From NCBI GenBank assembly GCA_035041965.1, contig JAPYMA010002305.1:1-64000 (forward strand): a stretch of DNA of 64,000 nucleotides, given 5' to 3'. Numbering within the stretch: position 1 is the stretch's first letter; each line of letters opens with the position of its first letter. Both the position numbers and the translations under genes were made by a program. Under the pieces are notes generated by a model that was given only the letters and a program-made list of their open reading frames with translations, searched no databases and had not been told where the DNA came from. This DNA is from Anisakis pegreffii (Eukaryota > Nematoda > Chromadorea > Rhabditida > Anisakidae). Shown piece by piece: positions 1-64,000 of the stretch.

Positions 1-3000
1 TTTGATTTGAGATAATAATCAGTGACAGTATCCTTTAAACTGTCACAGTTTGTCCGCTTGTTCAATCCAACCTGAAACAGTATTAAAGGATTAATTCGTA
101 GTTCTCCTCAAGTTCATTTAAATACAATCCGAGCGATTCAATACGATTATCATTGATAAGTTAGCCTCACACTTTACAATATTCCATATCAAATACCTGC
201 CAGATCAAGAAAAATTATTATTTTCCTTAATCTATATAATCAACCTAACAAGCGATATGATAGTAAAAAACACGAAAAATTGGAAGGTTACATGAACTTA
301 AAATATTTACGGCGCAATTATGAATTTCACCAGAAAATGCATGAACAAACTAAAATCACGAATAACACATACAAAGATGCATCACGCACCACTACTTCAC
401 CGTACAAAACATGTATAACTGAAGTAAATGAATACTGAATGAGAAAGGCAGTTATAGTGATATGATCTGTGCTGATCAATTGGTATGGTACTATTAACAG
501 ATCGATGAAATTCATACAGTGCACATTTATGATCAGAACAAGGTGATCAACAAAATGTGCACATATTATTATGCCGTACCACTACCGAGTGAATTCCAAC
601 ATGAATGGAAAAAAGAATTGATACTTCACGTAGATCATTCTCTAGGATCTTAGAAGCTTTTTCACTCCGGATGAAATCCGGAGGCATTGAAATTTGTTCG
701 TATAAATCAAACAAAATGGACCCAAAAACAGCCACAGAATCCTTGTAACTAAACTGAAAGTGATTTAAGCCATCTTAATGGAGTTGGACGAGCTAAAAAT
801 CGATGGACAGGTGGGGTGTTTGCTTTCGTCATAAAGCTGAGAACTGTCAAAATAGCATTGCGAAGACTACTGAGAAGGAAAATGGCACGGGAATATTCGA
901 AAAAGTAGAGATGCAGAAGTTTCGAGAATCTTGAGTATCATGCCTCGGATGGGAGCGTGCGTAGGTGTACATGTGCGTGTTTAAAGCATTGTAAGTATGG
1001 AACATCGCTTGACGCTTTTTGATATGGTGCATTCAGAAACTTATTGCGAAATTCCGTTGTATTGAGAACATATCGGTGTAAACAGTTTTGATCTTTGATC
1101 AGCGATTTGAAATTGTATCATCAAAAGGAGCACTGGATTTGGAACTTTTACACTGGCTGGAAACTAAAGCATGAGGACATGGTCTATTCCAAGCAATGAT
1201 ATCTGAGTGCTTTTATAAAACACTCTCAATTGGCACCATCATCAGCTTAAATCGAGAAGAAACGCATGTGAAAGGATGATTGATACAATTGACTATGAGA
1301 CATTCAACATAATTAATTTCTAATTGTAAGTAATCGAATCGCTCTGATAAGTAAATCGCTTTCTAGCCATAAGATACTTAAGAACAACTTTAACAAATCT
1401 GCTCAATGAATAATATAAAGTATTTCTGCATGCCATACATCGAAATGATCGACAACATTCGAACAGTGAGCAAAATCATCCCACAACATAAATATTTTTC
1501 TGTTCAGGCTGAATCACTTGGTACCAAAATTATCGAAGAACGAACAAAAATTTTTTCACTAAAAATTTCACAAAAATCCTGACCAAACCTTAACTATCTC
1601 AAAATCCTCATTTTCGACATATCATAGCTCAGCTTAGGATAAAAACAGTTTGAGACGCTCTTGGTTGAGAATTCGAGGTATCTGATGATGTGAAGAGTTA
1701 ATGCATTGGAACGAGCACCGCCGAGCTACTTGAGATAGATTCAGAAAATCAACTATACCTTCTCAAGTAAGCAGAATCGCTCAACGAAATATATGTTTTT
1801 CTGAATTCAGAAGATATGTGGAATCGAATGTTTCAAAGAAATCGATGTGTTACTGGGCAAATCTGAGAGTACCGGTAACCTAAAGATGGTAAGCCGTATT
1901 GTGCTATAGTTATGTACAAATTGACCTATAGCAGTGGTTCTCTCGTTCGGGTGCTTCATTACCGATGATCTGGCAGGCCATCGTCACCCATCCCCCCCCT
2001 GATACAAGAACACCATGATGGTATTTGACTTGAGTTAGCCTTTTCTTTTTTCTTTGTTAGACCACTGTGTTCCTCATTATTGCAATCGGTTATGATTGCA
2101 TGAACATATTTTATTTTTCTGACGACATATATTTCTCTGAATCTAGAGGTTTTGTGGAATCGAACGGTGTAATGAAACCAATGTGATACGGAGCAAACCT
2201 GAGAATAACGTTAGTTTAAAAATGGTGGTTCTGCATTATGTATTATATAGTGAACAGGATTTGGTAGATCCTCAATTTCCACGACATTCGTTAGGAATAT
2301 TCATTGGTAACTTGCGGAAATTATCCTGTTCGAATGCCTTACATTGGAGATGATCCGTCCTAACAATTTTATTTCGTTCTAAGCTCGAACCTTCTTTCTG
2401 ATTGTGCTGTGATAGTAAGTTTGACAGTTTCTCTTCTCAAACGGAATCTCCAGATTCTTTAGTTTCAGAGATGTATATATGTCGGATGAACCGTTCCGAC
2501 AATTTTGCTTCGTTCCATTCCCAAATCTTCTCCCTTATTGTCATTGTCCCTCTCATTTGTTTAGATCATAACTATGAAATCATTTGAAAAATAGCAGCAA
2601 ACAAAAGGAAATGATAAATGAGTTCAGTTATAGTTAAATGTGGAGACACAAGTAGGAAATATTTGCATGTGGTTGGTGAATTGCAATCGATCTTTATTAT
2701 AATATAATATTGAAATCGGTGATTCCGAGCTTGCAAAAGCTACCAATTTTAGATAGAAATGTTTGCTATTTTATTGCACACAGTTTAGTTTGCTCAAGAG
2801 AGTGTTGAAATTATATTGATTAATAATGCGATGATTAACCAATATTACGCTGCTACCCTCCTCACATTCAGTTCCCCTCATTCTGATATCCTTAGATTAC
2901 CGTTCCGCACGAGAACCACTAATATGTCATATCGTGCTCTATAAGTTATGTTTTGCTGGCGTTTATTCCATCTTCACTTTTCGTTCAAATAGCATATAAC

Positions 3001-4200
3001 GAACACACTCTTTTGATGATCGATTGAAATGTTCAACGGAATCGGACCGATATCTCAAGCAAATGTGTAACACTACTATTACATTTAGTCCCTCCACAAT
3101 GCTTCCAATTCATTGTTTGTATACATTCTATGCAAGCGTAAACGAATGCATCTGCGTTACGTTATCGCGCCAAAAACTGTGCTCAGCACACTGGGTACCT
3201 GATGTGAAAGATTAATGGTGGCGGGAAATACTGCACTGCGTTATGTATTAACAATAAATGATAGCTTTCTAAACTCGTTTACGATCAGATAAAAATTAAA
3301 AGGATTTATGTTGACCCGAATGTTCGTAAAGGCAAAATTGGCTGTTTTTAGAGAGCCATGCTGTGAATTGAGTATAGTTCTCTGAGGAATAGGTATGCTT
3401 ATCAATCGAAAAGTTTCAAAGGAAAGTCATCAGAATCATCAGTAAGGAGGAAATAAACAGGACCGAGGTGTGAAGAATGTATCAAGTTTCTGATCGCTGT
3501 TTAGCTGCATATTCTTGAATGATTTTAACGAGAGGTGTTGTCAAGAGGAGATTAAGATTTCGCTCATTTCAATACAATTTTGGGGAAAATCTAAAATTAT
3601 GTAGATAAGGTAGAAATCATGTACGCTTCTCAATGTCTGTATGCGCGCGTGTCTAGCCCCTCAGCTAAACAAGTGCCCGAAAATCACTGTTTTCAACCGA
3701 GTGATATCCAAATGAAACCAAACCGGTAGCCGTCCAAAGCGATCTGTTCAGTAGCAGTGGAACATTCCGAATTGTTTCCAGATTAGATGTGGCCTCGCCT
3801 TTGAAAAATTGTTTAGGTGTGGCAAAATTTATCATTCCTTTATGCTTGCTTTCATCAGTAATTATCATCTCTTTATAGATCCCTTATCATATAAGATCGA
3901 ACGTATGATGCTTGACTTTTTCAAACTTATCGGTGACTTGTCAGTTGGGTGTTGCTGACGGTTTGTTTAGGAACATAGACTTGTTTCATTGACCGTTGTT
4001 TTATCATTAATAACTCTTTAAGCTATTAGTAACTCCTTCGGAGAACATCTATCTTCATATCGTGTCTGTTCACTCATCCATACAGTGTTGCGCATAGAAT
4101 GCCAATCATGTCAAGCTTACGGCTTGATTTGGAACCATTCTCTCAGTTCTAGGAACTTATCAGCTAACAAATGCAACAATTAATTTTTTGATTTTATTAG
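1..4200. other. Gene-free AT-rich flank
   Basis: I see no convincing gene in this stretch. Open frames are short (about 60-67 codons), unconserved in feel and without signal peptides or domain motifs. The only structure is the degenerate dispersed repeat annotated at 1702-2482. No tRNA or other RNA gene was recognised. Confidence 0.6.
1702..2482. repeat. Degenerate copies of dispersed fold-back repeat
   Basis: Positions 1702-1930 match, with many substitutions, the right-hand units of the repeat cluster at 53.3-54.8 kb. They share GCCGAGCTACTTGAGATAG, a CTCAAGTAAGCA block, an ATATATGTTTTTCTGA-like block and the terminal GATGGT. A second partial copy lies at about 2120-2240 and a short inverted piece at about 2449-2482. 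The two clusters are more than 50 kb apart, so this is an interspersed family. No coding capacity was seen. Confidence 0.7.
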
Positions 4201-4256
4201 AACACTAACATTTTATTATATATATGAGGTAGACAGAGTTCGGTTTATTAATTTGT

Positions 4257-4272
4257 GGCCCTAAAGAGGGCC
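4257..4272 (-). terminator. Histone H2B 3' stem-loop
   Basis: This is a perfect 6-bp stem with a four-base loop, GGCCCTCTTTAGGGCC on the minus strand, starting 48 bases past the H2B stop. It is the replication-dependent histone mRNA 3' hairpin (SLBP binding site). The same hairpin follows all four histone genes here. Confidence 0.93.
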
Positions 4273-4320
4273 GTTGGGTTTAGATGAAGAGTTCAGTTAC
4301 GCCTGCCTCAGTAAACGAAT

Positions 4321-4686
4321 TTACTTGGAGCTGGTGTACTTGGTGACGGCCTTGGTGCCTTCCGATACAGCGTGCTTGGCGAGTTCTCCGGGGAGGATCA
4401 ATCGGACGGACGTCTGCACTTCACGAGATGAGATGGTCGAGCGCTTGTTGTAGTGAGCCAGACGGCTAGCTTCGGCGGCGATACGTTCGAAGACATCGTT
4501 GACGAACGAGTTCATGATGGACATGGCTCGCGACGAGATTCCGGTGTCGGGGTGCACTTGCTTCAACACACGGTAGATGTAGACCGAGTACGACTCCTTG
4601 CGCTTGTTGCGTCTCTTCTTTCCTACTCTCGGCTTCTGCGACTTGGCGGCCTTCTTGGCTCCCTTAGCTGATGGCTTTGGTGGCAT
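4321..4686 (-). CDS. H2B: Histone H2B
   Basis: Core nucleosomal histone H2B, 121 residues, intronless. The N-terminal tail is basic ([12 protein letters not shown]). The histone fold carries the H2B signatures [20 protein letters not shown] and [12 protein letters not shown], and the protein ends in the usual AVTKYTSSK. The frame continues upstream for 39 codons, but the chosen ATG gives the canonical length and tail, and the upstream part covers the promoter. The gene is divergent to H2A with 224 bases between start codons, the classic H2A-H2B pairing. A TATTAAAAA element lies about 75 bases upstream of the start (minus strand, 4761-4769), and the 3' hairpin replaces a normal poly(A) end. 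Expression is expected in S phase. Confidence 0.98.
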
Positions 4687-5291
<605 letters not shown>

Positions 5292-5336
5292 GCGTCTGAG
5301 CATTTACGATGCTTGAACTCATCCTTTAAACCCAAC

Positions 5337-5352
5337 GGCCCTCTTTAGGGCC
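5337..5352 (+). terminator. Histone H2A 3' stem-loop
   Basis: GGCCCTCTTTAGGGCC is preceded by CCCAAC and followed by ACAAATTAATAAACC. The hairpin and both flanks are nearly identical after H2B, H4 and H3. The downstream AATAAA-like block may act as a purine-rich processing element or a back-up poly(A) signal. Confidence 0.93.
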
Positions 5353-5737
5353 ACAAATTAATAAACCGAACTTTGTCTGTATATTGGTGATTGATTTGAA
5401 TAAATTTAATGAATTAGTTGTGTGTAAGTCTGCCAAGCGAAAGAAATATGTCGATGTTAAAGGAACTGAAATGTATCGGTGGTTAACTGCAGTGTTAGAT
5501 TGGATGTGGTCTCTGCAGATTACTAGTTGTTTGATATTGTTCAATTATGACGGGTGAAGAACGCGTCGTAAATACAATTACTTCTTTGGTGAAGATCATG
5601 AGACTGGAATTAATTTATCAGAGTAATCTTGTTACCAAACTGAAGGCGTAATCTGATTATCTGGTTACCGCTTGGGATTGATAGTCTACTTTAACTAACT
5701 GGTACAAGTCTAACTTAACTTTAACTAACTAACTAAA

Positions 5738-6640
5738 TGAAACTGAATACTAAATACATCGGAAGATTATTTTATCCCAAACGAGCGTGCAGCACTTCAG
5801 TGAACCTTACTAAAAGCATTCTCGTATTTAGATTTATTCAGAAATGAAGTTATACCGTGTTGTACTTCTCATATCACTTACATACAGGTATAACTAGAGT
5901 CTGATTGCATTTAATCAATCGGTTCATTTTCACTGTTTTTATCAAACTCGTCAACGAAACTAAAACTCAAATTAGGTTATCAAACTTTCACCATGTTATC
6001 ATCAAATTCATCTGCAAAACTAAAATTTAATATGTCTACTCCCAACCAAGTGCCATTGGATAAAACATTTCTCCTGCATGTACTTCAATGCATTCTTCAA
6101 TATACTAAATACATCGATGTACTTATTTTATCCCAAACAAATGTGTAGCAACTTCAGTGTACTTTTCTAAAGCATTGGCGTATTCAGATTTATTCAGAAG
6201 TGAAGTTATACCGTGTTGTACTTCTCATATCACTTACTTTACATACAGGTATAACGAAATCTGATTGCAATATCGGTTTAGGGCTGAATACTAAATGTAT
6301 CGGAAGATTATTTTATCCCAAACAAGTGTGCAGCAACTTCAGTGTACTTTTCTAAAGCATTCGCGTATTCAGATTTATTCAGAAGTGAAGTTATACCGTG
6401 TTGTACTTCTCATATCACTTACTTTACATACAGGTATAACGAAATCTGATTGCAATATCGGTTTAGGGCTGAATACTAAGTATATCGGAAGATTATTTTA
6501 TCCCAAACAAGTGTGCAGCAACTTCAGTGAACTAAAAGCATTCGCGTTTTCAGATTTATTCAGAGGTGAGGTTATCGCGTGTTGTACATCTCATATCACT
6601 TACCTTACATACAGGTATAACGAAATCTGATTGCACTCAA
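5738..6640. repeat. ~186-bp tandem repeat between H2A and H4
   Basis: A unit starting GAATACTAAATACATCGGAA recurs at about 5742, 6103, 6287 and 6470. Each unit contains TTATTTTATCCCAAAC, CAGCAACTTCAGTG, ATTTATTCAGAAGTGAAG and TACTTCTCATATCACTTAC, then a TACAGGTATAAC end. The last three are spaced about 185 bases apart. The first is followed by an extra ~180-bp segment (5938-6098) that recurs in split form at 6648-6738 and 7126-7200. No coding function is visible. Confidence 0.85.
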
Positions 6641-6737
6641 TCAATCGTTTCATTTTCAATGTGTTTTTATCAAACTCATCAACGAGATTAAAACTCCAAT
6701 TGGGTTTTCAAACTTTCACCATGTTATCAACAAATTT

Positions 6738-7125
6738 TAAGTTGGTAAGATCAAAACAGCATTTCGTTCACACTCGCAGCTGAACATGTTATTTACGATT
6801 AGTTAGAGCACAGCAAGAAATGTTCGCACGATCGAAATGCCGTTGTGATATTACCGACCTGGGTAATCTTGCATTTAAGGTCAGTAAAATCAAAACAGCA
6901 TTTCGTTCGTTCACATTCGCAGTTGGTAAGCCTAAGCTCAAGCCTAAGCCTAGGCTTAAGCCTAAGCCTAAGCCTAAGCCTGAGCCTAAGGCTAAGCCTG
7001 AGCCTAAGCCTAAGCCTAACTACACCACACACTTAACTGCAAATGTGAACGAACGAAATGCTGTTTTGATTTTACTGACCTTAAATGCAAGATTACCCCG
7101 ACCTGAATTACAACAGTACTAAACC
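6738..7125. mobile_element. MITE-like insertion with internal telomere repeat
   Basis: The second copy of the long repeat segment is interrupted here; the uninterrupted copy is at 5938-6098, so this is an insertion of about 390 bp. It comprises a ~120-bp element (6741-6860) homologous to the inverse of 8917-9055, followed by a near-perfect inverted repeat. The left arm (6861-6924) and right arm (7035-7098) are 64 bp each with one mismatch. They enclose an array of about fifteen TTAGGC-type hexamers (6929-7018). There is no transposase, so this would be a non-autonomous element. Confidence 0.75.
6929..7018 (-). repeat. Interstitial (TTAGGC)n telomere-type array
   Basis: Fifteen consecutive hexamers on the minus strand; ten are exact TTAGGC, the rest differ at one or two positions. 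TTAGGC is the nematode telomere repeat. The array forms the loop of the 64-bp inverted repeat, so it is internal to an element rather than a chromosome end. Long Lys-Pro or Leu-Ser frames through it are artefacts of the repeat. Confidence 0.9.
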
Positions 7126-7261
7126 ACAATTTAATATCTCCACATCCACATGAGTGCCACTGGATAAAACATTCTTCCTGCATGTACTTTATTGCATTCT
7201 CGTTCGACAAGGTTATATTAGTATACATGTCCAATCATAGTTTTTGATGTCAGCATAAGCT

Positions 7262-7705
<444 letters not shown>

Positions 7706-7746
7706 GATCTCGCGATCGTCTCACGAACAACATTCTTAAACCCAAC

Positions 7747-7762
7747 GGCCCTCTTTAGGGCC
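7747..7762 (+). terminator. Histone H4 3' stem-loop
   Basis: This is the same GGCCCTCTTTAGGGCC hairpin within the shared flanks (CCCAAC before, ACAAAT plus AATAAACC after). Position and sequence identity with the other three ends support its assignment. Confidence 0.93.
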
Positions 7763-8916
7763 ACAAATCAATAAACCAAACTTGATCATTTGTTACATGA
7801 TGTAATTGTGAATAAAGTCAACCCATCAATAAGTGTTATAAGTTTTTGCTCTTTAATTTCGAAAAGGCCTGACTGCGGTGATGTGTGCGAGGTTTTGCAA
7901 CTGTGAATGGCTCATGTACACTTCAATATGGTGTCGATGTGCTAAGTTTTTAAAGAACTTTGAATATCGTATGTGGACGAACAAACTGATCTCTGAATAA
8001 ATCTATATGAACGTGTTTATAAGAGTCTTGTACAATATTTACAACAGACGAAACATGCACGTGATCAGTACTCTAAAATCGGTTGCATAGATGTTTTCTC
8101 GAGCATCAGATGAGATAAAGTTGAATGTAGCAATCAGCGTTATAGACGTTTGGAAATGCGTGCTTGCTGCATACGATTATGGTGAGGTTACAATCGCGTG
8201 GCGTGACGCACATAATCCCCGCACATTTATGCTGTTTTCGAGTGTTTGCATTGTCCGCAATATGTAATATTACTCTCTGCATACCCTATCTCGTCTCTAA
8301 GGGTTTGAAACAATCGATGCTAAAAACTCTTATCTTGGAGATTAAAGAACAGCAATGTCAACGGACGCATAAAGTGGGAAAAACAATTCGTCCAAACAAC
8401 AGATGCTATAGTCCATTTGGCGGGATGTTCTATTGTTCATATTGCTATTCGACAGGCAAATTATCATATAACTAATGAAATGACGATGCCCCACGCCATC
8501 GATTTGGCGGTAAAACTGTGCGATAAGGGCATTCGGTTCGATTGAATCGATGATTTGTTTGCTTGCGAAGGGAAAGAGAGAGCACGACATTCAAGTGAAC
8601 ATTCACTATTCAATGGAGGGAATTATTGATTAAGGGATTTGAAAATGTTGCGCTGTGATAGATGCAGAACCGTCAATACATTAAACAATGACAATACCAT
8701 AATTTCATGAGAACAATCTCAAACGGTTGAGGGACCGTTATGAACATCTGACTACTTTTAGTTGTGGTACTAACCAGGTGAACAGCCCGCTAAATAAACC
8801 ACTCGTAGTGACTGTGACGTAGCGCGCAAATTAGTGAATTTTCTAAATCTCATTTTGGAAGCAAATTAAAATGTCCTAGTCTCAAGTTTCATCCGATATC
8901 GGTTATGTCGTATTTC
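7763..8916. other. H4-H3 spacer without recognised gene
   Basis: Only short chance frames occur here (the longest is about 100 codons at 8164-8475, with no domain or conserved signal). No RNA gene was recognised. The right part of the H4-H3 spacer holds repeats annotated separately. Confidence 0.5.
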
Positions 8917-9055
8917 AGGTTGATCAAATCACAACGGCGTTTCCTTGATACGAACATTTCTTACTGTGCTCTAACTAACTTAAGTAACACACTCAAGTGC
9001 GAATGTGAACGGAATGCCGTTTTGATTTTACCAACCTAAAATGCAAAATTACCCC
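8917..9055 (-). mobile_element. Second MITE copy, inverted
   Basis: About 139 bp, homologous in reverse orientation to 6741-6860. The ends are imperfect inverted repeats: AGGTTGATCAAATCACAACG at the left and the GGTTGGTAAAATCAAAACGG type on the other strand at the right. The outer edge reads GGGGTAATTTTGCATTTTAG, as in the hairpin arms at 6861 and 7098. No coding capacity was seen. Confidence 0.7.
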
Positions 9056-9056
9056 G

Positions 9057-9270
9057 ATACCTTTACGTCAATTCGGCCAGATTCCGACCGAAGGATTCTG
9101 AAAGTCGCGTCAGGAATCCTGAACGTCGGAGTCGCAAAATGTGTACTCGGCGGAATTCCGACCGAAGAACTTCGAAAGTCGATCGGAATGCCCGATGTCA
9201 GCATGTCAAATTGTCACCTCGACCAGAATTCTGATCGCTGCAATCGCAGAAGGTCAATTCAGTCCAGTTT
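9057..9270. repeat. GC-richer imperfect repeat upstream of H3
   Basis: Two related blocks begin at about 9080 and 9160, each reading ATTCCGACCGAAG then a C/G-rich stretch ending GAAAGTCG. The tract abuts the MITE and is compositionally unlike the AT-rich surroundings. An 80-codon frame across it looks incidental. Confidence 0.5.
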
Positions 9271-9355
9271 CGATCAACCTTGATGATATTTGATTTCCCC
9301 ACCATAAATTCTTAATGCATTTACTTGTTCCTATTTCATTTGACGTATCGATTGA

Positions 9356-9889
<534 letters not shown>

Positions 9890-9943
9890 GAAGCGTGCGT
9901 AGCAGCATTCGGCGGCTCGTCAAACTTCAATTCCAAACCCAAC

Positions 9944-9959
9944 GGCCCTCTTTAGGGCC
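9944..9959 (+). terminator. Histone H3 3' stem-loop
   Basis: GGCCCTCTTTAGGGCC starts 54 bases after the H3 stop, with the same CCCAAC and ACAAATTAATAAACC flanks as the other histone genes. Confidence 0.93.
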
Positions 9960-11269
9960 ACAAATTAATAAACCAAACTTTGTCAATGATGCAAGTGTTC
10001 TTGTGCATAATAAATGAGTACGTGTGCTTTGTAGCTTGTGTGGGTATCTAGTAAGTTATTGAAAAGCAATTGTTCCAGTGCGGTTGCGTTGGTTACATTG
10101 CGGTGCTTTTGCTGACAACGGGTGCAGCCGTGCGTGCTTATGTGCTCACAAGCGTAGCACGAGCTGAAGCCTGTGTGTTGGTCTCATCACTGGGCTAAAC
10201 ATAAGTCTAAGTTTAAGCATTCTCCTGACTTGACTTGCGTTGATACACATGGCGCTAAGTGGTGATCTAAGCATACGCACGCAGTAGAGCCCGTTATCAG
10301 CAAAAGTGCCTGAACTGCACAAACCTATTGTCGGATAAAATAATAAAGCGTACGTACGAAGGAGGTACTTACATTGCTTGACATGTAGCGAAGTCGTCTC
10401 AGGTGACGCTTATTGTCCCATTTCTTTTCTCAACCGGATTGTTATTCAATCAATAAGTTGTTATCTAAAGAGGCTATCGAAATCGTCTCCATCTTTCAGT
10501 GCCGTTAAATGAGAAAACCTTGGAGAGTGCACCTGAACTGAAATGCAAAACTACTATAGGTGAAACCTTGTTGAGTTACGTCAAGTTTTACTCTGCTCCT
10601 GAAGATTTCAAAACTTACACATACGAATCCAATTCAATCAGCGATAATACCTGAGAGGAATTTTATGGGGCATTGAAAGATTTTATTGATAGCATCACAG
10701 TTACTTTGGCATAGATTATCGTCCAAAATATCTTGAATGCAAGCATATTCAGTAGGCGAAGACTGTTAACAGCTTACAAGGGAACGAAAATTATGCATTC
10801 GCTACCATTAGGAAGAATTATAATTTAAAATTCGCTGAAAGCATCTCCTATTCAAGAACAACAAATTTGCACAGACCAAAGAATTTATGAAACAACAAGG
10901 AAACGTTAGTTAACATTTAAAACGAATAAATATTTGAAACGAAACGAAACAAAAGATTTGAACACTGCAGATGAATGAACACATAAATAAACAAGTACTT
11001 CTTCAACCACATCCAAACGAACAATAACAAATAATTAGATACAATCCAAGTACCAATATCACATCCAGACGGTTATCACACCGACCAAAAATACCTACGT
11101 ATAAATTTTCGGACTTCATAAAAAGCTCAAAACAGGATGAGTTGTTGAACTACATCTCACCTATCAGTATCATCTCATGAATACATTTTGTCACATGAAT
11201 GAATCAATCGATCACAAAAAACGAACAGTTTGTTTAAAATTACTGCGCACTAATGATTTGACAGAAACG
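9960..11269. other. Spacer between H3 and syntaxin-18
   Basis: No gene recognised. Positions 10030-10350 are less AT-rich than the surroundings and have weak hairpin potential (CGTGCT and AGCACG near 10132-10165), but I could not match a known small RNA. The rest is AT-rich 3' flank of the minus-strand syntaxin gene. Confidence 0.45.
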
Positions 11270-14200
11270 CTAAGGATTATACCAGTCCAAGAAAAGTAAC
11301 GTGAAAGTAAGCACAATTATACAAAACAATAGAATGACGCGTCTCGATGCCATATTTTGGATTGCCTCTCGGATTTGTTCATTGCCTTCGCGTATATTCT
11401 CGACCGTATGAACGGCTGCTTCGTTCACGAATTCAATATCGCGTTCTTGATCTAATACCTGAATTTCAAAATTATATTTTATGTCAAGGATGAACACATT
11501 CTTTGAATTGCCAGCCTAATGAATTCATTAGACTATTGCATTTAATCCCTTTTTAATCTCATCATTCCCACATCGATACGAAACCTCTTCGTAGCTAAAT
11601 TAAAATAAGATAGGGAATATATGGGAAGAGGTTACTATAAACTGATGATTTGTGAATAATTTCAACCCCATTCCATCAAAAATGATAATCTTGCTAATAA
11701 TTTGGAAAATAAATGATACTGGAACGTTGAAATGATATGAATGCCTAACAATCCGTCTGATAAATTCGAGCTCAGAGGAATGGAGATTTCAAGTGAATAT
11801 TCATATGAGAATGAACGACAGCGTGGATAATTCTTCTAGACCATTGTAAGAATTCCATAAAACTCGAAAAATTCGAATACTTTTTCAGCGAACGTCTCTT
11901 GCAATCGATGAATTTGATTCATCTGCTTTTCGATTCGCAGAACATCGCTATCAACTTGCGCTAATTTCGAATAAAGTTTCTCATTTTCTGCCATCAATTG
12001 AACGTTTTCCTTTTCCGTCAGATGTTCAACAATATCGAGTTCCGCCGGTTTTTCGTCTTGATCCGATGCGATCAGCTTATATCCACCAACATGTTTTTCG
12101 AATGTACCTGTTTGAGTTGGCTTTTCCGTATCAATTGATTCCTTTTCATCACCTGAAATACCATAATTTTTTCAGTCCTATTGATAAATTACCGTGCATT
12201 GCTTGCGATCATCAATAAAATGCTTTATTCATTGTTTTGGTGGTGAACGTTCTATTGTGATTCATGAATATCAACTGAGATTGAGTTGGTTCATTTGAAT
12301 AACTTTGACTTACTGAAAAGTCACCAATCCACAGATACCCTCGATTTTCAGAAATGCTCAACTGAATACAAATCTAAGTCCCAGTTTCAGAAAAAATATC
12401 CAAATATCGAATTTCAACGAACCGAACAAGCTGAATTGCTGTCTCTTCAAGCATCCGCTCAAGAAAAATGAATCTAACGAAACCTTTCGTATGTTTACGT
12501 CGTCGTCGAACACCTGAACTCGGACTGTGTGGATGCTCCGTTGAATCTGATGTTTTTGCGGTACTCGGGGTACCTTGGCTATCACCGAGCAACATGTTTG
12601 TACCGTCGTATTGGTCTTCCCGAAGTTCTTGGTTATTTCCAGGGAATTTTGCTTCCGACTTTGCATTTCATTCTCGTGCAGCTGTACCATTGTTGATAAT
12701 CTTAAGATTGCATTGATGTTTAGCACAAAAATAATTTGGTTTCATGAAAGAGACACCTTTCGAATCTTTAGTAAACTAAAAACTTCATTTACGGTGCCGT
12801 TGCTTTAATTATGAAGAACGGCACTCCATAAGTTTAACAGCTTAGTTATTTTAAAATCACTGAAATATACGAATTCGATTTGTGAATTCAACATCTGATT
12901 TTAATTTATCGAACATCACTTCACTGTTATTGTTATCGTTAGATATGATTCAAGATCAGTTTCAAATTCTAACTTTGTCATTCGGTTCATTGCAGCCATT
13001 CGTCGCAGTCGCACTGATCTTAGCTCGGTGATCATTTTTGTGACCCTCTTCAAATAATTATTCAGTATTTTAGCAACCTGAAACAAACACGATTGAAAAA
13101 TCAACGAATAAACAAGTCGAACTCTTCGAAATTTCAATATGGATGATTTATTTGCTATGTTAAACAACTCACTAACTTCTTCAAGATGAATCAACTGATC
13201 GGCAGCACGCAAATTCTGATCGCAACGAATCTGTTGCTGGAATGAACGAATCAACTGCGAGCATTGTCTTATAGCACACTCCGTCTCGTCGTCCATCTCC
13301 TTGCGTTCCCACTCGGACATTCCTGAGGATTATCTGATCGTGAGTGAGGGCTTTCTTCATTGTTTTGGTTGTGAAGTTTCAATTGTAATTCATGAATAAT
13401 AACTGAGGTTGAGTCAGTTCATTTCAATATCTTCAAACGATCGATGATAATCATGATCCATATTGATAACGATAAAAATATCAACAGGACTGTGATAATA
13501 ATAATAATAATAATAATAATAATATGCAGAAATATGATAATAATATAATAATAAAAGTAATAATAACATAATAACAATAATAACATAATAATATTAATAA
13601 TATAATAACAATAATAATATTATCGCAATTATATAATAATAATTATTATATAATAAGAATCGGCAGTAATGATAAATATAATTATTGGTATTGTGATATT
13701 ATGATGAGGTTAGTTATTGGCAAATGAAGAACCTTTCGATGTGGATAGCGCAAATCCATTGCAGTGACCAACAGCTGAGATGTAATCCTTACGTCGAGAT
13801 ATAATCAAATCGCGTAATTCAGTTAACGAATTGCGGATTTCGTCAGCTTTTGAAGTATACAACGAGAAATTGGAACTATCTTTACTGATCACATCATTTG
13901 ATGGCTCTGATGAGGGTTGTTTTGATGTTAAAACTGAAATCGTGAATTGTAAATGTTAAATTGAAAAGTTGAAATTCTCAGCGAACGATTTCATTCATTT
14001 CAACATTTCGGACCCACAACAGGCTTCAGGCACTGAGACTTCACAGATGTGAAATTTTCATTCGGAAATACACACTTTTAATTGTTTTCGAAGGATGCAA
14101 TTGCAATCACATAACATGATGCCATGTGATGAGTTGACTGCTGGATTTTGGATTCACGAGTGGAGTTCTGTTTTAGAATTCTTTAAGAAGATCCAACAAC

Positions 14201-14413
14201 GATTCCGTCCCGTGTCCATTACGACCGACAGTAACTGATATTGGGAACATCTGAAAGAAATGAAAAAAAAAGAAATCAATGAAACGAACCATGAGAAACC
14301 ACTTTCTCTTCGCTCTTAGTGTCGTCGTTGAGTTCACGTTTGTTTCGAGCTGCCTGCCGGATCTGGATCGTTTTCACTCGAGCTCGAAACAGCGACGTAT
14401 TATCGACAGGCAT
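11270..14413 (-). CDS. syx-18: Syntaxin-18 family Qa-SNARE
   Basis: ER Qa-SNARE (STX18/Ufe1 family) for Golgi-to-ER retrograde fusion. Seven exons read on the minus strand: 14413-14290, 13933-13769 (or -13733), 13322-13177, 13077-12925, 12658-12484, 12152-11881, 11458-11270; phases agree throughout. Exon 1 begins MPVDNTSLFRARVKTIQIRQ, the family's conserved N-terminus; exon 2 has LRDLIISRRKDYISA; exon 4 NNYLKRVTKMITELRSVRLR; exons 6-7 carry the SNARE motif, with the zero-layer Gln in VLDQERDIEF and then ENIREGNEQIREAIQ. The C-terminal anchor ends LLFLDWYNP, diagnostic of syntaxin 18. Predicted length is 407-419 residues, longer than vertebrate STX18 because of a Ser/Thr linker. The exon 2 donor and the exon 4-5 junction are least certain. 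Synaptobrevin lies upstream on the same strand. Confidence 0.92.
13493..13650. repeat. AAT-type microsatellite in a syntaxin-18 intron
   Basis: A pure (ATA)n run of about 31 bases starts at 13493, followed by degenerate AATA/ATAAT sequence to about 13650. It lies in the intron between exons 2 and 3. Confidence 0.9.
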
Positions 14414-17400
14414 TCTTCCTTACCCTGTATGCGATTTGTCACAGATTTGCACTTGCCATTTTACTGCCTCATTAATAATGACGAATATTGGTATTCGTAC
14501 CATTAGTACTGTCATTATTAAGGCAATAATAAGGCAACATTCGATATCGAGGAAAACGTTCTTCTGTTATGCAGAATTCATGCCCGAAACCCAACTAAAT
14601 AATCATCAATGCCATTCGAACCTAAGTCAGCAGTCAAATGCTACGTTTGTTTTGTATTTAATCATTTCTCTTGTTATCAATGCCATTAATGTTATTAATA
14701 TTATCACTATGATTATTATTATTAGAACGAACAACCGAAAATACATCGAAACAAAAAGGAACATCATTTTCCTCATCTTTTGAATCCCTTTAAGTTGACA
14801 GATTAGTCTACCGGATTATGGAGCCTTAATCCCGACCTTAACAGTTGAATGGCACAGCGTTAATCTTGATCTTTTCAATGTGAACAATTTTTTACTTATG
14901 TTTCTTGATTATATTATATGCTTTTGGCTGCTTATTTGTTTCTAGTGCATATTACATTGATAAATGAAAATATTTTGGATTGCTTGGATAGCAGGTTCAG
15001 CGAATTTATGAAAATATCCTCTAAAATTGTCGATTTCTTGAGGTACCAATGGATTTCAGGATGGTTCTGTTCATTTGGATCCAATCATGAGTAATCAGTA
15101 ATTTTAACAACAATTACAATTCAATAATTTAATTCCAGTTTTACTCACATCAATACTAGTATACAATGTTCAGCCCCACTGCTTTCTGAAGGCCCGTTAT
15201 TGTTCTCCTTTTAAATTTCAATTATTTCGTCCATTAAGAATTAAACATCAATAAATCTTGTATAATAACAAAGAACAACATAGAATAAAGACCTTCACTG
15301 CATATGGTAACTACCGACAGAGTTTATAACCTATCATTATTTCTTAATTTGCAAATGTACTCGCATAACTGGTAGATCAGTGGTTTTCAACATTTTCGGG
15401 CAGTCGCTCACGTAGGTTCACATCGTGATCAAACGTTCTCGCTTTAGTGACAAGTGGAAATATTAAATATTGAAATAATTTTCAGAGGTTTATCCAGATC
15501 CGTCAAGATCGTCTCTTTAAAATCGCATTATTGGTAGCTTTGAGAACTACTTTTCTAAATGCTTTCAATTAGTTGAAAGGCAGTGAAGCATCTACTATAA
15601 GATCGAACATTTTCCGAACGTACACTCGAAGAAAATATGTTTCAATTCATGCATTTTCTGTTTCTGCTGTATTGTTCGCATACTTCATGCTATTACTTTT
15701 ACTGTGTACTTTTCGGACACCTATAATCTAACGTGCATACAACTCATATCCACCTATACAATTATGCCGTAAATATTGAGTGTGCTGTCATGATTAAATT
15801 CAATAGTGAAAAATTTTGATTTGTAGGTTACAACTCAAATGTGCCTCACTTATTTCTGTTAGTTTCCCAGTTGCTTTCTGCTGTTTGAATGAATGAATGC
15901 TAAAGAATTTAACCGACATCAATGTCAACGTCAATATCAATAGTGATATCAACATAAACCGAAAACAAACACTACGGTGTTTGTTTCCAGCTAGCAAACT
16001 GTCAATAAACATAAATGGGTTAGCAGTCAGCGAATGTGGTTAGTTATTTGTGTTTGCGCATTCTCATTTGCTTTAATAATAAAGGCTGCGTTCTTTTGCG
16101 ACGCTGGATGGGAGGAAGGGTGCATATGAAACCGAACGAACGAAGGCGTATATGAACGAACATGACTGAGATGATAAAAGAAGGATTAGTGTCGCGAAAA
16201 ACATCCTGATGGATGGATGGATACTATGTGCTGCTGCTGCTGCTTTGTTTAGGCTTTCAAACAAATTAAAGCAGGCAGCTCAACTCAACGCACTCAAATA
16301 CTGATCGATAAGAGGAGCTAAAGGTGGTTAAATGATGATCTGAGAAGCTTATAGCTAACATCTGACAGGGCTTACGGCTTGCAACCAGCCAGCCAGCTGT
16401 GCTTCAAAAGGATGACAATAAAGTAAGAGTTTGCGCTCTCTATGTATCGTTGAGAGTTGTCATGAAATCGAGAGTTTATGCGCACGGAGACGACAGTCGG
16501 GAATCGCCTAAGCTCAAGTTTCCTATTCCATGACCACAAGCTGGAGGACAGTAATAACTAGAATCAGACGACAGCATAGTTCGTGTTGTTGTTCATGTAG
16601 AATGCTCACTAAACAACGACAGCATCAGAAAATCAACATTGTAAGTGTTCGATTGCAATACGCCTTATTGAACAAAAAAAGGAACAGAAAAATTGTTTGA
16701 AAACTAATGAAATGAAAAGAATAAAATAAAATTCAAGTTTTAAACCAATCTATGAATAATGTGATGATAAATATTAATGTTATGATGATATAACATATGA
16801 ATAATAATGAAACACAAATGAACATTTAACAAATACAATATGTGCTGCGATAATTACGATGACATATATACTGTGAGAATATTTTTTAGAGCAGAGATAA
16901 AAATGTCGAATAAATGATGAACAAATGAATAGATGAAAAGTTGAATTGGGAAAAAATTCTAGAAAAATGAAATATTCAGCAAAAAAACGAAACAAAGAAT
17001 AAATTCAACGCAAATAACGTGTCATTTGATATTGAAATGGAACGAAATTTTTTGAAAATCGATTGGAAAATTAAAGAAAAACCAATGAAACAGAAAAGAG
17101 AATTCATCAAAGAAGAACGAATAAAATATTCATCAACGCTTTCATGTATAAATTTTCCATCATTATAATCAGCGAGAAATAAAAAAGACTTTTACAGCGT
17201 AACACAAACGATATGGTGGGAAAAATGAGTGGAAATTTTAATGGGTAAATCGTATAAAAAATACATATAGAAGCGTGACTGATTCAATGTATAATATTAC
17301 GAGAAAATAAGAGAGCCGCTAAAGATAGAAGAGTGGTAATGGGTTTACGAGGAATGGAATATCATTTTCTAAAAACCACCATTTTTCCCCCAAAAAATTG

Positions 17401-18863
17401 GCCGAATAAATTACGAAATTATGACTGGCAAGGCGTTTGTGACTGATGATAAAATATCATTTTTTTCCGTTCTCCGGCAATGAATCAATTTTCGAGAAAA
17501 TAAAATGAAGAGCCACATGGTGAATTTAAAAAATAAATGACTCGCTTTCAATGAATAAATAAATTTGCAGCATATCAATGAACGTTCGTTCGCTCATCAG
17601 AAAATCAATTCAGAATTCACTATGAATCGTATAAAAACTCTAAACGAACTAAATTAAACACTCCATAATCTGACAGATCGATCGTACTCTTCAACATCGT
17701 ACTATTCAATTTTACCTGCCACATCTCTCAATTGTCAACAAAACTAACTTTCTAGCAGTATTCAGGTAAACAGATTCATTCAATAGACCAAGTGAATTCG
17801 ACCATCTATTCCTCAAACTACCAATTTATTCATTCCATTCTCTATAAGTATTATTCACGTAAAAAGCATTTCCAGTATTATTCTCATTACTGCCACACAC
17901 ATCTATCATCGATTCAATTCCAAATTTCTCAAAGCCAACCAAATTTCATGTGACACTGCTATCCAATTTCATCTGGCATCAATCTCAATTGCGATAACTC
18001 AATTCAACGAAGGAGACAAAACTGAAGAAAAGAATCGAAACATAGGGAAAGTAAGAGCAGAATTTCAATTGAATTACATAGCGAACGAGCTCGGAATATT
18101 CCTTAAAAATCAAACGATGAATAAATTTAAAACAAAAGAACGAACAATGTCGAAAAACACCATAGATTACAATTCCGAATATACACACGATATTATAGAT
18201 AATATTTTACGCTTTCAATAAATAGAAAAATAGATAAATAAATAATTCAACAAATAATTGAATATTCGAAACGAGTGGATTATTACACGGTAGTGGTTGA
18301 AATATTACCGATACTGATTCAGAGGAGCGACGAAAACATACTGATTCCAAGGTCCAGAGGCATTCGGGGTTCCGGTCCTAACAATATTGGACCTAACTTT
18401 CGATAATTCCCAATTCAAATTCAGTCCAACCCAAAGTCCACATTTGAGCTTGGGAAGGAAAATTTTCTGGCAGTTTATTAAATGATCAAGAAATTCACAA
18501 TGATCACAACGATCATCGATACTACTATCACTATTCTTATTATTGTTGTAAATACAGAAATGAACGACAATGATACCATAAAATAGAGTCATGAATGGAT
18601 GAAATATCCGGATCATCAATAACTTAATCAATCAATAATCAATAATCGACATACGTATGGAAAGTATGTGATCAAGAAGAAGAAATACAATGATAATAAA
18701 TCGAAACATCATTCAATTTCACCATCCATTCCAGTCACTGAATTATTCCATTTATTCATCTGATCGTTTCAACGAATCAATAGAGAAGATCAAACTTTTC
18801 CGACACCAAATCACAGGTTGAATTCAATAAAAATTCACCACGAAAGAATAATCACTGAATTTG
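14414..18863. other. Intergenic region between synaptobrevin and syntaxin-18
   Basis: This 4.4-kb stretch is very AT-rich. No gene recognised; frames up to 154 codons near 14.3 kb partly overlap the antisense of syntaxin exon 1 and are shadows. TTTATT at 18751-18756 gives AATAAA on the minus strand about 110 bases past the synaptobrevin stop, a plausible poly(A) signal. Confidence 0.5.
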
Positions 18864-21800
18864 TTATTTGTTTGATGCCCAAATGACAATAATGATGATG
18901 AGTACCACTACAATAGCACACATTATAATGATCATCTTAATATTCTTCCACCAATATTTGCGTTTCAACGTTGCGGCTGACTTCTCGAATTGCGACGCAC
19001 CTTCCTGAAAGCAGCATTTTTTGACATTTCAATCACCAATTAATTATTATTTGAAAGCGATTTCGTCAACTTTGTTTCATTTCTGTCGTTGAACAAAATG
19101 AAATCAACTACACACAATTCGAAAAAATCTGCCTCATTTGCTAAAAACTCAACATAGAAGTAACAAGAAAAAACTCGTTTCCAGATTTTGCGCACAATTT
19201 TTTTTTCAGAAAATCCCCTCTGACCTTTTTCGCATTGTTACTGTTATAGCAGCAATATCAATAAGCAGGTTTTTAACTATTTGAGCAATGACGTATGAGA
19301 ATGATTCACGCAAATTTTCATTTCATGAGAATTGCATTCACTAATATCAGCAACACACTATAATTGCACTCTAGCAGTATGCGTGTCGATAACACGAATT
19401 AGTAATCATAATATAGAACTATTGCACAGTGTTTAGAGGGAAGCACGGAAGGAAGTGCTGCTTTAAAAATGTGCCATTTCATTGAACGTTCAAAAAGCAT
19501 TCCATTAAAATTTCTCACAAATTTATTCAAGTGAAATGAGGCGACAATCCAATATCGCCATTCCAAAAAATTCCTAATGGATCATGCTGTCGAATAAAAA
19601 TTCATAAGTGCCACCACTACTACAATGATGCTGCCGAGATTGTATCAATATAAACTCATGAGTGCATGAATACGTATTCCCTAATGCGTGTTATTGCCTG
19701 AAATTTTAGCAGTGAGGAAAAATTGCAGAGTACAAAAATAACCTGCAAGGCATCAGCACGATCGTCCAGTTGCGATAACTTCTGATCACGTTCCAGAACT
19801 TTCTCGACATTTACCTGGAACGAGAAAAATGTGAAGAAGGATACGATTCTGACGGGTTTACGCTTCATTTGTTGGAGGCAACGTTGTGAAATTGAATCGA
19901 ATCATACGAAAAGTTGAAGGTTGAATAAGATTTTTATTTTCATAGTTTCCTGTTTGAATGCGTTTCTTTGACTTTGGCTTTCATTTGAATTCATTCGAAA
20001 GAAATTCTCCGATTTTTGGATTTCTTATGAATCAATTCTTGGGTTTTTTTTGGTTTATCATAATCCCACTTCTCAAAACGTTATGAATGCGTTGTTCTGA
20101 TCATCAAACATCATTTTGATTATCACACAATCTCCAAATTAAAGCTTTTTCCATTCAGCTTAAGCAAACCGTATTCAGCCAAGCATGGATAAACGCCATG
20201 TACTTTTTGAACATTTCCATGGGGATGAAATGAAAAATAATCGATGAATCTCGCGACTAAAAAAAAATTCCACCATTCAATTTCATTTACTGAAGTAATT
20301 GTTTTTTCTTTCAGAGAGTAGCAGCCGGGTGGTGCCCATTAGTGGATTAAAACAACTGCTTAACATGAATATGGCTGGCTAGCTTTAGATTATTATATCA
20401 TCCCCTTACCATCCGTTGTTAAATTACCAATAAATGCTTGCTTGTAGAATTGCGATTTCGACTTTAGTTTAGCCTCAATCTTTAGTTTCAGCTCTGATCT
20501 ACCGTGATGTTCAGATAACACTTTGATTCAAAAATCAAGTTTAGATGGCTCATCGACGTCTGCCATTCCAACGAAAGACTTTTAGCATCGCTCAGGATTG
20601 CATGTCACTCATGAACCCACTCATATGTCTAGATCAGATGTACACAATTTTTAGATTGAAGATACACAATCCATAGGTGCCCCCTTACTTTTCACTTCAC
20701 TTCTTCCACATCAACCTCCGAATTTTTTAGAATCCTTCAGAGGTCCGTTAAAAATGTCAGTTTGAAATTTACAGATAATAGATTTTCACAATTGTCTTCG
20801 TTTTTTTTTTGCTCCTGTGCTCCTTAAGTAACGTTAGGCACATACATTCACCAGTTTGACAGCATAAACACCAAGTATCATTCCTTATAGCTTGATAAGT
20901 AATACTCATTATTATTATTATGAGATCATATTGTCGTATCATTGTTTTCTATCAATTATCATTTTCCTTCATGATGGATGCTAGCAGTATTACTTATCAA
21001 GCGAATAAGTAATACTGTTGGCATCATGAGAATATTAACGCCTTTCTTCCATCTCAACAGAATTCTTGTTGAAATGACATGGAATATGCGCTTGTTCCAA
21101 ATGAACAAAGAAACAGTCGTTATAAAATCGACATCATTCTTTCATCATTCTATTCCATGCATAAATTTGTGCACACTTACAGACATACATAAATGAATGA
21201 ATGAATACATTTTTTGAGCACTTTTGCGGTCTCTATCATTAATTTTGGAATGTCAATCAATCACATGACTCCAGTCACATGTGTTGTGCTTTCTTATCTG
21301 CTTCACATGCAGTCAAGATTGATGGCTTGCGAATTGGTGTGACCACCAAATGAGAGAGTAATCAACCGTTGATTGACATCATTCATGCACTCACACCACC
21401 ACCACCATGCAATACGCCGCCTCTATCCATATCGAATTCATCACTTTTCAATGCTGGCACTACGAATTCAATGCTGAATAATTCAGCGTATCCCTGAATA
21501 ATCAGCATGCATTTGGCTCGGTCTTGGCCTCAGTATATCGTCGTCGCATGTTACGTAATCTGCTGCTGCTGTCACACGATTTCCCCAAAAGCTTGCCGAA
21601 ATAACATGCTCAGCAAAAGTACATTTCTACCAAAAAATCTACCACATACTGACAAGATGCCGTATGAAATCAATCCTAGCTGGATTTTTGCATTAAGATA
21701 TTCAAAGGCTAGTGTAGTAGACATTCGAAGCAAATGTCGTCCTCGGATTGTCTCCCTCAAGTAGCGTGCTCCTTTCAAAATCAATACAATTCCAAACAAT

Positions 21801-23456
21801 ACGGCTAACGTAATCGCTAATTTCTAGTCTGGTCAGTGTCTTTCTCTTGCTTTCCGCTTAATGACACTTAGTAAATAGGTGGAAAAACACCCTTAAAAGA
21901 TTACAAGTTTATACTTGTTCCGACGAGATGCTTGCAGAAGATTAAAAATGAAAATTGCTTCTTCGAACGCTTCAAAATCTTCTCAAGTGTAAAATGCTTT
22001 TCATTTATTTTTTAGCTGCTTTCACATCGACTAGAGACGAAGACAGCGTGAAGAGCATGCTAAACTTGCACTAAGTGATTGTGAGTCCATTAAGATTGAA
22101 CGCATGAAACCATAAAATGATGATTGCTTCCGAAATAATGCATTAGTCTGTTCGGATGATGAAATGCATGATAAATTTTCGACAGAAAGGAAATGTTCTA
22201 ATGAATACATACAAACACAAATATTTCTAAAATTGGTCGAAAACAAGAAAGTGAATTCATCAAAATTAATGATGCGAATCAAACAAAAAGAGTTGAAAGC
22301 CGCCGAAAAAAGCTTCAATTGGAAACCAACAAATAATGTCGTTCCATATTCAGACGGCATTAATTATCCTCTTCGTTTCGCAGTCAATACGCCTATTGTT
22401 AGAAGAGAGGACGGACGGACGCTTGCAACGTGGCAGTGAAATCGATTCATCAGTGGAAATTTCGGTGAAAAAAAGGAACAAATGAGAGAGGAAATGAAAT
22501 GAACTTGTGTGAATTTTATGAAAATAAAGTTGATAATTAAATGGAATCCGTTCTCTGTTGCACAAGAACACACAACGGATACAATTCCGCCGAATCTTTT
22601 TCATTTCTTGTTAAGGTCTCCTCAACTTGCTGATGAATTTCCAGTAAACCAGTAAGGCAGCTAACTATCAATGGGATCATCACAAGAAAAATAGCAAATC
22701 ATCCTAAAATTATTCATTTCATTCCAATTCCCGCATTCGGAATATTTTGTCTCCAGCAAAACTTAGTCTCCAACCATAATCCTAAGATGGATATGATTCG
22801 TTATTCTCATATGTGATATCATGTCTTTCAAAACGAATTTTAAAAAAACGTCTTTATGACAACAGCCCACTAAATTTCCAATGCTCTTGATGCATTAACG
22901 AAGCTCTTAATGCATGAAGAAAATATGATAGATGGTGAAATAAGAGACTAATTGAACGAATAAATAATGCAGAAATAAATGGATGCATTATGACTATCTC
23001 ACTATTTTTGTCCTTTCTACTTATTGGTGTTCACAGAATACTTCTTTCTGTTTACAGAGATGTTCAAGATGCATGATAATCATGCATTTCAGACAATGTT
23101 ACGAACGAATCTTCATCAGTATAAATCTATTTTAATGCAAATGAATGCTACTGCATCAGTAGCATCATGAAATTGTTTCGTGTGCATTTCTTTGAATCCC
23201 GAACAAATTCATTCAATTAAACCATGAGTGTACATTTCGAGTTTGCACACTGCATGATATTGTTCGATGAGAATTAGTGTTGGTTGGTGAATCAATTCAA
23301 TGAATGCACGACGTCTTTACTTACCTTCATAATACCAACGACCTCATCGACTTGCGCTTGAGTTTGCTGAAGTCGTTTATTGGATGGTCGTGGTCCTTGA
23401 GGTGCAGCACCTCCTACTCCGGGCGCTCCACTTCCTTCTTGTCCTGCGCCTTCCAT
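18864..23456 (-). CDS. snb-1: Synaptobrevin (VAMP, R-SNARE)
   Basis: Vesicle R-SNARE that pairs with syntaxin and SNAP-25 in exocytosis. Three exons, all phase 0: 23456-23325, 19814-19743 and 19004-18864, giving 114 residues. The Gly/Ala/Pro-rich N-terminus leads into [20 protein letters not shown]. Exon 2 is [20 protein letters not shown] plus four residues, with the zero-layer Arg at residue 53 (ERDQ). Exon 3 has [20 protein letters not shown], then a membrane anchor at about residues 92-110 and a short luminal ASNK tail. It resembles C. elegans SNB-1 much more than VAMP7 or VAMP8. TTTCAG lies four bases before the ATG, so the mRNA is either trans-spliced there or has an upstream untranslated exon. 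Intron 1 (3.5 kb) is large and could hold regulatory elements. Confidence 0.97.
19815..23324 (-). other. Large first intron of synaptobrevin
   Basis: This 3.5-kb intron starts with GTAAGT and ends TTCCAG. It contains AT-rich sequence and scattered short frames (the longest, about 91 codons at 22164-22439 plus strand, lacks recognisable features). No nested gene identified. Confidence 0.6.
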
Positions 23457-23460
23457 TGCG

Positions 23461-26400
23461 CTGAAACATTTTCATTTTTATTAACTGCCATAAAATCATC
23501 ATTATTGTTATTTCGATAGACAATTCAGCTGATCAAAACATTATTATGATTATTCAGTTTGATAATGATGCTCGATAATGCAGATGCAGCACTAAACATC
23601 GATCATAATGCTGATAACAACAATACCCTACTGATAACACTGTTTGCAAACGGATATCAACTCATCACATAAAAATCTCCTATACCGATTCTCACTCTGA
23701 ACAACAAACACACGTATGGGTGAATGAGTAATCGTAAGCGAAAACGAGGCCACGTCATAATCGCTATGAAGTGACGATGTGTAATTAATTGGCAGGATAA
23801 GGCGCACTGAGGAAGCGTCTTGCTAATTGTAAAACGGATATCAAAATGACGCACGAATGCTATTATCCATTAAGAAAACAAAAATTCTGACGACGCATTA
23901 CTTCAACGATTGACAGCGATAAAAGTGTTCGGAAGATGATGGCATATCAATTGGATATACATCATCACGCATGCAAATTGTAGCACGCTTCATCAAACGG
24001 TAATGATAACAATTAAAAGTTCCGTTCGATCATTACCATAAGCATTTATTTCTCTACAAAATGAAATCATCACCCACGTTGTGACTATCATCGTTATGCT
24101 GATCATGCTAATAAGCGGTTTAAACTGTGATTACTACAACTATGCTAATGATCGAAAATTTTTTCTAATGATTTTGTTCTCAGGTACTCACAACAGATAA
24201 TAATGGGATATTTCAAATCACGATTGCTCGACATGCGCATATATTCCTTGAAAAAAACAACAACCCATCCATCATCAGTCCCAGTATTGTATCGCAATAC
24301 AATCGTTCTTAATTGCATGTGCATGTAATCAAAATAAAACTCTGTTCTCAGATAAATTCACTGAAAGCTTTCAAACTTTTTGAATGTTAACTAATCACAT
24401 AAACACAACGCAAAAAAAGCTTCCAAAAAGTAAACTCGTCAAAACCGAATACAAAATCAATCAGAATGTAAACATATCACATGAAAGAGTATAACATTAT
24501 CAATCGATTCACCACCACATTCCCATACAACTCATCGCACTATAATCATCACCATACGAGTCCGTCCTTCTAACGTTTCGAAACGAACGCGTTTGTTTGT
24601 TCATCGTCAATAAAATCGAGCAACGCAGAACGCCCAACACACACACATACTTTCTTTTATCGCGTTGCGTTGTCAATCAGTATATCAGAACATTATTATT
24701 GCTAGCTCAAAACTACTGGGGGTGTTGTTTCGTGAAATAATTTAATCACTCCGTTCAATGCCCTACTCGATATCTCACATCTGAGCAGTAGTCATTTACT
24801 GAGTAATCGTTTGTGTTATTTAATCTAATAACAACAAATAGATGTGTGGCACAATGAAAATAAAATTAATTTACATTGCTTATTTGTTCATAAATTTGAT
24901 TGCATTCCTACGAGAAATCGACAAATGACGAAAATAAATTCGTAATGATATAGATTAATTATAATGAATATGATGTTAGTTCAACAACAAGAAGAGTGCC
25001 TCAGTAATCATATGGCCTCGTTAATTCTCGCATGAACGACAGTTCCTTGAATTCATCGAAACTCTTTAGCATCATCATATCATTTTTGACTAATCTCTCG
25101 TTCAGCATTGATTTCTCATCTAAAAAGTGCTTTGCACGAGAACATCTCACAATTTCAATACCCTCAAATCGTAATCATATTACTAATTTATATCAAAGGC
25201 CTATGTAAAAAGTTTCTTCGGGAATGAACATAAAAATTCCCATAATGAGCAAATGCAATATAAAACAAATTCAATGCGAAGCAGTATAAAAGCTGTTTCG
25301 CATTGAATGAAAAAGAAAACGCTATCAATGGTGTGATAATGTGCAACATTTCCAGATTTCTGGGAATGGTTACCCACCCATCTTATCCCAGATTTATCAA
25401 TCATCTCCATGCAATGCCGTGCTTTTCTCCGACGAACTAAGTTCGTGACGACCTATCGTCGTCAACATACATCAGCAATATTTGGTTAGCTGCATTCTAG
25501 GTAAACTTCTAGAAAGGACTGTGACATTTCTATGATAGAAAACCGTTTCGATGAAAATCACCCCGTCTTTTCATCCATTCGCTATCAGACGGAAGAAGGC
25601 AATATCACTCAAACACACTCTCGAACCTTGCACGCCCTTATCTACACGCATAATTTCACTCTTTTACAGTTCTTAATGCGTCCCAATTTCGTTAAAATTG
25701 ATAATAACGGGATAGGATTGATGTGTTACGCTTCAGCCGTTAAAATACCCAATTCTGAAGTACAATTTTCACTCACTCAATTTTGAAATATGAATAAGGA
25801 AACAGATGAAAAATAATTTCAGTCGAGTGAGCAGGAATGCTTTCATTTTTGAATGTGCACTCCTGTTCAATACGTTATAAAATTGAAAAATACACAACCA
25901 ATGCCCTTTTTGAAACAACACTGCGTTTGTTCGATTCAAAACAATTCCGTTTGTATGAAACGAATAAAAGAATGTTTTAAATGGACACATTTAATCACAC
26001 AAATTATTATTTCAAAATAGGTCATGCGTTGAAATTATGGTCTTGAGTGCACTGAGCACTTTTTTCCGAAACAATCTCATTGTGAAATTAACGTGAACAG
26101 ATGTTATTCGACGAGTGTTATCAGCGAGTACGATAACAACGAAAATAGATTTGAGATTAATGATCAGTAGCAACAAAAAAACACAATATTAATCAAAACA
26201 ATAAGTGCAATAGTGAAATAGTGTTACATACCAAAGTCTGGATTGCTATGGAATTGAGTGATGATCAAACAAATGATTTGAGTGAGTACGGTCGAATGAC
26301 TGCTTCGACTCTCGATAGTGATATCTTATCTGCTATCAGCGTATCACTGTAGTTGATATGATCAGCTGCTATTGATAATTTATGAGTGACGGATGAAATC

Positions 26401-26902
26401 AATTTGGCGTCTTCTCGAGTCAATCAATTCAATTTAGAGGTTACAATGAAACAAGACTTTGTCTGCCTGAAAATTTTTAGAATGTAAACAGATGAAACAC
26501 ACTTTTACGTAGGTGCAATTGCGTTCGAAACGTTTGGACAATTTCAGTGATAAAGCTTTTCGTAGTTTTCCCAACAACTCTGCGAGAAGTAAGACTGAGA
26601 CCCTAAGCTTCATAAAAAAAGGTCAGGGTCTCAGTCTTACTTCCTTCATTAGGCTTAGGCTCAAGCTCACAATCAGATTTTGCCTTAAAATTAGACATTT
26701 GTAAAGATAACCGAAAAACGCATATTCTTTAGAATTTATCCATTCTATAATCGCATTCGATTATGGAAATGTTAATTATTCATTCAAATGCGAAAGACTG
26801 GAATGGACGAAACGAAACGCAATCGGAATCAATTCCGATTCAGCTAAACGGCTCATTTCAACATCGCATAATAAATATCACGACACGTTAATCGTATTCA
26901 TA
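23461..26902. other. 5' region of synaptobrevin
   Basis: About 3.4 kb with no convincing coding exon. It probably contains the synaptobrevin promoter and possibly a 5' untranslated exon, which I cannot place. A strong hairpin near the far end is annotated separately. Confidence 0.45.
26586..26643. repeat. Perfect 19-bp hairpin
   Basis: GAAGTAAGACTGAGACCCT at 26586-26604 is repeated in exact reverse complement at 26625-26643, with a 20-base loop. A long run of identity like this is not expected by chance; it could be a small fold-back element or a small-RNA precursor. No poly-T terminator or known family is evident. Confidence 0.85.
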
Positions 26903-27262
26903 TCATCCATCGTGCAATCGAAATATTATACTAATAAATTCATCATGCAAACAATTCAATTTCATTGCTTTGCTAAACGACAATGATTCATTGAATCGGA
27001 CGACAGAACTCTCTCTTATTTCGTCGGATTGCTGGTTTTGTTCGCAAAAAATTCTACAGTTTCCGATGCAATCCGTTATTTTTTGTATTTCTACAAAAAA
27101 AGTATCAATTGGAGTGGTGTGACACACTTCGTATGCGGTACATACGCGGTCACCCAACTGATAATTGTAATGATTTGTGACTGAATTGATAAAATCATGA
27201 ATTTGGTGATAACAACGAACATAGCTATGTAACGACAGCAACACCAGCAGCAAAAGTATCAT
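26903..27262 (-). CDS. Putative small secreted Cys-containing protein
   Basis: Not recognised. An intact 119-codon frame starts with a textbook signal peptide (MILLLLVLLSLHSYVRC; cleavage near residue 17). The predicted mature part is about 100 residues with six cysteines (GDRVCTAYEVCHTTP, TDCIGNCRIFCEQ, KLNCLHD), suggesting disulfides, and one Asn-X-Ser site (FNESLS). Base composition is less AT-rich than its surroundings and no intron is needed. It lies on the same strand as synaptobrevin about 3.4 kb upstream. It could instead be the first exon of a longer gene. Export is inferred from the signal peptide alone. Confidence 0.5.
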   Translation of the reverse strand: MILLLLVLLSLHSYVRCYHQIHDFINSVTNHYNYQLGDRVCTAYEVCHTTPIDTFFVEIQKITDCIGNCRIFCEQNQQSDEIRESSVVRFNESLSFSKAMKLNCLHDEFISIIFRLHDG

Positions 27263-27763
27263 TTCATTAGTGAACTAACTCACCACAAACAAGTTATACC
27301 AGTACGAATACTTGACAATGAGTCATCAAAACATTCTCCAACACAAACAAACGAAACGAATGAAGGTAAATGCCTATTCCACTCCACGTTATCGCACAAA
27401 ACGCAAATATGATTATTCATAAGACTCCAACAAAAACATCAAAAATCAACACTTTCGAAAACAATTCGACTACTTTATACTAAAAATTCATTGCGAAATA
27501 TAAAGTAAATGCTAGAACGGAAGAGAAATTAATGAATAACAACTCAATAAAAATATTCAAAACATAGCATTAATATTCAAAAATAACAAGAAAAATTGAT
27601 AAGTGAAAATAAGATTACATAATTTATGCAAATAAGAAAATATTCTTTGAAAACGAAACAAAATATGAAATGCGTATAAATCAGATGAAGGGAAACGAAA
27701 AAATATTGACAATGAGAATAAATCCATTTCATTTGGCTAAAAATTTTCAAAATCCATCAAATA

Positions 27764-28138
27764 TTACGAAAGTCCATCGTTCAAAATTCTTGCGCACAAC
27801 TCAACTGCACTAATATTAGAATTTGAAAGTTGAGTCTTATAAGATTCTGAAAGTTTAGAAAAAATTCTCAAAAAGAAATAATTTTTCCTACTCAAAGTGT
27901 CGCTTAAGTTGTCACATTCAAACGGAACAGCACTTTCGTGGTTGGTGTAAAATATTATTTGCACTAAACGAATTTTAAAAATGTCTTCATTGTGACTGAT
28001 CAAACAACGTTTATCCGTTCCATTTTCACGTTTCATTATCGAACGTTGAATATTACATTCAATTTCCGATTGGAAAACCTCAGAACGACCATTTTTCCGG
28101 TTGATTACAACGATTCGATTAGAAGGCTGATTGGGATT
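27764..28138 (-). CDS. Possible exon of unknown gene
   Basis: Open frame after a CCAATCAG acceptor at about 28139, running roughly 120 codons to a stop at 27764. It contains NRIVVINRKNGRSEVFQSEI and a C-terminal stretch with LSNSNISAVELCARIL. Amino-acid composition is protein-like, but no domain is recognised. It could belong with the 28858-29136 frame upstream on the same strand; the joining intron would contain the TTA microsatellite. Evidence is weak. Confidence 0.3.
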   Translation of the reverse strand, partial: NPNQPSNRIVVINRKNGRSEVFQSEIECNIQRSIMKRENGTDKRCLISHNEDIFKIRLVQIIFYTNHESAVPFECDNLSDTLSRKNYFFLRIFSKLSESYKTQLSNSNISAVELCARILNDGLS

Positions 28139-28788
28139 CAATTCATTTGGCGATCCATTCAACAATTACTTGAATGCATTTTCGTTGGATCGCTTCTGGA
28201 TAAAGGCACACACTGATGAAATATTATAGTTATATCACGAAATGGGTTCGACAGATGTGCGAATTATAAGAGAATATAATTTTGGGAATAAATCGAAGAG
28301 TAATGATAGTAGAAATAGTAATAATAATAACGCTTATTATTCTTAGCATTACTATCATTATGTGATTCGGGGCACTATCACTGTTCTAAAAATAACAATA
28401 GTAATAATCAAACGATTGCTCACCAGAGTCAATAGTTGAGAAACGTGAACAGATGGCGATTTAAAAGGAAACGAAATGGAAGACTACTTTTATAGGATGA
28501 ATTCAATTCACATGATCAAAAATCCATTGGAAAATCAATGAGGACTAGAGGGCGCTGTGGAGAGGAAATGAGAACAAATTGGAACGTTAAGACGATAAGA
28601 TATGACGAGTATTGAAGAAATTCAATAGGAAATTAAGAGACGATCACATCTGCAGAGATGAAATTGGAACAGAAAATTGCATTCGAAAGAGAAACATTTC
28701 TTCAGTTCTTAACAATGGTAACAATAAAAAATCAATTTACGAACGGCATTATCATTTGGCGAGACGCAAAATGCGTCCAAGTACCTCG

Positions 28789-28820
<32 letters not shown>

Positions 28821-28837
28821 CATTATTATTATTATTT
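28789..28837. repeat. (TTA)n microsatellite
   Basis: An almost pure trinucleotide run of about 49 bases with one interruption (ATC). It creates an artefactual poly-Ile or poly-Leu tail in overlapping frames. Confidence 0.95.
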
Positions 28838-28857
28838 GAAAAAGTACTTCTGTACTC

Positions 28858-29136
28858 TCAAGTATTATACTCAAATATTGTGAGATTATTTCCTTTCAGA
28901 TTATTTCCGTTCGAAACACTTGCAAACTGTGTTTGTTCCCAAATCGTCAATTTCTCTGCATTTCTACCCTCCAAAGGACATCGCTGGCAACTGACGAATG
29001 TATCAGTGAAGTTATTATTCTTGCACAATTGACACAAATTGTCTTTACCTTGTATTAATTGTGAAACATCCAAAGGTTCCGAAGAATCCTTCTCACTGTC
29101 AGATATCTTTGCATTTCTTGAATCGATTGCGGACAT
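28858..29136 (-). CDS. Putative CxxC-type first exon
   Basis: Not recognised. A 92-codon frame starting MSAIDSRNAKISDSEKDSSE has a hydrophilic Ser/Asp/Glu N-terminus followed by two cysteine pairs, NLCQLCKN and SCQRCPLEGR, separated by about a dozen residues. The CxxC-CxxC spacing suggests one zinc site, as in treble-clef or RING-like folds, but no family is assigned. The frame may end at a splice site (GCAA|GTGTTT) instead of its stop. Downstream exons are uncertain. Confidence 0.35.
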   Translation of the reverse strand: MSAIDSRNAKISDSEKDSSEPLDVSQLIQGKDNLCQLCKNNNFTDTFVSCQRCPLEGRNAEKLTIWEQTQFASVSNGNNLKGNNLTIFEYNT

Positions 29137-30332
29137 TGGAATGTTTTCGTGGAAAACATCAATATTATAGGCATTTTAACATTTAGAGACAATCGTATTG
29201 CTTTGAGAATGAATCTATTGTGATTGCAAGATTATGATTGGTGAATGAGGCTTGTTTTCGTTCAATCAACCTCACTTATACCTGGATTACCTGCATTGGC
29301 CAGGCTATCAAACGTTATATGAAATTATATGAATGCAGAATTATATGAAATATTTGTATTTGAACGAGTGAACATTAAAATGGAATATTATTTCTTGTTT
29401 CCGTTCTAATTTGTGCATATTCGAAGATGTTATCATTAGAAATATTGCGTTATTAACACTGAACGTTTCGAGGTTCAACGTTGAGTTCTGGTAAGAATTA
29501 AGTGATCAAGGAACGTTTTTTGTTCGCATGAGAACAACTGAAACGGATGAAACTCATTTGAGAAGAAGCATTGAATAATGCGATGAACATGTAATGAGGC
29601 GTGTTTGAAATTTGACGTGGGAAGAGAATCAAAAAATTAGATTCAAAAGAGCAAATGAAATTTAAAAACTGAAATTACGAGTAACGAGGTAAAATTTTAG
29701 TAGCGAATAACGTTCTATGCTGGAATTTACTGACGAGCTAATTGTAACTGATGTTCACAACTTGGGAGTAGTTCATTAGAGCAATTCTGAGAAGGCTTGT
29801 AAGTGAATTTGTAATTTGAGTAAAGATGAGCTACTGAAACGCGTTCAGTTCGCTACTAATGAAATTTTCGAAAGAAAACTGAAAACGAGATTCAATTCAA
29901 GAATGCACACATGACGAATTGCGTGCCTGAACAAAAAAAGTTGACGGCCAATTGGATCAAGTGATGATGCTCAATGAACAACGACAAAATGACACAATCA
30001 TGAAAGTGATATCACGACGTGTCACAAATCAGCTATCGCCATAAGATACAGAATCTTAAGGTATCGTTATTGTTGGTAGTATCAAATCAGCAGGATCGAC
30101 GGGGTATCATAAAGAAGTACTCAAAAACTATAATTAAACGTATACGCATACGGTTGTTTGGTGCAACGAAATGGAAAAGAAATAAATAAGGAGACGCATT
30201 AAAATGCGCCTTAAATGGGAGAGTTCAGTTAACGAACAATGAATCTATCGGTCACGACAACAACAATGCCCTAAGCACGCACAAATCCGCATAATGCGTA
30301 TTTCAACATATTTTAATATATTCAAAAAATAA
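29137..30332. other. Spacer upstream of duplicated gene copy 1
   Basis: AT-rich, with only short frames. No gene, RNA gene or repeat recognised, apart from the start of the duplicated unit near 30300. Confidence 0.5.
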
Positions 30333-30390
30333 CGCAAATTGCGTGGAAAATTATGCAAAGTGACGATTGACATATGTGCAAAAACTGTAA

Positions 30391-30662
30391 ATTACTATGG
30401 ATAATATTGAAAATTTGCGTGCAGTTTCGATTTCGCTGACAAATCACAACAAAATATGCAAATTCGTGCATGAACTGAAGTTATAAAAGGGAGTCGGCGT
30501 TCGTCTCCAATATCGTCGTCCATTTGGGTAGTGCCGTACAACACTAATTTGTAGTGTTGTTGTTGTTGGGGCTATTTTGGGGTTGTGGTGATACTGGGCG
30601 ATTCGGCTTGGTTTGAAAGAATTATTTCATCACCACGATATTCGGAATAAGAACGAGGGAAA
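30391..30662 (+). promoter_or_regulatory. Promoter and 5' leader, copy 1
   Basis: TATAAAAG at 30482-30489 lies about 175 bases before the start codon. Downstream is a leader hairpin, ACAACACTA / TAGTGTTGT with a five-base loop, at about 30538-30560, followed by (GTT)n. Positions 30391-30641 appear base-for-base identical with 38533-38783 in front of copy 2. Confidence 0.75.
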
Positions 30663-31951
30663 ATGACGCAGTCACGGAAGAGTTATATCATGCGCAGCAC
30701 GGCGGAGCGTACGTTACGCTTCATGTTCAGACGACGGCCATGCATGATCGTGGCATTGTTGGAAGTGCTGCTTATGGGCATTCTGATTATGGTCTTAATG
30801 TGGATGATGATTATCTATGATAATGATACACGCAAAATTGCCTTGCTGGAAAAGGTTGTCGCTATGAGCAAATCGGATGAAGTGGATGAATTCGGCAAGA
30901 AATCAGACTTCTGGCGTTGTCAATACGACGTGCCCAAAGATCGCAAAACATCCGCGTACAACTTCGAATTGTGCAAAATATCCTCCGAACTGAGTCCACA
31001 AAAGTTTGCGTTCATAAATGAATGGCCAAACGACAGTTCTTGTACGGGACGTATGAAGAGTGTGCCCTGCCAGACGTATCGATCCAGTGAAATGCTTCGA
31101 GCCGACGAACTTGCCCCATATCAAGAACTTCCGCGAAGTTGCATGGGAGTAAATGGAGTGGCGATGCCCTATGCGTTGGTGAACGTGAATCGAGGAAGAC
31201 TCGTACGAAGAATCGCTTTAAAAAATTTGATAAAATTTAAAGGTTAGGTAGTGGAAACTTTCGAAGCAGTTAATTCTTTCTGAAAACATACACTCAACTC
31301 CTTACCAGACGAAAACAACTTCGTCACTTCGCACTACTTTGTAACAATTTAGAAAAAACTTCGATCTAATGAACGGTGAATCACGGTGAATCGCATATAG
31401 CATAGCAAAGTATTATCAGTTAAATTAATGACACGTTATTATTATTTTGATTTCTTCTGTCCTTTCAGCTGCCCCGAAAATTTTAACTATCAAATTTTCT
31501 ATTGCACAGAAATTATGTGTCATTCCTCATCGCCACTCGCCGATTGCATACATACTACTACTAGAATGTGCAAGTGCTTGTTATAACAATAACAGTAAAC
31601 TGATGATATCAGTATCAGTAATAATAATGATTATAATTATTGTGCAATAATGATGGCTGTCATCCAGGTCGCATCGTGTTATCCTCGGATCTGTTCATGC
31701 GATGTCCAAACTGTCGCGTGAATAGTCAGTATCATCGAATTAAACGAAGAGAGACGAGACAGGTAACTAAAGAGGTTATCGTCGATACAAGAACTCGTGT
31801 AAACGAAACGCGCAATCAAACCGTAGAATATTGTGCACGACTGCTGCGAACATTCGTTAAGGGATGGCCCGATTTAGTGATGTTTTGCGATACGCAGGAG
31901 GAGAGCGAGATTGACATTGATCGCAAGGTGTATTGTCCTTATAAGAAATAG
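30663..31951 (+). CDS. Unknown type II membrane protein, copy 1
   Basis: Not recognised. Two exons, 30663-31242 and 31668-31951, joined in phase 1 (AAAG|GTTAGG to CATCCAG|GTCGC), give 287 residues. A basic N-terminus (RFMFRRRPC) precedes one hydrophobic segment at about residues 28-52, so the topology should be type II with a C-terminal ectodomain of about 230 residues. That part has ten cysteines, including RCPNC at the start of exon 2 and YC/FC/YC near the end, and Asn-X-Ser/Thr sites (NDSS, NETR, NQTV). All ten cysteines are shared with copy 2. The paralogue's matching exon borders and phases support the model. Function is unknown; a surface or secretory-pathway role is inferred from topology. 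Confidence 0.8.
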
Positions 31952-32280
31952 AAATAACAAATTGTTTGGTTGCTGATATGAACCATTTATTGTTTTGTTG
32001 TTCACTGAAATGATGGTATTGGATGATTTGTTTTGTGATCGTGTTCACTTTGGATATTTTTCGTTGATAAACGCTCTTTTTCAGTTTAAAGACACTGATT
32101 TGAAGATTGAATTTGTGTATGTGCGTAAGATTTGTATAAGGTACGAAGATTAGATAACTAGTTCGTTGGGCTAACAGAATTCCAATTCAGTGGTTTGAAT
32201 TTCGAGTGAAATTCATACGAACAGAGTGCAACTTCACAGTACGACTGTATTATATGGGGATGAGTTGTATGTCTATGGTC

Positions 32281-32345
32281 TAACAGTAATAATAGTAATA
32301 ATAATAGTGATAATAATAATAATGGTAATAATAATAAAAATAATA
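32281..32345. repeat. AAT-type microsatellite, 3' flank of copy 1
   Basis: AATAATAGT/AATAAT-rich tract. A shorter version occurs in the same place after copy 2 (about 40555-40600), so it predates the duplication. Confidence 0.85.
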
Positions 32346-32930
32346 TTTATTCGCGTGATAATATATGTAGCAAAATTCGGTAGTGATAATCAAACCAGTC
32401 AGTCGCTCATTATAAGGTGAGGTGAGCAGAATCTAAAATGAAAACTCTAAATTTGATGATAGGTTGAACTCATAGATGAAGTAAGCGTTTTCGTCGAACC
32501 ATATCCGAATCAAAACCACTCTGAATGTGTTGAGAATACGCAAAATGCGTTTTCGGAAGGAAGAGGACTCATACGATACGTAGAGGTGATAGCGCGACAC
32601 CCGCTTGTCATGCAATATACGGGATAAGAAGCATTGTAAGTGAATAACGCATGGCCAGCCTTCTTGATAGAAGAATAAGTGGCATATGAGGAGGAAAACA
32701 AAAATGATTCGCATGTGGTGATGAGTCGCCTTCGTGCTTGCCAGGCACAAATCGACTGCTTTCGAGTTCTTCGTTCAGTTTCAATATCGGAGAAGAGCGT
32801 TGAGTAAAATTCTGGATAACGCGATGAATGATGGTGCTACTGCTGCTGAGATCGATCACATGCATGAAGCATGTGAGCATATGAAATGAAAAGAGTGTCA
32901 TGCATTCGCTCTACTGAATTCATTCCTATA

Positions 32931-32995
32931 ACATATGCATGTGCATGTGCATGTATGTATGTATGTATGTATGCATGTGTGTGTGTGAGTGTGCA
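32931..32995. repeat. Compound GCAT/TGTA/TG microsatellite
   Basis: ATGTGC units are followed by (ATGT)n and (GT)n. Artefactual His/Ala or Tyr/Ile frames occur on the minus strand. Confidence 0.9.
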
Positions 32996-34586
32996 TGATT
33001 TCATGCATGCATGTGCATGAACATCAGGAAACACCAACATCAATATTGATAAAGAAAAGAGCGACCGACGACGCATCGCAAAACAAAGCTACCAACCAAC
33101 CAACCGAGCGAGCATCTGAGCCAGTCAACTAGCAACAACTCTACGTTAAGAGAGTGAAACAGCCAGCGATACACCATCCCAACTCATGCTAACATGCTAA
33201 CTTCGATGTTAATGCCACTAGAGTAACATCACTAAAGCAAAAATAATACTGCCTCATCGTGCAGTATGAGACAGCATAGGAGGCCTGACGCTAGATGAGG
33301 TTTGTAAGTGCATAGAGTAGTGGTGCAGCTTGTTTGGGATATAACAACGATACTGGCACAGAGATACAAGCTTATTAGATGGCTAAATGAACACTGAAGA
33401 TATTACTCGAGATATGAATTGAAACGAACGAGCGAGCGAGCAATTGTTCAATTATTTGGATTTGTTTCGTTTCGTCACTGCATGGATGAATGCAGAGAAG
33501 CGGTGATGACCGAAAGAAGGCGCTCTCATTGACTGTCGTCTTGATTCTTCTCTTGTCATTCGTCTTGCCTCGAATCGCTCCACAAAAAGCCAACAATAAG
33601 AAGCTTCCGCAGTAGTTAGCTCTTATATCATAGACGACGACGCCTATGAAAGAATAGAAAGAAATCAACAAACACAGCTAGCTCATAAACTGTCCCATAA
33701 AAACTTATAATTTGCATAATGAATAATGATGCGTTATGCATGATGCGTGCACCACATCGAAAGATAATTTTGAGCACATCACATCATATTTATGGCTGAT
33801 TGATGCTTGGTCTGGTAAGTTTTTTCTAGATGATGTGGTGAATTTGTATTGGAATGGAAAGGCGTTTAGGCGGAATAGGAAGCGAACAGCCGATATATGG
33901 ATGATGGAATAGTCGATTATGAGTGATCTCAATATTGTATGTTGTTTGAGGTTGACTTAACTCGGACTATTCCGCTGTTCATAATCAGATCTGTCATGTT
34001 TGCGATAGTTGATGAAGCAAAGAACTGCAATTGGAGGTGAGAGTGAATCAAATGAAGCGCACAAAAATATGGATAGGATGGATGCATTCGCTTGTAGATT
34101 ATTTGATGGCGTGAAAGGGGGTAGATGAAATGAACGAGAAGTCATACTGAAACGAGAAAATTTGCTTTACACTAACTTCCATCAATATCATATAGGATAG
34201 ATTGAAGGAAAACGCTTGTCCGGATAAGTACGACGCAATTTTGATTTCCGCTCTATGATGAACACTTGCTGAGAAGTGAAACGGTTCATAAAAGCAACAC
34301 ACCTTATAAGTGACCATTTAGAGTTAAGCACTTAAATAAATCCTCCCAACAGCAAACGTATCGTTGCATACGGGTATTAATCTACTGGATAAAACATCAT
34401 TAGATTGAATAATTATTATAAAGAAGATATGCGACGGCTGTGTCGAATGATCTGTAAACGAAGTGCTTGAATAGGCCATAAAAACATTCACTTTGTTGAA
34501 CGATATAAATTCATTTTCAATTGCAATATTATGGTTAAAGATTGCAAAAAATGCTGCTAAAAGCGTATCGATATTTGTTCTATAGG

Positions 34587-34651
34587 TATTGAGTTGAATT
34601 AATATAATATAAGGACGGAATATTGAGTTGAATTAATATAATATAAGGACG
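34587..34651. repeat. Tandem duplication, period 34
   Basis: Two exact 31-base copies, beginning TATTGAGTTGAATTAATATA, at 34587-34617 and 34621-34651. Confidence 0.9.
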
Positions 34652-35474
34652 TATTTAAATATGGAATACCTTGAATAATAAGTACTAATTGAGGTGAGTG
34701 AAGATAGATTTGACCGCAAAGTGGAATGAATTGATTTCAAAATGAAATGAATTGAACTGAATGAATCAAATGACGAATGCATGAAACGTGAGAGCTCTAG
34801 CACTAGACGGGAATATTATTGATGGACAAGACTGATTAATAGACTGCAGTCGTGATATAAGATGGCAATCTTCAGTTGACACGTATCTTTATACGAATGT
34901 TTTTTACGAGTGTATTTTATTTGATTATTTACAGCATCTGTTCGTTAGTCACTACATAAATATAAAATGCTTCATTGGTGACTGACGACGAAATTTTAAG
35001 AACGTTCAAATCGTTTATGCTACGATATCTCATATGCATATATTTTTATGGATCTTTTGGTTACATAAAAGCCATTTAAAGTAATGACAAGATCTCCCAG
35101 AAAGGGAAAAGATTCTCGGAAAAGAAGCGATCAGATCAGTGAACATGTTACTGGTGAGCCAGCAGGCAGACAAGCAGGTTTCTCTGATTAGCGGATGCAA
35201 CGAACGAACACTATTGGAGTAGCGCATTTAGCTGTAAAATGAAACGACCAACTTTACTTCCACACAAAAAAATGGTGGACAGTATATGTGAAAGAGCTGT
35301 GTTTGGTGTCATCTCTTTCATCAACATTTCGTCAACAAACTTCCGTATGATACAGTTTCTGAATGTAATATTTGATAAAATTTCTGTATGCATTCCATCA
35401 AAACAATTCAAATGCAGTCTTTATAAGCATAAGCTTATACAATTGACGTTCACCATTTCACACCAAACAATACA

Positions 35475-35526
35475 CGGATCAATCATGCATTCAGTTGCAT
35501 CGGATCAATCATGTATTCAGTTGTAT
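35475..35526. repeat. 26-bp tandem duplication
   Basis: CGGATCAATCATGCATTCAG plus six bases at 35475-35500 is repeated at 35501-35526 with two C-to-T changes. Confidence 0.9.
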
Positions 35527-37689
35527 CAAAAGAACTTCGTGACACTCACCTAAAATCGTATTCATTAATTTCGTTCGCAATGCATTCCAAATCCAGGAAA
35601 TCATCCTTTCCAATAGACTGTTTGTTAAGATATACAAGTGAGTATCTAAAAATTGCTGATGGCCAACTGAAGCTGATGACCAACTGCTTCATTCGTGAAT
35701 GTGAACGGGACTGATGACACCGCTTCGTTGATAATTTATAATGCAAACACGATTGGGAATATTCGAACAATACATCATGAAAATTATCATTTTTATGGAA
35801 AAAGTTTGCGAAAAACAACTGGAATCGCGAACACTGTAAAATCCAATGCAAATAACGATTAACTTTTGAGCAATACACCATATGAATGAGTTTTGCACTT
35901 GATTACGAACAAAACAGTATAGGTATGATACATGCATTCCGAGAATCAACGCAAAAGCAAAAGTATCCATGGTCTTGGAAAGATACCCAGTACTGATAGC
36001 TAGAGAACCGTATCAAGACTAAGCAAGACAAAAGCAAAGCGCTGAACCAACCGATTGACTCAAACAAATCCATTTCTAGAAAAGAACACCGTTGTGAACT
36101 CAATAATCATAACAGCAAATAGTAATGATCAACTGATTTATTACAAATTAATCTATTAATTTCGACAAATATTCAGCGAGTTGACTCCTAATGATCATTC
36201 GTTCTTTCAAAAAAAATTTTTTTTTCAAAAGAACTTAAAATTCATTTACTTTATTCATTTACTGCCGTTTTTTACATTCCACTTATAACCATGCTAAGTA
36301 GCTCTCAGCCAACTAACAGTGTCGAAATATTCGCAAAAATTTGAAATTCTAAGTCTAAAGGAACGACAACTAGCGATCACTATACTAGAAATTGATCTGA
36401 ATTACTGCAAAATATGTGATTTCATCCATTGATTACTTGAATTATTTGAAAATGTTGGCTGAGCAAGTGCCATCTTGAAGTGGAACCATAAGGTAGGCAT
36501 TGATTGCGTCATACAGTCCAGGTTCACGACAAGTCGGAAACCTTTCCATAGTGCACAGCATGAATCTATCGAAATTTTAATGCGAAGTCTTTTTCTGTTG
36601 GCATTGCCAATTTTTTTTGGCAATTCCAACAAAATCTATCGAAACTCTGTTGGAAAAACTGTGCCAATTTTTTCCAAAATTTTCGAAATCGCTACATAAT
36701 CGACACGAAAATCTACGAGATTTAATGTGAACTTTGCTCAGTCAGAACTTGTAATTTCTGGTTGCTCAATGCAATTGCTAATTATCAGAGTGACTTTCTT
36801 ACTTTATTTCCAGATCAAATAATTATTATACTAGATAATTTCCATGCAATTAAGCGCAACAACCTGCGTTTTGTATATTCAAAATAAGATATGAAAACAC
36901 TACTGCCATGACGATTAGACGATAGACTAAAGCAATCGATTGGTTACGTTCAGTCATCAAATATGACAGAACGGTGGGCGGATGAAAGGATGGATCACTC
37001 ATTCAGTTCAATTGCCGGATTATGTAAAGCTGTCAGCCCTCATCAAACTACCAGACAGCTTATCTTGAAAAATCCTCGAATATACAGATCGATCAAATTC
37101 ACATCTCTCTAGGCTTTCAGGATTAATAGACGCATGTCTCTGGAAAACGTCAACGAAGAACGATCAAATATTAGATTCATATTGCTCGTAAACGATTGAA
37201 CGAAAGCGATAGATGACGACTAAAAATAGATGCATATTCGAATATAAATTACGTACACATAATCGGAAAAAGCTTTCTTTTAGCTCCGAGATACAATTCT
37301 AAAAAAGTCTGCACACAGACACACGGATCAATATGCTGCTTAGACGTACAATCCCATACTAATTCCACTTATCGTTGTGCTCATGGATTCAGCATGCTTT
37401 GCGAGATTCATGGATCGCATCATGGATTAAGCATGTACGGCAATTTCAATGTGTATATACCAATAAGCCTAAGCCATCACGAACAATGCGTAAGCTTCAA
37501 CACACACCAAAATAGTCCTCCTCATGCTTCAGCATAGTAAAGTATGGCTTCATTTATTTATGTATGTGCTCCATACACTTACCATCCATAAAAAAAGTCA
37601 TCTGCCAACATACTGGATCCATCCTCAGTAGATCTACATATGCTATCGGCAAATCCATGAACTCAATGAATATAATATCTGTGGAATAT

Positions 37690-38420
37690 GCATTGCATTA
37701 CTCATATATTACTACATTTCATTACTCAATTTGTTCGTATTACATGTTTAATAAGGCAACCAACAACAACGTCTAATTTAGCCGGTTATATTCATGAACA
37801 ATGGAAGCGATTCAATTTGCGATACTCAATATCAGTTTCTATTGCATACGCATCAAATTCTGGAACATTTCCATATTATACAGAAAGTAGACACTACAAT
37901 ACGCAAAAATCTACCAGTGTATCGACGCAATTATATAAATCATAAGACGAGTTGCAATGTCACAGTCTCTTGATTCCATCTATAAATTGGAACCTTACAT
38001 CAGACAAGAAACAACGCAAATAATTATGAAACTATTCGCATGCATATCTGCAAAAAAAGATTGTAGATGAGTCGGAAATAATTTCGCAGAGTTTGTCGAA
38101 ATTTTTCAAAGAAGAACGAGGGAATTCGTTGTTTTCACCAACATTCGTCATCAAATCGTTCCATCGATGACCGACTTTGTTCAACACCTCAATATGACTT
38201 CCACGTAGCATTTCAGCGATCCACGAGAAATCGTCATTGGTCGTATCCGAGACAAACCAAGGATGTGCCTGTAAAGCGAACTCATCTCAATAAAACATCT
38301 TCATTCATTTATCCATTATCAATATTCCATCAGCATCTTAAAAAATGATCATCAAAAACGTCAGCACAACTCATCACATCACAACACTTCAAAATGGCCC
38401 ATGAAATGGAATTGAAAAAG
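37690..38420 (-). pseudogene. Truncated ARMT1 3' fragment with lone exon 8
   Basis: Positions 37690-38030 match the 3' flank of the intact ARMT1 gene (41660-42010). They are joined directly to sequence matching 42890-43200. The latter includes a full exon 8 (about 38268-38143, minus), still open and encoding AHPWFVSDTTNDDFSW then EMLRGSHIEVLNK, plus its flanking introns. Exons 9 and 10 and all of exons 1-7 are missing, so it cannot encode an enzyme. It is a by-product of the segmental duplication that created the two membrane-protein genes. Confidence 0.85.
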
Positions 38421-38532
38421 AATGAATCCACATAATGAAAATAGTAAATTCATATGCTGATTTCAACATGTTCAAAACATAACGCAAATTACGTGGAAAA
38501 TTATGCAAAGTGACGACTGTGCAAAAACTGTT

Positions 38533-38805
38533 AATTACTATGGATAATATTGAAAATTTGCGTGCAGTTTCGATTTCGCTGACAAATCACAACAAAATAT
38601 GCAAATTCGTGCATGAACTGAAGTTATAAAAGGGAGTCGGCGTTCGTCTCCAATATCGTCGTCCATTTGGGTAGTGCCGTACAACACTAATTTGTAGTGT
38701 TGTTGTTGTTGGGGCTATTTTGGGGTTGTGGTGATACTGGGCGATTCGGCTTGGTTTGAAAGAATTATTTCATCACCACGATATATCGGATAAGACCGGG
38801 GCAGG
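38533..38805 (+). promoter_or_regulatory. Promoter and 5' leader, copy 2
   Basis: TATAAAAG at 38625-38632 and the ACAACACTA/TAGTGTTGT leader hairpin are as in copy 1. The 251 bases 38533-38783 read as identical to copy 1. An 8-base difference lies just upstream. Confidence 0.75.
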
Positions 38806-40147
38806 ATGGCGCAGTCACGGAAGGGTCGTATGGTGCAGTCACGGAAGGGTCGTATGGCGCAGTCACGGAAGCGCAGCACGGCGGAGCGTACGTTACGCTT
38901 CATGTTCAGACGACGGCCATGCATGATCGTGGCATTGTTGGAAGTACTGCTTATGGGCATTCTGGTTGCGTTGTTAAAGTGGCTGATGATTATCTATGAC
39001 AATGAAGTACGCAAAATTGGCGTGATTGAAAATGTTGTCGCTATGAGCAAATCGGATGAAGTGGATGAATTCGGCAAGGTATCAGACTTCTGGCGCTGTC
39101 AATACGATGTGTTCAATGCCAGCAAAACATCCGCGTACAACTTTGAATTGTGCAAAATATCCACCGAACGGAGTCAACAAAATTTTGCCTTCGTAATTGA
39201 AGAGAGTTTGCGTGCAGAAAACAATGATTCTTGTACGGACCGTATGAGGAGTGTGCCATGCCAGACGTATCGCTCGAATAAAATGCTTCGAGCCGACGAA
39301 CTTGCCTCCTATCAAGATTCAGAACTGAAAGGTTGTGTGGGAATGGCTGGAGTACCGATGCCCTATGCGTTGGTGAGTGTGGATCGAGGAACGCTCGTAC
39401 CAAGAATCCCGTCAGAAAAGTTGAGAAGTTTACAAGGTTAGGTGATGAACACTTTTGAAGAAGCAATTAATTCTTTCTGAAAACATACACTCAACTCCTT
39501 ATCAGACGAAAATAACTTAGTCATTTCGCACTACTTTGCAATCATTTAGAAAAAACTTCATATCTCATTCCTGGTCATAATAAACAGTTCGACCTAATCA
39601 ACGAATACATCACGATAAATGCCATATAGCATAGCAAAGGAGGTTTTTTTTCACAGTCGTATCAGTTAAACAATCAACGAGATATCATTGTTTTTTGATT
39701 TCTTCGGTCATTTCAGCTGCCCCAAAAATTTGAAACATCAAATTTTGTATTGCACAGAAATCGTATGTCATTCCTAGTAATAATAATAGTGAACTGATAA
39801 AATCAGTATCAATAAAAAAATGATAATTATTAGTATTGTGCAATAATGATGGCTGTCATTCAGGTCGCATCGTGTTATCCTCGGATCTGCTCATGCGATG
39901 TCCAAACTGTCGTGTGAAAAGTACGTATTATCGAAGTGACAAAATAACCGAAGTGGAATTTAGCACTAATATGCTTTGGTCTTGGTATTGGCCAATTATA
40001 AACGAAACGATCAAACATACAATAGAATATTGTGCACGATTGCTGCAAACATTCGTTAAGGGATGGCCCGATATAGCGATGTTTTGCGATACGGAAGAGG
40101 AGAGCGAGATTAACTTCGATAGCGATGTGTATTGCCCTTCGAAATAA
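38806..40147 (+). CDS. Unknown type II membrane protein, copy 2
   Basis: Paralogue of the 30663 gene; family unknown. Exons 38806-39436 and 39864-40147 join in phase 1 (CAAG|GTTAGG to CATTCAG|GTCGC), giving 304 residues. The N-terminus has a seven-to-eight-residue motif three times (MAQSRKGR, MVQSRKGR, MAQSRKR), absent from copy 1. The membrane segment is at about residues 40-63. All ten ectodomain cysteines are kept. Exon 1 is moderately diverged (small indels near ENNDSC). After RCPNCRV, exon 2 has a block with almost no identity to copy 1 (including LWSWYWP), then IEYCARLLQTFVKGWPD is again conserved. Asn-X-Ser/Thr sites include NASK and NETI. Confidence 0.8.
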
Positions 40148-40345
40148 GAGAATGTTTGGTTGCTGATATGAACCATTTATTGTTTTGTTGTTCACTGAAA
40201 TGATGGTATTGGCTGATTTGTTTTGTGATCGTGTTGACTTTGGATATTTTTCGTTGATAAACGCTCTTTTTCAGTTTAAAGACACTGACTTGAAGATTGA
40301 ATTTGCGTAACTGCGTAAATTTATGAGCGATCAACGACGTATTTG

Positions 40346-40412
40346 TATCGTGTTATCCTCGGATCTGCTCATCCGATGTCCAAACTGTCGTGTGAAAGGT
40401 ACGTATTATCGA
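40346..40412 (+). pseudogene. Duplicated fragment of exon 2 in 3' flank
   Basis: About 67 bases repeat the start of exon 2 of copy 2 (ATCGTGTTATCCTCGGATCT onward through the CPNCRV codons). Two changes stand out: ATGCGA to ATCCGA, and AAAAGT to AAAGGT, which creates a strong donor-like GAAAG|GTACGT. Copy 1 lacks this insertion at the same place. It may be inert or serve as an alternative terminal exon. Confidence 0.8.
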
Positions 40413-40611
40413 GGTGCGAAGATTAGATAACTAGTTCGTTGGGCTAACAGAATTCCAATTCAGTGGGTTTGAATTTCTAGTGAAATTCATACGAACAGAG
40501 TGGAACTTAACAGTTCGACTGTATTATATAGGGATGAGTTGTGTGCTTGTGGTCTGATAATAATATTAACAATAATTATAATAATGATAAAAGTAATGTT
40601 TATTCGCATTA

Positions 40612-41022
40612 ATGTTTGCGCGAGATCTCGGTAATACCTAATACCGGTACCGATCTCGAGATTCGTGGTGTCCATATTTGCAGTATTCATATCACAAGTC
40701 ATTTTAAATGAACTTGATAGCGTATGCCTGACGACTGGAGCATTGAGTGAAAGGAGGCGTAGTGAGACCGTTTTCAAAATATTTTTTGTTATTTTGTTAA
40801 TTTTTTGTTGAATTTCTAAATTTGTTAAATATTTGTTAAATAAATTGTTTTCTTTATAATTATGAACACATTCGCTCAAAAAGAACGTGTTGAGCGAGTC
40901 ACATTTCCATATTTCAAAAGTTCCTTTTCGATACTGGTATCGTATCGGTATCGAAAAAAGATACCGGTGCCAATGTCGATCTCGTTATTGAGAAAATCGT
41001 CTTTATTTTATAAACACTAATT
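40612..41022. mobile_element. Insertion specific to copy 2
   Basis: About 410 bp break the homology with copy 1 (resumes at ATTCG-ATGATAAT). Near both ends are self-complementary blocks, AATACCGGTACCGATCTCG on the left and GGTATCGTATCGGTATCG with GATACCGGTGCC on the right, suggesting terminal inverted repeats of a small DNA transposon. No transposase was recognised. Confidence 0.55.
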
Positions 41023-41225
41023 CGTATGATAATACATGTAGCAAAGTTCGGTAATGATAATCAAACCAGTCAGTCGCTCATTGTAAGGTGAGGTGAGCAA
41101 AACTTAAAACGAACTCTATAAATTCGATGATAAGTTGAACTCATAGATGAAGTAAGCATAATCGTCGAGCCATATCCGGATCAAAACCACTCCGAATGTG
41201 TTGAGAATACGCAAAATGCGTGGAA

Positions 41226-42367
41226 GGAAGATGCTTCATTACGGTTTTTTCAATGAGGGGATCAATTTTTGATCCCGGGATCGAACAAATTTTGAAATAT
41301 CGATGCGGGACAGGATAAAAAAAAAACACTTTCGAACCAATATATTCATTACTAATCAGAAAAGAGTTAATTCAACAAATTATTGAACAAATCCAAGAAA
41401 ACAATTTATTCAAATTCAAATTAATATTTCATATAATGATGCCAATGATCATGCCGCAAGAGCATACTGCATATTCTATGCTAAGGCATCTTGTCATCTC
41501 GGGTCTAAGCTAACAACAGTACACTTGCATGTGAATACGAAATTCTTGATTCTCAAACACTTATTTACAATGCTTCAAGTCCTTTTTTTTCTCAGTATTA
41601 ACGTCAGCTGAATTCTGCCGTTTCAGCTGAGTACGCATCGCAATGAATTTTGGACCAACTACTACTCATATATTACCACATTTCATTACTCAATTTGTTC
41701 GTATTACATGTTTAATAAGGCAACCGACAACAACGTCTAATTTAGCCAGTTACATTCATAAACAATGGAAGCGATTCAATTTGCGATACTCAATATCAGT
41801 TTCTATTGCATACGCATCAAATTCAGCAACATTTCCATATTATACAGAAAGTAGACACTACAATACGCAAAATCTACCAGTGTATCGACACAACTATATC
41901 GTAACAGCATAAGATGAATTGCAATATCACAGTTTCGTGATTCCATCTATAAATTGGAACCTTACATCGGACAAGAAACAAAGCAGATAATTATGAAACT
42001 ACTCGCATGCACATCACAACAAATGAATTAACACCTTACACCGGAAATTCCCTAACCACAAAATGAACTCGCTTCAGCAAATCACCATTGCAGTATCGAA
42101 TATAAAAACAAAAATTATAAATCACCTCAAACAACAATTGACAAATCAAATTCAGAAACCCTTCCATGAACTACAATCTGAGCAATACGTACATAAATAC
42201 CGATGATTCAAAACAGAATGAAAAGAAAAATACTCAAATTCAGATGTATATGGTGAAATGGCGTCGCATATCGAAACTGTATTGCTGCGAAGAGATCGGC
42301 ATAATTCTCGTAAATATCACACGATTACAGAAACGGATCACTTCCAACGCCTATGCAATCAATCACT
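41226..42367. other. 3' flank of ARMT1
   Basis: No gene. Positions 41660-42010 are the source or sister of 37690-38030. A perfect short hairpin, GGGATCAA-TTT-TTGATCCC, lies at about 41257-41275. Confidence 0.6.
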
Positions 42368-45300
42368 TCAAGAACTGAACTGAACAACTGCATAATCTCC
42401 GGTGACCATCCAATCTTTACTCGTGCCGTGCTCTTTCTGAAGTTTTTCAATCGTCTTCGCACTCAGACCAACTTGCGTTTCGGCTTTCAACGTTCGAAGA
42501 GCCACTAATGGAGCTGGAGCGAATCCACGTAAGGCAAACTAAAATGACACCACCGATTATCACCGCATATTCGCGAATCAACCACACAATCACACCATAA
42601 AGTTTTCACCATCTTCCAAAAACAATCTCAACGCAACAATAACATCGATGAAAACGCAAACATGAAATGATGTATATTCTTGTAGAAAATGGTCACCTTA
42701 AAAGGAGTATCAAGAGGCCAATCACGATCGCCCACCAACTTTCTGTAGTTCAAATCACCTTTGAAAATGATCAACGCTGATTTCGAGAGATCCTCGTATA
42801 AATCACCAGCATGTGATCGCATATCGCAATACGCAAATGGCATCGTCCAAAAGGGATGCGCACGAAACTCGAACTTATCCTGAAGCATTTGCAAAAAAAA
42901 ATTGTAGATGAGCAGGAAATAATTTCGCAGAGTTTGTCGAAATTTTTCATAGAAGAACGAGGGAATTCGTTGTTTTCACCAACATTAGTCATCAAATCGT
43001 TCCATCGATGACCGATTTTGTTCAACACCTCAATATGACTTCCACGTAGCATTTCAGTGATCCACGAGAAGTCGTCATTGGTCGTATCCGAGACAAACCA
43101 AGGATGTGCCTGTAAACCGAACTCATCTCAATAAAACACCTTCAATCACTTATCCATTATCAATATTCCATCAGCATCTTAAAAAATGATCAAAAACGTC
43201 AGCACAACACGAATTGAAAACTCGCACCTTTCCATGCAAAACCACTTTTTCCACTTTCAATTTCGTAACAAAATAATCCGCCAGTACCATATCGGCGAAT
43301 AACTCAAAACCTGCGTTATCCAACACAATATCCACTCGTTTTGACTCGACATTCCTTCAAAATTTCTCATTCAGGTTTTGAAAACAATAAGTCGTAACTT
43401 TAAAACAAAAAGCTTAAGCTGCAAGTGAAATGAAGTTTTGTGCTCACTCTTCCTATCACTTTATAAAAGTGTTCGAGTGAGTTACAATGCGATAAAGTAT
43501 GAGATGAACTGCCATCAAAATACTTCCACATCGAACTGACACGACTGACTAAACTCAAAGTTCGGATATTCGTGCAATATGATTATCACAAGCAATCTGA
43601 ACATAGTCGAATCAATTTCAGAATGAAAATCAACAACGATAACCTCAGTATTTCATTCACTTCATCGATTTGATTCACAAGAATTTTATCAGTCAAATGT
43701 TGAAGTTCATCTATAGGTGACGTACAAGTTGCAACACCTTCACCCGATGATAATGATAAATCACATTTGTTACCCCAGAGACAAACCTAGAATTGAATAA
43801 AAACAGAAGCGAATGGAGAGAATTTTTTTCCATAAAAAATACAAAAGGTACGAGCCACCATTTAGTATGACCAATTAATCTATGCAGATAACGAGACTCA
43901 TGGAGAAGTTCGCTGGACGAACCATATGACCAATTCAGATAAAGTGAATGAACCTCTAGAGAATTGTGAATAATCAAGACTGGTGGTACCTGTAACAGTT
44001 GAGAGGATGTCGCACTTTTATCTCCGTCTTTTATATCATCGGATTCAATTTGCATTAAATACTTCGCTATTTTTTCCATAGCCGGCAAACTGCAAATAAA
44101 TCCAAAAACATTTGAAAATTTTCGAGAAACACCACAGATTGCATATTTTACACCACAAAGGGTTCAACTACCGGATGAAGTCAAAAGCATGCCAATTTTC
44201 AAACATCGTTTCATTGAAATTCGACAATAACTTGAAATTCCTATTCAACATTTCGAGAGATTCTAACAAAAACAATTCATTACCTTCGGAGGAGAGTGTT
44301 GAGAAAACAGTACGCAATTTTCAAAAAGATAATATAACTTTTGGATAATATTACTCGAGGAAGAATGCTGGAATTTGATGCAAAACCTGGAATGTCACCT
44401 ACCCATCAATGTAAGCGTTCTGTTTCTGAGCAGCGAACGGGTCGAATTGCTTTAAAGTGGTCGTTTTTCGAAATGAGCCAACGATACGTCGATACAAATA
44501 ACATTCCACAAACAGCCAATCCATACGATACCAAGTCAAATCTTTGTCGCTTCTCTTCAATTACAGTCACTATCTTTAAGGTTCAGCTGATTGAAGCTAA
44601 ATTCGGCACAATGTTTGCCATCAATAAAGCTTTCATAAATCTGTCATTAAAAATCAAACTTAGAAAAATGAGAATACCGCACAAAAATCCATCACTGTAA
44701 GTTGAAAAAATCGGAACGTACCGCTTTGCGTTCTGTTTCCAGTTGATCATTCCATACAGTGACATCCTCAAAATCATCATCGAAGGCTCTCAAAGGCTTA
44801 TCCGTGGCCATATGATAACGCATTTCGGACAATTCTCCAATGACGGCTTTGATATCCCGATCGCCATCCTGAAATACCAGCAGCCCGATTCATGATCAAA
44901 TGCGTCTGGATAAGATCAAAAATATCAAAATTTCCCTTACTCAAATTGAGTCGAATAAAACAAATCAGCACATTTTTAATCACTGAAATGACAAGAAAAG
45001 TCAAAGAGTGTGGAAGTACTAAACCTTCGGATGGATAGACAAATGTGTTTGACGATACCGATGCACTTGGTCGATTACTTTTGTAACAATTTTTGGCCAA
45101 CGGTCCTTGATTGTCTTGAAGACGAACGTTCTGAAAGGTTTTTAGATATTTCCAAAATTTGCTCGAATCGGAACAGAAACAATCAAAAAGCAACAATGAG
45201 ATTCATTGCCTCCAAATCAAAGAATGATCCTCATGTTAATGAGAGAAAACCTTTTCTTAAGGAGAAACATACGAAAAAAGAAAAGGATTTTAAGTCACTA

Positions 45301-45422
45301 GAATATGCACCAAACTAAGACTATTATCCAGTGTCAGATAAAAATTACAAAATAAACTCATAAACAACATACCCTTGCTTGATACCATTCAAAGGTGGCG
45401 CTAGAGAGGGCACAGGTGGCAT
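42368..45422 (-). CDS. ARMT1: DUF89-family damage-control phosphatase, ARMT1
   Basis: Orthologue of human ARMT1/C6orf211. The DUF89 family comprises metal-dependent phosphatases acting on sugar phosphates and damaged metabolites; ARMT1 was also reported as a protein glutamate methyltransferase. Ten exons (minus): 45422-45373, 45130-45025, 44868-44722, 44554-44403, 44089-43990, 43786-43644, 43354-43228, 43109-42984, 42879-42697, 42538-42368; phases agree, giving 434 residues against about 441 in human. Landmarks: FKTIKDRWPKIVTKVID, VECYLYRR, LWGNKCDLSLSSGE, the metal-site VLDNAGFE (Asp245, Asn246), HPWFVSDTT, FKGDLNYRKLVGDRDWP (Lys357, Asp359), and LRTLKAETQVGL. Catalytic-site motifs are intact. 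The acceptors of exons 4 and 7 (TTGAAG) are non-consensus. Exon 8 is duplicated at 38.1 kb. Confidence 0.95.
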
Positions 45423-47257
45423 TTCAGAACTTTCTACCAAATTGAGAAGCAAAAAAAGACCAATTAACATCAATCAACTTCCGGCCAGTTGATCGGTTCA
45501 GTTTTCGTTAACAGTCTGAAGTGAAGTGCGAGGTGAATGCTGCACAAAGAATTATTTCACAAGACTGCAAACTATTCACACATCAATAAGATATAATTTT
45601 GCAAAATGTTGACGATTCAACAGCTGATGTTGCAAATTGAATGGTGTTTTGGCGAAATTAGATCGCAAAACTAGTCAGAGCCTCAGAGAAAGTGAGCATA
45701 CGTGTTAACAACCAATCCGGGCTTGGGACGGATGAATAGATGAGTTTATGAGCGTGGAATACGGTATTCAGTGCATTCTACTGTAAAACCAGAACAGGTA
45801 TATGGTATATATAGTGATAGAGAATGAAACATGCAGCATTTCAAACCCATTTTCATTTCATAAAACGTTATCGTGAACTTGTGTCTCATAAAGTGCTATT
45901 GAATGTTGTTTTTAAAGTGAAAAGATTGACGGTAAACTCGGCAGACTACAATCGATGTAATTTCCCTCAATAAAGTTTTTCCTCAGTTTTGAAAAGGGAA
46001 CTGCAGGTGCTGTCTGTAATAGTTTTAAAAAATTTCCATCATCACTTCAACTTATCACCGAGATTCTTTGGACTATGATTGTCAGGAAATCTTGATTGCT
46101 TGATCCTTATTCATGATGAACACAATCATAAAAATTTATTCGATCGGAACACTCATAAATCGTCCATATATTTTATGAAAAGTGCCTCACATGTCTCACA
46201 AGTTAATGAAATGGAATTAGAATTGTCTGGATTGTCTAATGGAATGCAATTGTCTTAAATCAAATGCAATTGTGTGCAAGTGGTTCATCTAAATGCGAGC
46301 TATCCTCTGAATCACACTCAAACTTCTCGAGCCAACAAACACGAGATAGATCAGCGTTCGATTTCACTCCTCGAAAAAACCAACGATAAGTATTCGTTGC
46401 TAAACGCACAAATGACTAATTCTTTCCGATCCCACATGATCAGCACAACAATATCATTGTTTGCTATATAAACCAGCAGCCAATCTGATGGTATACAACG
46501 CTGATTGTGAGCGGAAGTCTTATGCATGCATGAAAGGGACAACAGTTATGCGTGTGTAGTGATTCGTGAGAAGCGTTTATTTTACAAGCTAAAATCGTAT
46601 AGTATGATCTTATGTTAGCGGTGTGTTTATGCACTGCTTAAATTTATCACATTTTACAACAACAACAACAACAACAATAACATCAACAATTTCAGTTCAC
46701 TTTAGTTGATTCGTTCATGAATCTCTGCTCAAATTTTTATTCATATTAGCTATTGTGGGCATATTATGTTGTCTATGAGATTGGTTGATAGCTTCGATGG
46801 TATTTGAATCACTCCTGCTATACGGCCATTTATTTCCATTAACATATGATAATACGTTTGTGTTGGTGTGAATGCACTAATTTTCTCAATAAGTTAGCAA
46901 AGCGATGTTTTTCAAACGAAAGAACAGCACTTTGCTGGTATCGTTAAAATAAGTTTAAATGAGTGGAAGAATTTGAAGTGATGAAGAATATGATGAGTAT
47001 GCGGGAAGAATCTTAAGCATTTTCGAGAGATTATAAAGATCAACGAGCGATCAACGCGATCGAGTGAGAAGAGATTCAGAGAATCCTGAAAATTTCTTCG
47101 ATGCTAATCGTTTCTACTTGAATCATACGGGAAATGTTTGCAATCATTGTTTCATGACTATTGAGTCATACGTTTATCTATTCAGCTATCGGTATTCGTT
47201 CCGATTGAAAGTCTCTTTAATAACATCACCAGTATTCCTGTCTATCGGTTTCTGCAT
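45423..47257. other. Region upstream of ARMT1
   Basis: Probably contains the ARMT1 promoter. No other gene established. A short plus-strand frame at 46274-46471 with two Asn-X-Ser/Thr sites could be an exon but lacks support. (CAA)n occurs near 46660. Confidence 0.45.
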
Positions 47258-47503
47258 CTAATTTTGATCGGTCCGCTTGCGAATCGAATCTCCCCAGTTC
47301 ATCGCTGCCCTTTTCATAGTCCTTTTCCAAGCCTTTGATGGCCATCCTTCAGCTCATTTTGCCCAATCCTCCTCTAACATAAATGCTAGTCTCCTAGCGC
47401 AGTCTAACTTCCTTTTTGTTATAATCCTAAGGACATCCTTAACTTTCGTTACACTCCTTAACCAATGCTTGGTTCTACGATCCCTTACATAAGCTCTGGC
47501 CAT
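47258..47503 (-). mobile_element. Decayed non-LTR retrotransposon C-terminal tail
   Basis: The minus-strand translation gives the tail typical of endonuclease/RT retroposons downstream of the reverse transcriptase. Segments include RDRRTKHWLRSVTKVKDVL, KRKLDCARRLAFMLEEDWAK, then after an in-frame TGA GWPSKAWKRTMKRAAMNWGD and SIRKRTDQN. The pattern resembles KVKD...W.GH.AR..D.RW...W.DDI......NW in RTE/LINE proteins. The stop and the absence of upstream RT domains show a dead 5'-truncated copy. Assignment is from remembered family pattern. Confidence 0.6.
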
Positions 47504-48452
47504 TACTTTTGCATTTTTTTCGTTATAACTGTAATCGAATTCTGATTACTCATGATTATATTACAACGAATAGAACAATCATGAAACGGAATTTGAAATA
47601 TGAATTATAAATAGAGTATGATCCCAATTTTGAATTCGACCGGAAACATTTGAGCTTTCATCAGTGCATGACCATAGAGATAATCTTGTAAATCTTCTTG
47701 AGATCATAAATTCACTTCCGTAAATAAAATTTTTCGAATCATTCAATGTTGCGATTTGTTTTGAATTCATTTTTGGTCATCTCATCCTTATACACCAAAC
47801 ACTTTAGTGTGCTGTAAAACGATGCTTTCTTGCGTTGCTTCACTCTGAAAGCTGGTGTTGCGAAGTATCGCTGAGCAGATGTTGATTGCAGATAAGATAA
47901 GATCAAATAGACGCTTTCGAAGTGAACAAAATGAAGCCAATTGCAAGAAATTCCAACCTGCAATATAAGCACGCATTTTCGTACAATATTAGCCATGTGC
48001 ATCTGCAGCGATGAAGCACACTGTTTTATACACATTCTTCTCATTCTTGTTCGAAAAACCTTTCATTATTCTGTGCAGACCTTTATTCAGTTTCGCCTTT
48101 TTTGCCATCTATATGGCTATGTTATTTTCGTTTACTAACTATGTGCTGTTCGCTTTTTTCCCTTCATTCACTATTCAAGTTCCATTTCCTATTCACATGC
48201 AAAATGTTAATTTCTAGAGAATTTCTGTTCGTTTTTCATTTACGATTAGTGAGTAATGCTGTACAAGCTCCTCACCGGCCAATCGTTTCTCAGCGTATTA
48301 TATGGGCATGTTCGTTTGATTATGTCTGAAGATTGATCTCTCCATTGATCTCTCTCTTAGTTTGATCGCGATCAGCTCCAATTTAATCAATTCATGTTGT
48401 ATTGTATTGTTTTTGGGCTTGATTATAGTAAGAGAAATGAATGAAGTTTCAG

Positions 48453-48545
48453 AAATTTGGCATGACATCGGAATATTCTTTGCTGTTTCTCAATGCAACA
48501 GAACAACAATCGCCATCAATGGAGTCAACATGGTTTTCAGCCAAC
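48453..48545 (+). CDS. Possible upstream exon of the 49.1-kb gene
   Basis: A 93-base open segment lies between GTTTCAG and AAC|GTAAGA, phase 0 at both ends, encoding 31 residues with an internal Met and an Asn-Ala-Thr site (FLNATEQQSP). It would splice in frame to the next acceptor, CATCTCAG at 49162. If used, it would extend the extracellular part of the membrane protein downstream. Supported only by splice signals and phase. Confidence 0.3.
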
Positions 48546-49138
48546 GTAAGATTGTAGTTGATAGTTTTGGAAGCTGATTTCGAATTTTACGTATGATTAT
48601 TTTGGGGTTGCAAAGAGGGGCTCAAATCAAACAGGAGAGCAATTTTGGGGTTTAATCACATAAATATAAGAGGGACTTTCACAACGACGGACTTAGTTAA
48701 CACCCGAAAGTTTTCATTTGCAGCTGCAGTTTGTAGACAAGTCACGAAAAATCGCACGTTCTGAATCATTGTGAATTTTTGGCAGTTTTCGGAAGGAATA
48801 TGAGTCACTTCTTTCTATGACAATGCGAAAGTTGTGAAGTTTTCGAGCGCGACGAAAACAATTCACTTGATTTAACTTCATCAGTTTGTTCGCAACAATA
48901 GTAAAAATTTTGCGATTCAAAACGTCAAAATGAGCGGAATTTGATCACAGTAGCTTCAACTATCTATATTATGGAAGTTTCATTGGAAATCCAGAATGTT
49001 TCAGATTGAAAGTGCAGAATTTAAGTGAATCCAATAATTTCTTTAAACTGCACTGCTTAATAAATCACTTTTAGTAGCATGAAGTTGTGATCGAAAAGAA
49101 GCATGCAAAATGCTTATTTTGGTTATTGATTCATAATT

Positions 49139-51596
49139 ATGATTAGAATGCATTCATCTCAGGATACTCAAATACTTCTCGAGTGTTTATCGGAAGGACT
49201 GAGAATTTTGGAACGAAACAAATGCGAATGGATATTTGGCTTTATTTTTGGTGTAATCACTTGTATTTTGATGGTTTCGTGCATTCTGATATGCTTTTGC
49301 TGCTGTTCGAATATGTGCCAACGGAGACGACAATGTCGATTAGCACAGTGCGATAAAACCAGGTAAACACTCGCATACTACAATTCAATACAATTAACCA
49401 AGTGTGGAAGTCAATTCCTGAAATCATCGAGACAGTTTAATTCAACAACGCAAACAGTTTTCTCTGATCTGACTGTAGGTCATGCTTCATGAGGATGACT
49501 GACATAAGTAATTACAAGCATTTAAGTGAAACTGAGTGTGCCTGAAGGTGATGTGACCATTTTCAAAGCCGACTGATTATAGCAACGCACTATTGATCTG
49601 TACTAGATCAGTTGCTTGCAGTTGACGAAGGCCATATCCCTCGCAATATTTTTGATCAATTATGGATAAATACATTCATTATTCTCATTTGAGGAAGTTT
49701 CACTTGACAATTCGTAGAAGCCGTCAGTGCAGAGGGCCACAAGTTCCGATTGAATTTGCGAGGAGTTGAAAATATAAATGATGAAATGAAAGTGTGAAAT
49801 GCGTAATTTTATCATTGTCTTTTCAGCGCCAATTGTATTCGATCATATTCAGTGGTTAATATGCGAGCACCGAATTCGACCGGTAATCCTGCACTAGCTA
49901 GGAGTTTTTATCCGGCCTATGATTTCATATCACCATCCAACAAGTGTTCACAGCGAACATCCGAACAATCCACCACTCAACGAAATTCTGTTAGCGAATT
50001 GATCTTCAGTTGATCGGTGATCAGTTGAGATCATCTCTCAAAATTTTCAAATCCTTTGATTCGCTTTTATTCATTTAATATTCAGAATTTTTTACGATTC
50101 TTCTTGAACACTTCGTTCATTTATGATTTTTGATTGTTTGCATCTTCCTGTTTTGCTAACCAACTCTGAAAGAAAGTTCTCGAGTTGTTATCAAAAATTA
50201 AGCAAAAACTACCCATAACGTCTCTCTTCTGACAACTTGCTGGCTTCATTACTCCATTGTAACGTCAAGTTCACCATCTCAATCCAAAACTCTCGATTGA
50301 TCAGCAATTTATTCCGAGTAATGGCCCTGAATCATCGACTAATTTAGAAGCCCTTAGAAGACCTAAAGATGATTTACAATTGGCATCCTCGTCTATCAAC
50401 ATTCTCTTCATCGTACAACTGCGACACAGATTCTGCAATCACTCCATCGAATCCAAATAATTGTTTCACTTCAAGACCAAAATCTCTTCAAAACAACAAC
50501 AACGCCAATCGCACACTACCAGTGGCTCCTCCAGAGTTGGTTTTTTTGCAAACAATTCCTATCAGCGTATGTGACCATTTTTGATCATCGCACAAAACAT
50601 CAGTCTCAGAATGTAATTTTGATGAATCCGTGACTGGCTTTGGTCAGCTCGGATGGCTGCTTACTCAGTTCACTAGTTACAGTTTTAGTTACAATTCACG
50701 AAACCTGATGGATCTATCAAATAGCAATAATCATTTATCGACGAATCCACAACAACAACAACGGTATCACTCGACATCTAATGCAACACCAACAAATTTA
50801 TACTATTGTTATGCTTATCAGCCTGCTTCAATCCGCTATAATCCAGCAACTGATAGCAATGATTCGTACGATTATGATTATATGAACAGACAAACTATGC
50901 TATTATCTGCTGCAACAACGCGAAGCCAACAAACACACCAGCAAAATCAGAGCGTAAGTTGTCGCGAATAATCGAGCGTTATTGAAGAAATAATGAGGAG
51001 ATATGTATTCGTCCGGGAAAAAAGAAAAAAAAGAAAAATTCGAAATTTGAGCAAAAAATTCTGAAAAATTTACAAAAATAATCAATTGCGTTTTGGAATA
51101 ATCACTCTTCTCATCATCTTCATAATATATTTTCGAATATATCAACGCAGTCGCTAACAACACGAAATTTGCTCATTTTCAGTATCAGCTAATTTTGACT
51201 TTTATTAAAGCTGAAATTAGCTCCTTGAAATCACGGATTTTCTGTGAATTCAAGTAATTTCCACACAATTTCGGAAAGCTACAGTACTGATAGCTTTCAA
51301 GCACACCGTTGGCTTCATGCAATGAGCAAGTGATGTTTTGTTTGCAGTGTGACGATATGCATTCAGAAGAAACGATTACAGTGGATTTCGTCGGTGAATG
51401 TCGACCTTCTGAAGAGCAAGATCGTGAAAGTGCGATGAATGAGGATTACTGCGACGCAGAAGATGTGCTTGCAGACGCAAATCGATACCGTAAGAGTACA
51501 GTAACATTCCGTCACGAAGCCCATCCCGACCAGCAATATAACCATCAACATGTGCAACAATCTGATCTCTGTTCACCTGTTAGATTCAGGATATGA
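49139..51596 (+). CDS. Putative single-pass membrane protein, Cys-rich juxtamembrane
   Basis: Not recognised. Exon a (49139-49362) has one hydrophobic segment (WIFGFIFGVITCILMVSCIL) followed by CFCCCSNMCQRRRQC, a likely palmitoylated cytoplasmic face. It joins in phase to exon b (49827-50013), which can end the protein at 136 residues. Three further phase-0 exons with good donors follow: 50348-50566, 50669-50953 and 51348-51596. They encode a Ser/Thr/Asn/Gln/Tyr-rich tail (QNNNNANRTLPVAPPEL, NPQQQQRYHST, YDYDYMNRQ) and an acidic end (EDYCDAEDVLADANRY) with a stop at 51594. The link between b and the later exons is unresolved. Topology resembles Shisa/VOPP-like adaptors only superficially. Confidence 0.5.
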
Positions 51597-52829
51597 AACC
51601 GAATATTCACTCGTACAATCGCATTTTTGAAGTGTGCCAGCTTATTTTTAATGAGCAGATGCAACGTCCATTGGGACAGCTTGAAAAACTTTTGCTGACA
51701 AATAAAAATAGCTACAAGTGAATACAAACGGCTGCATGCAAGATTCTTTTATCGAAATGCTTATTCTTCACTGAGATTTACTTTTATTTCACATATGGTG
51801 TGGCGGTAAACATATGGAAATTATAAGATGGAAGCTCAATGAAAGTTAGCTTTGTTGCGATCGATGATTCTTTGTGGAGATTCTTGATTAAATTCCTCAT
51901 CAATACTAGAGGCGTATCGAGAAGGGTAATTCGTGATTAAAAAATGTTCCGCCTTGTACGTTTCATTTTCATTTATGATTTGTTTGCTCACTAATAAATG
52001 CATGTAAAAGTAGTAACTTATCCCAGAACTAGAATTAGCACGAACTGACTGCACTCTGCATGAGTCTCGTCAACCTAAATGTGCCTTCAGCTTTGCTCAA
52101 CAACGCATCATTTCTTGACACTACATGATTTGTTATGCATAAAGAAACATGTGTGTGCTTGTGTTATAAACGGATAATGTTCTTTGTTAGTTGGAGGAAT
52201 AGAGTTGAATTTTTAAACCTGAATCGTACAACTGACCGATCGCATTGTGCACTATAGACTATCTCTCACTTCAGAGTTGGCCTTTCTGTCGATCATCAGT
52301 TGATCTTTGAACATAGCAATTATTGATCTGTCAGACTTCAGGCGATCTGATCACATAGTTTCGAGCACTTTGATAAGATGTTTTGTGTTGTTCAGATCGG
52401 AGAGATACTGGACTATAACGTAAGAACGCATGATCCATGAATTATGCTCACCTTATAGGATGTTGGGAAGTAGAACTTACAGAGGGTTCAGCTGAAAAGC
52501 ACAGATCAGCGTCATGATTTTGCACAATCCTGCAACGTTTTGAATGCTTCCGGATTAACTTAACCCGAAATTTCGAAAGATATCAATTCATTTTTTCAGT
52601 CGTCATAAAGAACAGGACATATACTCTCCAAAAAGTAGATGAGCGACTCGAAAAAGTTCACACTGCAATCTCGGCCTGCAAAACAAACTCATTATTATTG
52701 ATAATATTTCTCCGCTCATCTAGTACTAATACATATTGAGAACAACAACGATCACTGTTGTTGACAGGAAATGACGGAAACGCATGGGACTTTGATGGTA
52801 CCCGGTCAATCTGCCTAAAAACATTAACC
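51597..52829. other. Spacer without recognised gene
   Basis: AT-rich 3' flank; frames of at most about 72 codons on both strands. No repeat or RNA gene recognised. Confidence 0.5.
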
Positions 52830-52993
52830 CTGACGGACAATTTGCTGAACGGACAGTTTGCCTAACGAACAGTTTGCCTATTAGGCGAAATATCCATTAA
52901 AAAACCGTAAGTTAGGCAAACTGCCCGTTAGGCAAATTGTCCGTTAGGCAAACTGTCCGTTAGACAATGTGTCTTTAGGCAAACTGTCGTCAG
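52830..52993. repeat. Palindromic array of TTAGGC-containing 16-mers
   Basis: A unit of the type GTTAGGCAAACTGTCC is repeated about five times on the plus strand (52911-52990). It is repeated about three times in inverse orientation (52830-52900, GGACAGTTTGCCTAAC type). The whole is an imperfect ~164-bp fold-back. Each unit carries the nematode telomere hexamer. No coding capacity was seen. Confidence 0.85.
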
Positions 52994-53279
52994 CTCAACG
53001 CTTTGACATTCCGAATGTTTTGATGTATGAATAGATGCAAAAGGAATAACGATGAAAACAAACGGCAATCACCAGAAAATGGATTTAAAAAGCGTAAATC
53101 AAAGCTTCAGCATTGAAGAATGATCCATTGCTAAAGATATCTCCAAATTTCGATGTTAGCTTAGCTGTCGAATGACTATGATGGTCAGACATTCATTGTG
53201 AATGATTTCATCATATTCGACGTCATAATTGATGCAGATATGGTATCAGCTCATCAATGATTCGAGAACATATAATAGC

Positions 53280-54805
53280 ATTAGGGTGACCATCTTCAAG
53301 CTACCGGTACCCTCAAGTTTGCTCAGTAACATGCCAATTTCTTTACATCATTAGGTTTCCCATATTCTCTACTTCCAGAAATGTATATATGTTGTCAAGC
53401 GATTTTGCTTACTTGAGGAGATATAGCTAATTTTCTGAAGCTATCTCAAGTAGCTCGGCGACGCTCGTTCTAATACATCCTATCGCTATTGATCAATCTA
53501 TACAATACTTTAGCAATATCAGGGTTACCATTTTCAAATTGATCGTGTCCTCAGGTTTGCTCAGTAATATGGCAATTTCTTTACATCATTTGATTCCCCA
53601 GATTCTCTGCTAGAAAGCAGAGATTCTGCTCAATCGAATGATGTACAAACTTGAATATGTTTCCGAGCAAGCTTTAGAAGACACTAGCCTCGAATGTACC
53701 CATATTTCTATAGTAATTATAATATGCATTGATCTATAGTGATCAATCGCATATCAATGAGCACCTCAGCGCCAGTTCAGATAGCTTTAATCAAATAGCT
53801 ATAGCTCCTCAACTAAGCGAAAGATCCCACCTCTCCTCATTATCCCAACTCACATTACTCTACTACTCATCTTCATCATTCTTTCTTTATCCTTCTTCTA
53901 TTGGGTAGCGCAGTTACCCAATACACTCGATGTGCCTTTTCTTTGAAAAGCACAAAACACTAGCTTCGGGATGATCTTTGATTATCCCACCTCTCTTCAT
54001 TATCCCAACTCACATTACTTTACCACTGCAATATCAAGGCTACCATTTTCAAATTGACCGTGTCCTCAGTTTTGCTCAGTAACACGGCAATTTCTTTACA
54101 TCATTTGATTCCCCGGATTCTCTGCTTTCAGAAATGTATATGTGTTATCGAGTGATTTTACCTACTTGAGGAAATATAGCTGATTTTCTGAAGCTATCTC
54201 AAGTAGCTCGGCGGCGCTCGTTCCAATACATTGTATCACTACTGATCAATCTATGCATTACTATAGTAGCAATAGGGTGACCGCCTTCAAAATAACCGTG
54301 TCTTCAGGCTCCCCAAGACACCGTTAGTTTGAAGACGGTGACGCCACTGCTACTATAGTAATGCATAGATTGATCAATACTAGTGATACAACGTATTGGA
54401 ACGAGCGCCGCCGAGCTACTTAAGATAGCTTCAGAAAATCAGCCATATCTCCTCAAGTAAGCAAAATCGCTCGACAACACATATACATTTCTGAAAGCAG
54501 AGAATCTGGGAAATCCAATGATGTAAAGAAATTGGTATGTTGTTGAGCAAACCTGAGGAGACGGTTAGTTTGAAGATGGTCACCCTAATTCCTCTATAGT
54601 AATGTACACATTGATCAGTAGTGATACAATGTATTGTAACGCGTACCGCCGTTAACTTGAGATAGGTTCAGAAAATCAGCTATATGGTCTCAAGTAAGCA
54701 GCTCATATACACATGCCAATATCTTCACGTCATTAGATTCCCCAGATTCTCCGCTTTCTGAAATGTATATATGTTTTCGCGCTATTTTGCTTACTTGAGA
54801 AGTAA
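53280..54805. repeat. Cluster of head-to-head fold-back repeats
   Basis: At least six copies of a ~230-bp unit alternate in orientation: inverse at 53284-53515, inverse/forward pair at 53515-53750, inverse at 54030-54290, forward at 54310-54600, forward at 54580-54690 and inverse at 54695-54805. The unit contains GGTGACCATCTTCAAACTAA, AACATGCCAATTTCTTTACA, CTTTCAGAAATGTATATATG, TTGCTTACTTGAGGAGATA and CTCAAGTAGCTCGGCG. The largest palindrome is centred near 54305. A separate ~50-bp duplication (CCCACCTCTCCTCATTATCC) occurs at about 53826 and 53985. Confidence 0.85.
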
Positions 54806-57616
54806 TTAATTTTAAAAATTTATAATTTTGCCACTAACACATATGTAAACATGATAATAAATTCCGCGTGGTTGAACAACGACGTCATGTTTGACTGAAT
54901 TCGCCCACATCAGTGGTTCTTTTAGAGGGTGAAATTACCCATTTTGTGTAATTTGGAGGTGTCAAGGGGTAATGGAGAGGGATGGGAAGTTAGTATTCCG
55001 CGCAGCTTTTATATTATGGTAGAATGCCATTGTAATGATGTTTTTTTAACTCGGGTATTTAAGTGCGGTTAGTTGATGGCAACAGTCTTCATTCTTCTTT
55101 CGTTCGTTTCAAAAAGGGTTTTCATTCTTTTCCATGCTGCTATAATCGCTCTTATATCTTTTATCATCAAGAATGTTCTCTTCTGCTAATTTCTCATTCA
55201 TTTCACTTCACAATTAAAGTCAAATTCCTATTCTATCAAATACACTCTATAATTGATCATCGGACTGTCGAACGTTGCTGAGCAATAGTATTCGATTGCT
55301 GCATTGTTGATTTCGGCTATCAACACTCGTCAACGTATCCATGATAGATTATGATTATATCAGAGGGTTGTTGATTATATTGGATAGAATATGTTCAGCT
55401 ATCGCAGAAAATTTGTACTTGAAGGCATATTTTAAAGTGCCTCGTGAGTATAAGTGCTAGAGCACCTAAAAATTACATTTAAATGCACTTACAACGAAAA
55501 AGTATTGCGGCTTATCGATGCTTCCAGTTTTGGGTGATCTTTCTGCTAAACATCAACTATTTATAAACGATTCTCCAGTCCAATCCTCAAATACAATGCT
55601 CATGGAATCAACTAAACGATGTCAGTTAGTAGCTAAAAGTGCTGGTGTTGTTAATGCTCGCATAAATAATTAACTTTTTACTCACATCTCACACGATTAC
55701 AATATGACGAAAGACGCCATTGCGGTGGGGTTGGGTTGGCGTGACACTTAATTATGTATTGCAATTGTAAATCAATATTTAATTAAAGGCAACTCGTAAA
55801 ATAGGTACAAACACACGAATGCGCACTTATTCAGATGAAAGTGCATGAAAAGTCCAAGTGGAGAAAATTGCTGAAGGCTCGTTTTCCATTAATAAATTCA
55901 GATAAATCCTTTAAAGTTTGACAATTCCACTCGCTTCTCCAGTCAGATCATAATGCTCTTCTTAAGTCGGTCAATCAAAAGTTTAGATCGTGTTGCAGAT
56001 CAATTTGATACGATGGTATCGTTTTTGTTAGTCGTATGATCGGCACTCCACCAAATGCCATCTTAGTCGTAGCTTAAAACTGAAGTTTTAGTGAAGAATG
56101 CGGTATATTTGAGCTAATTTTACTAGCAAAGCAGTTAGAGCATAATTATATCGAAGGACGTTTTCACTTCAGCTCAACAGCAAGAAAAATTATTCGGCTT
56201 AAGCGATTCTTCTTGATGGGGAATGTGATTAACGAAGTTATGGCACTGCTCGACAAAGTTGTTTAATCGGTAATTGCTTCTTAAACATGAGACAATTTTT
56301 TTTTCTCACCACGAACTCTCCTAGAACAGTGACGATTGACTGACTGGTGCATGTGATGGGAGAAAGAAGGTGTGAGAAAAAATATTAACGCATTACGTTC
56401 AGCGGTTTAATCCGATCTTATGCTTGGCTTAGACATCCGATGTTTCAAGTTAATATCAGTGGACGAGTGAAGGGATTCAGTGCAAGGAGACGATTGAAAA
56501 TGAGCTATGCGAGAGGTGGTGGGTTCGAGTTTTCCACCTTGCTGCTACTACCTTTTCATTCATTATCAGTGTGAATCAATGGTGCTATTCAACGATTTCC
56601 ACTGAAATATGTCAGAGGGAAAATGCTGCGGAAACATCAACGGATAGAGTTATAGTTCTAGAATCTATGTACATTTTGCCGCATAATATTTGAAAATTTT
56701 CGCAGACAATTCGTGTTTCCGTGAATATTCATGGACGGAAGGAAGCATTTTTGAGTGGTTAATAATTCGATGTATACGTACCAATGGTTGTTTAGTTTTA
56801 GTTGAGGTTTTGCGGTTTTGTGTCATCGAGTGGTTGTTTTGTCAATCGCTGTGAGCGGTCGGCGGAATATTTATTTTATTAGAGTCGTGATTATTTATTG
56901 GTTTTGTGTTTGGTTACGTTGAATTATGCAAAGTGTTCATCGCAACTAATGAATTGTTCGGTTGGCCTGCTCGCCTAGCCAGCGGGATGGCGTAAATTGA
57001 GGCAAAAACAGTGCGAACGGAAACATTGTGAGCATTGTGGCCAGCAACTTTAGTTACAAACGTTTCATACACTGGCCAATCCAGGCAATCCATGTAAACG
57101 TCGTACCAATGTGCTAACCACACACTACTTCGGCACTACTCAGTAATACTCGGTATCGTCCAAAAACATCGTCCAAAATCATGCCAATTCACTCTTCTTG
57201 AATGGTAAAAAAAGTGTACTAATGGTGCATGAAAATAGAAATATGAAGAGATCTGAAGTGAAACTATCATCACGAGTTGATCAGTCTCATCGTTCAGATC
57301 AATGGGTTTCAACCTCTGCTGCTCAATCACTCGCTTTGCTTACGATCGCAACTTAATTGCACCGTTTTCTTGCCAGTCTAACAATACGAAATCTATCAAA
57401 TAGTAAAGCAAAATCGCAGCATTTATCTGTCTAATCCAGAAGAGATATGCACGAGTCTCTCGGGAAGAAGTTCAACGACTTAATTAAATATATATGATGT
57501 ATGCGATGCACTTTCGATGCGTATGCGCATAAAAGATCTCGTTTCCATTTGTTATTATTCCATTGACACATCAAGTAAGCAAGCATCAAGCAACCAAACT
57601 AACCATTTCGACGGCT
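54806..57616. other. Spacer without recognised gene
   Basis: No convincing exon. Minus-strand frames at 56914-57123 and 57136-57330 are slightly less AT-rich, but have no splice-phase or motif support. A T-loop-like GGTTCGAG at about 56520 was examined as a tRNA and rejected. Confidence 0.45.
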
Positions 57617-57847
57617 TCAAATCAAACCACATTCGAATCTGCTGAGAAATGGCTTACAACTTCGTAATACTTTCTCCAAATGAACGTCACTCATGAATCT
57701 ATCGGACCTAACAACTGAAATGTAATCCTTCAGAATCCCTTCATGATTCTTCTCTGGCTCCACTTCAGCTATTTTAATAGTCTCAGATTGTTGTAGTTGA
57801 TGTGAATGCTGCTTTATGTACTTGATAGTTTTTATGGATGCCATCAT
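57617..57847 (-). CDS. Possible first exon, unknown gene
   Basis: A 76-codon frame starts MMASIKTIKYIKQHSHQLQQ and continues with charged, helix-compatible sequence (GILKDYISVVRSDRFMSDVH). A good donor (GAAGTT|GTAAGC) lies shortly before its stop, so it could be a first coding exon. No partner exon was found downstream and no family is recognised. Confidence 0.25.
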   Translation of the reverse strand: MMASIKTIKYIKQHSHQLQQSETIKIAEVEPEKNHEGILKDYISVVRSDRFMSDVHLEKVLRSCKPFLSRFECGLI

Positions 57848-60800
57848 TAGTTTTTATTTGCCAGTGTGTTGTTTCGTTCGATAATTGCTAATGTAGTGCA
57901 TGATGCTTATGAGTAAATGCTAGATCTAACGTGTATCCGCCAATCATTCATCATCACATCCACATATGCAGATTTGCTACAGCCGTAATCAAACGTTTTT
58001 CTATGCAAACAGCTAAAAATGGCCAATACCCAGCACACATTATCGATTTGCGTTGTATCATAGCTGTTCTCCTCGCGTAAATCATTCGCTATGTGATGTC
58101 GTCGTTCCGTAATGCATCAGGATGACGAGACATAATATATTCTGATGTATACACGGATCTCATAAGCTTCATGGGTCTGTCTCATAAGCCCCGTAGGCTT
58201 TCGGCTTCATAGACCTCATAAGCTTCACAAGCGCTTTAGGCTGGCTTCTAAAGCCTTCTAGATCACATAAGACAATGTACGTATACGCATCCTTATGCAT
58301 GTCACGTGCTCTTTGTTCATATGGTGGTCATGCTCTGTGAATGAATCGTAGACATTCTCGAATCTGAACGCATGCACACGCCCTATGGGGTAAGCTTTCT
58401 TTCTGTGAAGTTGAAACTATAAACAAAACACAGCTTCTAGACAAACACACACACACATATGCATACGCGTAAGTAGAGTCAACTTCGAGATGATTGAAAG
58501 AAGAAAGCATGAATGAATAAATGCATATGATGGATGTCTAACAATGTGTCATTCAAATCGAACCATGACATTATCGTGAAATTTATGTCTGCATGCAACA
58601 GCATTAGTACCGATACTAACACATTCATCGAATGTGATCGTTGAACAAAAGAAATTTTCATTTCGATGCGACAATTTCTAATGAAACAACTTTATTTGGT
58701 ATCGCATTTGTAGCACTCATTCTGCGCTAACCGCAATTCCTTTCATCCTTTTTTGTTTTTTGTTCGTACATCTTTTGTCTATTCGCATCTTTTCGAGGCT
58801 CTTGAACTTCGTGTATTTGTTCATTCGAATTTGTAGATGAAGTGAGTAATGTAGAGTACTAACTGCATTATATTCATAAATGTATTTCTGTGATGGTTCA
58901 AACAGAACAAATTTATTTGAGAAAAAGATTTTCAAGAATTTTCTTTGAAAAAGTTATCAATGAAAGAAAATTTCTCGTCTTATCTCATCTTCAGACAGTC
59001 ACGATTGTGCAATCAGACGATCGACAAAAAATTTAATTATTAGCGATTATAAGTTCTGCTGCTGCATCTATCTATCTAACCAGACACATGCACATGCTCA
59101 TTGATGCTAAGAAGCAGTCATAATTTTGCGCTATTGAATCAGTACAAACAACATTGATAATCATGTGCAGATGCATAAATTAGGTTCCATTATTCGCATT
59201 ATGATTCAGAGCAAGTTGCAGTGTCCCCGAATCCAAGTTTGACGCGCAAAACCAATTTTTTTCAGCGGTGTGCTATTTAATTTAATTATTGCCATTTAAT
59301 TTAATTATTCAGCAATACTTCTGCTGTTTCTCGCTCAACTGCTCGATGTGAACTGCTCGATTGCGCTTTCGTGGCCATTAGATGGCTATATCGCTAATTT
59401 GATGAGCATTCATTTCAGAAACTATTAGATAACATTGTTGTTTTTGTGGCAATTGTTGTTATTAATACTAAGATATTAGTTTTCATCATCAGTGATATTG
59501 TTGTTTCATTATTATTATTGTTGTCATCATGGCTATTGCTAATAGGGTTGATTGCATTCCTGTCGTTATGGATATGGTTTTGAAGATCGCATTATTCCTT
59601 TATTTACTACTTTTTGCCACTCAACTCATTGAACAACTACACAAAACTCACTGATTTCACCACCGATTGGCAGTTCTTTCAAAGCAATTGCAGAGCTATC
59701 GTTCGATTGATCAAGTCAACAGTCGAGAATGTTTTGGATGTCGTATGAAGTTTGCAGATGAAATGCTGATGATGACTCGCTGGAAAGTAATTAAAGTTAA
59801 AATTTAGGTAGAGTGCGATCATGCATGACTGCTAGTTGTTTACCAAGTGATGCGCATTCATTTGCTGGAATAATTTATGAAGTAGCCAACACTCTTTAAA
59901 TGACAGTCACAATTAAGAAAATTAGAAATTTTCGAAACTTTGATCTGAATGAATGCTCGGAAGTTGCATTGAATTGTGCCTGTCTCATTCGTCATACTAT
60001 CCATCCGATGGTTTTTGCAAAAGACTTGGCGAATATTAAGGAATTTAGATCGAAAGCCGTCAAAATCATTCAGCTACAAACGGATGTTCGATAATGGCAT
60101 TGCGAATGATGTTATATGGAGTTATTTGTTCTGCAGAACGGAAACTTGTCTACCGCTCTTAATGAAGCATATTCGATTGAGAGTGAAAAAATCGGAATGA
60201 AACTATTTTTACAATATTAAAATTACCAACTATTACTATTAATTATCAACTCTGACCACACTATTAAAATTATCAATCAGGCGCTTTCATTTCAAAATTG
60301 AACGTCTTCATATGGTCGAACAGCAAGAAAGTATGAATTTTTCAGTGCAGTTGTAAGACACAACTTCTTTTTAATTCAATGAACAATTTGAAGAATGAGC
60401 AACGCGCTTGAAAACTGCACAAGAAGTGATCAGTTTTTTGGAATATGTTGATGATTAATTTATAATTTTGCGTTCTAATCCCTGGCGAATACTCTTGCAG
60501 CAGTGCACAGTGCGTTGCAAATTCTACTGAAGACTGAAATGAAGCTATCAGTCAGCAATGATCGCTTTTCAGAATTCCCTGAATATATTATTTTTCAGGA
60601 ATTCCTTGAATTCTACCCATATAACTATGATTGAAATTGAAATTTCTCGAGAATTCTTGAGAATTGAAATGTTTGGTGCAAAAAAAATTGTAAGATTGTA
60701 AGAAAATTGAAATGTATGATTTTTGGCTGATCGAAAGTGTTTAGGTACTGCCGAGGCAACGAACGAAATGATTACGACAGATTTTGTGTAAATTATGACT

Positions 60801-63800
60801 GAAATATTCAAAAAAACAATCAGCTTTTTTGGTTTTGCGTGATGCACTCTGAAGGCATCATTAGTCAATATCATGGCGTTTATTCCATCCTTCGAGACGA
60901 CAGCGTTTCGTTTCGATTGCAAAATCCGAGAAACGATGATAACAAACCAGAGTTGCTATGGGAATAAGTGCATGATGATGACCATCAACGAAAATATACT
61001 CTCAAATTTCCATTTTTTCGTTATAACACGCACGCACATTTTGTCAAATTCATTGTAAGCGAATGACAGCCGTCTGTCTATCTCCGTGTATGTCATCATC
61101 CTTAACCACCTATATCATAAATCTCAAATTATTGCATTTCAAATCTGAAATTGCTACCCAAATAGGCCGTAAATTCCGTGAATGTACACTATCCATATAA
61201 TAACTGATGTGAATATATGGATATGACATGCTATGTTTATATAAGCAATACACACACACAATTTCAGCATGCAATTGCTTTTATGTTGCCATAAGTGCAT
61301 AAAAAGGACACAGTGAAGTGGTTGTTTTGCATTATAAACTTTACGAGAGCGATAATCGAGAATTGCGGCAGAATACGATATTGAATATTCAAACAAATAA
61401 GTTTAGAAAAAGTTTAGAAGTAGGAGTTACAATGTTGAAATTTCACTGAAAAGTGTTTGCGTTTGTTTAATTTCAGTTCGAATGAATAAAATTTGCAGCA
61501 GTTTTTTGGTATCAAGTGAAATTATCACTGATCACGCAACATGACGAATGATGACGAGTTAACGACGAATGACGTTAGATCACTTCGTTGATTTGCGCAA
61601 GAAAATGAATGCCCTATGTGGTTTGTGGTGAACGATTCAATCCTCTGGTCAATACTAATTTCGGCGAATTATACCGGTAAATGGTGTCTGTGTGTGCATG
61701 TGCCTAGGGCTCTATGAGAGTTTTGAAGTTGTTTTTAGATGCGTTAGAAATGGACATTGAGCACGCATCGTATGTCACATTGATACGTCCATCTAAAGCC
61801 CACTTCTATGTCATATGTTGCACACAACAGTGTGCATTAATCCGTTCATCGATCACGTTTTCGGAATTTTGACATTTTTGATGGAAAACTTTTCATGCGA
61901 TTTTGATCGCAACACTTTGATACATTCTCCTCTGTCAGCGTTTCGTTCATTTTTGAAAATGGCATCTATCAAGCGAAACATCGTTAAGTGCTATTTAATG
62001 AAGATGCTATTTCTATGCTATTGGACGAAGAAATACTTTGCCATCTCATTATCTAATGATAGAAGCCATCTAAGATAGAAGCTCATTATCTAATGCCATC
62101 TAATTGATCATTCTCTCAGCAGTACTAATGAATGAGCCAATTTGGGTTTTATTCGCATGTATAATTCAAATCGACCGAAGATTATCCGAAGATATTTTAA
62201 TGAGGAAATGAATCCAACCGATTAAACCGCGAAATTGTCTTCAGATTCAGAGTAATCTAATCCTTAGAAATCACATTTGTGGCAGCGAATAATTAGTTGA
62301 CGAACTGCTGCTTATCATGAACGCTTCGCACTAATTGGGTCCTTTCACTTGATACACTGCTATCGTTTCATTCGTTCAAATGTACGAAATTTTTTTTGCT
62401 TCAAAATTTTCAGTCTAGTTTAGACGTATGCAGTAGCTTATCGAAATCAATTTATCGCTAAATTATGGAATATTATCAGAAGATTATAGAGTAGATTCTT
62501 CAATAAATTATTAGCTTTTATGAATAGAGGGTGTAATGGAGTTGTGCTCGCGATAGAAAAGTTCGTTTGAGGACAAATCCGATTGAGTTAAATAATCAAC
62601 TCGGAACTAATGGAAAAACAATATCGTTGAGAACAAAAATGTAAGCAAATGCTAAATATGAGGCGAAAATTCAACTCAAATGGATTATTCCGTATTGTTT
62701 ATAGAAGCTTAAATCCTTTCCATGCTGAGTGCTTAAAAGATCATGAGTTGAGAAGTAATGTACTGAGGGATTCTCAAATCAAACGGTATTACGAATATAT
62801 TTTCTAATTTCAATGGCTTGTTGATATCATGAATAGACAAGTGGATTGACTGAATGCCTGAACAATGATATTCACGATATGAATATGAGGATCGTTGTTT
62901 ACTTCAGTATTTTTATTCAGAATATAAAGAGATCCAGAATTTTATTATCTATAACCGATTACGAATAAAAATTTCGTACTGAATGTTACGATGGTCGAGA
63001 GCTTTATTTTTCACTGGTATGTGCTAAGTGATCAGATAGCATTCTCATGATTGATTAATTGACTGATTGATTGATCGCATCGATCAACGTCTTCAAACCC
63101 CATTTCAACCCCAAAACCAATCGTGCATGCCACTAATCTCGGAATCGTGGATTTTATTTAGGTGCATTTGTTTGTGAAGGGCTCTTCCTCAGATATCATT
63201 TCATTAGTATCAATGTGGTGCAGCATTTTATAAGTGCTAGCGAACTTGCCTTATATATCAACTTTTTCTTCTTCAGATTATTTAATCAGCAAATCCATCG
63301 CAGAAAGAGTTTATGCCTCTCTCTTATCACCAATATCACTAATATCACATTCTTCTTCTTTGGCATTCTTTAGATTGTATGCTCGGATTATTTAATTTTA
63401 TGAACGGCTAGTGACATGATGTGACATGCGCTCGACGAGCATCAATCTCATGCTCTCTTATTGCCAACAAATAACGAATGATTCTGAGTTTTGGTGACAC
63501 TGCTCTCAAATAACAGGAAATGACGGATTTCTTCACGCTCTACCGAGCGCAATCGTTAATGAACCAAAAAGTTTCTTCGTCGAGTTTAGAACTGAATTTG
63601 AGAATCATTGGGCATTAGTTAAGAAGTAATATATTAAGGGATTCTCAATTCAAACGGCATTACGAATATATTTTCCAATTTCAATGGCTTGTTGAAATCA
63701 TGGATAGACAAGTGGACTGACTGCATGAACAGTGTTATTCACGATATGAATATGAAGATGGCTTGTTTGTTTCAGTATTTTTGTGGTTGACTTTAGAAGT

Positions 63801-64000
63801 CAAAATGTCATTCGGGATTCGATTCGTTCATTAGTTCTAGATGTTTTTGTTTCTGATATTATATTGAATTCGTCTGGAATTTCCCACTGAATCGCCAGTA
63901 GAAATGGAATTTGTCCTTGAAATGAGCGCAGTATCTTATTGCAGTATAATTGAAATTGAATCACATAATTCACTTAATGCAATGAAGCAGATTCATGCAG
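57848..64000. other. Gene-poor right flank
   Basis: About 6 kb with only short frames (117 codons at most, no domains). It contains a CATAAGCTTC-rich imperfect repeat at about 58150-58270, a CATTTAATTTAATTATT doublet at about 59274-59307, a CATCTAA/CATTATCTAATG shuffle at about 62040-62105, and the segmental repeat listed next. Confidence 0.5.
62744..63784. repeat. Local direct duplication of ~170 bp
   Basis: Positions 62744-62914 recur at 63615-63782 with roughly one change in ten. Both contain ATTACGAATATATTTTC, ATTTCAATGGCTTGTTGA and ATTCACGATATGAATATGA, and end CAGTATTTTT. The copies are about 870 bases apart. No coding frame is conserved between them. Confidence 0.85.

What the first reader, a model, noticed from the sequence alone, without database searches (positions are those of the whole stretch)
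30391..40147. Duplicated unknown gene: identical promoter, diverged ectodomain
The 251 bp upstream (30391-30641 against 38533-38783) read as identical and the introns are about 90% alike, yet the coding exons carry many amino-acid changes and indels while all ten ectodomain cysteines are kept. Coding DNA diverging faster than the promoter and intron is the reverse of neutral expectation. It suggests diversifying selection on an exposed cysteine-stabilised ectodomain, or gene conversion that homogenises only the 5' part. The family itself is unrecognised and may be undescribed.
Basis: partly seen in the sequence, partly recalled or inferred. Interest (0 to 1): 0.85.

Follow-up and report, generated by a model that had tools for sequence, protein, structure and literature searches.

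The report
Duplicated Anisakis-only membrane protein gene
A parasitic roundworm carries two side-by-side copies of an undescribed membrane-protein gene that share an identical control region while their outer parts have drifted apart at about the neutral rate and kept their cysteine skeleton.

Summary
The pair is real. 252 bp upstream are identical (30390-30641 = 38533-38784), so the finding's second interval is out of register by one base. The worm is an Anisakis: copy A has 275 of 287 residues identical to an unnamed A. simplex protein. All ten ectodomain cysteines are kept. The intron is 84% identical, not 90%, and exon 1 diverges no faster than it (JC 0.176 vs 0.175). dN/dS is about 1 (ML omega 1.00, p=0.99): neither positive nor strong purifying selection is shown. 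Divergence is mosaic, which fits patchy gene conversion; constraint on a TATA-like promoter and structured 5' leader is the rival. Four family loci were found in the genome and no match outside Anisakis in three protein searches. The two distant paralogues share five intron positions; the window copies lack all five and carry one private intron, so their ancestor was probably an old retrocopy. It was later tandem-duplicated together with part of the neighbouring ARMT1-like gene. Function is inferred only: a type II, cysteine-rich membrane glycoprotein.

The parts
30390..30641 (+). 5' identical block of copy A: TATA-like box at 30482, 21-base inverted repeat 30539-30559, probable 5' leader
   Evidence: 252 bases identical to 38533-38784; positions; 30510-30662 folds at z -3.06. 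Promoter and leader roles are inferred.
30663..31242 (+). Copy A exon 1: basic cytoplasmic tail, signal-anchor segment, first half of ectodomain (5 of 10 Cys)
   Evidence: the A. simplex protein P0001 has the same length, 287 aa, and reads across the same joint
31243..31667 (+). Copy A intron, GT-AG, phase 1, private to the A/B pair among the four loci
   Evidence: its sequence was found only at A and B in the genome
31668..31951 (+). Copy A exon 2: CPxC motif, variable linker, C-terminal Cys block
31731..31790 (+). Hypervariable linker (35 of 60 aligned bases differ between A and B)
37699..38370 (-). Truncated duplicate of the 3' part of the ARMT1-like gene, end of duplication unit 1
   Evidence: matches 41663-42015 and 42887-43208; JC 0.063 and 0.041
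38533..38784 (+). 5' identical block of copy B, TATA-like box at 38625
38806..39436 (+). Copy B exon 1, starting with a 24-base unit (MAQSRKGR) present almost three times
39437..39863 (+). Copy B intron, GT-AG, phase 1
39864..40147 (+). Copy B exon 2
40347..40416 (+). Partial extra copy of the start of exon 2 in the 3' flank of copy B
   Evidence: 67 of 70 bases identical to 39869-39938
42380..45440 (-). ARMT1-like (PF01937) gene downstream of copy B, part of which was co-duplicated; outer limits read by eye
   Evidence: Pfam E 1.4e-18 for the frame 42628-42975; 42771-43127 scores below the cut-off (E 0.0079) and 43711-44163 has no match; sequence

Best explanation
A and B are two functional genes of a small, so far Anisakis-only family of type II single-pass membrane glycoproteins: basic cytoplasmic tail, one signal-anchor helix, and a 10-cysteine ectodomain with a CPxC motif and a C-terminal WP...CD...E block. 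Their common ancestor most likely arose as a spliced (retro)copy of an intron-rich relative, gained one intron and a new TATA-type promoter, and was then duplicated in tandem together with the 3' part of the neighbouring ARMT1-like gene. Since then frame and cysteines have been kept, other residues have drifted at omega about 1, and patchy gene conversion has kept some stretches alike, most recently the promoter and 5' leader. Shown: copies, open frames, cysteines, intron positions, mosaic divergence. Inferred: retroposition, intron gain rather than loss in the relatives, conversion rather than constraint, membrane topology, co-expression from the shared promoter, cell-surface or secretory-pathway location.
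For: Identical 252 bp and clustered differences. omega 1.00, p 0.99. Cysteines 10 of 10 and exon indels 5 of 5 in frame. Four loci (weak C332 hit set aside). Five introns with phases 0,0,0,0,2 in both paralogues, C1457 and C644, at columns 0 to 2 apart; A and B have none of them, and their one phase-1 intron interrupts sequence that both paralogue models read through. The 5' block occurs only twice in the genome and gives no match at the two paralogue loci. A. simplex P0001 is the orthologue of A: A=P0001 against B at 83 sites, P0001=B against A at 1, so the A/B split is older than the split from that worm and the identity of the 5' blocks needs a later or continuing cause. Co-duplicated ARMT1-like fragment. 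Anchor helix with block pLDDT 85-94 at residues 31-50 in both models.
Against: No expression data. No DNA from another Anisakis could be reached, so conversion cannot be told from constraint for the 5' block. Assembly error cannot be excluded without reads. A and B have extra residues beside two ancestral intron sites relative to both paralogues, which fits imprecise intron loss as well as clean retroposition. No poly-A or target-site duplication was sought. dS (0.24) and intron (0.175) exceed the divergence of the co-duplicated ARMT1-like fragment (0.04-0.06), which a single duplication with uniform rates does not predict.
Confidence: 0.6

Rival explanations
1. The 5' block is identical because it is functionally constrained (TATA-type promoter and structured 5' leader), without gene conversion.
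For: Leader folds better than shuffles, z -3.06, 1 of 200 as good; TATA-like box and inverted repeat.
Against: At the lowest yardstick divergence in the same duplication (0.041) zero changes in 251 bases has chance 2.7e-5, so nearly every base would have to be constrained. Other long identical runs (76 and 45 bases) lie in coding sequence, synonymous sites included.
Confidence: 0.2
2. Positive (diversifying) selection on the ectodomain drives the divergence.
For: High amino-acid divergence with all cysteines kept; variable linker dN 0.78, dS 0.63; ML omega 2.05 for the tail and membrane part, not significant (p 0.34).
Against: omega for the ectodomain 0.81 (NG86) or 0.91 (ML, p 0.69); differences about equal at the three codon positions (33, 29, 33 in exon 1); intron diverges as much as exon 1.
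Confidence: 0.15
3. One or both copies are decaying pseudogenes evolving neutrally.
For: omega about 1.
Against: Both frames open through 287 and 304 residues, 5 of 5 exon indels in frame, splice sites kept, 10 of 10 cysteines, intact orthologue of A in A. simplex.
Confidence: 0.07
4. The identical block is an assembly artefact (gap filling or copied reads).
For: One exact block with sharp edges; no reads available.
Against: Both blocks sit in continuous flanks that are homologous but diverged on both sides (7 of 74 bases upstream, 9 of 21 just downstream).
Confidence: 0.08

Closest known systems
Unnamed A. simplex protein P0001 (287 aa)
   Same: 275 of 287 residues identical to copy A, same length
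   Different: No function or Pfam domain given; no A. simplex protein equivalent to copy B was listed
Unnamed A. simplex protein P0002 (302 aa), locus C644, and locus C1457
   Same: Basic tail, anchor segment, cysteine pattern, CPxC, WP...CD block
   Different: 27-33% identity to A and B; six exons modelled with five introns at matching positions
Retrocopies in Caenorhabditis (PMC3532220, abstract and outline seen)
   Same: Copies made through RNA, many judged possibly functional by the authors
   Different: This pair carries an intron, is tandem-duplicated and is far diverged from its relatives
Tandem genes with gene-converted stretches (general knowledge, recalled)
   Same: Mosaic identity between neighbours
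   Different: Here the longest homogenised stretch is promoter plus leader

Membership tests
Retrogene | Lacks the introns of its intron-bearing relatives | tested here: met
   0 of 5 intron positions of the two paralogues present in A and B
Retrogene | Promoter not shared with the intron-bearing relatives | tested here: met
   5' block found only at A and B; 30301-30662 gives no blastn-short match at E 0.05 in the two paralogue loci
Retrogene | Poly-A tract and target-site duplication | not tested
   Not sought; an old copy would be expected to have lost them
Retrogene | Precise joining at all lost introns | tested here: inconclusive
   Relative to both paralogues A has 6 extra residues at the exon 4/5 site (columns 211-216, introns at 210 and 208) and 21 just after the 5/6 site (columns 256-276, intron in 253); placement depends on the alignment
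Gene-converted tandem pair | Identity runs longer than chance | tested here: met
   252-base run, 0 of 10000 shuffles; in the gene body a 76-base run, 0 of 5000, and a second run of 45, 0.0008
Gene-converted tandem pair | Paralogues closer than orthologues in the tract | not testable with these tools
   Only the protein of the A. simplex orthologue is held
Gene family under positive selection | dN/dS above 1 | tested here: not met
   omega 1.00 overall, 0.91 ectodomain, neither different from 1
Any Pfam-A family | Score above the curated cut-off | tested here: not met
   Best 14.5 bits against a cut-off of 25.4 for copy A, none for copy B; P0001 12.9 bits
Solved structure | Sequence relative in the PDB | tested here: not met
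   One match up to E 10, at E 0.53

The most novel reading that the evidence does not exclude
A genus-restricted surface-protein family in which the fast-changing linker of the A/B pair is former intron: the extra residues begin within three alignment columns of the exon 5/6 intron of the relatives, so incomplete intron loss would have made a new variable loop, which the two co-expressed copies then diversified while conversion kept their promoter common.
Probability: 0.1. Interest if true: 0.6.

Novelty: new member of a known kind. Interest (0 to 1): 0.38.

Why it matters
It describes an orphan membrane-protein family of a fish-borne zoonotic worm and gives a small, clear case of an intron-poor copy that seems to have acquired an intron and a promoter, then became a tandem pair with a homogenised 5' end and freely drifting ectodomains. 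Orthologues from sibling Anisakis species would separate conversion, constraint and selection.

Tried and rejected
Positive selection as the main cause: omega not above 1. Omega at columns where the two paralogues agree against the rest gave no useful contrast (1.69, p 0.42, 66 codons, against 0.98, p 0.92, 220 codons). Weak genome hit C332 (E 1.32) as a fifth member: no anchor segment or cysteine pattern seen by eye in the frames printed. Fold comparison: the two models have mean pLDDT 39.4 and 38.5, so no fold search was made. PDB match to a TMIE chain, E 0.53, covers profile positions 32-77 around the membrane stretch and is taken as chance. Zinc-ribbon and other Pfam hits are below cut-off. 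A Cys-rich frame inside the intron was dropped because it does not continue the exon 1 frame through the upstream acceptor. A short intron match at C1457 (18 bases, E 0.018) was not pursued.

Errors of my own: the copy B model was one base short at exon 1, so its copy-B figures are void; one search replaces them. The C1457 protein typed into searches has one residue too many at the exon 5/6 joint (so also in alignment A1, used); searches use the corrected one. Searches used 251 bases of the block, which one search shows to be 252.
Full report
Observation. For this region the self-comparison gives one 1.9-kb direct repeat, 30310-32133 against 38460-40322, with further matched pieces downstream to 32572 and 41239. 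The identical block is real and is 252 bases long: 30390-30641 equals 38533-38784. The finding's own pairing (38533-38783 against 30391-30641) is one base out of register and gives 176 mismatches; in register the 251 bases have 0. Among 1754 aligned bases of 30310-32133, with 241 differences, the longest identical run is 252; the longest in 10000 shuffles was 99.

Gene models. Copy A: exon 1 30663-31242, intron 425 bp, exon 2 31668-31951, 287 aa. Copy B: exon 1 38806-39436, intron 427 bp, exon 2 39864-40147, 304 aa. The first homology search found one protein with E up to 10 among 404 candidates: an unnamed A. simplex protein, P0001, of the same length, 275 of 287 residues identical to A. The window is therefore from an Anisakis, another species or another isolate. 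P0001 is the orthologue of A: it agrees with A against B at 83 sites and with B against A at 1; A agrees with B against it at 6, and at 4 all three differ. No A. simplex equivalent of B was listed; this may be an assembly or annotation gap.

Rates. Jukes-Cantor divergence: upstream 30310-30390 0.101, identical block 0, last 21 bases before the start codon 9 differences, exon 1 0.176, intron 0.175, exon 2 0.289, 3' flank to 32133 0.057, farther flanks 0.173 and 0.129. Differences at codon positions 1, 2, 3 are 33, 29, 33 in exon 1 (193 codons) and 27, 18, 22 in exon 2 (93 codons). NG86 over 286 codons: dN 0.211, dS 0.242, ratio 0.87; ectodomain 0.81; bootstrap P(dN>dS) 0.23 and 0.15. ML codon model: omega 1.00 (p 0.99) overall, 0.91 (p 0.69) ectodomain, 0.79 (p 0.37) ectodomain without the linker, 2.05 (p 0.34) tail and membrane part. 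So exon 1 does not outpace the intron, and positive selection is not shown. Yet the genes do not look like decaying ones: 5 of 5 exon indels are multiples of three against 2 of 7 in the intron, and 10 of 10 ectodomain cysteines are kept where 141 of 223 other aligned residues are.

Mosaic. Differences within the gene body are clustered: variance per 60 bases 53.8, shuffled mean 8.2, 0 of 5000 as high; exon 1 holds identical runs of 76 and 45 bases. The co-duplicated neighbour gives a yardstick. The minus-strand gene downstream of B has an ARMT1-like domain (PF01937, E 1.4e-18 for one of three frames tested, a second below cut-off, a third without match), and 37699-38370 is a truncated copy of its 3' part with JC 0.063 and 0.041. 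At the lower of these rates, zero changes in 251 bases has chance 2.7e-5. The gene body looks older than this fragment, so either parts have been converted or rates differ; this is not resolved. The 5' leader folds better than shuffles (z -3.06, 1 of 200 as good), so constraint may add to, or replace, conversion.

Family and origin. Searching the own genome with the two exons of A found copy B and two more loci, C1457 and C644; searches with the products of those loci added only one weak hit, C332, which was set aside. The tool scores only its best candidates, so more distant members may be missed. C644 corresponds to the A. simplex protein P0002 (4 differences in 250). Both paralogues have five introns with phases 0,0,0,0,2; their alignment columns are 72/73, 120/118, 156/156, 210/208 and 253/253. 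A and B have none of these, but one phase-1 intron at column 230, where both paralogue models read through. The 5' block has no other copy in the genome. The simplest account is a retrocopy with a new promoter and a gained intron. Against a clean retrocopy, A carries 6 extra residues at the lost exon 4/5 site and 21 just after the 5/6 site relative to both paralogues; the latter is the hypervariable linker. Other gaps lie away from intron sites, and gap placement depends on the alignment. The polarity of the private intron is not proved without an outgroup.

Identity of the protein. No Pfam family passes its cut-off, no solved relative is found, and three protein searches return only Anisakis proteins (1, 1 and 2 hits among 404, 225 and 3963 candidates). 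The search needs shared five-residue words, so distant nematode relatives may be missed. Models are poor apart from the anchor helix. A basic tail before one hydrophobic helix suggests type II topology (general rule, recalled). N-glycosylation motifs occur in both copies, four in A and three in B.

Literature. I searched for Anisakis with genome assembly and simplex (20 of 42 papers listed), intron gain with retrogene and nematode (12 of 21), Anisakis, gene family, taxon-restricted, any two (10 of 98), and gene conversion with tandem duplicates, Caenorhabditis and upstream (10 of 17). No listed title or abstract start names this family; full texts were not read. Of PMC3532220 the abstract and outline were seen.

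Noticed in passing
4321-9983: Histone cluster: H2B (-), H2A, H4, H3 frames recognised by eye, and a histone 3' stem-loop at 9939-9983 (Rfam RF00032).
   Followed up: no
40347-40416: Seventy-base extra copy of the start of exon 2 in the 3' flank of copy B, 67 of 70 identical.
   Followed up: no
37699-38370: Truncated duplicate of the ARMT1-like gene's 3' part, lacking the equivalent of 42016-42886.
   Followed up: partly
38806-38871: Copy B start has an in-frame 24-base unit almost three times, copy A about once.
   Followed up: no
30539-30559: Inverted repeat in the 5' leader of both copies, in a leader that folds better than shuffles.
   Followed up: partly
53280-54813: Dense inverted and direct repeats, including a self-complementary stretch 54042-54580 at 87%, with relatives at 1700-2226.
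   Followed up: no
5743-6736: Several overlapping direct repeats of about 160-350 bases between histone genes.
   Followed up: no
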